From assembly GCA_030737835.1 (NCBI GenBank), contig JAUJYN010000020.1, positions 2,604,001 through 2,668,000 of the forward strand: a DNA stretch of 64,000 bases, written 5' to 3'. Each line of letters begins with the position of its first letter. Position 1 is the first letter of the stretch. The DNA is from Acorus gramineus. Its lineage: Eukaryota > Streptophyta > Magnoliopsida > Acorales > Acoraceae. This document shows, one piece after another, positions 1-64,000 of this stretch. Under the pieces are notes generated by a model that saw nothing but the letters and a program-made list of their open reading frames with translations, was not told where the DNA came from and searched no databases. A program made the translations under genes and the position numbers.

Positions 1-2033
1 GGGTGGTGCCTCACCCAACTGCCCTCATCATCGAGCACGCAGGCACTTAGCATGTCCTCCAAGGTCTGAATCGTCCTCTTTGTCTGGCTGTCCATCGGCG
101 ATGAAACGCTATACTTAAATGGAGGCTCGCGCCAAAGCCTGCCAAGGCTGCGCCACAACCTCAAAGTAACCCTCGCGTCTCAACCTGTAATAGCGCCGAC
201 TGGAGTGCCATGAAGACGAACAATCGCGAAGGTGAAAACCCACGTCAAGGCGTCCAGAGACTCAATCAGTCAGATAGGGAGGGAAGCGCGGACTTAGTCA
301 GTCGGTCATTGATCACCTAGACGGCGTCGTGACCCGAACATGACATTAGCGAGTCCGCAACAATCCCTGATAACCCACTCCCACGTCCACTGAGGAATCT
401 CGATGGACTGACGCTTTCCACTCAATGATGATTCTCGAACTTTGCCTGAGGGCATGCCAACCTGGGGAAACAAGGTCACCCATATCGCCTTTTCATCGCA
501 CTACTAGCAATCTCAATGAAGACTACCCCAAAGTAGTCCACGGAAGCCCAATAAAACTTTTGAGATCCACGAAGGCATCCTACGCATTCGTCAACTCCGA
601 CGGCAGTACTTAAAACTCGTAGTGCCTGAAACGGTCACGAAAGGCCATCTACAGGATGTCCAACTCCGGGATCTCCAACTTGTGGTACCCTGGTGCGAAG
701 ATCGATCTAACAGAAGACACTCGCTCCCAGAGCTGGTCAAATAGATCATCAATTCACAGCAAGGGGGTAATTGATCTTCTACCTCCACGGGGAGATCAAA
801 ACAACACCACGAACAATTAAGTCCAAATTCTGCTCCTTGGGCATGGCTGGCGCTCATGATAACACTTACACGCTTGGTAAGCTGCTCAACCGCACTTAAT
901 CCACAAGACACGCAATAAGGGGTCGTCGGACCTCGACAATGCCTATGCGACGTCATCTATCTGATAAGGCGGTTGAGTCCCATCACGAACGTTAGCATCG
1001 CATCTCCTCATTTGCGACCAATGTGGGGCAAAATGCGACAGTATCCACAACTGTGCTTCACATGCCGCCACCGACAGGTCGCCCTATCATAACCATTTCA
1101 ACTCCAGCATCCTGCACTCAATGGGCAGATTCATCACGGGGAGTCCACGCTCTCGACATCATCCAGTAGCACTCTCCCGGTGTGGCCTCTACCTGGTAGC
1201 CTCCCAAGCCCACTATCTCTGCCATATGGGCGCACCAACAAGCATAGTATCTGGGAGCACCTCACAGGGCTCTGGCCTCAACCGGGCAGCTACAACGCAC
1301 AATGATATATCGAAGCGACTCCAGATGCCACTATGGAACCCTGTCCACAAGCAATCACCCACCAAGCTGTAATAGGACTCACCCAATCCCGATCGTATGC
1401 GTCACAACTCGCTACAGCACCTTCCAAGTGAGAGGAAAAATCCATCATCAATTTGATGCATCAAAGGTATTCCTTGACTGGGAAAAGAAACCTTGGGAGG
1501 GCACCATGAGGTCCCGATATAGGATATCCCAACAACCAAACAAGGAACACGGAGTACCCTAGCCCGGGTCTCAACGCTGACCCTGCAAGGCCCCTTATCC
1601 TGAGTAGGAAGGCTGGAAGAAGACATCATCCCTTAATGAACAATACACCATATCCTCGACACTTGAAACTGGCGCCGCACGTGAACTCAATGGTTAACAG
1701 CAATACCGATGCACGGGAAAGAAGCTCCATTATCGAGACGCAATCTATACCTTAGAAATTGCAACCAATTCATCACTATCATATTACTGGGCTGAAATCT
1801 CCTATCCAAGCCTTAATCCCACAACAAGAGATCCAACAACTGACCCTAACCAGTCGACCCAGTCGACAACTTAAGGGTGGGTCCAGGGGGTCACGTCCAC
1901 GTCAACGGATGCGAGGAGGCATGTCAGCAACCTAAGATAACTTCTAAAACAAGAGTACTCAGATGACAATCCTACGACTCATCATCTACATGACTAGACT
2001 TAGGCTCTGACAGGACCAGGCTCTGATACCAAC
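1..2033 (-). mobile_element. Internal domain of non-autonomous Ty3/gypsy element, copy 0 (cut by window edge)
   Basis: This is a copy of the internal domain seen complete at 9244-11992. Its 3' portion (integrase C-terminus and polypurine tract) lies outside the window. Read on the minus strand it begins with the PBS at 2031. A possible gag start follows at about 1922 (ATG, Met-Pro-Pro-Arg), a start common in plant gypsy gag. A broken stretch resembling the integrase core lies near 240-420, where a GHDAV...DRLTKSA-like peptide is interrupted by a stop. No frame stays open over gag-pol length, so it is non-coding. The LTR directly above it (2034-5620) acts as its 5' LTR. Confidence 0.75.
2011..2031 (-). 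other. Primer-binding site, initiator Met-tRNA type
   Basis: The minus strand reads TGGTATCAGAGCCTGG, the usual plant PBS complementary to the 3' end of initiator Met-tRNA. It lies next to the LTR terminus at 2034. The short T-rich spacer seen in the other copies is missing here. Confidence 0.85.
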
Positions 2034-5000
2034 TATCACGCCACAAGGCGGCCATCCCCGAGACGTGGCAATAATAAAATATCAGCTATCAATACCTGAG
2101 GTCAACAAAGACTCCAACAACAACACACAAAGTGGCAAAGCAAGGATAATGATAACTGACTGAAAAGCAGAAGCATAATATATAAACAATGTCTGTAAAC
2201 CAAAAACATTATTACAGACCCGAATACACAATCACTGTCCTGTGAGAGCCAAGTCTAGACCAAAGAAAATACAACCTGTGCCACATGCACGATTTACGAT
2301 ACATACAATGACTCTAGGACTGCTGACAGCCTTGCACTCACCACCCGTCGGAAGAACGCTCTACGCCCATAAGACCACGCCACAGGAAACCTCCAGCTCC
2401 ACGCCCAACACTGCCCGTGAAAAGAAACAGTATGCGAGGGGTGATACAAGCTCAGTGAGTGGCTGGAAACCAATCACCATACAACAGTTCAATACATAAG
2501 CACTTTCCTTTCAAGGAAAACATGGGTGGAAACCCATGGATAACAGGGTCACGCGGCAGCGCGACCAACCTCACCCTCACCCTCACTCCCGGAGGGAGAC
2601 TCTTGGGACTTTTGGGGAGAGACCATACCGTTGGTCGAGGAGACCTGGGATTACTGGTCTACACAACACTACTGGATCATCTACATCGAGTTAACCGCCC
2701 AACGATGTCTTTCAACATCGATTCAACACCGGACCCAACAACTATGGGAACGGACGAACAACGAATGGGTCACGCGGCGATGTGTCTTCACCTCATCCTC
2801 ACCCTCACCCCTTAGAGGTGACATAGGACTTTTGGAAGAGACTTAGACTGCTCTACACCCTTGGTCCACCGGTAGCCCTTTCCCCCGCGTAGCCTCTACC
2901 TGGTATACTCCCACGATCAGTACGCTTCCGAACACGTCGGTGGTACCTACGGATGGGAGCCCTCTGTCAGGACAGCTTTAACACTGGGGAGTTCCTACAT
3001 CGGATCCAACGAAGGGGAGAACGATTCCACGCTCGCAATATCATTCGTTAACCCTCTCCCGGGTAGCCTCTACCTGGTATACTCCCACGATCAGTACGCT
3101 CCCGATGCATCGGTGGTACCTACGGATGGGAGCCCTCTGTCAGGACAGCTACAACCCGGGCCTCTTCAACACGGACGACATTGGGAGTAAACATTCCATG
3201 TTCGCAAAGCGAACCCAATGGAAAACAACTACTCTCGATAATCACTTATCAAGATATCGAATACTATTGTACTCCCACACCGTTGCATCGCTCAGACACA
3301 AAGGGGTTGCCTCTGCTCTCACATAGAAATAATCCCATAAGCTAATGAATTCTCCTGAATTCCAAACGAGTGCATCGCTCGGATGCACGGGGCGATTACA
3401 TCGCTAGCGCTCTAACTAATAAGGTACAACCCAACAGCGGGTCATACCCACGCCTATTTCAGATAGGCCTAATTAGTTTTAACATGCGCATAATATTTTA
3501 GAGGAGAATTTAATCTTAGTTGTGTGCATGAACCATATGCACGATCACATATCAATTAATCATAGGGATACTCCCTAATCATATATTTACATCATAATAA
3601 ATCATACAACATGCATACATGGTCATTAATCACATAAACATACAAAATATACTCTAATATCCGTTGGATATCGCCAACTTAAAAGAAAGGGTCAAGCGCG
3701 ATCTCGCGCACTAATAGGTGCATGCCAATATTTCAAACGAACCTGAGTCGAGTAGGAAATCGCCTCTACTTACTCACTTCGTTTAGAGGGAGAGGGCAAG
3801 AGAGATCATTATCTCATGAAGCTGGTCATAGCTTTGCCCCATTAGCATGGGCGCAATAGCTACACCACGCCCTCGAGTCTTATCGCAAGGGAATATTAGG
3901 CAGGTGCCCGTTATTAACCCAGACTTAATCATACTGTATATTCCCATTAATATGGTGGGAGTAATATTACAATACTACCTAAGACATGCCATATTCTATA
4001 CATCCATACACATTTACAACATACATGCCCATACTAGAGGGGCTCATGCAACACAATCATTCATACATGAATACAATACATGTATATAAGCCTAGCATGC
4101 AAGATATCTACATATTATAGCTTAAGCATGGCCATACTACTTATCTACACAAGTAGTATAGCTAGGGGGCCCCATCGATGCACGACGCGCGACTACGCGC
4201 GTCGAGCGCATCCCGAGAGGGGGGGGATTGGATCGAACCACTCACCATACAACCCGGGACCTCGCGCATCCCATCCAACGAGATCTGCAAGGTAGGGGCA
4301 TCAAATTTGGTGAGTAACATCACAATTTAGCACTTATAAATCAATAGAAATACCAAAGACTTAGACATGCACGCATACGGGCTCGCACGCATGCGAGCAC
4401 GTGCGTACGCACGCATGCCCGGGTGCCCCAGCACCTACCCGAGACCCTGGGCAGCCCCGCGCATGCCCCAGCACGCGCACGCACGCGCACGCGCGCACTG
4501 GTGCCCAGCCGCGCGCCCAGGCACATGCCCAGACGCATGCCCCGCGCGCTCGCGCGCGCCCGCGCGCACTCCCCGCGAGCACCCCCGCTCGCGCCAGCGC
4601 CCGCGCGCACCCGCGAGCCCACTCCGTGTTCTCGCGCGCATGCGCCCGCGCGCATCTGTGCGCCAGCCTTCCCTAACCTCTTTTTAACCCCTTTTAACCC
4701 CTCCTCCACACTTCTCACTCACCCTAAACCAATTACCTAGCATGCATGACTTCCCCACAACCCCCTAAGCCATGAAAACCAAGAAAAGAAGGGGAAGGGC
4801 TCACCTTGGGAGGGGGAATGAAAGGGGGAGATTCGGGGGCCCTCGATGCACCCGCGACCACCTCAACCACCACCACCACTACCACCACCTCCACAGCCCT
4901 CCCTCAGCCTCCATTGGCTGCAAATCAGGGTGGGGAAAAGATATGAGTGGGTGCTTGAGGGAGAGGAGATCAACAACTACAACACATGCACAAACACTCA

Positions 5001-5620
5001 CCATCACTTCCTCCTCCACCTTCTCCTTCTCTTTGAGGAAATAACACAAACACTTGGGGGATGTGTGTGAAAGAGAGAAAGAGAGCCCAAGATGGTAGAC
5101 GTGGGGAGTGAGAGGGAGAGAGATATTTTGGCCAAATAAATATCTAAAGGAGGGATACAAATGACCAATTCATCCCTAACTAGAAATTCTGTACATGCTT
5201 CACTATAACAGCCATAACTTCCTCAATATAGCTCCGAATTGCACAATTCAAAATCCGTTGGAAAGCCAAGAAGATTATCTACAACTTTCATGTTTATGCC
5301 AAGATCAAATAATCTCTCCAGCTATTCCAAAATGTGAGCTAAACATTGAACAGGGCTGCTGCCAGAATTTTTCATCCCCGGGGTATACTTGGAAAAATAC
5401 CCATAACTTTTACTACATGAATCCAGTTGATCTAATTCCACTTTTGTATGAAAGCTAACTCAAAACTGAGCATCTCATAATAAAATCATATTTAAACCTC
5501 TTCATCTTGGATTTTAACAAAATTAAATCCAAATACCAATTTGGAAATACATAACTTCTAGGAGAAAAATTATGTAGCCAAATTTTCAATCAGAGCGCTC
5601 CAAATGACACAGGCATAACA
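2034..5620 (-). mobile_element. LTR family A, copy 1 (GC-rich intron type)
   Basis: A 3587-bp LTR on the minus strand. It starts TGTTATGCCTGTGTC at 5620 and ends in the conserved GC-rich hairpin next to the PBS (terminal TGACA changed to TGATA). Predicted splice signals are intron 1 at 4918-5001 (donor GTGAGTG, acceptor TTTGCAG) and intron 2 at 4285-4804 (donor AAG/GTGAGC, acceptor CCTTGCAG). The intron 3 acceptor near 2412 is mutated from CAG to CAC. Intron 2 contains the alternating CG/CA block at about 4366-4670. The LTR serves as 5' LTR of the internal domain at 1-2033. It has no credible protein-coding gene. Confidence 0.8.
4366..4670. repeat. Alternating purine-pyrimidine GC-rich block
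   Basis: A run rich in CACG, CGCG and GCGCA steps inside predicted intron 2 of LTR A-1. Such sequence favours Z-DNA. It contains almost no stop codons in any frame, so it throws up spurious Arg/Ala/His-rich reading frames on both strands. Equivalent blocks are at about 7915-8224, 14440-14755, 17750-18150, 28495-29060, 35866-36425, 38810-39062 plus 42053-42390, 40640-41300 and 46735-47110. Confidence 0.8.
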
Positions 5621-6382
5621 TAGATGATCCAGTAGTTTTGTGTAGACAAGTAATTCCGGGTCTCGTCGACCAACGGTATGGTCTCTCCCCAAGAGATCCA
5701 AGAGTCTCCCTCCGGGAGTGAGGGTGAGGTTGGTGATCCAGTAGTGTTGTGTGGACCAGTAATCCCAGGTCTCCTCAACCAACGGTATGGTCTCTCCCCA
5801 AAAGACCCAAGAGTCTTCCTCTGGGAGTGAGGGGGAGGGTGAGGTTGGTCGCGCCGCCGCGCGACCCTGTTATGCATTGGGTTTCTACCCATGTTTTACC
5901 TTAAAAGGAAATTGTGTTAGCATTGAACTGTTGTATGGTGATTGGTTTCCAGCCACTCACTGAGCTTGTAGCTCACCCCTCGCATACTGTTTCTTTTCAG
6001 GGGCAGTGTTGGGCGTGGAGCGGGAGCTTTCCTGTGGCGTGGTTTTATGGGCGTGGAGCGTTCTTCTGGCGGATGGCGAGTGCGAGGCTGTCAGCAGTCC
6101 TAGTGTCATTTTATGTATTGTAAATCGTGCATGTGGCACAGGTTGTATTTTATTTGGTCTAGACTTGGCTCTCACAGGACAGTGATTGTGTATTCGAGTC
6201 TGTAATAATGTTTTTTGTTTACAGATATTGTTTATATATTATGCTTCCGCTTTTCAGTCAGTTATCATTATCCTTGCTTTGCCACCTTGTGTGTTGTTGT
6301 TGGAGTCTTTATTGCCTCAGGTATTGATAAATGATATTACATTATTGTCACGTCTCGGGGACGGCAGCCCTGCGGCGTGACA
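5621..6382 (+). mobile_element. 3' end fragment of a plus-strand family A LTR
   Basis: The last 762 bp of a family A LTR in the orientation opposite to its neighbours. It carries part of intron 3, an intron 3 acceptor (CTTTTCAG) near 6000, exon 4 and the LTR terminus GCGTGACA. The next five bases are GCTCT, the target duplication also found just before the plus-strand LTR at 31130. The left edge at 5620/5621 is an abrupt join to the end of LTR A-1, which implies a deletion. Confidence 0.7.
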
Positions 6383-6510
6383 GCTCTGGCCTCAACCGGG
6401 CAGCTACAACGCACAATGATATATCAAAGCAACTCCAGATGCCACTATGGAACCCGGTCCACAAGCAATCGCCCACCAAGCTACAATAGGATGCACCCAA
6501 TCCCAATCGT
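6383..6510 (-). mobile_element. Small remnant of the internal domain
   Basis: About 128 bp matching 1265-1390 and 11224-11345 of the internal domain, starting GCTCTGGCCTCAACC. It is joined at about 6510 to LTR sequence that lacks its first ~150 bp. It is the remainder of a fifth internal domain that carried a plus-strand LTR insertion. Confidence 0.7.
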
Positions 6511-9243
6511 ACGCATAACATATAAACAATGTCTGTAAACCAAAAACATTATTACAGACTCGAATACACAATCACTGTCCTGTGAGAGCCAAGTCTAGAT
6601 CAAAGAAAATACAACCTGTGCCACATGCACGATTTACAATACATACAATGACTCTAGGACTGCTGACAGCCTCGCACTCGCCACCCACCGGAAGAACGCT
6701 CCACGCCCATAAGACCACGCCACAGGAAAGCTCCAGCTCCACGCCCAACACTGCCCCTTAAAAGAAACAGTATGCGAGGGGTGAGCTACAAGATCAGTGA
6801 GTGGCTGGAAACCGATCGCCATACATCAGTTCAATACATAAACAATTCCCTTTCAAGGTAAACATGGTGGAAACCCATGGATAACTGGGTCACGCGGCGG
6901 CGCGACCAACCTCACCCTCACCCTCACTCCTGGAGGGAGACTCTTGGGACTTTTGGAGAGAGACCATACCGTTGGTCGAGGAGACCCGGGATTACTGGTC
7001 CACACAACACTACTGGATCACCAACCTCACCCTCACCCTCACTCCTGGAGGGAGACTCTTGGGACTTTTGGAGAGAGACCATACCGTTGGTCGAGGAGAC
7101 CCGGGATTACTGGTCCACACAACACTACTGGATCACCAACCTCACCCTCACCCTCACTCCCGGAGGAAGACTCTTGGGACTTTTGGGGAGAGACCATACC
7201 GTTGGTCGAGGAGACCCGGGATTACTGGTCTACGCAACACTACTGGATCATCTACATCGAGGTAACTACCCAACGATGTCTTTGAACATTGATACGAGAC
7301 CGGACCCAACAACTATGGGAACGGACGAACAACGAATGGGTCACGAGGTGACATGTCTTCACCTCATCCTCACCCTCACTCCCAGAGGGAGACTCTTGGG
7401 ACTTTTGGAAGAGACTTAAACTGCTCTACACCCTTGGTCCACCGGTAGCCCTTTCCCCCGCGTAGCCTCTACCTGGTATACTCCCACGATCAGTACCTTC
7501 CGAACGCATCGGTGGTACCTACGGATGGGAGCCCTCTGTCAGGACAGCTTTCCCAACGCCGGGGAGTTCCTACATCAGATCCAACGAAGGGGAGAACAAT
7601 TCCACGCTCGCAATATCATTCGTTAGCCCTCTCCCGGATGGTACACTCCCACGATCAATACGCTCCCGAACACATCGGTGGTACCTACAGATGGGAGTCC
7701 TCTGTCAGGACATCTACAACCCGGGCCTCTTCAACACAGACGACATTGGGAGTAAACATTCCATGTTCGCAAGCGAACCCATGTCGAGCGCATCCCGAGA
7801 GGGGGGGGATTGGATCGAACCACTCACCATACAACCCGGGACCTCGCGCATCCCATTCGACGAGATCTGCAAGGTAAGGGCATCAAATTTGGTGAGTAAA
7901 TGCCAAAGACTTAGACATGCACGCATACAGGCTCGCACGCATGCAAGCACGCGCGTACGCACGCATGCCCGAGTGCCCCAGCACCTACCCGAGACCCTGG
8001 GCAGCCCCACGCATGCCCCAGCACGTGCACGCACGCGCACGCACGCGCGCGCGCGCACTGACGCCCAGACCCGCGCCTAGAGGCATGCCCAGACGCATGC
8101 CCCGCGCGCGCGCACCCTCGCTCGCGCCAGCGCCCGCGCGCACCCGCGCGCCCACTCCGCGCGCTCGCGCGCACGCGCGTCTACGCGCCCGCCAGCGCCC
8201 TTCTGCGTTCACGCCTGCGCGCGCTTAGCCAATCTTAACCCCTTTTTAACCCTTCCCAACCCCTCACACACACTCTAACCCATCTACCTAGCATGCATGA
8301 CCTCCCCAACCATCCCAACAGCCCTAAAAATCAAGAAGAAGGGGAAGAGGACTTACCAAAAGAGGGAAAGGGAAAGGGGGAGATGCGGGGTTCTCGACGC
8401 GCCCACGGCCACCTCAACCACCACCACCACCACGCCTCCTCTTCAGCCTCTCACCAGCCCTCTTTGGCTGCAAATCAGGGGGGGGGGATGGTCATGAAAA
8501 GGTGCTTGAGAGAGGGGAAACAATAACAACAACAACACCTACACAAACCTTTCTCTTCCTCCTTCACCTTCTCCTTCTCTTCTCTTTGAGGAAATAACAC
8601 AAACACATGGGGGGAGTGAAAAGAGAGAAAGAGAGACCCAAAGAATCCCACGTGGGGAGTGGGAGGGAGAGAGAGAGAGAGATATTTTTTTTGGGCAAAT
8701 AAATATCCAAAAGAGGGATACAAATGACCAATTCGTCCCTGACTAGAAATTCTGTACATGCTTCACTAGAACAGCCATAACTTCCTCAATATAGCTCCGA
8801 ATTGCACAATTCAAAGTCCACTGGAAAGCCAAGAAGATTATCTACAACTTTTATGTTTATGCAAAGATCCAATAATCTTCTCCAGCTATTCTGAAATGAG
8901 AGCTAAACATTGAACAGGGCTGCTGCCAGAATTTTTCATCCCCGGGGTATACTTGGAAAAATACCCATAACTTTTACTACATGAATCCAGTTGATCGAAT
9001 TCCACTTTTGTACGAAAGCTAACTCAAAACTGAGTATCTCATGATAAAATCATATTTAAACCTCTTCATCTTGGATTTTAATAAAATTAAATCTAAATAC
9101 CAAATCGGAAATACATAACTTCTAGGAGAAAATTTTGTAACTTAATTTTCAATCAGAGCGCTCCAACTCCTGCAGGTGGCTAAAAGCCAAAATTTTAGCG
9201 ACTCCGATCGAAAAATAAGGCTCCAAATGACACAGGCATAACA
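6511..9243 (-). mobile_element. LTR family A, copy 2 (rearranged)
   Basis: A family A LTR of 2733 bp, shorter than its ~3.8-kb relatives because it lacks the PBS-proximal ~150 bp and has an internal deletion near 7784 that joins intron 3 sequence to the exon 3 flank. Predicted intron 2 is 7867-8356 (donor TTTTG/GTAAGT, acceptor TTGCAG) with a GC block at about 7915-8224. Its start (TGTTATGCC on the minus strand, at 9243) lies directly beside a polypurine tract, so it is the 3' LTR of the internal domain at 9244-11992. Positions 8290-9243 are nearly identical to 14816-15777. Confidence 0.8.
6906..7250 (-). repeat. 115-bp tandem repeat, three copies, inside LTR intron 3
   Basis: Units start at 6906, 7021 and 7136 with CCAACCTCACCCTCACC and end with a GGATCA-type flank. 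The matching site in LTR A-3 has two units (12526 and 12641). Other LTRs have one or two, so copy number varies between LTRs. Confidence 0.85.
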
Positions 9244-9254
9244 TTCTTCCCCCC
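9244..9254 (-). other. Polypurine tract
   Basis: The minus strand reads GGGGGGAAGAA immediately before the LTR start TGTTATGCC. This is the plus-strand primer site of an LTR retrotransposon. The preceding motif, read as AAATTTCGAGGACTAAATTT on the minus strand, is typical of the pol-PPT junction of plant Ty3/gypsy elements. Confidence 0.85.
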
Positions 9255-9381
9255 TTAGGAAATTTAGTCCTCGAAATTTAAGGAAACCCAAAAGGAAGAC
9301 CGAATATAGCAAGTATCATGCATAGACCTTTTTGTTCCCAAGTGGTCTATGCACCAGACTGGCGCTACCGACACACTGCAA

Positions 9382-10380
9382 TCAACGGAACGGTCTTAGC
9401 GTGGATCCCTTCTCATGTTGGTCCTTGACCTCGATCCACTGCTCCACGAACGACAAATCTAGCTCGAGGATGAGACGGTCGAACGGAGTGACATGAGCAG
9501 GATCTTGGACATAACGCCTCGGCCATGAGACAAGGACGACGTCGTGGGCATGAGCCAGCTGTGGGGGAAAGGCTACATGACAAGCCACCTCCCCAATCCA
9601 CTCAATAACGAGAAACAGTCCCATTAAAGAGCCAACTCAGCTTGCCCTGAACGTCGAAACATAGGATGCCCTTAAACTGGGACACCTTCACGAAAACATG
9701 GTCGCCAAACCCAAAGGTAAGCATCCTGGCGACGATGACCTGCGTAGTCCTTTTGTCAGTTCTGGGAGGTGCGGATGCACACATGAACCAACCTGGCCAC
9801 TGCAAGGTCAAATAAATAATTTGTGGCCCCTCCAACTGGCGCTCCTCAACCGTCCCAACACAAGGGAGGTATAAAACTGCGCCTGTAGAGTGCCTTTCAC
9901 AGTACCATCAGGATGCTCGAATGGCAGTCGTCTTGCAGGCATACCCCAACAAATGGGTGATGCCTCACCCAATTGACCTCATCATCAAGCACGTAGGCAC
10001 TTAGCATGTCCTCCAAGGTCTGAATCGTCCTCTTTGTCTGGCTGTCCATCGGCGATGAAACGCTATACTTAAATGGAGGCTCGCGCCAAAGCCTGCCAAG
10101 GCTGCGCCACAACCTCAAAGTAACCCTCGCGTCTCAACCGAAAATAGCGCCGACCGGAGTGCCATGAAGACGAACAATCGCGAAGGTGAAAACCCACGTC
10201 AAGGCGTCCAGAGACTCAATCAGTCGGATTAGGGAGGGAAGCGCGGACTTAGTCAGTCGGTCATTGATCACCTAGACGGCGTCGTGACCCGAACGTGACA
10301 TTAGCGAGTCCGCAACAATCCCCGATAACCCACTCCCACGTCCGCTGAGGAATCTCCATGGACTGACGCTTTCCAACGCG
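9382..10380 (-). pseudogene. Decayed Ty3/gypsy integrase (core end and C-terminal domain)
   Basis: In pieces from different frames on the minus strand I recognise integrase features. Near 10330-10290 there is a DRLTKSA-like peptide from the catalytic core. At about 10000-10050 RTIQTLEDML follows a degenerate HPQTDGQ-like site that reads SPMDSQTK. At 9620-9720 FGDHVFVKVSQFKG and GKLS mark the C-terminal domain. At 9400-9600 IGEVACHVAFPPQLAHAHDV and RYVQDPAHV correspond to the conserved GDVAY...LPPQL...VHDVFHVS...YVPDPSHV region of chromovirus-like (Tekay/Del) elements. Frameshifts and stops separate these pieces, so no enzyme is made. The clade is my inference from these motifs. Confidence 0.75.
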
Positions 10381-11966
10381 ATGATGATGATTCTCGAACT
10401 TTGCCTGAGGGCATGCCAACCTGGGGAAACAAGGTCACCCACATCACCTTTTCATCACACCACAGCAATCTCAATGAAGACTACCCCAAAGTAGTCCACG
10501 GAAGCCCAATAAACTTTTGAGATCCACGAAGGCATCTGGCGCATTCGTCAACCCCGACAGCAGTACTTAAAACTCGTAGTGCCTGAACGGTCACGAAAGG
10601 CCATCTACGGGATGTCTAACTCCCAGATCTCTGACTTGTGGTACCCTTGTGCGAAGATCGATCTAAGAGAAGACACTGGCTCCCAGAGCTGGTCAAACAG
10701 ATCATCGATTCACGGCAAGGGTAATTGATCTTCTACCTCCACGGGGAGATCAAAACAACACCACGAACAATTAAGTCCAGATTCTACTCCTCGAGCATGG
10801 CTAGCACTCATGATGACACTTACAGGCTTGGTAAGCCGCTCAACCGCACTTAATCCACAAGACAGCAATAAGGGGGTCGTCAAACCTCGACAATGCCTGT
10901 GCGACGTCATCTATCTGATAAGGCGGTTGAGTCCCATCACGAACGTTAGCATCGCGTCTCCTTATTTGTGACCAATGTGGGGCAAAACGCGACAGTATCC
11001 ACAACTGTGCTTCACATGCCGCCACCGACAGGTCGCCCTATCATAACCATTGGAACTCCAGCATCCTGCACTCCATGGGCAGATTCATCACGGGGAGTCC
11101 ACGCTCTCGACATCATCCAGTAGCACTCTCCCGGTGTGGCCTCTACCTGGTAGCCTCCCAAGCCTACTATCTCTGCCATATGGGCGCACCAGCAAGCGTA
11201 GTATCTGGAAGCACCACACAGGGCTCTGGCCTAAACCGGGCAGCTACAACGCACAATGATATATCGAAGCGACTCCAGATGCCACTATGGAACCCTGTCC
11301 ACAAGCGATCGCCCACCAAGCTGCAATAGGACGCACCCAATCCCGATCGTATGCATCACCACTCGCTACAGCACCTTCCAACTAAGAGGAATAAAAATCC
11401 ATCATCAATCTGATGCTTCAGAGGTATTCCCTGACTGGGAAAAGAAACCTTGGGAGGGCACCATGAGGTCCCGATATAAGATATCCCGACAACCAAACAA
11501 GGAACACGGAGTACCCTAGCCCGGGTCTCAATGATGACCCCGCAAGGCCCCTTAATCCTGAGTAGGAAGGCTGGAAGAAGACATCACCCCTTAATGAGCA
11601 ATATGCCACATCCTCAAAACTTGAAACTGGAGCTACACGCGAACTCCATGGTTACCAGCAATACCGATGCACGGGAAAGAAGCTCCATTTTCGAGACGGA
11701 ATCCATACCTTAGAAATTGCAACCAATTCATCACTATCATACTACTGGCTGGAATCTCCTACCCAAGCCTTAATCCACAACAAGGGATCCAACAACTGAC
11801 CCTAATCAGTCGACCCAGTCAACAAGTTAAGGGTGGGTCCAGGGGGTCACGTCCACATCCACGGATGCAAGGAGGCATGTCAGCAACCTAAGATAAACTT
11901 CTAAAACAAGAGTACTCAGATGACAATCCTACGACTCATCATCTACACAACTAGACTTCGCTCTGA

Positions 11967-11987
11967 CAGGACCAGGCTCTGATACCA
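11967..11987 (-). other. Primer-binding site, initiator Met-tRNA type
   Basis: The minus strand reads TGGTATCAGAGCCTGGTCC, five bases from the LTR terminus at 11993. Confidence 0.9.
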
Positions 11988-11992
11988 ACTTT

Positions 11993-14900
11993 TTTCACGC
12001 CCTAGGGTAGCCGTCCCTAAGACGTGGCAATAATAAAATATCAGCTATCAATACCTGAGGTCAATAAAGACTCCAACAACAACACACAAGGTGGCAAAGC
12101 AAGGATAATGATAACTGACTAAAAAGCGGAAGAATAATATATAAACAATGTCTGTAAACCAAAAAATTTATTACAGACTCAAATACACAATCACTGTCCT
12201 GTGAGAGCCAAGTCTAGACCAAAGAAAATACAACATGTGCCACATGCACGATTTACAATACATACAATGACTCTAGGACTGCTGACAGCCTCGCACTCGC
12301 CACCCGCCGGAAGAACACTCTACACCCACAAGACCACGCCACAAGAAATCTCCAGCGCTACGCCCAACACTGCCCCCTGAAAAGAAACAGTATGCGAGGG
12401 GTGAGCTACAAGCTCAGTGAGTGGCTGAAAACCAATCACCATACATCAGTTCAATACATAAACAATTCCCTTTCAAGGTAAACATGGTGGAAACCCATGG
12501 ATAACTGGGTCACGCGGCGGCGCGACCAACCTCACCCTCACCCTCACTCCCGGAGGAAGACTCTTGGGACTTTTGGGGAGAGACCATACCGTTGGTCGAG
12601 GAGACCTGGGATTACTGGTCCACACAACACTACTGGATCACCAACCTCACCCTCACCCTCACTCCCGGAGGAAGACTCTTGGGACTTTTGGGGTGAGACT
12701 ATACCGTTGGTCAAGGAGACACTGGATTACTGGTCTACACAACACTACTGGATCATCTACATCGAGGTAACTACCCAACGGTGTCATTGAACATCGATAC
12801 GAGACCAGACCCAACAACTATGGGAACGGACGAACAACGAATGGGTCACGAGGTGACATGTCTTCACCTCATCTTCACCCTCACTCCCAGAGGGAGACTC
12901 TTGGGACTTTTGGAAGAGACTTAAACTGCTCTACACCCTTGGTCCACCGGTAGCCCTTTCCCCCACGTAGCCTCTACCTGGTATACTCCCACGATCAGTA
13001 CCTTCTGAACGCATCGGTGGTACCTACGGATGGGAGCCCTCTGTCAAGACAGCTTTCCCAACGCCGGGGAGTTCCTACATCGGATCCAACGAAGAAGAGA
13101 ACGATTCCACGCTAGCAATATCATTTGTTATCCCTCTCCCGGATAGCCTTTACCTAGTACACTCCCACGATCAGTACCGAATGCGTCCGTGGTACCTACG
13201 GATGGGAGTCCTCTGTCAGGAGAACTACAACCCGGGCCTCTTCAACACAGATGACATTGGGAGCAAACATTCCATGTTCGCAAAGCGAACCCAATGGAAA
13301 AACACTACACTCGATAATCACATATCGATGATAGCGAACACTATTGTACTCCCACACGGTTGCGTCGCTCGGACACAGGGGGGGTGTCACGCCCCAACTA
13401 CCGGCTTAACAATCCGATAAGATAATGAATTCTCCTGAATTCCAAACGAGTGCATCGCTCGGATACACGGGGCGATTACATCGCTAGCGCTCTAACTAAT
13501 AAGGTACAACCCGACAGCGGGTCATACCCACGCCTATTTCAGATAGGCCTGATTAGTTTTAACATGCGCATATATTTTATAGGAGAATTTAATCTTAGTT
13601 ATGTGCATGAACCATATGCACGATAACATATCAATTAATCATAGGGATACTCCCTAATCATAGATTTACATCATAATAAATCATACAACATGCATACATG
13701 GTCATTAATCACATAAGCACACAAGGCCTAACTTAAGCATGCGTTGGATATCACCAACTTAAAAGAAAGGGTCAAGCACGATCTCGCGCACTAACAGGTG
13801 CATGCCAATATTCCAAACGAACCTGAGTCGAGTAGGAAATTGCATCTACTTACTCAGTTCGTTCAAAGGGAGAGGGCGAGAGAGATCATCATCTCATAAA
13901 GCTGGTCATAGCTTTGCCCCATTAGCATGGGCGCAACAACTACACCACGCCCTCGAGTCTTATCGCAAGGGAATATTAGGCAGGTGCCCGTTATTAACCC
14001 AGACTTAATCATGCTAGATATTCCAATTAATATGGTGGGAGTAGTATTACAATACTACCTAAGGCATGCCGTATTCTATACACATTTCAAACAATACATG
14101 CCCATACTAGAGGGGCGCATGCAACACAACCATTCATACATGGATACAATACATGTATATAAGCCTAGCATGCAAGATATCTACATATTATAGCTTAAGC
14201 ATGGCCATACTACTTATCTACACAAGTAGTATAGCTAGGGGGCCCCATCGATGCGCGACGCGCGTCTACGCGCGTCGAGCGCATCCCGAGAGGGGGGGGG
14301 ATTGGATCGAACCACTCACCATACAACCCGGGACCTCGCGCATCCCATCCGACGAGATCTGCAAGGTAAGGGCATCAAATTTGGTGAGTAACATCACAAT
14401 TTAACACTTAGAATTTACTAGAAATGCCAAAGACTTAGACATGCACGCATACGGGCTCGCACGCATGCAAGCACGTGCGTACGCACGCATGCCCGAGTGC
14501 CCCAGCACCTACCCGAGACCCTGGGCAGCCCCACGCATGCCCCAGCACGCGCACGCACGCGCACGCACGCGCGCGCGCGCACTGACACCCAGTCCCGCGC
14601 CCAGACGCATGCCCCGCGCGCGCGCACGCTTGAGCGCGCCCGCACGCACTCGCGCGCACGCCCTGCGAGCACCCCTGCTCGCGCCAGTGCCAGCGCCCTT
14701 CTGCGTTTGCCTACGCGCGCACGGGCGCAGACAGCCCCCAGTGCGCGCCCAGCCAATCTTAACCCCTTTTTAACCCTCCCCAACCCCTCACACACACTCT
14801 AACCCATCTACCTAGCATGCATGACCTCCCCAACCATCCCAACAGCCCTAAAAAATCAAGAAGAAGGGGAAGAGGACTTACCAAAAGAGGGAAAGGGAAA

Positions 14901-15190
14901 GGGGGAGATGCGGGGTTCTCGACGCGCCCACGGCCACCTCAACCACCACCACCACCACGCCTCCTCTTCAGCCTCTCACCAGCCCTCTTTGGCTGCAAAT
15001 CAGGGGGGGGGAATGGTCATGAAAAGGTGCTTGAGAGAGGGGAAACAATAACATTAACAACACCTACACAAACCTTTCTCTTTCTCCTTCACCTTCTCCT
15101 TCTCTTCTCTTTGAGGAAATAACACAAACACATGGGGGGAGTGAAAAGAGAGAAAGAGAGACCCAAGAATCCCACGTGGGGAGTGGGAGG

Positions 15191-15227
<37 letters not shown>

Positions 15228-15777
15228 GGGCAAATAAATATCCAAAAGAGGGATACAAATGGCCAATTCGTCCCTGACTAGAAATTCTGTACATGCTTCA
15301 CTAGAACATCTATAACTTCCTCAATATAGATCCGAATTGCACAATTCAAAGTCCACTGGAAAGCCAAGAAGATTATCTACAACTTTCATGTTTATGCTCA
15401 GATTAAATAACCCCTCCAGCTATTCCGAAATGAGAGCTAAACATTGAACAGGGCTGCTGCCAGAATTTTTCATTCCCGGGGTATACTTGGAAAAATACCC
15501 ATAACTTTTACTACATGAATCCAGTTGATCTAATTCCACTTTTGTACGAAATTTAACTCAAAACTGAGCATCTCATGATAAAATCATATTTAAACCTCTT
15601 CATCTTTGATTTTAACAAAATTAAATCCAAATACCAAATCGGAAATACATAACTTCTAGGAGAAAATTTTGTAACTTAATTTTCAATCAGAGCGCTCCAA
15701 CTCCTGCAGGTGGCTAAAAGCCAAAATTTTAGCGACTCCGATCGAAAAATAAGGCTCCAAATGACACAGGCATAACA
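11993..15777 (-). mobile_element. LTR family A, copy 3 (complete, 3785 bp)
   Basis: A complete LTR, starting TGTTATGCC at 15777 on the minus strand and ending in the PBS-proximal hairpin with TGTCACG degraded to TTTCACG. It is the 5' LTR of the internal domain at 9244-11992 and also abuts the remnant at 15778. Predicted intron 2 is 14359-14881 (donor TTTTG/GTAAGT, acceptor CCTTGCAG). The intron 3 acceptor CTTTTCAG near 12380 is intact. It holds the GC block at about 14440-14755, two 115-bp repeat units from 12526 and a GA-rich run at 15191-15222. Confidence 0.85.
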
Positions 15778-16273
15778 CCGACAACCAAACAAGGAACACG
15801 GAGTACCCTAGCCCGGGTCTCAATGATGACCCCGCAAGGCCCCTTAATCCTGAGTAGGAAGACTGGAAGAAGACATCACCCCTTACATCCTCAAAACTTG
15901 AAATTGGCACCGCACACGAACTCCATGGTTACCAGCAATACCGATGCACGGGAAAGAAGCTCTATTATTGAGACGCAATTCATACCTTAGAAATTTCAAC
16001 CAATTCATCACTATCATACTACTGGGCTGGAATCTCCTACCCAAGCCTTAATCCCACAACAAGGGATCCAACAACTGACCCTATTCAGTCGACCTAGTCG
16101 ACAACTTAAGGGTGGGTCCAGGGGGGTCACGTCCACGTCAACGGATGCGAGGAGGCATGTCAGCAACCTAAAATAAACTTCTAAAACAAGAGTACTCGGA
16201 TGACAATCCTACGACTCATCATCTATACGACTAGACTTAGGCTCTGACAGGACCAGGCTCTGATACCAACTTT
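15778..16273 (-). mobile_element. Truncated internal domain with PBS
   Basis: About 500 bp matching 11488-11992: the PBS (16248-16268), leader and gag-start region, ATG near 16158. The remainder of the internal domain, including the polypurine tract, is deleted, so the fragment joins directly to the start of LTR A-3. Confidence 0.8.
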
Positions 16274-17463
16274 TGTCACGCCCCAGGGCGGCCGTCCCCG
16301 AGACGTGGCAATAATGAAATATCAGCTATCAAGTACAAGAGGTCAACAAAGACTCCAATAAACAATACACAAGCTGGCAAAGCAATGATAACTGATAACT
16401 CAACTGAAAAACGGAAGCATAAGATATCAACAATGTCTATAAACCAAAAACATTATTACAGACTCGAATACACAATCACTGTCCTGTGAGAGCCAAGTCT
16501 AGTCCAAATAAAATACAACCTGTGCCACATGCACGATTTACAATACATAAAATGACTCTAGGACTGCTGACAGCCTCGCACTCGCCACCCGTCGGAAGAA
16601 CGCTCCACGCCCATAAGACCACGCCACAGGGAAGCTCCAGCTCCACGCCCAACACTGCCCCTAAAAAGAAACAGTATGCGAGGGGTGAGCTACAAGCTCA
16701 GTGAGTGGCTGGAAACCAATCACCAATACAACAGTTCAATACTAAAGCAATTTTCTTTCAAGGAAAACGTGGGTTGAAACCCAATGGATAACAGGGTCAC
16801 GCGGCGGCGCGACCAACCTCACCCTCACCCTCACTCCCGGAGGAAGACTCTTGGGACTTTTGGGGAGAGACCATACCTGTTATATATGTGTCACGTTTAT
16901 CCTTCTGGTCACCTTTAGGACATTTCTGGCAGTTTCTCAACTTTTTCTTTTTTCGATCGGAACCACTAAAATTTTGGACTTTTGGCTATCATCATGAGCT
17001 TGAGAACTCCGATTGAAAATCTAACTGCACATTATGTGTCCTGGTGCCATTTCAAGCCACCCACGAAAATTTCATCGAATTCCGATAACGTTTCAGAATT
17101 TGGTAGTTCCGAATCGTATCCGGGTTTTGACCAAACGGAAAGTCATGGGGAGACTTGACCAAGTCAAAGAGGACTTTGACCAAGTCAAGTTTGACCATTG
17201 ACTTGGTCAAATTCTTTTCATTTTTTGTGTGGTTAGGTTGACTCAAAGTCAAACCACCAAAACCTAATTTTTTCTAAGTGTGTGAGTGTGTGAGTGTGTG
17301 TGTGTGTGTATGGCCCTTTAAGTGGGCGTCCACTTCTTCTTCCTCTTCTCTTCTCTTCTTCATCTCTCTCACACACAAATCCTCTCATCTCCTCTTCTTT
17401 ATTTCCACCATTAGAGCTAGTAGGAGAAGAAAAACAAGGAAACCCTAGAAGGGGAAAAGATAG

Positions 17464-17555
17464 GTAAGCTTGTGATCTATCTTTCGATGGTTTTGTTTTG
17501 GATTTTCCCCTTTCTCTACCTCCCTCTCATGGCTTCCTTTCCCCCTTGTTTTCAG
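17464..17555 (+). other. Predicted LTR intron 1 (92 bp)
   Basis: Donor GATAG/GTAAGCTTG and acceptor CCCCTTGTTTTCAG/CC with a pyrimidine-rich tract. The intron is T-rich. The same position in LTR copies at 20042 (22889-22980, also 92 bp), 2034, 25.5 kb and 29.3 kb has GTATGT, GTGAGT or GTAAGA donors and CAG acceptors. Confidence 0.6.
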
Positions 17556-17659
17556 CCATTTTTAGGGCTGAGAGTGGTCTTGGTAGTGGTGGTGTTGGTG
17601 GTGGCGATTTGGTGCGCGAAGGGCACCCGAGTTCCTCCCTTTGTTCTTCCTCTCTTTGG

Positions 17660-18225
17660 GTAAGTTTTCCTCCTCCCCTAGCCAGTTTAGGTGCTTGTTT
17701 AGGGTGTGTGATTGGGGGGTGGGGGAGGGCTGAGGAGGGGGTGGAAGGGGCTCGGGCACGCGTGCGGAGTCATCCGCGCGTGTGCGCGCGTGTCTGCACG
17801 CGCAGTCGGGCGCGCTGGCAGGTGCGCGAGGGTACATGCAGTCGCGCGGGCGTGCGCGCAGGCGTGCACGCGGAGTGCTGCGCAAGGGCACAGTACGCGC
17901 AGGGCTGGACACGCAGTGCGCGCAGGCGCGCGAGCGTGCGCGCGCGGGGCAGCGCGTCTGGGCGCGCGGGCAAGGGCACGGCAGTGTGCCCGGGGCGCAG
18001 GGGCACGTGCGGGCGTGCGCATTCGTGCGTGCGCGTGCGGGGGGCCATGCGTATGGCTGCCCGTGGGTTCGGGAGGGTGTCGGGGCACTCGGACTCGCGT
18101 GCGTACGCGCGTGCTGGCGTGCGTGCGGGCCCGTATGCATGCTTGTCCGAGTATTGGGTATTTCTAGTAAATTTCTTATGTATTTGTGTAGTTTACTCAC
18201 CATATTGAATGTCCCTGTCTTGCTG
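17660..18225 (+). other. Predicted LTR intron 2, GC-rich form
   Basis: Donor CTTTGG/GTAAGTTTTCC. The acceptor reads CTTGCTG/ATCTTGACGG, mutated from CTTGCAG, which is intact in the other B copies (28411 and 40550). The middle is the alternating GC block. Confidence 0.55.
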
Positions 18226-18261
18226 ATCTTGACGGATGGTCATGTAGCGACCCGGGTTTCG

Positions 18262-19081
18262 GTGAGTGGGACAATCAAACCCAGTGGGGAGGCGTTCGAT
18301 GCACGTAGGCGTGCATTGCCCTCCTTTGGGGCACCATAATTGTGTATTAACATGTATGATTATTATGTTGTATCCATGCCACCTTAGACTTTGCATGCTA
18401 GGGATATGCACTCATATATCATGTATAGAGGCCTATGCATGCCTAGAGACCATGTCCCTTGATTGGAAACCCCCGAACTATGCATGTTCCCATCTAGTTT
18501 AATCTAATTAAATCAGAATGAGAGCATATAGTTATAAGCATGCCTTAGAGAATATTATAACCTTGTTGTTATAATATATGCCTCCTCGCATCTTGGTTAT
18601 GCGCCCTGGAGGAATTCTTGGGAATTCATGACATTATTTATTGTTACAAATCGTTGTCGACGGATCCATGAGGATCATATCCGTGTGAGTAGGCTGTCTT
18701 CTCCTTTTGGTTGGATCCGATGTAGGAACTCCCCGGCGTTGGCTGACCTGACAGAGGGCTCCCGTCCGTAGGTACCTCCGATGTGTCGGACAGTACTGAT
18801 AGTGGGAGTGGACTAGGTGGAGGCTACGAGGGTGGGAGAGGCTACCGGGTGGACCAGGGGTGGAGAGCGGTCTAGTATGCCCCAAGAGGCCCATGTCACC
18901 CCCAGTAAAGGGTGAGGGTGAGGGGGGGAGGTGGGTTGGCGATGAAACGACCCACTAGAATGTGTTGTTGCTCCCGTTTTAAGGGGCTATAAATTATTTA
19001 AGGTTAATATGAATTGTGATGCATGGGTTGTGCTATTCACTGAGCGTGTGGCTCACCCCTCGCATATATTTTTTTCTCTAG
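18262..19081 (+). other. Predicted LTR intron 3
   Basis: Donor TTTCG/GTGAGTGG and acceptor TTTTTTTCTCTAG/TTATATC. In family A the same boundaries read GTGAGTGG and TTTCTTTTCAG/GGGCAG. Confidence 0.5.
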
Positions 19082-20041
19082 TTATATCTGAGTCAGATCT
19101 GAAGGAGGAGCTCCTCGAGGCACCACAGCAGTAGCGGAGCAACGTCACGTTCTGCGAGTGAGAGGCCATCAGCACCCCCTTTTGATTGTATGTATTGTTA
19201 TCCGTGCTTGGGCACATACTTGTATTTGGATGTCATTGTATATATATTGGCTCTCACAGGACAGTTGATTATGTATCGGGTCTGTAATATGTCTTTGAAT
19301 TACAGACTCAGTTGTTTGAGCTTCCGCTATTTGTATATATTATGTCAGCTACCTTATTGTCTGTGTTGTCATTTTTGATGTTGTTTAGAGTATGTTATTG
19401 ATCTCCTGTATAGACTGCTGATATTATATATACCTGCCGCGTCTCGAGGACGGCCACCCTGGGGCGTGACAATACCGTTGGTCGAAGAGACACGGAATTA
19501 CTGGTCCACACAACACTACTGGATCACCAACCTCACCCTCACCCTCACTCCCAGAGGGAGACTCTTGGGACTCTTGGGGAGAGACCATACGGTTGGTCGA
19601 AGAGACCCGGAATTACTGGTCTACACAACACTACTGGATCATCTACATCGAGATAACTGCCCAATGATGTCTTTGAACATCGATACGCAACTGGACCCAA
19701 CAACTATGGGAACGGACAAACCACGAATGGGTCACGCAGCGATGTGTCTTCACCTCATCCTCACCCTCACCCTTTAGAGGTGACATAGGACTTTTAGAGA
19801 GATTAGACTCCTCTACACCCTTGGTCCACCGGTAGCCCTTTCCCCGGGTAGTCTCTACCTAGTATACTCCCACGATCAGTACGCTTCCAAACGCATCGGT
19901 AATACCTACAGATGAGAGCCCTCTCTCAAAAAAGCTTTTCCAGCGTTGGGGAGTTCCTACACGGATACAACGAATGGGAGAACGATTCCACGCTCGCAAT
20001 ATCATTCGTTAGGCCTCTCCCGGGTAGCCTCTACCTGGTAT

Positions 20042-23000
20042 TGTCACGCCCCAGAGCGGCCGTCCCCGAGACGTGGCAATAATAAAATATCAGCTATCAA
20101 TACCTGAGGTCAAATAAAGACTCCAACAACAACAGAGAAGCTGGCAAAGCAAGGATAATGATAACTGACTGAAAAGCGGAAGCATAATATATAAACAATT
20201 AATTATACCAAAAACATTATTACAGACTCGAATACACAATCACTGTCCTGTGAGAGCCAAGTCTAGATCAAAGAAAATACAACCTGTGCCACATGCACGA
20301 TTTACAATACATACAATGACTCTAGGACTGCTGACAGCCTCGCACTCGCCACCCACCGGAAGAACGCTCCACGCCCATAAGACCACGCCACCGGAAAGCT
20401 CCAGCTCCACGCCCAACACTGCCCCTGAAAAGAAACAGTATGCGAGGGGTGAGCTACAAGCTCAGTGAGTGGCTGGAAACCAATCACCATACAACAGTTC
20501 AATACATAAACAATTCCCTTTCAAGGTAAACATGGGTGGAAATCCATGGATAACAGAGTCACGCGGCGGTGCGACCAACCTCAACCTCACCCTCACTCCC
20601 GGAGAAAGACTCTTGGGGCTTTTGGGGAGAGACCATACCGTTGGTCGAAGAGACCCAGAATTACTGGTCTACGCAACACTACTGGATCATCTACATCGAG
20701 GTAACTACCCAACGATGTCTTTGAACATCGATACGAGACCGGACCCAACAACTATGGGAACGGACAAACAACGAATGGGTCACGAGCCGATGTGTCTTCA
20801 CCTCGTCCTTACCCTCACTCCCGGAGGGAGACTCTTGGGACTTTTGGAAGAGACTTAGACTGCTCTACACCCTTGGTCCCCCGCGTAGCCTCTACCTGGT
20901 ATACTCCCACGATCAGTTCGCTTTCGAACGCATCGATGGTACCTACGGATGGGAGCACTCTGTCAGGACCGCTTTTCCAACGCCGGGGAGTTCCTACATT
21001 CGATCCAACAAAGGGGAGAATGATTCCACGCTCGCAATATCATTCGTTAGCCCTCTCCCGGGTAGCCTCTACCTGGTACACTCCCATGATCAGTACGCTC
21101 CCGAACGCATCGGTGGTACCTACGGATGGGAGCCCTCTATCAGGACAGCTACAACCCGGGCCTCTTCATCACGGACGACATTGGGAGTAAACATTCCATG
21201 TTCGCAAAGCGAACCCAATAGAAAAACAACTACTCTCGATAATCACTTATCGATATATCGAATACTACTGTACTCCCACACCATTGCGTCGCTCAGACAC
21301 AAAGGGGGTTGCCTCTGCTCTCACGTAGAAATAATCCCATAAGCTAATGAATTCTCCTGAATTCCGAATGAGTGCATCGCTAGGATGCACGGGGCGATTA
21401 CATCGCTAGCGCTCTAACTAATAAGGTACAACCCGACAGCGGGTCATACCCACGCCTATTTCAGATAGGCCTATCAGTTTTTAACATGCGCATATAAATA
21501 TATCCAACTATGTGCATGAACCATATGCACAATCATCTAATAATTATAGGGACACTCCCTAACATGGATTTACATCATAATAAATCATACAACATGCATA
21601 CATGGTCATTAATCACAAGGCCTAACTTAAGCATGCGTTGGATATAGCCAACTTAAAAGAAAGGGTCAAGCGCGATCTCGCGCACTAACAGGTGCATGCC
21701 AATATTCCAAACAAACCTGAGTCGAGTAGGAAATCGCATCTACTTACTCAGTTCGTTCAGAGGGAGAGGGCGAGAGAGATCATCATCTCATGAAGCTGGT
21801 CATAGCTTTGCCCCATTAGCATGGGCGCAACAGCTACACCACGCCCTCGAGTCTTATCGCAAGGGAATATTAGGCAGGTGCATGTTATTAACCCAGACTT
21901 AATCATATTGTATATTCCCATTAATATGGTGGGAGTAGTATTACAATACCACCTAAGACATGCCATATTCTATACATCCATACACATTTACAACATACAT
22001 GCCCATACTAGAGGGGCTCATGCAACACAATCATTTATACATGAATACAATACATGTATATAAGCCTAGCATGCAAGATATCTACATATTACAGCTTATG
22101 CATGGCCATACTACTTATCTACACAAGTAGTATAGCTAGGGGGGCCCATCGATGCGCGACGCGCGTCTACGCGCGTCGAGCGCATCCCGAGAGGGGGGGG
22201 GATTGGATCGAACCACTCACCGATACCCGGATCGCCGCGCGTCCGGTCTACGAGATCTGCAAAACACAACCAATGATCCATAATTAAATTATGGAACCTC
22301 CTATCACACATATAAGCTTACTTCATGAAGACCCTAACCCCTGATACTTCCATATTATCACCCAAGACACATGCAACCAACTCCTTGACACTCAACCAAG
22401 CAAAACTGCTAAACCTGCTGCAACCAGCCCTACTAATTGGTCTTCACAGCACCCAATACACTTCCAAAAATTATGCAATAAATCATGCACATTCTATGAT
22501 ATGCTGGGATCATAATCCATGAAGACATTAGAACCTAATTTTGCCTCTACAAGCCCGAAACAAATTATTTCCAGAAGCAGGTCAATTCCTATGCGAATCT
22601 GGACAGGCCATACAAAACAGGTTCTAACTTACAACACAGATATCATAATGACCCCAAATTTCATATATAACATCTAGACACATAGATGATCAAATCATAA
22701 GAAGACATAATCCTAAAAATATGCCTCTAAATACTAGATTCACTGAGATCTTTAAAAGACAGTGAGCTGCCTTACCGAAACAGGGGGAGGGAATTGGGGA
22801 GATGCGGGGTTCTCGACACACCCACGACCACCTCAACCACCACCACCACTACCACCACCTCCTCAGCCACTCCTCAAGCCTTTATTGGCTGAAAACAGGG
22901 GTGGGGAAGAGGCATGAGAGGGAGTTAGAGAGAAGGGAATCAAGCACAAACAACAACACCTAAAGCTTGCACACACATACCTTCTCTTTTCCTTTTAATG

Positions 23001-23549
23001 TTTCTTCTTCTTCTCCTTCTTTTTCTACTTCTCTTTAACACTCAAAACAAAGAAAACCAGGGAGTGAAGGAGAGAGTGAGAGGGAGAGGATGTGAAGGGG
23101 ACGCCCAAACATAGTGTACACACACACACACTCACACACACACACACATTAAATGGTGAAAAAGGGGGTGGGTGAGGTTAGACTAAGTCAACCTAGCCAA
23201 GCTAAAAAACAAAACTCAAAGACTTGTCAAAGTTCATCTTTGACCTGGGTCAAAGTCTTCATTGACTTGGTCAAAGTCTCCCCTTTGACAATCCAGTATC
23301 GACCAAAACCCGGAACTGCATATTTTTTTCCAACCACTATTGAAATTCGATGAAATTTTTATGAGTTGCTCAAAATGGCACCAGAACTCATAATATGCGG
23401 TTAGATTTTCAATCAGAGCACTCTAACTCCCGTAGGTGGCTAAAAGCCAAAATTTTAGCGGCTCCAATCGAAAAAATTAAAAAGACCCTGAATGACCCAG
23501 AAGTGACCAAGGCTTAACCGAAATGGCTCCAAATGACACAAGCATAACA
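20042..23549 (-). mobile_element. Solo LTR, family A variant, nested in LTR A-4 (3508 bp)
   Basis: It begins on the minus strand with TGTTATGCTTGTGTC and ends with GGGGCGTGACA. The host resumes on each side (ACCTGGTAT before, TATACCCC after), but only TAT is shared, so the duplication is imperfect. Predicted introns are intron 1 at 22889-22980 and intron 2 at 22257-22775 (519 bp, AT-rich form: donor TTTCG/GTAAGG, acceptor TTTTGCAG). The intron 3 acceptor CTTTTCAG near 20427 is intact. Its start region carries the CCATTTCGGTTAAGCCTTGG variant also seen at 31150 and 45875. A CA-repeat lies at 23111-23149. Confidence 0.85.
22257..22775 (-). other. Predicted LTR intron 2, AT-rich form (519 bp)
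   Basis: This sits at exactly the same exon boundaries as the GC-rich intron of other copies: exon 2 ends near GAACCCCGCATCTCCCC and exon 3 starts ATCTCGT. The sequence between is unrelated and AT-rich. Donor TTTCG/GTAAGGC and acceptor TTGTGTTTTGCAG are both near consensus. The copy at 24854-25372 has the same length. Confidence 0.65.
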
Positions 23550-26375
23550 TATACCCCCCCCATGATCAGTACATCTTGCCGCATGCATCGATAGTACCTA
23601 CAGGTGGGGGCCCTCTGTCAAGACAGCTACAACCTGGGCCGCTTCAACACGGACGACATTGGGAGGAAACATTCCATGTTCGCAAAGCGAACCCAATGGA
23701 AAAACAACTACTCTCGATAATCACATATCGATGATATCGAATACTATTGTACTCCCACACGGTTGCGTCGCTCGGACACAAGGGGGTTGCCTCTGCTCTC
23801 ACGCAGAAATAATCCCAAGGCACATAACCCAACAGGCGGTTCATATACACGCCTAGCACGGGTAGGCCTAGCTTAATGCCACAACTACCGGCTTAACAAA
23901 CTGATAAGATAATGAATTCTCCTGAATTCCAAACGAGTGCATCGCTCGGATGCACGGGGGCGATTACATCGCTAGCGCTCTAACTAATAAGGTACAACCC
24001 GACAACGGGTCATACCCACGCCTATTTCAGATAGGCCTAATCAGTTTTAACATGCGCATATATATCCAGGAGAATTATATTTTAGTTATGTACATGAACT
24101 ACATGCACGATAACCTATCAAATAATTATAGGGATACTCCCTAACATGGATTTACATCATAAACAATAAATCATACAACATGCATACATGGCCATTAATC
24201 ACATAAGCACACAAGGCATAACTTAAGCATGCGTTGGATATCACCAACTTAAAAGGGAAGGGTCAAGCGCGATCTCGCACACTAATAGGTGCATGCCAAT
24301 ATTCCATACGAACCCGAGTCGAGTAGGAAATCGCCTCTACTTACTCAGTTCGTGCAGAGGGAGAGGGCGAGAGAGAGATCATCATCTCTTGAAGTTGGTC
24401 ATAGCTTTGCCCCATTAGCATGGGTGCAACAACTACACCACGCCCTCGAGTCTTATCGCAAGGGAATATTAGGCAGGTGCCCATTATTAACCCAGACTTA
24501 ATCATGCTGGATATTCCAATTAATATGGTGGGAGTAGTATTACAATACTACCTAAGGCATGCCCTATTCTATACATCCATACACATTATAGAAATACATG
24601 CCCATACTAGAGGGGCGCATGCGATACAGTCATTCATACTTGGATACAATACATGCAATATAAGCCTAGCATGCAAGATATCTAACATATTATAGTTTAA
24701 GCATGGCCATACTACTTATCTACACAAGTAGTATAGCTAGGATGCCCCATCGATGCACGACGCACGACTACGCGCGTCGAGCGCATCTCGAGGGGGGGAT
24801 TGGATCAAACCACTCACAGATACCCGGATCGTCGCGCGTCCGGTCTACGAGATCTGCAAAACACAATCAATGATCCACAATTAAAATATGGAACCTCCTA
24901 TCACACATATAAGCCTACTTCATGAAGGCCCTAACCCCTGATACTTCCATATTATCACCCAAGACACATGCAAACAACTCCTTGACACTCAACCAAGCAA
25001 AACTGTCAAACCTGCTGCAACCAGCCCTACTAATTGGTCTCCACAGCACCCAATACACTTCCAAAAATTATGAAATAAATCATGCACATTCTATGATATG
25101 CTAGGATCATAATCTATGAAGACATTAGAACCTAATTTTTCCTCTACAAGCCTGAAACAAATTATTTCCAGAAGAAAGTCAATTCCTACGCGAATCTGGA
25201 CAGGCCATGCAAAACTGGTTCTAACTTACACCACAGATATCATAATGACCCCACATTTCATATATAACAACTAGACACATAGATGATCATATCATATGAA
25301 GACATAATCCTAAAAATGTGCCTCTAAATACTAGATTCACTGAGATCTTTAAAATACAGAGTGCTGCTTTACCGAAACAGGGGGAGGGAAATGGGGAGAT
25401 GCGGGGTTCTCGACACACCTACGACCACCTCAACCACCACCACCACTACCACCACCTCATCAGCATCTCCTCAAGCCCTTCATGGCAGAAAACAGGGGTG
25501 CAAGGGCATGAGAAGGGGATTGAGAGAAGAGAAACAACAACAACAACACATACTCACCTTTTCTCACCCTTTCTCACTCTTTCTTGTGCTTCTTCTTCAT
25601 CTTTTCCTCCATTAACAACACACACACAATAAAAAAAAGCAGAGAAGGAGAGGGAGACGAGAGTGAGAGAGAGTGAGAGGTTTCCACAAAAAGGGGGCTT
25701 TAAATGGAATTAAAGTGAGTTGGTGGGGGGGGGACAAGACCAAATCGTCCCTGACCAGAAATTCTGGATGGGCTTCACTAGAACAGCCATAACTTCCACG
25801 ATATAGCTCCGAATTGCACAATTCAAGATCCTTTGGAAAGCCAAGAAGCTTATCTACAACTTTCATGCTTATTCCAAGATCAAATAATCCCTCCAGCTAT
25901 TCCGAAATGAGAGCTAAACATTGAACAGGGCTGCTGTCAGAATTTTCTCATCCCCGGGGTATACTTGAAAAAATACCCATAACTTTTACTACATGAATCC
26001 AGTTGATCTAATTCCACTTTTGTATGAAAGCTAACTCAAAACTGAGCATTTCATGATAAAATCATATTTAAACCTCTTCATCTTGGATTTTAACAAAATT
26101 AAATCCAAATACCAAATCGGAAATGCATAACTTCTAGGAGAAAAATTATGTAGCCAAATTTTCAATCAGAGCACTCCAACTCCTGTAGGTAGCTAAAAGC
26201 TAAAATTTTAGCGACTCTGATAAAAAATAAGGCTCCAAATGACACAGGCATAACATTCTCCCCCCCTTAGGAAATTTAGTCCTCGAAATTTAAGGAAACC
26301 CAAAGGGAAGACCGAATGTAGCAAGTATCACGCATAGACCTTTTGCTTCCAAGTGGTCCATGCACCAGACTGGCG

Positions 26376-26826
26376 CTACCGACACACTGTAATCAAAGAA
26401 ACGGTCTTAGCGTGGAGCCACTTCTCATGCTGGTCCTTGACCTCGATCCACTGCTCCACGAACGACAAATCCAGCTCGAGGATGAGGTGGTCGAACAGAA
26501 TGACATGAGCAGGATCGTGGACATAACGCCACAGCCATGAAACAAGGACGACGTCGTGGGCATGAGCCAATTGTGGGGGAAAGGCTAGATGACAAGCCAC
26601 CTCCCCAATCCACACAATGACAAGAAACAGTCCGATTGAAGAGCCAACTCAGCTTGCCCCGAACGTCGAAACGGAGGGTGCCCTTAAACCCGGACACCTT
26701 CACAAAAACATGGTCGCCAAACCCAAAGGTAAGCTCCTGGCGACGATGACTTGCGTAGCCCTTCTATCGATTCTGGGAGGTGCAGATGCACACATGAACC
26801 AACCTGGCCACTGCAAGGTCAAATAA
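26376..26826 (-). pseudogene. Decayed Ty3/gypsy integrase C-terminal domain
   Basis: The minus strand gives FKGTLRFDVRGKLSWLF, then IGEVACHLAFPPQLAHAHDV and RYVHDPAHVILFDHLILE, followed by a remnant of the TVSL-type tail. These match the C-terminal integrase and post-integrase region of chromovirus-like Ty3/gypsy polyproteins. A frameshift separates GKLSWLF from the IGEVA piece. It is less decayed than the copy at 9382-10380. No functional integrase can be made. Confidence 0.75.
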
Positions 26827-27006
26827 TTAACTTGTGGCCCCTCCAACTGGCGCTCCTCAACCGTCCCAACACAAGGGAGGTATAAAACTGCGCCTGTAGA
26901 GTGCCTTTTTCAGGTCCATCTGGATGCTCGAATGGCAATCATCTTGCAGGCATACCCCAACAAATGGGTGGTGCCTCACCAAACTGCCCTTATCATCGAG
27001 CACTTT

Positions 27007-29892
27007 TGTCACGTCCCAGGGCGGCCGTCCCCGGGACGCGGCAAGTGTATATATGATATCAGCAGTCTAAACAGGAGGTCAATAATATACCCTAAACAAC
27101 ATCAACAATTTCAACACAGACAACAATGAAGCTGACATGATATATACACGAATAGCGGAAGCTAAAAGACTGAATCTGTAACTCAAAGACATATTACAGA
27201 CTCGATACATAATCAACTGTCCTGTGAGAGCCAATATATACAATGACATCCAAATATAATACAAACGTGTGCCCAAGCACAGGTTACAATACATACAATC
27301 AAAAAGGGATGCTGATAGCCTCTAACACTCACGGAATGTGGCGCTGCTCCGCTACTGCTGAGGTCCCTCGGGGAGCTCCTCCTCCTGATCCGACTCAGAT
27401 AACACTGGAGAAAAATATATGCGAGGGGTGAGCCACACGCTCAGTGAATAGCATAACCCATGCATCACAATTCATATTAACCACAATCTCATTATTCAAG
27501 CCTCAAAGTGGCAAGAACTACATAATCCAGTGGGTCGCTACATCACCGACCCACCACACCCTCACCCTCACCTCCAATAGGTGACATAGGATATTGGGAC
27601 TAACTAGGCTGTTAATCACCCTTGGTCCACCAATAGTCTCTCCTCCACTCCGTAGTCCGCCTGGTCTACTCCCACTTTCAGCACAGTCCGTCACCAAATC
27701 AGAAGGTGCCTATTGATGGGAGCCCTCTGTCAGGACGGCTTGTCTAACGCTGGGGCAGTCTCTATACGGATCCAACGAAGGGAACAGAAACAACCTATCC
27801 ACACGTATACGATCCGCTTGGATCCGCGGTATTCCCTTAAGTGGAAAAAGAAACCTTCGGAGGGCACCATGAGGTCCCGATATAGGATATCCCGACAACC
27901 GAACAAGGAACACGGAGTACCCTAGCCCGGGTCTCAACGCTGACTTCGCAAGGCCCCTTAATCCAGAGAAGGGAGACTCTACTGGTGTCATGAATTCTTC
28001 AGAATTCCTCTAGGGCGCATAACCAAGATGCGGGGAACATATATAATAACCATCAAGTTATAATACTTACTAAGGCATGCAAAATACCATAAGTTCGCAT
28101 TTAATTTAATAAATTAAACTAATAGGACACATGCATAGGTCGAGGCTTTCCTAGCATGAAAACATGGTGACAGGATGCATGGCTCTTACACATATCCTAA
28201 GGGTGCAAGTCCCTAACATACAAGGTCTAGGGTGTCATGCATACTACATATTAATCATGCTTGCATAGACTACATATTATACAAGTTAATATTAAACTAT
28301 GGTGCCCCAGGGTAGGACGGTATACGCCCAAGTGCATATAGCGCCTCCCTACTGGGTTGGGTTATCCCACTCACCAATAACAGGGTCGTCGCGCGACCGT
28401 CCGTCAAGATCTGCAAGACAGGGTAATCAACTCGGTGAGTAAGATACACAAATATGACCAAAAATACACTAAAATACCCAACACTCGGACAAGCGTACAT
28501 ACGGCCCGTACGCACGCGAGTCCGAGCACCCCGACTCACCCGAACCCCCGAGCAGCCGTACGCATGGCCACCCGACCCAGGCGCACAGCCGCGCCCCAGC
28601 CCGCTCCCCCAGACGCACTGCCGAGCCCCTGCCCGCATGCCCGGACCCGCTGCAGAGCCCCCCGGGTGCACCGCGCGCTCACTGCGCCCCAGCGTAGCAT
28701 CTCGCGCGCACACCCGCACGCCCTGCGCCCCAACGCAGCACCCCGCGCGCACCCCGCGCGCACCACCCGCTCGCCTCACCGCGCGCGCACAGCACGCACT
28801 GCGCCTCTACGCAGCCCTCCGTGCGCACGCCCCCGCACGGCCCCCTGCGCGCAGCACCCGTACGCGGCCCCGCGCGCACAGCACGCACTGTGCCTCTGCG
28901 CAGCGCTCCGCACGCAAGCCCTCGCACGGCGCCCAACGCGCAGCACCCACACACCACCCGTGTATTGCACCTCCTGCGCAGCAGTCACGCGCACGCCCGC
29001 GCGCACGCGCGCGTGCCCTGCCAGCCTGCTCTACCCGCCCTGCCTGCCAGCCTGCCTGCCTGCGCTGCCAGCCTACCCGAGACAACCCTACCACCTCCCC
29101 GACGGCCACCAATGGCCACCAACAGCCACCAACAGCCATACATACCCAAAAACACCCTCCTAACATGCATCTAAACAAGAAAAGGAAGGAAAGAAACCTT
29201 ACCCAAGGAGAGGAAAGCAAAACGGGAGGAGATCGGGTGCTCTTCGCGCACCGAAATACCACCACCAAGGCCACCACCACCAAGCCTTCAACTCATCCTA
29301 AGAGGGGCTGAAACAAAGGAGAAAAGAGACCATGAGAAGGGGTCACACAAGAGGGAATTCGAATCCGAGACCATAGGAAGGTAGATCGGGTTCTTACCTA
29401 TCCTTTCTCTTCTTAGGGTTTTTGATTTTAACCCCTCTAGCTAGATCATATGGAGGAAAAAGAGAGGAGATGAGAGAGCTTGAGAGAGATGGATTTGGAG
29501 GAGAAGATGAATAGGGGGAGAACACTATAGGGGGGCGCCCACTTAAAGCTCTCACACACACACACACCACACACACACCACTTAACTTAACTAAATAATT
29601 AGGTTTAGGCTAGGATTAGTGAGGTTTAAGTGCACTTAGGTGAGGTTTGACCTTAGTCAACCCAACCACACTAAAATCCAAATTCATTTGACCAAGTCAA
29701 AGGTCAACTTTGACCAAGTCAAGTCTCCCAATGACTTCTCGCTCGGTCAAAACCCGGATACGCTTCGAAACTGTGAAATTCTGAAACGTTACCGGAATTC
29801 GATGAAATTTTTGTCAGTGGATGAAAAAGCTGAAAAACTGCCATAATGTTCCAATGGTTACCAGAAGGCTAAGAAGTGACACATATATAACA
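27007..29892 (-). mobile_element. LTR, family B, copy 2 (2886 bp, no clear duplication)
   Basis: The minus strand starts TGTTATATATGTGTCAC at 29892 and ends GGGGACGGCCGCCCTGGGACGTGACA at 27007 in conserved form. It interrupts internal domain copy 3. The five flanking bases differ (ACTTT and ACGCA), so no clean target duplication is present. Splice-like signals: intron 1 donor GATAG/GTAAGAACC near 29393, acceptor TTTGTTTCAG near 29308; intron 2 at 28411-29202 (792 bp, GC-rich). A CA-repeat lies at about 29550-29580. Confidence 0.85.
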
Positions 29893-31129
29893 ACGCAGGC
29901 ACTTAGCATGTCCTCCAAGGTCAGAATCGTCCTTTTGCTTGGCCATTCGTCGGCGGTGAAACGCTGCACTTAGATGGAGGCTCGCGCCAAAGCCTTCCAA
30001 GGCTGCGCCAAAACCTCAAAGTAACCCTCGCGTCTCAACCTGAAATAGCGCCGACCGGAGTGCCATGAAGACGAACAATCGCGAAGGTGGAAACCCACGT
30101 CAAGGAGTCCAGAGACTCAATCAGTCGGATTAGGGAGGGAAGCGCGGACTTAGTCAGTCGGTCATTGATCACCTAGACGGCGTCGCGACCTGAACGTGAC
30201 TTTAGCGAGCCCGCAACAATCCCTGATAACCCACTCCCACGTCCACTGAGGAATCTCGATGGACTGACGCTTTCCACTCAATGATGATTCTTGAACTTGC
30301 TTGAGGGCATGCCAACCTGGGGAAACAAGGTCACCCATATCGCCTTTTCAACGCACCACTAGCAATCTCAATGAAGACTACCTCAAAGTAGTCCACGGAG
30401 ACCCAATAAAACTTTTGAGATCCACGAAGGCATCCGGCGCATTCGTCAACCCCGACAGCAGTACTTAAAACTCGTAGTGCCTGAAACGGTCACGAAAGGC
30501 CATCTACGGGATGTCCAACTCCCGGATCTCCGACTTGTGGTACCCTTGTGCAAAGATTGATCTAACAGAAGACACTCGCTCCCAGAGCTGGTCAAATAGA
30601 TCATCAATTCATAGCAAGGGGTACCTGATCTTCAACCCTTACGGGAAGATCAAAACAACACCTCGAACAATTAAGTCCAGATTCTGCTCCTCGAGCATGG
30701 CTGGCGCTCATGATGACACTTACACGCTTGGTAAGCCGCTCAACCGCACTTAATCCACAAGACACGCAATAAGGGGGGTCGTCAAACCTCGACAATGCCT
30801 ATGCGACGTCATCTATCTGATAAGGCGGTTGAGTCCCATCACGAACGTTAGCATCGCATCTCCTCATTTGCGACCAATGTGGGGCAAAACGCGACAGTAT
30901 CCACAACTGTGCTTCACATGCCGCCAGAGATAGGTCGCTCAACTATAACCATTGAAACTCCAGCATCCTGCACACAATGGGCAGATTCATCACAGGGAGT
31001 CCACGCTCTCGACATCATCCAGTAGCACTCTCCCGGTGTGGCCTCTACCTGGTAGCCTCCCAAGCCCACTATCTCTGCCATATGGGCGCACCAACAAGCA
31101 TAGTATCTGGGAGCACCTCACAGGGCTCT

Positions 31130-34100
31130 TGTTATGCCTCTGTTATTTGAAGCCATTTCGGTTAAGCCTTGGTCACATCTGGGTCATTCATGGCCTTTTT
31201 CTTTTTCGATCGGAGTCGCTAAAATTTTAGTTTTTAACCACCCGCGGGAGTTAGAGTACTCTGATTGGAAATCTAACTACATATTATGGGTCCTGGTACC
31301 GTTCTGTACTACCCATAAAAATTTCATCAAATTCCGATAACGTTTTAAAAAATATGCAGTTCTGAATCGCATCCGGGTTTGGCCGTTACTGGATTGAGAG
31401 GTGAGAATTGTTTGTGCACGTCTAAGTGGGGATTTGATGTATTTTGACCAAGTCATGAAGCTCCTTTGTTTGTTTGTGTTGGTGAGGGTTGACAAGTCAA
31501 CCTCACCTAACACCTTTTTCTCCATTTAAAGCCCCAAAAATGTGTGTGTGTGTGTGCACTTCCCTCTCTCTCTCATTTGTGTGTATTGGGTGGAGAAGAA
31601 GGAGAGGGTTCATGAAGGAGGAAATGGAGGTGCTTGTAGAAGCCAAGAAAACATGAGGAGGGCTGTGGAGGTGGTGGTAGTGGTGGTGGTGGTTGAGGTG
31701 GTCGCGGGTGCATCGAGGGCCCCCGAATCTCCCCCTTTCATTCCCCCTCCCAAGATCTCGTCGGATGGGATGCGCGAGGTCCCGGGTTGCGGTGAGTGGT
31801 TTGGTCCAACCCCCCCCCCCCCCCCGAGATGCGCTCGATGCGCGTAGTCGTGCGTCGCGCATCGATGGGGCATCTTAGCTATACTACTTGTGTAGATAAG
31901 TAGTATGGCCATGCTTAAGCTATAATATGTTAGATATCTTGCATGCTAGGCTTATATACATGTATTGTATCCATGTATGAATGATTGTGTTGCATGCGCC
32001 CCTCTAGTATGGGCATGTATTTTTTTGTAATGTGTATGGATGTATAGAATATGGCATGCCTTAGGTAGTATTGTAATACTACTTCCACCATATTAATTGG
32101 AATATCCTGTATGATTAATTCTGGGTTAATAATGGCACCTGCCTAATATTCCCCTGCGATAAGACTCGAGGGCGTGGTGTAGTTGTTGCGCCCATGCTAA
32201 TGGGGCAAAGCTATGACCAACTTCATGAGATGATGATCTCTCTCGCCCTCTCCCTCTGAATGAACTGAGTAAGTAGATGCGATTTCCTACTCGACTCAGG
32301 TTCGTTTGGAATATTGGCATGCACCTGTTAGTGCGTGAGATCGCGCTTGACCCTTTCTTTTAAGTTGGTGATATCCAACGCATGCTTAAGTTATGCCTTG
32401 TGTGCTTATGATTAATGGCCACGTATGCAGGATTAAGTGGGCCATACCTTGTATGCATGTTGTATGATTGCTGTTTATGATGTAAATCCATGATTAGGGA
32501 GTATCCCTATGATTAATTGATATGTGATCGTGCATATGGTTCATGCACGTAGCTAAGATTTAATTCTCCTATAAAATATATGCGCATGTTAAAACTAATC
32601 AGGCCTATCTGAAATAGGCGTGGGTATGACCCGTTGTCGGGTTGTACCTTATTAGTTAGAGCGCTAGCAATGTAATCGCCCCCATGCATCCGAGCGATGC
32701 ACTCGTTTGGAATTCAGGAGAATTCATTATCTTATCGGTTTTGTTAAACCAGTAGTTGTGGCATTAAGCTAGGCCTAAGGCGTGTATATGAACCGCCTGT
32801 TGGGTTATGTGCCTTGGGATTATTTCTACGTGAGAGCAGAGGCAACCCCCTTGTGTCCGAGCGATGCAACCATGTGGGAGTACAATAGTATTCGATATCA
32901 TCGATATGTGATTATCGAGAGTAGTTGTTTTTCCATTGGGTTCACTTTGCGAACATGGAGTGTTTCCTCCCAATGTCGTCCGTGTTGAAGCGGGCCGGGT
33001 TAAAGCTGTCCTGACAGAGGGCTCTCATCCGTAGGTACCACTGATGCGTTAGAACCTAATTTTGCCTCTACGATCCCGAAACAAATTATTTCTAGAAGCA
33101 GGTCAATTCCTACGCGAATCTGGACAGGCCATGCAAAACTGGTTCTAACTTACACCACAAATATCATAATGACCCCACATTTCATATATAACAACTAGAC
33201 ACATAGATGATCATATCATATGAAGACATAATCCTAAAAATGTGCCTCTAAATACTAGATTCACTGAGATCTTTAAAATACAGAGTGCTGCCTTACCGAA
33301 ACAGGGGGAGGGAAATGGGGAGATGCGGGGTTCTCGACACACCTACGACCACCTCAACCACCACCACCACTACCACCACCTCATCAGCATCTCCTCAAGC
33401 CCTTCATGGCAGAAAACAGGGGTGCAAGGGCATGAGAAGGGGATTGAGAGAAGAGAAACAACAACAACAACACATACTCACCTTTTCTCACCCTTTCTCA
33501 CTCTTTCTTGTGCTTCTTCTTCATCTTTTCCTCCATTAACAACACACACACAACCAAAAAAAAACAGAGAGGGAGAGGGAGACGAGAGTGAGAGAGAGTG
33601 AGAGGTTTCCACAAAAAGGGGGCTTTAAATGGAATTAAAGTGAGTTGGTGGGGGGGAACAAGACCAAATCGTCCCTGACCAGAAATTCTGGACGGGCTTC
33701 ACTAGAACAGCCATAACTTCCACGATATAGCTCCGAATTGCACAATTCAAGATCCTTTGGAAAGCCAAGAAGATTATCTACAACTTTCATGTTTATGCCA
33801 AGATCAAATAATCCCTCCAGCTATTCTGAAATGAGAGCTAAACATTGAACAGGGCTGCTGCCAGAATTTTCTCATCCCCAGTGTATACTTTGAACAGGGC
33901 TTTCATATGCGTGGAGCGTTCTGTCCAGTGGGTGGCGAGTGCGAGGCTGTCAGCAGTCCTAGAGTCATTTTATGTATTGTAAATCGTGTATGTGGCACAT
34001 GTTGTATTTTATTTGGAATAGGCTTGGCTCTCACAGGACAGTGATTGCGTATTTGAGTCTATAATAATGTTTTTGGTTTACAAACATTGTAGATATCTTA

Positions 34101-34242
34101 TGTTTCCACTTTTCAGTCAGTTATCATTATCTTTGCTTTGCCACCTTGTGTGTTGTTGTTGGAGTCTTTGTTGACCTCAGGTATTAATAGCTGATACTTT
34201 ATATATTGTCACGTCTCGGGGACGGCCGCCCTGGGGCGTGAC
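31130..34242 (+). mobile_element. LTR family A, copy 5: introns 1 and 2 precisely absent
   Basis: It starts TGTTATGCCTCTG after GCTCT and continues in LTR order to 33046. It is interrupted by an inverted patch (33047-33893) and ends at GGGGCGTGAC (34242), its last A displaced to 44644 by a later insertion. At 31642/31643 exon 1 (GAAG) is joined directly to exon 2 (CCAAGAAAAC). At 31754/31755 exon 2 (CCTCCCAAG) is joined directly to exon 3 (ATCTCGTCGG). All intron sequence, including the GC block, is missing there, while the intron 3 donor GTGAGTGG remains unspliced. This looks like a copy made from partly spliced RNA. Confidence 0.8.
33047..33893 (-). mobile_element. Inverted patch from a family A LTR
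   Basis: About 847 bp in opposite orientation inside LTR A-5, nearly identical to about 25127-25950 of LTR A-4. It includes AT-type intron 2, exon 2 and intron 1. At the right edge the phrase TTGAACAGGGCT is repeated, which suggests microhomology-mediated joining. No target duplication is visible. Confidence 0.7.
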
Positions 34243-34918
34243 TGTTGTGCCTGTGTCATTTGGAGCGCTCTGTTTGAAAATTTGGGTACATAATTTTTTT
34301 CCTAGAAGTTATGTATTCCTGATTTGGTATTTGGATTTGATTTTGTTAAAATCCAAGATGAAGAGGTTTAAATATGATTATGAGATGTCTAGTTTTGAGT
34401 TAGCTTTCGCACAGAAATGGAATTAGATCAACTGGATTCTTGTAGTAAAAGTTATGGGTATTTTTCCAAGTATACCCCGGGGAGGGAAATTCTGGCAGCA
34501 GCCCTGTTCTATGTTTAGCTCTAATTTTAGAATAGCTGGAGAGATTATTTGATCTTGGAATAAACATGAAAGTTGTAGATAATCCTCTTGGCTTTCCAAT
34601 GGACTTCGAATTGTGAAATTCGGACCTGTATCGAGGAAGTTATGGCTGTTCCAGTAAAGCTTGCGCAGAATTTCTAGTCAAAGGGCGACTTAATCTTTTC
34701 CCCTTTAGATATTTTGGGTGATAAATATCTCTCTCTCTCCCCTCCCAAACCCCCCACGTCAACTTCACATTGCTCTCCTTCTCTCTTTTCAAACACACCC
34801 CCCATGTGTTTGTTTTAAATCCCCAATGAGAAGGAGGAGGTGGAGGAGGAAGTGAAGGTGAGTTTTGTGTGGTGGTTGCTTGTTTCTTCCCTTCTCTCAA
34901 GCTCCCTCTCATGATCCT

Positions 34919-37900
34919 TGTTGTGCCTGGGTCATTTGGAGCGCTCTGTTTGAAAAATTGGGTACATAATTTTTTTTCCTAAGTTATGTCTTTCCAATTT
35001 GGGTTTTTGATTTGATTTTGTTAAAATCCAAGATGAAGAGGTTTAAATATGAGTTTACTATGAGATGTCCAGTTTTGAGTTAGCTTACGCACAGAAGTGG
35101 AATTAGATCAACTGGATTCTTGTAGTAAAAGTTATGGGTATTTTTCCAAGTATACCCCGGGGATGGAAATTCTGGCAGCGGCCCTGCTCGATGTTTAGCT
35201 CTAATTTCGGAATAGCTGGAGAGATTATTTGATCTTGGCATGAACATGAAAGTTGTAGATAATCTTCTTGGATTTCCAACGGAATTTGAATTGTGCAATT
35301 CGGAGCTATATTGAGGAAGTTATGGCTGTTCCAGTGAAGCATGCGCAGAATTTCTAGTCAAAGGGCGACTAGGTCTTTTCTCCTTTAGATATTTGTGAGC
35401 TAAATATCACCTCTCTCTCTCCCTCCCATTTTTCCCACGACAACCTCATCTGGTCTCTCTTTCTCTCCTTCAAAGCCCCCCCCCAAGTGTTTGGTTTAAT
35501 GTCTCAATGAGAAGAAGAGAAGGAGATGGTGAAGGAAGAAGAGGGTTTGTTCATGTGTTGTTGTTGTTGCTTCTCTTCTCTCCTCTCAAGCTCCCTTTAC
35601 ATGATCTTTCCCCCCTGCAGCCATGGGAGGGCTGAGGAGGCTGAGGGGTGGTGGTAGTGGTGGTGGCGGTTGAGGTGGTCGCGGGTGCGTCGAGGGCCCC
35701 CGAACCTCCCCCTTTTGTTCCCCCTCCAAGGTGAGCTCCTCCCCTTCTTTTCTTGATTTTCATGGCTTAAGGGGATGTTGGGGAGGTCATGCATGCAATC
35801 TAGATGTGTTAGGGTGTGTGTGAGGGGTTGGGAAGGGTTAAAATGGGGTTAGGGCAAAGTGGGCGCGCGATGGGGGCTGTCTGCGCCCGGGCGAGCGCAG
35901 GCGCGCGTGCATGCGGGCGCAGGCGAGCGCAGGCGGGCGCTGGCGGGCGCGCAGACGCCGCGGGCGCGTGCGCGCGAGTGCGCGGGTGCGCGCGGAGTGG
36001 TCGCACGGGTGCGCGTGGGTGCTGGCGCGAGCGGGGGTGTGCGCGGGGGTGCGTACGGGAGTGCGCGCGAGCGTGCGCCCGCGCGGCAGTGCGCCTGGGC
36101 ATGTGCCTGGGCGCGGGGGCAGGATACCAGTGCGCGTGCGTGCGTGAGCGTGCGTACGCGTGCTAGGGCGTACGCGGGGTGCTGCGCGAGGGCGCGGGCT
36201 GGACGTGCAGTGCGAGCGGGCGCACGCGAGCGTGCGCGTGCATGCGGCAGCGCGTCTGGGCGCGCGGCAGTGTGCCAATGGTGCTAGGGTGCGTGCGTGC
36301 GTGCGCGTGCGGGCGGCCATGCGTGTGGCTGCCCGAGTGTTCGGGTAGGTGTCGGGGCACTCAGACTCGCGTGCGTACGTGCGTGCTCGCATGCGTGCGA
36401 GCCCGTATGCATGCTTGTCCGAGTATTGGGTATTTCTAATGTTTTCTATGTGTAAATTGTGTTGTTTCTCACCAGTTGGATTCCCCTACCTTGCAGATCT
36501 CGTCGGATGGGATGCGCGAGGTCCCGGGTCGTAAGGTGAGTGGTTTGATTCCAATCCCCCCCCCCTCTCTAGGGATGCGCTCGACCCGCGTAGACGCGCG
36601 TCGCGCATCGATGGGGCCCCCTAACTAATATGTAGATATTTGCATGCTAGGGATATACATCCACGTATCGTGTATAGAGGCCCGTACATGCCTGGACACC
36701 ATGTTCTGTACTTAAAAGCCTTGAGCTATGCATGATCAATATGATGTATCCATGCCACCTTAGACTTTGTATGCTAGGGATATGCACCCTAGTGTTGAGG
36801 ATAGAGGCCTATGCATCCTGATACAATGTTTTCATGCTAGGAAAGCCCTGAACCTACGCATGTTCCCATTTAGTTAATTTATTTAAATCAAGATGGGATT
36901 ATGTGAGCATATAGTTGGAACCATGCCTTAGAGAATATTATAACCTTGTTGTTATAATATATGTCTCCCCGCATCTTGGTCATGCGCCCTGGAGGAATTC
37001 TTGAGAATTCATGTCATTAGAAATGTTAGGAAGCGTTGTTGACGGATCCAAGAGGATCGCATGCGTGTGGGTAGGCTGTTCTCTTCCCTTCGTTGGATCC
37101 GTGTAGTACAGCCCCGGCGTTACATAGGCTGTCCTGACAGAGGGCTCCCATCTGTAGGTACCTCCGATGTGTACGGACAGTGCTGATCGTGGGAGTATAC
37201 CAGGTAAGCTACGGAGCGGGAGAGGCTACCGGTGGACCAAGGGTGATTAACAGCCTAGTCAGTCCCAAAAGACCATGTCACCCCTTTGAGGGTGAGGGTG
37301 AGGGTGTGGTGGGTCGGCGATGTAACGACCTAGTGGCTTGTGTAGTTACTCCCGTATAGGGACTATGACTACTTTAAGGTTAATATGAGTGTGTTGGTTG
37401 TTGTTATGCATGTGTGTGGCATCTCGATGAGCGAGTATCGAGAGTGGTGAGTTGAGGAGATCGGGTTGTAGATACTACCCGTGAGAGGGTTAATGAATGA
37501 TGTCACGAGCGTGGAATCGTTCTTCCCTTCGTTGGATCCGTGTAGTGACAGCCCCGGCGTTAGACAGGCTATCCTGACAGAGGGCTCCCATCTGTAGGTA
37601 CCTCCGATGTGTTCGGACAGTGCTGATCGTGGGAGTATACCAGGTAAGCTACGGAGCGGGGAGAGGCTACCGGTGGACCAGGGATGTAGAGCAGTCTAAG
37701 TCTCTCCCAAAGTCCCAAAATGTCTCCTTTCAGGAGTGAGGGTGTGGATGAGGCGAAGACGCGTCGCCTCGTGACCCATTCGTTGTTCGACCGTTCCCAT
37801 AGATGTTGGGTCCAGTCTCGTGATGGATGTTGAAGGACATCGATGGGCGATTATCTAGATGTAGATGATCCAGTAGTGTTGAGTAGACCAGTAAATCCGG

Positions 37901-38558
37901 GTCTCTTCGACCGACGGCATGGTCCCTAGACCAGTAAATCCGGGTCTCTTCGACCGACGGTATGGTCTCTCCCCATAAGTCCCAAAAGACTCCCTCCGGG
38001 AGTGAGGGTGGGGGGGAGGTTGGTCGCGCCGCCGCGTGACCCAGTGATCCTTGGGTTTTTACCCATGTTTTTTCCTTGGAAAAAGGGAACTGATTATGTA
38101 TTGAACTATAGAATGGTGATTGGTTTCCAGCCACTCACTGAGCTTGTAGCTCACCCCTCGCATATTGTTTCTTTTCAGGGGCAGTGTTGGGCGTGGAGCT
38201 GGAGCTTTCCTGTGGCGTGGTCTTATGGGCGTGGAGCGTTCTACCGGCGGGTGGCGAGTGCGAGGCTGTCAGCATTCCTAGAGTCATTTTATGCTTTGTA
38301 AATCGTGCATGTGGCAAAGGTTGTATTTTCTTTGGTCTAGACTTGGCTTCCACAGGCTATTGATTGTGTATTCGGGTCTGTAATAATATTTTTGATTTAC
38401 AGACATTGTTATATATTATGCTTCCGCTTTTCAGTCAGTTATCTTTATCTTGCTTTGTCGCCTTGTGTATTGTTGTTGGTGTCCTTATTGACCTCAGGTA
38501 TTGATAGCTGATATTATATTTTATTTTGCCACGTCTCGGGGACGCCTGGGGCGTGACA
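34919..38558 (+). mobile_element. Solo LTR, family A, copy 7 (3640 bp) with ATCCT duplication
   Basis: It starts TGTTGTGCCTGGGTC and ends GGGGCGTGACA. ATCCT is duplicated exactly at 34914-34918 and 38559-38563. It is the cleanest plus-strand model of the LTR. The intron 1 acceptor CCCCTGCAG ends at 35620. Exon 2 is 35621-35730, intron 2 is 35731-36496 (donor AAG/GTGAGC, acceptor CCTTGCAG, with GC block), exon 3 is 36497-36535, intron 3 is 36536-38178 (donor AAG/GTGAGTGG, acceptor TTTCTTTTCAG) and exon 4 is 38179-38558. Exon 2 contains only a 16-codon glycine-rich ATG frame. Confidence 0.92.
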
Positions 38559-39062
38559 ATCCTTCCCCCCTGATTTTTGGCTGAAGAGGAGGCTGAGGAG
38601 AGGCTGGTAGTGGTGGTGGCGGTTGAGGTGGTCGCGGGTGCGTCGAGGGCCCCCGAGCCTCCCCCTTTCATTCCTCTCCAAAGGTGAGCCTTTCCCCTAC
38701 TTTTTCTTGATTTTTATGGCTTAGGGTTGGTTGGGAGGTCATGCATGCTAGGTAGATGGGTTAGGGTGTGTGTGAGGGGTTGGGAAGGGTTAAAATGAGG
38801 TTGGGATGGCTTGGGCGCGCGCTGGGTGCGGTCTGCGTGCGTGCGCACGCAGGCGCGCGCGCAGGCGAGCGCTGGCAGGCTCTGGCTGGCGCACAGACGC
38901 ATGCGGGAGCGTGCGCGCTAGTGCGCGGGTCCGCGCGGAGTGGTCGCGCTGGTGCTGACGCGAGCGGGGGTGCGAGCGGGAGTGCGCGCGAGTGCGCGCG
39001 GGCGTGCGTGCGAGGGTGCGCGCGCGCGGAGCAGTGCGCCTGGGCGCGGGGCTGGGGACCAG

Positions 39063-42052
39063 TGTCACGCCCCAGGGCGGCCGTCCCCGGGACGTGACAA
39101 GTGTATATATGATATCAGTAAACAGGAGATCAATAATATACCATAACTAACAGCTAAAATGACAACACAGATAAAAGCAGGGCTGACATAATATATACAC
39201 CAAATGCGGAAGCTAAAAAGACTGAGTCTGTAATCAAAACATACTACAGACTCGATACATAATCATATGTCCTGTGAGAGCCAACATGTCCATATACACA
39301 CAAATACAATCCATACATAATCCAAACTAGGTGCCCAAGCACAGAAATATATACATACAACAAAGAGAAGGATGCTGATGGCCTCAAAACTCGAGGGACG
39401 TGGCGCTACTCCGCTACTGGTGTAGTCGCTCGGGAAGCTCCTCCTTCAAGTCCTCCTCGGTGATCACTGAAAAAGATTTTTATGCGAGGGGTGAGCCACA
39501 CGCTCAGTGAATAGCACAACCCGTGCATACAGTTTATATTAACCACAATTTATAGCAAAGAGCCTCAAAGTGGCATAATCAATCACAAGTCTGGTGGTTC
39601 GCTACATCGCCAAACCACCACACCCTCACCCTCACCCCTCAATAGGTGACAAAGGGTATTGGGACTTAATGGGCTGATAATCATCCATACACAATCCTGT
39701 GGGTCGTCGCATCGCCGGCCCACCATACCCTCACCCTCACCCCTCAATAGGTGACATAGGCTCTTGGGACTGACTAGGCTGTTGGTCACCCTTGGTCCAC
39801 CGATAGTCTCTCCCCACTCCGTAGGTCGTTTGGCCACCCCCACATTCAGCACAGTCCTTCTACCAAATCAGGAGGTGCCTACTGATAGGAGCCCCTGCAC
39901 GGGACAACTTTTCTAACGCTGAGGTAGTCTCTACACGGATCCAACGAAGGGAACAGAACAGCCTATCCATTGCATATGATCCACTCGGATCCGCTGACAG
40001 CACATCTCTACAACTCTAATGTCTTGAATTCTTTCAGAATTCCTCCAGCGCGCATAACCAAGATGCGGGGAAATAAATAAGATAAAAATGAGGAAAAGAG
40101 ACCTTGGGAGGGTAACCTGAGGTCCCGATGTAGGACATCCCGCCAACCAAACAAGGAACACGGAGTACCCTAACCCGGGTCTCAATGTTAACCTCGCAAG
40201 GCCCCCTTATATTCCCCAAGGCATGCTAATTAATATCACAGTTTGCATTTAAATAAATAAATCAAACTAATAGGACGCATGCATAGGTCAGGGCTTTCCT
40301 AGCATGATAACGGGGTGACAGGATGCACGGCTCATGCACATAACCTAAGGGTGCAAGTCCCTAACATACAAGTCTAGGGTGGCATGCATTCTACACATAC
40401 ATCATGCTTGCATGGATTATAATAAAACAGTTAATACTAACTATGTGCCCCAGGGGAGGACGGTACAAGCCCAAGTGCATGTAACGCCTCCGAAACTGGG
40501 TTGTCCCAGTTGATATCCTGTCTTGCAGATCGCGACCGTCCGTCGAGATCTGCAAGACAGGATATCAACTGGGTGAGTATAATCCACAAATACCCCAAAA
40601 TACACAAAATACACAAATAAATACCCAACACTCGGGCAAACGTGCATACGCCCCGTACGCACGCTAGCCCGAGCAGCCTGGCTCACTCCCGCACCCCCGG
40701 CAACCACCCGCACGGCCACCCGCCCCCGGATGCACCGCCGGGCCCCTGCCCGCCACCTGGACACGCCGTCCAACCTCCCGGGTGCACCGCAGGCCCCACT
40801 GCGCCCCAGCGCAGCGGCCCGCGCGCACCCTGCACGCCTCGCGCTGGCCCGCGAGCACACCGCACGCCCCGCGCGCCCAGCTCCTCGGCCCGCGTGCACC
40901 TCGCTCGACTCGCGCGCACTCCCCGTGCATCATCCGTTCGCACAGCTCTCCGCACCAGTCGCTCGACCAGCTCCTCACACCAGCCGCTCGACCAGCGCCT
41001 CCCGGGTGCACCCGCGCGCACTGCGCCCCTGCACGCGCGCCCAACACACCCGGCACGCCAGCAACCAGCACGCCCAGCGCTCCACCGACTCCCGCGCGCA
41101 CACAGCGTGCCTGCGCCCCTGCGCAGCGCTCCGCGCGCACCCTGCACGCACGCCCACTCAACCAGCACCCCGAGCACCCAGCACGCCCAGCGCCCACCCG
41201 AGCGCACGCCCGCGCGCACGTCCTTGCGCACGCACGCGCGCCCTGCCGCTGCACCTGCCTGAGCGCTGTTTGTGCTGCCTGCTACCCGGGACTGCCACCC
41301 TCTCTGCCCGAGCTCCTCTACCACCAACCACCAGGCCTCCGACGGCCTCCGACCGCCCCCAACCACCTCCGATAGCCTCCCACAGCCGCCGACCACCACC
41401 CAAACACAAAACCCCCTTCCTAACATACATCTAAGCCAAAAAGAAGAGGAAAAAGAGCTTACCAAGGGGGAGGAAGAGGTGTCCGGTTGCTCTCCGCGCA
41501 CCGAAACGCTCCCCCAACGGTCTCTACCACCAAGACCTACTCCCACCTCCGATTTGGCTCGGATCTGAGGAGAAGAGAGGGCGGATGGGAGGGCTAGGTT
41601 GGCTGGAATCGGGATTTGAAAGCACCGGGGTGTAGATCGGGACCCGATCTACACTTTCTATGCTTTAGGTTTTTGGGTTTGAGGGCTCTAAGGGGCTCAA
41701 ATCAAAGAAAAGGAGAGAGGGGAGAGAGAGATTTCATTTGGTAGGGATGATGAATAGTGGCAATCTAATTTTAGATCTCATTTATATAGCAAGTCACTTA
41801 AAAACCCGGATACACCCCGGAACTGCGAAATTTCGAAAACGTTTCCAGAATTTGATGAAATTTTCATGAGTGGTTTAGAATGGCACCAGGACACATAATA
41901 TGCAGTTAGATTTTCAATCGGAGTCCTCAAACACAGGACGATAGCTAACAGTCCAAAATTTTAGCGGTTCCGATCGAAAAATGAAAAAACTCAAAAACTG
42001 CTAAAATGCTCCAATGGTTACCAGCAAGCCAAAAAGTGACACATATATAACA
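39063..42052 (-). mobile_element. Solo LTR, family B, copy 3 (2990 bp) with ACCAG duplication
   Basis: The minus strand starts TGTTATATATGTGTCAC at 42052 and ends GGGGCGTGACA at 39063. ACCAG is duplicated exactly at 39058-39062 and 42053-42057. It interrupts the GC block of LTR A-6. Predicted intron 2 is 40550-41462 (913 bp; donor CCTTG/GTAAGC, acceptor CTTGCAG) with its own GC block. An unusual perfect inverted repeat at 40505-40573 spans the intron 2 acceptor. Confidence 0.92.
40505..40573. repeat. Perfect 27-bp inverted repeat with 15-nt loop
   Basis: Arms 40505-40531 and 40547-40573 are exact reverse complements, each containing ATATCCTGTCTTGCAG or its complement. The loop is 40532-40546. 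The sister copy near 28360-28420 lacks the left arm, so that arm is a newly made inverted copy of the splice-acceptor region. Confidence 0.95.
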
Positions 42053-44644
42053 ACCAGTGCAGGCGCGCGAGTGCGTGCATGTGCGTGCGCGTGCTGGGGC
42101 GTGCGCGGGGTGCTGCGCGAGGGCGCGGGCTGGACGTGCAGTGCGCGCGGGCGCGCGCGACCGTGTGCGCGCGTGCGGCAGCGAGTCTGGGCACGCGGGC
42201 TGGAGTGCGGCAGTGCGCCGATGGTACTGGGGTGCGTGTGTGCGTGCGCATTCGTGCGTGCGCGTGCGGGGGGGGCATGCGTGTGGCTGCCCGAGGGTTC
42301 GGGTAGGTGTCGGGGCACTCGGACTCGCGTGCGTACGTGCGTGCTCGCATGCGTGCGAGCCCGTATGCATGCTTGTCCGAGTATTGGGTATTTCTAATGT
42401 TTTCTATGTGTAAATTGTGTTGTTTCTCACCAGTTCGATGCCCCTACCTTGCAGATCTCGTCGGATGGGATGCACGAGGTCCCGGGTTGTAAGGTGAGTG
42501 GTTCGATTCCAATCTCCCCCCCCCCCCTCTCTAGGGATGCGCTCGACCCGCATAGACGCGCGTCGCGCATCGATGGGGCCCCCTAGCTATAATATGTAGA
42601 TATTTTGCATGCTAGGGATATACATCCATGTATCGTGTATAGAGGCCCGTACATGCCTGGACACCATGTCCTATACTTAAAAGCCTTGATCTATGCATGA
42701 TTAATATGATGTATCCATGCCACCTTAGATCTTGTATGCTAGGGAAATGCATCCTGACACCATGTTTCATGCTAGGAAAGCCTTGAACCTATGCATGTTC
42801 CCATTTAGTTTAATTTATTTAAATCAAGATGGGATTATGTGATTATATTGTTGTAAGCATGCCTTAGAGAATATTATAACCTTGTGGTTATAATATATGT
42901 TTCCCCGCATCTTAGTTATGCGCCCTGGAGGAATTCTTGAGAATTCATGACATTAGAAATGTTAGGAAGCGTTGTCGACGGATCCAAGAGGATCGCATGC
43001 GTGTGGGTAGGCTATTCTCTTCCCTTCGTTGGATCCGGGTAGAGACTCCCCACCGTTAGACAGGCTGTCCTGACAGAGGGCTCCCATCTGTAGGTACCTC
43101 CGATGCGTTGGACTGTGCTGATCGTGGGAGTAGACCAGGCGAGCTACGGAGTGGAGGAGAGGCTATCGGTGGACCAAGGGTGATTAACAGCCTAGTCAGT
43201 CCCAAGAGACCATGTCACCCCTTTGAGGGTGAGGGTGAGGGTGTGGTGGGTCGGCGATGTAACGACCCACTGGCTTGTGTAGTTACTCCCGTTTAGGGAC
43301 TATGACTACTTTAAGGTTAATATGAGTGTGTTGCGTTGCATAGTTTGTGCCATTCACTGAGTGTGTGGCACACCCCTCGCATATTCTTCTCCTCCAGAGT
43401 GGTAGTTGTTTCCATGGGGTTCGCTTTGTGAACATGGAATGTTCACTCCCAAGGTTGTCCGAGTTGAAGAGGCCGGGTTGTAGCTGTCCTGACGGAGGGC
43501 TCCCATCCGTAGGTACCACCGATGCAGTCGGAGGGGTACTGATCATGGGAGTATACCAGGTAGAGGCTACCCAGAAGAGGGATAATGAATGATATCGCGA
43601 GCGTGGAATCGTTCTTCACTTCGTTGGATCCGTGTAGTGACAGCCCCAGCGTTCCTGACAGAGGGCTCCCATCTGTAGGTACCTCCGATGTGTTCGGACA
43701 GTGCTGATCGTGGGAGTATACCAGGTAAGCTACGGAGCGGGGAGAGGCTACCGGTGGACCAGGGGTGTAGAGCAGTCTAAGTCTCTCCCAAAGTCCCAAG
43801 ATGTCTCCTTTCAGGAGTGAGGGTGTGGATGAGGCGAAGACGCGTCGCCTCGTGACCCATTCGTTGTTCGACCGTTCCCATAGATGTTGGGTCCGGTCTC
43901 GTGATGGATGTTGAAGGACATCGATGGACGATTATCTAGATGTAGATGATCCAGTAGTGTTGAGTAGACCAGTAAATCCGGGTCTCTTCGACCGACGGCA
44001 TGGTCTCTAGACCAGTAAATCCGGGTCTCTTCGACCGACGGTATGGTCTCTCCCCATAAGTCCCAAAAGACTCCCTCCGGGAGTGAGGGTGGGGGTGAGG
44101 TTGGTCGCGCTACCGCGTGACCCTGTTATCCATTGGGTTTCTACCCATGTTTTCCTTGAAAGGAAATTGATTATGTGTTGAACTGTAGAATGGTGATTGG
44201 TTTCCAGCCACTCACTGAGCTTGTAGCTCACCCCTCGCATACTGTTTCTTTTCAGGGGCAGTGTTGGGCTTGGAGTTGGCGCTTCCTATGGCGTGGTCTT
44301 ATGGGCGTGGAGCGTTCTGCCGGCGGGTGGCGTGTGCGAGGCTGTCAGCATTCCTAGAGTCATTTTATGCTTTGTAAATCGTGCATGTGGCACAGGTTGT
44401 ATTTTCTTTGGTCTAGACTTGGCTTTCACAGGACATTGATTGTGTATTCGGGTCTGTAATAATGTTTTTGATTTACAGACATTGTTATATATTATGCTTC
44501 CGCTTTTCAGTCAGTTATCATTATCTTGCTTTGCCGCCTTGTGTATTGTTGTTGGTGTCCTTATTGACCTCAGGTATTGATAGCAGATATGATACTTTAT
44601 TATATTTGCCATGTCTCGGGGACACCTGGGGCGTGACAGTGACA

Positions 44645-45698
44645 GTTGGTGGGGTTTTGGGGGTAGGGCAAGCCTTGGGGGTCTTGACAGGGGCTTCCTA
44701 TTTCAAGGTCTTGGCCCGGCGGAGGTCAATGAGGTCATTGAACATGTTCTCCATCGATAGGTATCCTAAGGTAGCCACCCTTTCCTCTAGATGGCTAAGG
44801 AATTGTTTGGTTTGGTTTCCCTAGTTGTCCTCCTCCTCTACTGTGTCGTCTCGGGTGTAACCTTCCATGGTGTGGAATGGTTTGGGGTGTGAATGAATGC
44901 AAGCTTAAAGCAGTAATAAAGGGTGTCATAAAGCAGTAAAAGGTGCAAAGTTGTGTGCGGCTTAAAGCAGTAAAGAGATGTGGTTTAAAGCAATAAAGGG
45001 TGCGCAACTGTGTGTGGCTTAAAGCAGTAAAGGATGTGATTAAAGTAGTAAAGGGTGCGCAACTGTGTGCGGCTTAAAGAAGTAAAGGATCTTGTGATGC
45101 AAAGTAGAGGAGGATCTAACTTGAAGGGTGGAAAAAAAAAATTCTAAAAAGAAAAAAAAGGGTGGTAGGGTTTTGTCATGTTTTGGAGGGAGGTAGAAAA
45201 GGATTACCTTTTGTTGTTTTTCACGTGGGATGTCCCACCGTGATCGCAAGGTTGTCGGTTGTCGTTTTTTGGGGGTTGGGTGTCCGCTCTGGTTGTTGGG
45301 AAACCTCCGAAAAAGGAGAAAAGAAGACTTGGTCTCCTTTCTTGGCGTGTGTGGGGGTTTCTCCAGGATTTGGATCCGGTTGCGCCCTGCGGGCCCGACT
45401 GGATCGTCTCTCAGAAAGGTGGAAGGGTGTGGTTCCTTGCTGGGTGCTCGACAACTCCTCAGGAGGATTCAGGGGGTGTTTGTGATCTCCACCTGCTTTC
45501 TCAAAAAGCAGGAAAAGTTGGGGTTGGATTTGATCACCTTTGTGGGGGAGTTTGTCGATATGGATTTTTAGACCACGAAAGTCAGAATCCGGTTCTCTAG
45601 ACTTGGATTTGGTCCGTACGCGACGTACTGAATCACCGTTCGAGAGATAATCCAAGTTCGCTCGATAGCTTACTGGGACTTAATTTGTGATCGCCATT
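44645..45698 (-). mobile_element. Partial internal leader of a different LTR element (family C)
   Basis: Non-coding sequence between the end of LTR A-5/A-6 and the proposed LTR C end. On the minus strand it opens with TGGCGATCACAAATTAAG two bases after an LTR-like CA, which could be a non-Met tRNA primer site as used by Tat-like gypsy elements. That reading is tentative. It has no recognisable gag. It contains a ~55-bp tandem repeat at 44941-45104. Confidence 0.4.
44941..45104. repeat. ~55-bp tandem repeat, about three units
   Basis: Units begin GGTGCAAAG or GGTGCGCAAC at about 44942, 44999 and 45054 and each contains GGCTTAAAGCAGTAAAG. The preceding 44900-44940 holds a partial unit. Confidence 0.75.
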
Positions 45699-45846
45699 TG
45701 CTTTTATTCAAAAGCAAGAAAAAAAGAAATGATGGCCTCACTGGGAGAAATAATGAATTCTCTTCTTAAGGATCACGGGCTGGCCGTGCCTTAAGGTGAT
45801 ATGAAGTTCGTGGTTAGCCCTGCATGAAACCCAGAGAAATGAGAAC

Positions 45847-48800
45847 TATTATGCCTGTGTCATTTGGAGCCATTTCGGTTAAGCCTTGGTCACATCTAGG
45901 TCATTCAAGGCCTTTTTTTTTTTTCGATCGGAGTCGCTAAAATTTTGGCTTTTAGCTACCTGCGGGAGTTGGAGTACTCTGATTGGAAATCTAACTGCAT
46001 ATTATGGGTCCTGGTACCGTTTAGTACTACCCATAAAAATTTTATCGAATTCCGATAACGTTTTGAAAAATATGCAGTTCTGAATCGCATCCGGGTTTGG
46101 CCGTTACTGGGTTTCGGGGGGTGAGATATTTTTGAGTGTGTGGTGCTTCTCCGCACGCTTCCCAATAAAGCAAAAATGTGTGGTTGAGTGAGGGTGAACC
46201 TAACCCTAACCTCACCACCCCCTTATGGTCACCCCTAGACACTATTTGGGCATGAAAATGACCTTTTTGCCCTCTCTCTCTCTCTCCCCCTCTCTCCCAA
46301 TTCGTGGATCTCTCTTTCTCTCCCTCTCTTGGTCTTTTTTTTTCTCTCTTTGTGTGTGGAGAAGGAGGAGGAAGAAGCAAAAGAAGGAGAAGGTGAAGGA
46401 GGAAGAGCAAGGAGTTTTGTGTATGTGTTGTTGTTGTTGTGATTTCCCCTCTCTCAAGCTCCCTCTCATGTCTTCCCCCCCCCCCTTGTTTTTCAGCCAA
46501 AGAAGGCTGAGGAGGGCTGTGGAGGTGGTGGTAGTGGTGGTGGTGGTTGAGGTGGTCGCGGGTGCATCGAGGGCCCCCGAATCTCCCCCTTTCATTCCCC
46601 CTCCCTAGGTGAGCTCTTCCCCTTCTTTTCTTTGGTTTTTCATGGCTTTAGGGGTTGTTGGGAAGTCATGCATGCTAGGTAGTTGGTTTAGGGTGAGTGA
46701 GGAGTGTGGGGGAGGGGTTAAAAGGGGTTAAAGAGTGCTGGGCGCGCGCGCGGGTCTGTCCGCGCGCGTGCGCGCGCAGACGCGCGCGCATAAGGGCACA
46801 GGCGGGCGCACGGGTGCGCGCGGAGCGAGCGCGCAGGTTCGCGCGGACGCTGGCAGCGCGCGCGGTGCGCACAGGTGGTGCGCGCGAGGGCCCGCGCGAG
46901 GGTGCGCGCGCGGGGGGCAGCCTGTCTGGGCGCGCTTGGGCATGCGCCAGGGTGCCAGAGTGCGTGCGCGCGTGCGTGAGCATGCGTGCGCGTGCAGGGA
47001 CAAATGTGGGACTGCCGAGGGGCTCGGGTAGGTGCTGGGGCACTCAGGCATGCGTGTGTACGCGCGTGCTCGCATGCGTGCGAGCCCATATGCGTGCATG
47101 TCTAAGTCTTTGGTATTTCTAGTAATTTCTAAGTGTTATAATGTGATGTTACTCACCAAATTTGATGCCCTTACCTTGCAGATCTTGTCGGATGGGATGC
47201 GCGAGGTCCCGGGTTGCGGTGAGTGGTTTGATCCAACCCCTCGAGATGCGCTCGACGCGCGTAGTCGTGCGTCGCGCATTGATGGGGCACCCTAGCTATA
47301 CTACTTGTGTAGATAAGTAGTATGGCCATGCTTAAACTATAATATGTTAGATATCTTGCATGCTAGGCTTATATTGCATGTATTGTATCCAAGTATGAAT
47401 GATTGTATCGCATGCGCCCCTCTAGTATGGGCATGTATTTCTATAATGTGTATGGATGTATAGAATAGGGCATGCCTTAGGTAGTATTGTAATACTACTC
47501 CCACCATATTAATTGGAATATCCAGCATGATTAAGTCTGGGTTAATAACGGGCACCTGCCTAATATTCCCTTGCGATAAGACTCAAGGGCGTGGTGTAGT
47601 TGTTGCGCCCATGCTAATGGGGCAAAGCTATGACCAACTTCAAGAGATGATGATCTCTCTCTCGCCCTCTCCCTCTGCACGAACTGAGTAAGTAGAGGCG
47701 ATTTCCTACTCGACTCGGGTTCGTTTGGAATATTGGCATGCACCTGTTAGTGCGCGAGATCGCACTTGACCCTTCCCTTTTAAGTTGGTGATATCCAACG
47801 CATGCTTAAGTTATGCCTCGTGTGCTTATGTGATTAAAGGCCATGGATGCATGTTGTATGATTTGTTGTTTATGATGTAAATCCATGTTAGGGAGTATCC
47901 CTATAATTATTTGATAGTTTATCATGCATGTAGTTCATGTACATAACTAAGATATAATTCTCTTGGATATATATATGCGCATGTTAAAACTGATTAGGCC
48001 TATCTGAAATAGGCGTGGGTATAACCTGTTTTTGGGTTGTACCTTATTGGTTAGAGTGGTAGCGATTAAATCGCCCCCGTGCATCCGTGTGATGCACTCG
48101 TTTAGAATTCAGAAGAATTCATTATCTTATCGGTTTTGTTAAGCCGGTAGTTGTGGCATTAAGCTAGGCCTACCCGTGCTAGGCGTGTATATGAACCGCC
48201 TGTTGGGTTATGTGCCTTGGGATTATTTCTACGTGAGAGCAGAGGCAACCCCCCTTGTGTCCGAGCGATGCAACCGTGTGGGAGTACAATAGTATTCGAT
48301 ATCATCGATATGTGATTATCGAGAGTAGTTGTTTTTCCATTGGGTTCGCTTTGCGAACATGGAGTGTTTCCTCCCAATGTCTTCCGTGTTGAAGCGGCCC
48401 GGGTTGTAGCTGTCTTGATAGAGGGCCCCCACCTGTAGGTACTATCGATGCATGCGGTAAGATGTACTGATCATGGGGGTATACCAGGTAGAGGCTACCC
48501 GGGAGAGGGCTAACGAATGATATTGCGAGCATGGGATCGTTCTCCCCTTTGTTGGATCCGTGTAGGAACTCCCCGGCGTTGGAAAAGCTTTCCTGACAGA
48601 GGGCTCCCATCCGTAGGTACTACCGATGCGTTCGGAAGCGTACTGATCGTGGGAGTATACCAGGTAGAGACTACCCGGGGAAAGGGCTACCGGTGGACCA
48701 AGGGTGTGGAGGAGTCTAATCTCTCCAAAAGTCCTATGTCACCTCTAAAGGGTGAGGGTGAGGATGAGGTGAAGACACGTCGCCGCGTGACCCATTCGTT

Positions 48801-49494
48801 GTTCATCCGTTCCCATAGTTGTTGGGTCCGGTTGCGTGTCGATGTTCAAAGACATCGTTGGGCAGTTATCTCGATGTAGATGATCCAGTAGTGTTGTGTA
48901 GACCAGTAATTCCACGTCTCTTTGACCAACGGTATGGTCTCTCCCCAAAAGTCCCAAGAGTCTTCCTCCGGGAGTGAGGGTGAGGTTGGTCGCGCCGCCG
49001 CGTGACCTTGTTATCCATTGGGTTTTCACCCATGTTTTTCCTTGAAAGGAAATTGCCTAAACATTGAACTGTTGTAATGGTGATTGGTTTCCAGCCACTC
49101 ACTGAGCTTGTAGCTCACCCCTCGCATACTGTTTCTCTGTGGCGTGGTCTTATGTGCGTGGAGCATTCTGTCCGACGGGTGGCGAGTGCGAGGCTGTCAG
49201 TAGTCCTAGAGTCATTTTATGTATTGTAAATCGTGCATGTGGCACAGGTTGTATTTTATTTGGACTAGACTTAGCTCTCACAGGACAGTGATTGTGTATT
49301 CGAGTCTGTAATAATGTTTTTGGTTTACAAACTTATTGATATTTTATGCTTTCGCCCTTTCAGTTGAGTTATCAGTTATCATTGCTTTGCCAGCTTGTGT
49401 GTTATTTATTGGAGTCATTGTTGACCTCTTGTACTTGATAGCTGATACTATATATATTGCCACGTCTCAGGGACGGCCGTCCTAGGGCATGACA
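45847..49494 (+). mobile_element. Solo LTR, family A, copy 8 (3648 bp) with AGAAC duplication
   Basis: It starts TATTATGCCTGTGTC (TG mutated to TA) and ends GGGCATGACA. AGAAC is duplicated exactly at 45842-45846 and 49495-49499. The intron 1 acceptor TTGTTTTTCAG ends at 46496. Intron 2 is 46609-47181 (donor CTAG/GTGAGC, acceptor CCTTGCAG) with a GC block at about 46735-47110. The intron 3 donor GTGAGTGG is at 47219, and its acceptor is lost in a small deletion near 49132. Confidence 0.92.
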
Positions 49495-49574
49495 AGAACA
49501 GAAAAGGAAATATTTTTTTGAAAGAACTAGAAAACCTAAAGAAGATCAAAGTTGAAATTTTAGGTAAAGGCTGA

Positions 49575-51085
49575 AACTTGACGGCACCTATAGGATCCGT
49601 CGGGGAGAAGACAAAAAAGTTTTGACAAAAGTGTTTGGAAATTAAGAGTGATACATTGCGAATAAATAAGGAAATTGCGACGGCACCTATAGCATCCGTC
49701 GGTAAGAAGACAGAAAAGATTTATCAAGAAGAATGATTGGAAGTTAAGAGTGATTCAGTGAAAGTAGATTTTTTCTTAAAGCCAAAGAAACCCGACGGCA
49801 CCAATACCATCCGTCAGGGGAAAGAAAGAAAAAAGTGATTTGAAAATTAAAAAGGGTAAGACAGTGGAGGTAAAAAGAAACAAGGAAAACCTGACGGCAC
49901 CAGTAGAGTCTGTCGAATGAGAGAAAAAAAAAAGGGGTTTGCTTAGAAAGAGAAATATTCTTATTCTAAACACATTGAATCAAGATAGATTTGCAAAATC
50001 GCTTCACAAAAAATTTCAGGAAGTAAACAAGAAAACTGAATAGAATATGATGAATACTTCCCCAGATCGACGGCACCAGTAACAACCGTCGACGTGCAAA
50101 CAAACAAAAAGTGAGTAACTTTAATAGCAACACAGAGAGATGCAAATGCAGAGAAGCAAGCCGACGGATCCTGAAGGAGCCGTCGCTTATGAAACTTCAG
50201 AATTTTAATGAAAGCATGTAAACAACAATTTATTTAGAGTAACTTAAGCAACAAAAGTAAAGGAAAGAGGCAGGAAAGGAAATAGGCATTAATGAAGCAA
50301 TAAAATAAAAAAGATAAAACAAATTGTTAGTAGACCTGGGATTTAAACCCAAATTTGTGAAGAGCCCAAAGGGAGAGTTCCAAATGGTCCCTAGACCAAC
50401 TGACCGACAGCCTCAGATAAGGCAGTCCATCAGGCGAGCTCGTTTTCAAATGGATAATTTATGTTCAACAAAAGAGCTTCCACACTTACCAATTATTTAA
50501 AACCTAAACTTATATATAAATTGATCTTAAAGTGGTTCACAAAGGAGTAAATACAATGCTTCAATCAGTGAGAAAAGCTCAAGCTCTTCACTTGAATTCT
50601 TTAGAAAGAAAAGAGAACAACATGACTTAGCGTAGACATGGTGAGTGGAAGAGGGTTTTCTCCTACTAAAATGCTCTCTTTCTCTCTGGTTTCAGGTGGT
50701 GGGAAGGCTACCTATGACTTCTACAGGGTTAGGGACGCATACATGGATATGGCTGTGTGTGGGTGATAAAGGGTGCTTTTTCCCTTCACCATTGCCCTCT
50801 ATTTATAGGAGTATTGAGCCAATGGTGTGTAGACAACACACAAGAGCTATCATCACGCCTTTCTCGTCGATCAGGTGTTGGCATCTTCAATCAAAAGGAG
50901 GAGCGCCATTGCAAGTTTTGCCAACTGTTGTGACCCAGACAGGCCGACGGCTCTGACCAGTGCCGTCGGGTGATTAGGGTTGCATGTGCTACAAGCGACG
51001 GCACAATTAGCATCCATCTCCCACGTAGGAGACGGCTCCCCCGCATCCGTCTGGGTTTAATCCGACGCACGTCAAGCATCCGTCA
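49575..51085. repeat. Array of short GACGG...CCGTC palindromes in LTR C
   Basis: Imperfect hairpins of 22-28 bp begin near 49580, 49682, 49794, 49892, 50069, 50163, 50944, 50997, 51030 and 51061. Most share a GACGGCACC core and end in CCGTC. The first four are about 100 bp apart. Stem arms are kept while the spacer between them varies. Confidence 0.75.
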
Positions 51086-51275
51086 CGTGGGAGAGCCTTT
51101 GCTGTGGTTGGTTCTCCTCAGGGTTCTTTCTTCAATTTTTGATCTCCTGCCTTTGTTGGTTCTTTTATTTCTTCTAATTTCTCCCAGAAGGGTTTTGGTC
51201 ACATGCCTGTAAAAGAAATATTATTAGTGATATGCATATCATTATCCTGATAGGTAAAAAATGGGGTATCTACAG

Positions 51276-52243
51276 GGAGTTTGTGGAGTCTCCACTCTAA
51301 GATACGGGCTTGCCGTACACAGAGGTGAAAAACAAGAATCTTTTTCTACGTCGGGAACTTGACAAAGGGGGTTTGGAAGTTAGGGGGGGTGTAGGTGAGG
51401 GCCGTCTAGTAGAAAATAGCCACCTGGTGGGGGACGGCTGGTTTAGGTTAGCCACCTAGGATCTGGTTTGATTTGGGCAGAACTTGGGTAGCAAAATGGG
51501 TTTGGGTTTGGCTGAGGTTAAACTAGATTTAACCTAGGTTTGGGAGAGTGGATTTGGAGAGTGAATTTGTGTAGAGAATGGGTTTTCTACTCACAAATAG
51601 AGCCCTCTTCCTTTCTCTCTCAATGGTTTTGAAATGGTGGTGGGGGGTATAGGTTTGATTGGGGATGACTGATGTTGTGCATTGGAAATTTTTCGGATGT
51701 ATTAGAAATGTTTTGGACCCCCTCTATTTATAGTAAAAGAGAGGCAGGGGAATGTCCATTGGACAATAGATCAAAAATGGGTAATCAGGTGCTTGATTTG
51801 ACCTCACATTAGATCTTTGTTCTATGACAGTGTCCAAGTGAGGGGCGGCTACTCTCAAGTTGCCACCCCAATGATGGCTGCCAAATGTCCCATCTCTGAC
51901 AAGCGGTTGCTTGGGTCGGTTACTAGGGTTGAACCGGCCAAGATGGGGCGGCTAAAGGGAACAAACCGCCGCAATCATCAGCATTAAATGCTGCTTTATG
52001 TCCCATCCAAGGGAAGCGGTTTGGGGTCGGTTAGGGGGCGGCTAGTTGAAACTAGCCGCCCAAGAAGGGGCGGCTACTCTCAAGTAGCCGCCCCTGTCCT
52101 GGTCTCAGATTTCTCTAAGTGTTGGACTAGGGTTTCTGGTTTTGAGTTTCCAAGGAAGTTTTAGATGTCAAAATGTGGTCATTTCTAAATATTACTTGAA
52201 GTATTTTTGTCTCTTTGGACGGTCAAAATTGGGGTATCTACAT
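51276..52243 (-). mobile_element. Partial LTR, family D, related to C
   Basis: The minus strand starts TGTAGATACCCCAATTTTG at 52243. A TATA box (TATAAATAGAGGGG) lies near 51720, about 520 bp in, the same layout as LTR C. It carries two perfect hairpins (52036-52061 and 52067-52094) and several decayed ones based on GGCGGCT...AGCCGCC. It ends where LTR C begins at 51275. No coding sequence is seen. Confidence 0.5.
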
Positions 52244-52647
52244 CCATGTCAATCTTTACTCCTCTCACCCTCAATTCAGACATGTACTAATCTTTTTCAC
52301 TATGAAAGTGATTGGTAGTGTGTGTCTACCTTTTTCATAAAAAAAAAAAGTATACACCGGAATCATTACAGATTTGGAATGAACACTCATAAAAATTAGG
52401 TTTTCTAAACTAAAAAAACTTCATCCAATTATTTGACGTTTGATCACACCAATCTATCAAATCTTCTGAATACTTCAAATTGATTTATAAATCTGATCAT
52501 CATAATTAGTGCTTGTTGTAAAAGCAAAGAATATATACCTTCATTTACCCTGCACAATCTCATCTTTCCTGCATCCATATAACACACAAGATTATATTAC
52601 ATAACAAATGATTGGTGAGGAAAATGTTTAAAAATTTAGATTATCAT
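52244..52647. other. Intergenic, nothing recognised
   Basis: AT-rich sequence with an A-run near 52340. I see no gene, repeat or element here. Confidence 0.6.
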
Positions 52648-52656
52648 ATATGTTCA

Positions 52657-52943
52657 CTATGGAGAAGGCATTTGACGCCAACTTGGAGATGCACTCAATC
52701 CAGGAGGTTTGGAGATCAGCATCCCGTATAGCGGGTCATAGCGATAGATCGACAATGGCGGTCATTCCGGCGGGCTTATGGGCCATTTGGATGGCGCGCA
52801 ACGTGGTCATATTCCGAGCACAGCGATTTTATTTTGAGAACTTATGGGATTCCTTCATCGGGTTGACATGTGAATGGGGCAAGGTATTAGGTGGTGCTAA
52901 GAGGGTGGACATCAAGAGGGATGGCATTTGGATCATGGCATAA
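52657..52943 (+). pseudogene. C-terminal fragment of LINE ORF2 (after reverse transcriptase)
   Basis: An open frame to the stop at 52943, including VIPAGLWAIWMARNVVIF. The PxxxLWxIWxxRNxxIF pattern is typical of the region after the reverse-transcriptase zinc-binding (zf-RVT) domain in plant L1 elements. The fragment begins inside the LINE and has no start of its own; the upstream ATG belongs to the duplication and flank. The frame is still open, so the insertion may be fairly young. No function is expected. Confidence 0.75.
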
Positions 52944-53136
52944 GGTGATGGCAGAAGGGGTACGTGTGCAAGTTGAATTCTCTTCGACTACGCGTGCATC
53001 CCAAGTTCTTATTCTCTCTCATTTACCTTGTCAATGTTACTTAGTTCTTCCCTTTCTTTTACCCCATTCAACTCAAAGTTTATCGATTAATAAAATCGGG
53101 ATAGCTTTGGTTTACCATTTTCAAAAAAAGAAAAAA
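52657..53136 (+). mobile_element. 5'-truncated LINE (L1-type) with 9-bp duplication
   Basis: A 480-bp insertion ending in an A-rich tail at 53122-53136, flanked by ATATGTTCA at 52648-52656 and 53137-53145. The tail and duplication are the marks of target-primed reverse transcription. Only the 3' end of ORF2 and the 3' UTR are present. Confidence 0.85.
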
Positions 53137-53241
53137 ATATGTTCAACAATATAGACAAATTGGTTCTTGATAAATCCTGTCATACGACAGATGAGATGAA
53201 TTTCACAATTTATTTCATAGGTTTTGGAAGGTTTTACATTG

Positions 53242-54250
53242 GGGCAAAGATATACCCACTACCCAACTTAATCTTTCCCACTATCCAAAATTATCAAAAT
53301 GCTATTATTTATTTTATTTTTTTGTCTCCCTTTCCCACTACCCAGTTCGATAGCATTCAGTCGAAGTCTTCTTCACTAGGACGACAGAGGTCCGTCGATC
53401 TGTTTGAATAAATGTCAACGAAGACCCAGTCGAAATATGTTTCATTAGAACTACAGAGATCCATCGATCTGTCTGAGCAAGTGTCGACATGAATGTGTCA
53501 AACCCTTCAAAATAAATACTCTCTTCTAAAATCAATCACTTGTATAATCATTTAAGTCCTTAAGAAAAACAAAAGTGTTATTTAAGTCATTTAAGTCTTT
53601 TTGAAAATCATTCACATATATATTTGAAGTATAAGAAACAAAAATATCAAACAAAGAGTTATTTGAACCAAATAAACAGTAAACATTTCATATAGACAAG
53701 AAATATTATTTTCTTTTCTAAACAAGTGGAGTTTCATGTCGAAAGTATATGGAATGTTTTCTTGATACTCCACTTGTGTATTGTGTATATGAAATGTTTA
53801 ATGTTTATTTCATTAATATAACTGTTTGTTTTTTCATTTTTACACCTTGTATTTAAATAACAAAATTGTTGAATAATTTTCAAAAGAACTTAAATGACTT
53901 AAATAAAAATTTTGTTATTTATAAATTGTAATGACTTAAATGATTGTATAAGTAATTTATTTTTAAATGATAGGTGTTGTTTTAAAGGGATCGACACGTC
54001 TCTGTCCACACTTACTCAAACAGATCGGCAGACCTCTGTCGTCCATGTGAAGCAGATTTTGACTGAATCCCTGTCGATACTTGTTTAGACAGTTCGACGG
54101 ACCTCTGTCGTCCCAATAAAAAAGATTTTGACTGGGCGCTATCGAACTGTATAATGAAAAAGGGAGACAAAAAAATAAAATAAATAATGGCATTTTGGTA
54201 ATTTTGGGTAGTGGAAAAGATTAAATTGGATAGTAGGAATAGCTTTGCCC
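53242..54250. mobile_element. Fold-back Mutator-like (MULE) non-autonomous element, 1009 bp
   Basis: Terminal inverted repeats start GGGCAAAG and extend over nearly the whole element (arms about 53242-53735 and 53770-54250), leaving a loop of only about 35 bp. The host sequence TTTACATTG is duplicated exactly at 53233-53241 and 54251-54259. A 9-bp duplication with long terminal repeats is the Mutator-like hallmark. It has no transposase. Each arm holds a diverged ~75-bp tandem pair containing CGACAGAGGTCCGTCG-type sequence. Confidence 0.88.
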
Positions 54251-54259
54251 TTTACATTG

Positions 54260-55145
54260 GCCAGCATTATCAACTAATAAAGCACCTGTCCTTCAGAAAT
54301 ATGTACTAATTAGCAGAATTAAAATTAGGATGTAGAGAACGTCAACAATAACCATGTAAAAACTTTGCACCATTATATATCTCAATCTGAAACAATCTAA
54401 TGCCACAATTTCTGTTATTGCATCGTAAAACATCCAACAATTGGGAAAATCAATCAATATGCGTCAGACTTCACGTCTATTTGGTGCAGCCCTGTGAAGT
54501 TGAGCCAGAAACAGTTAAAATGAGATCAGATAACTCAAAACAATAAGATGGTAAATTGAATACTAGCTAAGGAGTTTAAATATTTTATTCATACAAGTAT
54601 ACAAATGACCCCAAAACACAAGAAAGGGAAAGCTGAAAGCATGTACCTCTGCATTTTCCTCTGACAGAACAACATTCACATCAATTTCCATCTGTAATTC
54701 AGCAGATGATAGAGAAGATTGTGCAAATAAGTTGCTGATCCAGAAGATTTCTCCATCAAATCAGAGTTGTAGATTTTTTTTGTCACCAGGTTCTAACTAT
54801 GAACACGTGGATAAAAATTGTGGTGTAGATTTTTCAGGACAGAGAACAGATCAACTAAAAAATAATAATAATAATTAAATATATGCGATATGTATTAATT
54901 GAATGTGGAACTGAGATATGCAAGTCCTACTGAGCATGACTAGGAAGGAACATATGTCAACTTTTTGGAGATTCCATGTTGATGGACACCAATTATATTG
55001 TGCACAATATCTGTAATATTAGGAGACAGTGATGCTAAAAAGTTAATTATATCAAAGTTAAAATCATCATTCACCAGCAGTCATTTCATTCAAAAGCAAC
55101 ATGCTTTACAAAATAGAAAAGAACCAGGGAAGGCGCTAGATTTTA
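54260..55145. other. Intergenic, possible weak exon-like signals only
   Basis: AT-rich sequence. On the minus strand, 54647-54691 and about 54477-54491 are bounded by splice-like signals and would join to a short open frame, but I recognise no protein. Nothing else is seen. Confidence 0.4.
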
Positions 55146-55380
55146 GGCCCCGTTTGGTTCCACTTAAATAAAGCGATTTTGCTTTTAATTAAACAGAAGA
55201 TTAAAAAATGTTGTCAAACGCATTCTAAAAAACTGACTTAATTAAAAAATTACTTTCAGCTTTTAGTGCAAAAATATTGATTTTTAAAAAACGAAAAAAA
55301 TCCGTTTTCCAGAAATCAAAGTCTATTTAAGCCACTTTATTCAAAATCCTATTTTTCATACGTGTTTCCAAACGGACCCA
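55146..55380. mobile_element. MITE-like element
   Basis: The ends read GGCCCCGTTTGG and CCAAACGGACCC, an imperfect terminal inverted repeat of the kind common in plant MITEs. The 235-bp interior is AT-rich and non-coding. I could not find a clear target duplication, so the superfamily is not assigned. Confidence 0.55.
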
Positions 55381-56037
55381 ACTGACAGACTTTTAAAAAT
55401 CCAAATCATGCTGATGTGTCATTTTCCATTATTGCTAATGAAAGGTCCAGTTTACGCACGTGGCATTGATTCATTTGAAGAATCAGTCAGTCAGAACTAG
55501 TAAAATTATTTTTCTTCTATTTCTATCTGTTTAATTTTCAATCTATTCATTTGGATTAGGCCGTGGAGCATTTAGGCAGGCCTCGTTTCTTGTATATACC
55601 ACCCCCCCCCCCCCCCAAAAAAAAAAAAAACATAAAAAACATCACTGTCCAGAAATAGCGAGCCAAGAAAAGAAAGAGAAAACACCGAGCCAGGTAGCCA
55701 GTAGAAGAGACATCTACTGTAGAACAAGCAATGGATCAGCAAAATCCTACACCTCAATTACAAACAATATCTGTCAAGTTTAATGTCCTTATGTTGAAAG
55801 TGTCAAATTCCTAGAAGGCCAATTGATAGGGCCAAGGGGTTACCACCTACAAGGCCAATTTTCCTCCCAACTGAACAGTTCAAATACCATGGACATGTCA
55901 GGTCCAACAGGGTCACCACTCACCAACAGTCACCACCAATTTCATGTTTACCCATCTTGGAAATGTACAATAAAGCATGAAAAATAAGAGTATAATATGA
56001 GCATACACCATTTTTGCCTTTAAAAAAAGAATTATAT
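55381..56037. other. Intergenic with poly-C/poly-A run
   Basis: A low-complexity run of C followed by A lies at about 55600-55631. I see no gene in this stretch. Confidence 0.6.
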
Positions 56038-56125
56038 TGTACTTCTTTGTTTGTTTGGAGATCCCTTGTCTCCTTTTGTTCGGGGGCTTTTAATCTATAA
56101 AAGTTCCTATATCTTCTCAAAAAAC
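56038..56125 (+). mobile_element. Very short LINE 3' tail (88 bp)
   Basis: T-rich 3'-UTR-like sequence with TTTGTTCGGGGGCTTTT and an A-rich end, flanked by AAAAAGAATTATAT (56024-56037) and AAAAAGAATCATAT (56126-56139), a 14-bp duplication with one mismatch. This fits a severely 5'-truncated L1 insertion. Confidence 0.55.
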
Positions 56126-56139
56126 AAAAAGAATCATAT

Positions 56140-56661
56140 GCCATGAAATAAGCAAACCAATAACTTGACCTAAATTGAGAATGTTGATATAACTAATATA
56201 ACTTGAAATGTGCTGTGGAAAAAATCATGATAACCATTTTAAGGATGATGATCACGATAAAACACTACAAAATGAATAGTTGCATATGAAACACCATGAT
56301 TTTGCATGCAAAAACCAGGGTTGGCTTTGTGCAGCCTAATAAACCACTAGAGGAAATTTGGAGTTCCATCCCCATATGGAACAACTTGAAGGCAAAGATG
56401 TGAGATCCTTCTTTCTTCCATTACAACTTTTTGCCATCTATTTCGTCCTTGGAAAATCTCAAGAAAAGATCAAAGATGGGGGTGTACTGGCAAATTTGAT
56501 CGACTGGTAGCATCGATTGACCTCTAGAAGACCAAGGAATTACTAATGTCCTCCATAAGTGAACCATAACCCCAGACGAAAAGCGCGCTTAGTCTCACAG
56601 AGTTCTGGACTGTCTTGCAAGCTTCTAAGCGAGCTCTCACAAAAAAACATCAAGGAAGCAA
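56140..56661. other. Intergenic, nothing recognised
   Basis: Non-repetitive sequence without a supported gene. A short open stretch near 56330-56400 has no recognisable similarity. Confidence 0.5.
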
Positions 56662-56669
56662 TTATTGGC

Positions 56670-57019
56670 TAGGGCCGGTCAAATGAACCAAGCCGCTCGG
56701 GCTCGGCTCGGTTTGAGCTCGTTCGGGCTCGTTCAATTAGACAAATGAACGAGCTTGAACAATTTTTAAAGCTCGGTTAGGCTCGGGACCTGGGTCGAGT
56801 TTCGTTTTGTGTTCAAACTCGACTCGTTTGTGTTATAAAAAACTTAGTTAAGCTTGATTCAACTTCTTTGTAAATCAAAACATTAAATCAATACAAAGTT
56901 ATGCTCGTTTAGGCTCGTGAGCCTGGCTCATTTAGGCTAAAATTTTGTTCTCAACCCCTAAAAACCCTAAAATGAAAAAGAACATTAGACACGTGAGCTC
57001 GGCTCGTTTACCACCCCTA
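56670..57019. mobile_element. hAT-like non-autonomous element (350 bp) with 8-bp duplication
   Basis: It begins TAGGGCCGGTCAAATGAACC and ends in GCTCGTTTACCACCCCTA. Ends of the TAGGG type with an 8-bp duplication are typical of hAT elements. TTATTGGC is duplicated exactly at 56662-56669 and 57020-57027. The interior is full of degenerate GGCTCG and GAGCTC repeats and has no transposase. Confidence 0.8.
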
Positions 57020-57300
57020 TTATTGGCACCAACAAATCGCGCCAACAGGTATAAAACTACCTACCATTGGGCTCTCTACAAACCCCACTCCAATTCATCC
57101 TCAACCTGCTCTACCACACAAGTGCTAGGAGTGTACTGGAAGTGCGAAAAAAATGACATCGTTCCTTTGTATGTCACAAAAGTGAAAGTCTCTGGAAGGC
57201 TCTCCTTTAAAAAGGTCTCTCAAATGATGCTCCCTTGAGCCTATCTTCGACAATCTACCAGAAAACCAGAACCTCTATGGTAATCAAGGGAAAAATTTTG

Positions 57301-57870
57301 ATGACCCGAATTCCTCACCCTGCAAGAGGAAACCATACATGGCTCCAAAATACCCTATTCTTCATAACTTGCATTGTCAACGACAAGGTGTGTAGAAGGA
57401 TCGTAAACTCTAGAAGCTGTGAGAACATAGTGTCCCAAGTTGTCGTGACCATGTTGAAGCTATGCACTGAACCACACCCCCTCCCATATTCCCTAGCATG
57501 GTTCAAGAAAGGAGCTAAGGTATGCGTGACCAAATGGTGTCACATCCCTTTCTCCATCAGTGCTTATAAGGATGAATACTTTTGTGGTATTGCCCCCATG
57601 AATGTGAGCAACATACCACTCATGTGTCCATGACAGTATGATTGCAATGTATGTATGAAGGGCGCGATAACACACTCTTTTGTGTTCAAAGGCCATCATT
57701 TTACTCGTCATCTCTCTCAAGAATTTCACAATGGTACCCAAGGAGTCAACTACTCCTCAACCACTCTCACAAACCATAGACATCATGACTCCCCTCTTGG
57801 AAGAACCTATTCCAAGTTTGAGGATAATCACTTCCAAAATAGGGAAAGATGATACATTTGGAAGAAAACA
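57301..57870 (+). pseudogene. Decayed Ty3/gypsy protease region
   Basis: Within one frame I recognise the retrotransposon aspartic protease and the start of the linker to reverse transcriptase: TCIVNDKVC, then SCENIVSQ, TEPHPLPYSLAWFKKG and GIAPMNVSNIPLMCP. The active-site motif, normally Asp-Ser/Gly-Gly before SCEN, reads Asn-Ser-Arg, so the catalytic aspartate is gone. The LLGRPWQYD landmark reads LMCP-stop-QYD, where a Trp codon TGG has become TGA. The frame continues as a remnant of the NTYSFVFKG stretch (SFVFKGHH). The element ends were not identified. Confidence 0.7.
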
Positions 57871-58205
57871 ATGAAGACCTCACAATACATTCTAATAGTC
57901 GACACCCAGTTCGTAAAGGATCCAACCAAAGACTACACAATTAGAATGCATTTTAATTGTTTGCCGAAGCTAGGATGACAGAGAATGCATTCCAAGTTTC
58001 TAACAATTGGGCACATGAACATATCAAATAAATTTTGAATTTCAAGATATAAATTCCACACAGATTTTCCAAGATATTTGCACAAGAGAAATGAGAAGAC
58101 TGTAGATGACGTGGCAGTGACGGGAAAGAAGACAATTGACATTTTTCTCTCAGGAGAAGACCATTGAATCCACAAGGGAGAAAAAGATCACCTCTTTTTT
58201 TGGGA

Positions 58206-58537
58206 TAAATCCTTGAGTCCACAAAGAATCTTTGAATCTACAAGGAAAAAAATAAAATAAAACAAATTTTATTAATTCCTTAAGTCCACAAGGAGTCCTT
58301 GAATCCACAAGGAAAAAAAAATAAAACAAATTTTATCAATTCTGAATTGTGTTTTACAATGAAGGTGGCACCTCTATTTATAGGCCACAATTAGATAACA
58401 AAATCTTATCTTAAAAATTCTAAAACAAATTCTAAAAATTCAAAAGATCCTAACAAACTTATTCAAATTTAAATATTTAAAATTTAAAATATAATCCTAA
58501 CTGAGCAAGGGTGATTATTGGCATAATCTATCCTACA
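58206..58537 (-). mobile_element. Probable 3' LTR of the decayed gypsy remnant
   Basis: The minus strand shows a pol-end motif (GGACGAGTTCTTTTCATGC) and purine-rich GGGAAAAA at about 58545-58575, then an LTR-like start TGTAGGATAG at 58537. A TATA box (TATAAATAG) follows at 58374-58382, and further down a ~70-bp tandem repeat with CCTTGTGGATTCAAGG at about 58206-58345. The far end of the LTR was not located; it may reach about 57950. Confidence 0.45.
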
Positions 58538-58664
58538 TTAGTTTTTCCCTGCATGAAAAGAACTCGTCCTTGAGTTCAAAATAAAAGGAACTTGAGCCAT
58601 CCAAAGGTTGATATTTGATGTAATCAAATATGCCAATTGGAGATATTTCATTGCATGGAAAAAT

Positions 58665-59770
58665 CTAGACCAAGTCTACTTCGTTGAAAATTTTATTTTT
58701 GCACTTCTTATGTGATGTCCTTTTATATTTCACCTCTGGCAATAGTAGAGAAATTACCTTAATTTCATATTTCTTCTCGATCCAATCAACCTCGTAGAGA
58801 GTTGAGTGTATTCCTATCTGTAGCCCGAGCTTCCTCATCATTATGCTAGAAACAATGGTTTCATTATTGTCGTTGTCCAAGAGAAAATTGCAGTCACTTC
58901 GTTGATGATGTATTCCGCGTTGAACACATTGTCACTCTGCAAGCATTCCTTCTTCTGTGGGATCACCACCAAAGAATGTGAAATAATATCTGCTTCATCT
59001 TCTTGAGTCACCTCTTCGGGATCAAAGGTTGATGGAACATCATTTCCAAGTCCCTCATTTCTATCATCATCAGCTTTGGGTTCAACCACATTCATGGAAA
59101 ATTGGGTGAAATGGTGAGATGGATGATCACAAGTATGGCTCTCCTCTGCCATTGGTCGATCATAAGAGTTAGCCCTTGATTCATCTCGACATTCAATAGG
59201 AATCACTCCCGTCACTTTGGTTGTTTTATTAATCATATTTATATCCAAAGAAACAGGTGCCGGGTTGGACATGGATTGCTTTTGAGAGGAGTCGAAAGAG
59301 CTTTTGGACATTGCATGTATCGTTGACTTCTGCAGTAGCACCAAAGGCTTCTGTCGAGGTTAGTCAAAAAAGAAGAAGTGAGTAAAGGAAGCTGTGGAGT
59401 ATAAGAAAGGTCGACAGGTCGTTGAGCTTACAAAGTATATAAACTAAGTCAGAGACAGACTTTCTATTCTAATGGGAAATAAGATAATGGATGTTGTATC
59501 AAAGAAAGATAAAAAACGTAAAGTGACTAAGATCCTTGTGGTTGTTCGAAGTCCAACCGCGATCACGCAGGTGCTATTCTCTATCACATATGAAAGATTT
59601 GTAGTTAATCTGACCAAGTAGAAACTCTTCCTTTTAGCTTATATTCCACCAGTTTCACTTTTCTTTCTTCCGGAATATTCATGTAGTTGAAGAATCGCTC
59701 GACATCAACCAACCAATCGAGGGTATCTTTAGGACGAAGAAGACCATTGAATCATGGATCTCACAAGCAC
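58665..59770 (-). pseudogene. Decayed Ty3/gypsy gag-protease remnant
   Basis: On the minus strand, 59765-59600 encodes a recognisable gag segment: FNGLLRPKDTLDWLVDVERF, then FNYMNIPEERKVKLVEYKLK and TWSD, interrupted by a stop on each side. After non-conserved linker sequence with acidic stretches (59344-58900), 58880-58665 gives DNDNNETIVSS, MRKLGLQIG and WIEKKYEIKV. This matches the protease region after its active site (D-G-G-S-x-E-N-V-V-S in relatives). The two frames near 58841-58880 overlap, indicating a frameshift. Gag, protease and the LTR-like end at 58537 lie in the correct order for one minus-strand element that has lost RT and integrase. Confidence 0.7.
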
Positions 59771-61303
59771 GAGTCTTTCTTGCACCTTGATAATTCTCAA
59801 TCACATTTTCTTCATCGTAGGCTGACTGTCTATGCGGTGGGATGATGATGTAATCATGAACAGGACTAACATGAGCACCGCTGTTGTTGTATTACTAATT
59901 TTGATTTTGATGTGATCCCTTTGTTGGCTTGGAAAGAGTTGCTTTGATCTCATGTAGCATATGTTTGGTTTCTCGTTGAAATTCGACAAAATTTGCTCTT
60001 GTAAAAGTCACTCTCTTATGATCATCGTAACTGAGCAAGGGTTTTTTCAGCTAGGTGATTAGGTACGATTGATTGAATTTTATTTCAACTGTTGGGAAGG
60101 GTTAGACCAAAATCTAACCAACGCCTAGTCAAGCATGCTTACCATCATTAATGAGAGGATTTCAAGGTTTCTAACCTCACTAGGGGCCTATAGGTACCTG
60201 TTCCCCCTTGCATTTGAATTAAGGCATCAATTAAGAGTTCAAGTTCTTTATATATAGTACTTGATTAAGCTCTTCCAGCTTTCAACACCAATAGTTTTTT
60301 TTTCTTTTCTTTTGTTTTTTTTTTTTTTTTTTTTTTTAAGAAAAGAAGATTGGAGCATTCATGTTAAAAAAAAAAATGATTCCCCTAACAAAAAAAAAAG
60401 AGGCTGGGGATCTCCAACAAAAAAGTGAACAAAAGAAAGGAAAAACATAACAAGACTACAAAAGGAAATGGCCCCAACAAGCTTACATTAAATTAAAAAC
60501 AAACTCTAAGGCCCAAAAGAAAAGGAATTACTGCCCTTTCCAATTGATGCCTATGATTGTAGAAAAATCTTTGCCAAGAAAACCCATTACCGAAGCCCAG
60601 AGTATGATTGCCCAATGTTCTCATCATTTATTTATTTCCTTTGAAAGATCTTATTGTACACCAGCCATATACCCTGACTATGTAAACTAAATTGGAAAGA
60701 GGGAACACAATGGTATAAATATGTTGTTCTTCTATATTTTTAGTAGGAGGTGCTGCAACACCCTCCCTCTATATGAATTTTCTTTAATTTTATCATTGTT
60801 AAGGGATCCATCATCTCCTCTCTTTTTTGAGGGGCACCATTTACTTATAAGTTATAACAAAGATCCTACCTTGCCTCACAAAAAAAGGATTTAGTTTTTA
60901 CTGAAATGTGATTGAGTTGACAGTTGACACATTTAGAAAATGTTTTAAAAATGTCAAAAAGTGGTATTTTTCATTGAAAATGGGCAAACCATCATGTCTG
61001 ATTCCACACCACCGCTCCCCAAAAAAAAAAAGGGATTAGTAATTGAAGTATACAAAAACAAATATGCATAGCAATTCCAAAGATGTACCGATTTCTGATT
61101 GAACAATAAAAATTGATTGACAAAAAGCACACCAATGAGTAAAGAAGCACCAATAAATTGACTCAATGGATCCAGAAATCGAGTACAAGGAACAAAAAAA
61201 AAACCTACCTTGAATGAGTTGTACAAGCAGTAATGAAGAACCATCGACTGTGGAATTCCATTGGAGAGCAAATGTTTTGAACACCCATGATTCATCATGC
61301 CCA
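59771..61303. other. Intergenic, 3' flank of the PPR gene
   Basis: AT-rich. A long poly-T tract lies at about 60294-60338. I see no gene or clear element. The part next to 61304 probably includes the 3' UTR of the PPR gene. Confidence 0.5.
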
Positions 61304-62896
61304 TCAAGATTCACATAAAAGAGGTGCATCTTGAGGAACATCATGCCCAAGCTTCCACAACGTTCCAATCACCATCTCCACATGCCGCCTCATCCCAGCC
61401 TTCATATACACCTTGTACATGATGACATACGTCCGTTTGACACGCCAGAGATTCAACCTATCCATCTGCATAAGCACCCCATGCATATCCTCAAACCGGT
61501 CTTGCGCAGCATACATCACCATCTGGCAGTGGTAGAGCGACCGGCACATCCTCCACCTGGCCGCCTCCGCCCGTCTCGTGAACGCAGCGAGCCGGTCCAC
61601 CGCGTCATTATGGTAGTACCCTGAAACGATAGCCCGCATAACACCCATCGCCACGACCACTGTATCATGATCCAACGCCTCTTGTATCAACTCCTCCATC
61701 CCCTCCATCAAGCCCTCCTGTGCATAAACCCGTATCAGCAGAACATTCAGCCAGGGCCTATAATCCTCTTTGGGTATCAGCGCCATCAACGCCTCAATCT
61801 TCCTAATCTTCTCAGGGTCCACACTCTTGCAGTAACTGCATATCATTGTCCGTATCAAATGAATATCATTCGCATCGACGTGTTTCTTCACAAGCCCATA
61901 AGTCATCTCCATCCTTTCAATATTCCCAGAGTGGGCGTATCCACGGAGCATCAGGAGGTGTGTCTGAAGGTCAGGCCTGATGCCCGCCTCACCCATGGCA
62001 TTAAAGGTCCTCTCCATCTCCTCCCACATCCACGCAGTGATGTAGCCCCTGATGAGGACATTGTACGTAATGCGGCTCAGTGAGAGGCCCGCGTCCCTGA
62101 TGGACTGAACCACGGCCTCCATGTGGTCCACAAGCATCAGACGGCTGAAGACGGAGATGAGGATGTTGTAGGATGCGATCGTGGGGCCTCCGCAGTCTTC
62201 ATCCACCCTCAGATCCTCAAACACCGACAACGCCTTCTTGGACTCGCCATTGTACATGTACGCGCCCATCAGAGCATTGTACATGGAAGACGACTTCACC
62301 TCGTTCGCGCACCCCGAAAGAAAGATCTCAGCCGCACGATTGAGGTCGCCCGCATGCCCGGCGAGGCTGATTGCTTTCGCATGCTCCTCCTCGGACGCCT
62401 CCCCCAATCGTTCCCTCCTCCAATTAAAAACCTTTAAAGGAAAATTTTGTGAAATACACAGATGGGGATTGCAAAAGTGAAACCCTAATGTGTGTACCTC
62501 GAGAGCGAGGAGAGGCCTGGATCTCAGGTGGAACATCAGTTCGAGGGACGCCGATCCGTCGGGGAACTCGCGGAGCAGCGAAGCGACGGATCTCGATTCG
62601 AGGATGGTGGAGACGTCGGAGATGTCGGGCTCCGATGAGAGCGAAAGGATTTCGTGGGCGATTCTGGAGATCCTGGCTTTGACGGAAGGCCATGGACGGT
62701 GGCGGCCGGCGGGGGAGCGTCGGCCGGGGAAATCGGGGAGGGATTCGGAGGGCGGAGGGCGGCGGACGGGGGCGAAGAAGGCGGAGAGAGGAGGGTAAGA
62801 TGAAGGAGGGGAGGATTTGGAAGAGAAAGGTCTCTTGAAGAGGCGGATGTGGAGCTTCAGTGATAGGTAACAGAGCCCCTGCGAAGGGGGCTTCAT
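61304..62896 (-). CDS. P-class pentatricopeptide repeat protein, At2g30780-like
   Basis: Unspliced, the frame encodes 530 residues from ATG 62896 to the stop at 61304. Residues 1-70 are Ser/Pro/Arg-rich with few acids, as in organelle transit peptides. PPR motifs follow from about residue 204: SMYNALMGAYMYNG, then SYNILISVFSRLMLVDHMEA, TYNVLIRGYITAWMWEEMER, HLLMLRGYAHSGNIERME and, near the C-terminus, YHCQMVMYAAQDRFEDM and TYVIMYKVYMKAG. I recall the same order, with VFNWRR and PWLNVLLIRVYAQE, in the Arabidopsis At2g30780 family. Such proteins bind organellar RNA; its target is unknown. No PLS, E or DYW domain is seen, so it is probably not an editing factor. Residues 134-155 (62432-62497) look like a retained intron; removing it gives 508 residues. 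The gene is intact and alone, 4 kb from the nearest decayed transposon. Confidence 0.88.
   Translation of the reverse strand: MKPPSQGLCYLSLKLHIRLFKRPFSSKSSPPSSYPPLSAFFAPVRRPPPSESLPDFPGRRSPAGRHRPWPSVKARISRIAHEILSLSSEPDISDVSTILESRSVASLLREFPDGSASLELMFHLRSRPLLALEVHTLGFHFCNPHLCISQNFPLKVFNWRRERLGEASEEEHAKAISLAGHAGDLNRAAEIFLSGCANEVKSSSMYNALMGAYMYNGESKKALSVFEDLRVDEDCGGPTIASYNILISVFSRLMLVDHMEAVVQSIRDAGLSLSRITYNVLIRGYITAWMWEEMERTFNAMGEAGIRPDLQTHLLMLRGYAHSGNIERMEMTYGLVKKHVDANDIHLIRTMICSYCKSVDPEKIRKIEALMALIPKEDYRPWLNVLLIRVYAQEGLMEGMEELIQEALDHDTVVVAMGVMRAIVSGYYHNDAVDRLAAFTRRAEAARWRMCRSLYHCQMVMYAAQDRFEDMHGVLMQMDRLNLWRVKRTYVIMYKVYMKAGMRRHVEMVIGTLWKLGHDVPQDAPLLCES
62432..62497 (-). other. Probable 66-bp in-frame intron of the PPR gene
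   Basis: Donor GAG/GTACAC and acceptor TTTCCTTTAAAG/GT. It is AT-rich between GC-rich exons, its length divides by three and it has no stop. Splicing joins LLALE to VFNWRRE, restoring the continuous (A)LEVFNWRR expected in this family. Confidence 0.65.
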
Positions 62897-63365
62897 CTCT
62901 CTCGCTCTCTGTATTTATGGATCAGTGAAGATCGATTTGAACTTTGGTTTTTTCAGAGCGGTAGCCATTTTTGGGTTTCTCAGTGGCTTTGGAGAGGTGG
63001 AAGAGTAGGGTTTAAGGCTGTAAACGGATCTAGATGTGTTTGGCTTGGATCCGGAATAGATATTGGTATCGTGTGAACTCACATATTATTAACCAATAAT
63101 GATGATTCTAACGTCTAATACGTCATTCAAACCATTTTCGATTCGAGACTCCTCACACGGAACATGCAAATTAAATTACCTTTTTTTTATTTGAATTGTT
63201 AATCATCCATGATATTTTTTTATTGAACATTATTTTTTAAAAAAAACACATAAAAATAAATTGAAAATTTTTTTTTTTAAAAGGTTTTTCGATCAGTAAT
63301 TTATTTTTTGGAAGGATTTTTTTAGATCTGATTTGATTGGAAATCACAATTGATCAATTTGAATA
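62897..63365. promoter_or_regulatory. Upstream flank of the PPR gene
   Basis: On the minus strand a TATA-like CCATAAATAC lies about 25-30 bp before the ATG, close enough that it may be part of the 5' leader instead of a TATA box. The rest is AT-rich with A/T runs at 63180-63275. Confidence 0.35.
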
Positions 63366-64000
63366 TCGATTTCGATCTCAATTGATTCAAGTGTGATTTT
63401 GTTTATTTGTTTGTTTCTGTATTTTGTTATAAATTTTTGAATTTGATGTTTGACGTTAAATCCGGTAGCATATGACGTTTGTTTTATAAATTTTTATTTG
63501 AATCTAGTTTTTTATTTTAAATTTATTTTTTGGAAGGCCGTTATAGCTTTTGATGTTATTTAGGACTTGTATGCATTATTTTTTCAAATTTCAGTTACAT
63601 TTTTAAAATAATCTGAACCTTTATGCATTATTTTGTCATAAGTCAGTTACATTCATAAATGTAACTGACTTTTACTACATAAGCCAGTACTTTTTTGTAA
63701 TGAAACTGATATTTATAAATCTTATATAGGTAAAGTCAGTTACATTCATAAATGTAACTAGCATTTTCTGTTCAATGGATCGATTTGACTATTGTTTTCA
63801 ATGTCTATCGATTTAAGTGTAACCTTTGTTATCGTTCATTTTTGCATTTGTTACCAGTTTTTCTTAAATTTGATGTTTGATACTAATCTAGCTGCCTTTG
63901 ATCTAGCTTTTGTTTACAATTTTTTTTTTAAATCTGTGTTTGATGTTAAATTTGCTTTTTTAAGGATTTTGTAAAGTTTTGATGTTGTATTGGCATGTGA
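63366..64000. repeat. Degenerate direct repeat (about 63366-63600 and 63787-64000)
   Basis: Two AT-rich blocks share the order CGATTTC/CTATCGATTT, AAGTGT, AAATTTGATGTTTGA, TTTTGATGTT and ATTGCATG-like ends, about 420 bp apart. They are diverged and non-coding. Confidence 0.45.
63640..63759. repeat. Two related hairpins
   Basis: A 14-bp perfect stem (63640-63653 and 63658-63671; arm AAGTCAGTTACATT) with loop CATA. A second copy of the same sequence at 63738-63759 has a 9-bp stem. Between them the sequence is AT-rich. Confidence 0.8.

Follow-up and report, generated by a model that had tools for sequence, protein, structure and literature searches.

Long terminal repeats lacking leader introns in a retrotransposon family of Acorus gramineus: candidate fossils of splicing followed by reverse transcription

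In the Ogre elements of plants (Ty3/gypsy), the intron is internal, lying between coding regions and outside the long terminal repeat (LTR). This and several other systems provide the closest comparisons. A 2025 review describes plant LTR elements as generally intron-less, names as notable exceptions EVADE and Ogre, the latter an intron-containing LTR retrotransposon with spliced transcripts, and mentions splicing of BARE1 (PMC12786077). The Ty1/copia elements BARE1 and EVADE have spliced beside unspliced genomic RNA, with their intron in or near gag (PMC3735527, PMC12786077), and attempts to amplify DNA copies of spliced BARE RNA from barley DNA did not succeed (PMC3735527). For Diaspora of soybean, donors were predicted in the LTR and acceptors near the start of gag; the 2005 paper gave these sites without evidence of use and held that no donors were known upstream of gag (PMC1142308). 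Beyond plants, the MLV SDARE is a natural spliced retroviral RNA that is packaged, reverse-transcribed and integrated (PMC10496198), and in a 1985 assay an intron-marked yeast Ty lost its intron on passage through RNA (PMC12786077).

The Acorus family described here resembles these systems in part. Its predicted introns, unlike those of Ogre, BARE1 and EVADE, lie within the LTR, and spliced DNA copies, which could not be amplified for BARE, are present in the Acorus assembly. The MLV SDARE has its donor in gag and loses coding sequence, whereas the Acorus family loses leader introns inside the LTR and does so in many copies; the intron of the yeast assay was artificial, whereas the LTR introns here are natural. 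A literature search found no report of LTR introns with spliced genomic copies, a weak negative result, as subscription journals were thinly covered.

An intron-less LTR within a nest of related elements

The window, that is, the whole stretch of 64,000 nucleotides analysed, is occupied over much of positions 1-49500 by a nest of LTRs from one family and a sister family. The family LTR begins TGTTATGCC and finishes GGGGCGTGACA, giving paired long terminal repeats with TG...CA ends. The primer-binding site TTGGTATCAGAG, which we take to be a match to initiator-Met tRNA, follows M1, M3 and one further LTR at 16274; the polypurine tract AAGGGGGGGAGAA stands before the 3' LTR, and polypurine tracts precede M2 and M5. 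Target duplications of 5 bp flank insertions across the family (GCAAT in the C64 element described below, GCTCT, ATCCT, GTGAC and AGAAC). Between M3 and M2 the internal region measures about 2.7 kb, with 43 stops in one frame. Pfam typing of five internal pieces gave one SH3_Tf2-1 match at E 0.027, below the cut-off, and none for the other four; the coding class may be that of a Ty3/gypsy chromovirus (Tekay/Del). The LTRs compared, and a coding frame elsewhere in the window, are as follows.

2036..5620, minus strand: LTR M1, with intron 1 (5001-4918) and intron 2 (4804-4285), primer-binding site next
6505..9243, minus strand: LTR M2, 3' end absent, introns 1 and 2 present, polypurine tract before it
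11992..15777, minus strand: LTR M3, with intron 1 (15073-14993) and intron 2 (14881-14359), primer-binding site next
16878..19471, plus strand: sister-family LTR S1, both introns in the same positions, the acceptor of intron 2 altered to CTG
20042..23549, minus strand: LTR M4, with introns 1 and 2, intron 2 T-rich
23557..26255, minus strand: LTR M5 (partial), intron 1 acceptor altered to CTG, intron 2 kept, polypurine tract before it
27007..29892, minus strand: sister-family LTR S2, introns at the same places
34920..38558, plus strand: LTR P2b, both introns present, target duplication ATCCT
39063..42054, minus strand: sister-family LTR S3, intron 2 at the same place
45848..49494, plus strand: LTR P5, intron 2 present, intron 1 altered at its usual donor, target duplication AGAAC
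61304-62896: 530-residue PPR frame, 91% identical to an Acorus calamus protein, which places the plant in Acorus or near it

Two of these LTRs are nested within predicted introns of a further LTR spanning 34243-44638: P2b (34920-38558) lies in its intron 1, between ATCCT duplications, and S3 (39063-42054) in its intron 2, with an ACCAG duplication. At 40500-40570 on the minus strand, S3 contains an intron 2/exon 3 boundary with an inverted repeat of itself directly behind it, the two forming a fold-back with arms of about 27 bases.

The copy that lacks introns 1 and 2, hereafter P1, is laid out below with its surroundings.

31115..31129, plus strand: left flank of P1, in leader sequence of an element on the minus strand, with GCTCT as the target duplication
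31130..33047, plus strand: P1, an LTR (U3 and putatively transcribed leader, truncated) without introns 1 and 2, recognised by its 5' end TGTTATGCC and by BLAST continuity with other LTR copies
31550..31642, plus strand: 3' part of exon 1 (start coordinate arbitrary), ending GTAGAAG as in the intron-bearing locus L031, where GTGTTTG comes next
31642..31643, plus strand: exon 1/exon 2 junction, no intron 1
31643..31754, plus strand: exon 2, 112 bp
31754..31755, plus strand: exon 2/exon 3 junction, no intron 2
31755..31791, plus strand: exon 3, 37 bp
31792..31799, plus strand: GTGAGTGG, predicted intron 3 donor, retained in P1 and found in 11 of the 12 window LTR copies compared
33049..33894, minus strand: inverted LTR fragment M6, outside P1, 97% identical to M5 at 25125-25966
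33901-34242: end of another LTR

The preliminary description had placed the two joins at exactly these coordinates and had given exon 2 as 112 bp against 113 bp in the copy at 20042, all of which we confirmed. Its spacing of 84-92 bp and about 490-910 bp between the same exon ends elsewhere became 72-92 bp for intron 1 and 490-913 bp for intron 2 when measured in ten other window LTRs, with intron limits fixed by hand-chosen anchors. We also corrected the extent of the copy, LTR continuity being limited to 31130-33047; M6 probably derives from the LTR of the host element itself. An Rfam search of 31100-34300 returned no matches. In exon 2, P1 (31657-31754) and M1 (4902-4805) have 98 identical bases in a row, most other matched stretches being about 89-92% alike, which may reflect constraint or recombination.

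The 5' end of P1 is exact when set against the empty site of other elements (GGGCTCT/TGTTATG); it lies in the leader of another element, and the corresponding site in M1's element is empty. On the same contig, 51 kb to the left of P1, the locus L002/L032 shares this left junction exactly and is spliced too. What is apparently the right end of this sister copy falls inside the window:

5621..6382, plus strand: right end of the apparent sister copy of P1's insertion, followed by GCTCT, with its left end at C58:2584103, beyond the window

A full M1 element, with LTRs at about -17490..-14219 and 2036-5620, interrupts the sister copy, which, with its GCTCT target duplication, looks like a solo LTR. 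The shared left junction, the spliced state and the GCTCT at the right end point to one insertion in two copies, so that P1 appears to be a duplicate of the sister copy's insertion, truncated at 33047. The M1 element itself is flanked by a 13-base rather than a 5-base repeat (window 5600-5650; L032 3980-4040).

Splice sites and exactness of the joins

Splice-site dinucleotides are conserved in the ten intron-bearing window LTRs. Intron 2 has GT in 10/10 and AG in 9/10 (S1 has CTG), and intron 1 has GT in 9/10 (P5 being the exception) and AG in 9/10 (M5 has CTG). For intron 1, the window copies fix the acceptor side only, and the donor side was settled by L031, an intron-bearing copy elsewhere in the genome that is near-identical to P1 in exon 1 and identical in exon 2. 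Its intron 1 reads GTAGAAG/GTGTTTG...ATTTTCAG/CCAAGAAAACATG and its intron 2 ...CCCAAG/GTGAGC...TTGCAG/ATCTCG. Over exons 1 and 2, P1 is thus the L031 sequence minus two predicted GT-AG introns, removed exactly at the putative splice sites.

The exactness of the intron 2 join was scored by sliding both deletion end points by up to 60 bases either way and evaluating all pairs. The splice-site pair was the single best of 14641 pairs against M1, P5 and M3 and of 14399 against M2; P2b was one base off through an indel, and M4 and M5 have diverged too far for the comparison. A repeat of two bases, AG, flanks intron 2. A background test for other GT-AG indels flagged none of 36 rows, a weak result given that the true intron 2 row was also missed through alignment register.

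Composition counts against splicing: intron 2 is mostly GC-rich (62-69% GC, 20-24% T), which is unusual for a plant intron. Two unrelated sequences occupy the intron 2 site, a T-rich one (37% GC) in M4 (22775-22257) and M5 (25372-24854) and the GC-rich one (62-69%), with only the splice ends in common.

The introns were present before P1 lost them. In the sister-family LTRs S1, S2 and S3, exon 2, intron 2 and exon 3 succeed each other at the same place, and S1 and S2 clearly have intron 1 too; the loss of intron 2 from P1 is therefore derived. In a small tree of ten rows, P1 falls among intron-bearing copies.

Spliced copies across the genome

We searched the genome (398.6 Mb) with a 361-bp query over the P1 joins, gaps allowed; 41 rows were listed, 40 of 3442 candidates were scored and 30 loci were read. 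All 30 of these best loci were joined exactly at exon 2/exon 3 (L029 apart from a one-base exon indel), in a set selected for the join because the query contains it. A pattern for the joined exon 2/exon 3 was then matched with at most three mismatches, giving 46 places, 45 of them genuine on reading, and the matching pattern for the unspliced intron 2 acceptor gave 3202 places; both reversed-pattern controls gave 0. The resulting ratio of spliced to unspliced copies, about 1.4%, is rough, as the acceptor is less variable than the ends of exon 2. Twenty-nine of the 46 places were already among the 30 gapped-search loci, and 16 of the other 17 proved spliced on reading; L058 was rejected, having kept intron 2 with a 2-base deletion at its acceptor. 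Adding L015, found by the gapped search only, brings the total to 46 spliced loci, which leaves out two gapped-search rows crossing the join (C58:2848577 and C60:1511490) and includes duplicates (P1/L002; L022/L023, with common flanks) and LTR pairs (L017/L027, L024/L025). Viral contigs yielded no junction, although records near this genome may be absent from them.

The preliminary description had asked for several copies with an identical junction, which the 45 genuine places supply, and had named varying deletion end points as the contrary sign; there were none among the best 30 loci, a set that favours the junction, with gaps allowed.

Intron 1 is absent from 34 of the 46 spliced loci, kept in 10 and unscorable in two, and its absence from 34/44 scorable spliced loci compares with 0/17 in a scorable unspliced set (drawn from 22 loci: L031, L058 and 20 of 100 listed places among the 3202). 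These scores were hand-corrected by reading: L014 and L072 are unscorable, while L038, L040 and L058 had been mis-anchored and keep the intron. A pyrimidine score for intron 1 was dropped after leaving 24 of the 46 spliced loci unclear.

Exon ends differ from locus to locus. Exon 2 of spliced loci ends in AAG, TAG, TTG, TTTTG, CAG and others, and AAG, TAG and TTTTG are also found ahead of GT in window copies that bear introns. At exon 1, five of the ends seen in spliced loci equal those of relatives that keep intron 1:

GTAGAAG: spliced P1; intron-keeping L031
GTGATG: spliced L024 and L025; intron-keeping M1
GAGAAAG: spliced L017 and L027; intron-keeping M2 and M3
AAAGAGAAG: spliced L066; intron-keeping M4
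GCATGAAG: spliced L070; intron-keeping L015

Intermediate states also occur. L006 lacks intron 2 and keeps intron 1 with the acceptor CTG, as in M5, and in L008 and L028 exon 1 is joined five bases 3' of its usual end, which we read as probable use of a cryptic donor. L015, L019 and L063 retain intron 1 despite intact-looking splice sites, against a simple rule.

In the standard strong-stop scheme, a single RNA 5' end is the source of both LTRs, and a spliced state is accordingly expected to be shared by the two. The C64 element (L037 and L036), with LTRs of 3011 and 2990 bp, a primer-binding site, a polypurine tract and a GCAAT duplication, is missing both introns from both LTRs and is the kind of full element that the preliminary description had proposed to look for; its LTRs differ by 84 transitions and 36 transversions over 2973 sites (K2P 0.042). 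The C55 pair, L024 and L025, also lacks both introns in each LTR (95.9% identity over 1937 columns), with a polypurine tract before L025 and no target duplication found when looked for. No partner LTR was clearly found for spliced L010, L019 or L028.

A larger tree, built from 69 sequences with roughly 700 bp 3' of exon 3, requires 14 changes of intron state, 11 of them forced by well-supported branches; these counts carry an unsettled bootstrap, two retained rows with long branches and inflation by LTR recombination. Six spliced loci were omitted from it (L011, L012, L014, L016, L020 and L028), several having been long-branched or of odd composition earlier. L031 is like P1 in exons 1 and 2, yet its U5 groups elsewhere in the trees, from which it follows that the LTRs are mosaic. 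Recombination can spread the spliced state without fresh splicing, and our claim is of several independent losses, with no exact number.

The third predicted intron is retained by copies that have lost introns 1 and 2: among the spliced loci that were read, exon 3 still runs into its start, with the donor altered in some (e.g. L061, L074). Candidate acceptors for intron 3 include the U5 block TTTCTTTTCAG, which is conserved in the sister family too, others nearby, and others in the leader before the gag-like start. No exact exon 3 join behind the first of these, the TTTCTTTTCAG block, was found in a search run without a positive control for sensitivity. In most LTRs, the part of U5 close to the 3' end (e.g. 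12376, 20424) contains CACTGAGC..TGT.GCTCACCCCTCGCATA with a pyrimidine tract, and TGGCTCTCACAGGACAG; within the final 520 bp, these blocks are the best conserved from one family to the other.

Origin of the spliced copies

The reading we favour, at a probability of roughly 94%, is that RNA of the LTR-internal leader has been spliced and occasionally packaged, reverse-transcribed and integrated. From sequence we infer the transcription start, splicing in living tissue and packaging. The leader would comprise at least three short exons; in the 5' LTR, the RNA would start within exon 1 or upstream of it, and introns 1 and 2 could be excised by the spliceosome. The bulk of the RNA that is replicated would remain unspliced, because nearly all counted copies keep intron 2. 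RNA without intron 2, and often without intron 1 too, would retain the primer-binding site and would sometimes be packaged and reverse-transcribed; strong-stop cDNA would take up the spliced leader, leaving the introns absent from both new LTRs, and the new copy would integrate with a 5-bp target duplication. P1 would be a duplicated and then truncated copy of one such insertion. The genome holds integrated copies that lack an intron exactly, as expected of a retroelement copied from spliced RNA, and the proposal of the preliminary description, that P1 is a fossil of splicing and then reverse transcription, is supported by the exact joins, the 45 places and the C64 element.

An improbable but not negligible alternative is that a resident LTR was altered by gene conversion or break repair from cDNA or RNA of the spliced leader, with no new insertion. 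This would likewise yield exact junctions, it suits the mosaic nature of the family's LTRs, and repair templated by RNA is reported for human cells (PMC12065846). It would still require spliced RNA, and in C64, where a target duplication is present and neither LTR has either intron, conversion would have to strike both LTRs. Deletion at the DNA level, by chance or through microhomology, draws on the AG repeat beside intron 2; equal microhomology, however, occurs in 2534 of 14641 end-point pairs (M1), too commonly to single out the splice-site pair, and 45 genomic places whose exon ends differ all have exact joins, the two introns are lost together and LTR pairs agree in state, so that we regard it as scarcely credible. 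We give as little weight to an ancestral intron-less state with introns inserted later: one intron 2 site does hold two unrelated sequences, but intron 2 stands at the same place in all three sister-family LTRs examined and spliced loci are interspersed with intron-bearing ones in trees, grounds on which intron insertion into other copies was rejected.

Splicing and reverse transcription, as favoured here, bear on the open question of how retroelements separate spliced messengers from genomic RNA. Beyond the preliminary description, P1 is not unique, intermediate splicing states occur and the third predicted intron is kept. One answer to why intron 3 stays may be that its removal takes out the primer-binding site. 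It is possible, and we offer it tentatively, that leader splicing is the family's switch between messenger and genome, in which fully spliced RNA, having lost a packaging signal or the primer-binding site together with intron 3, could not be copied, unspliced RNA would be the normal template and loss of introns 1 and 2 only would be a leak. Failure of the separation would mark both LTRs of an element with a scar that can be dated, and the count of scars (45 against 3202) would give a rough genomic rate. Part-spliced copies with an altered splice site or a shifted donor would be natural splicing mutants, and, if the switch is real, the mix of part-spliced copies would record how efficiently, and in what order, splicing proceeds in the germ line.
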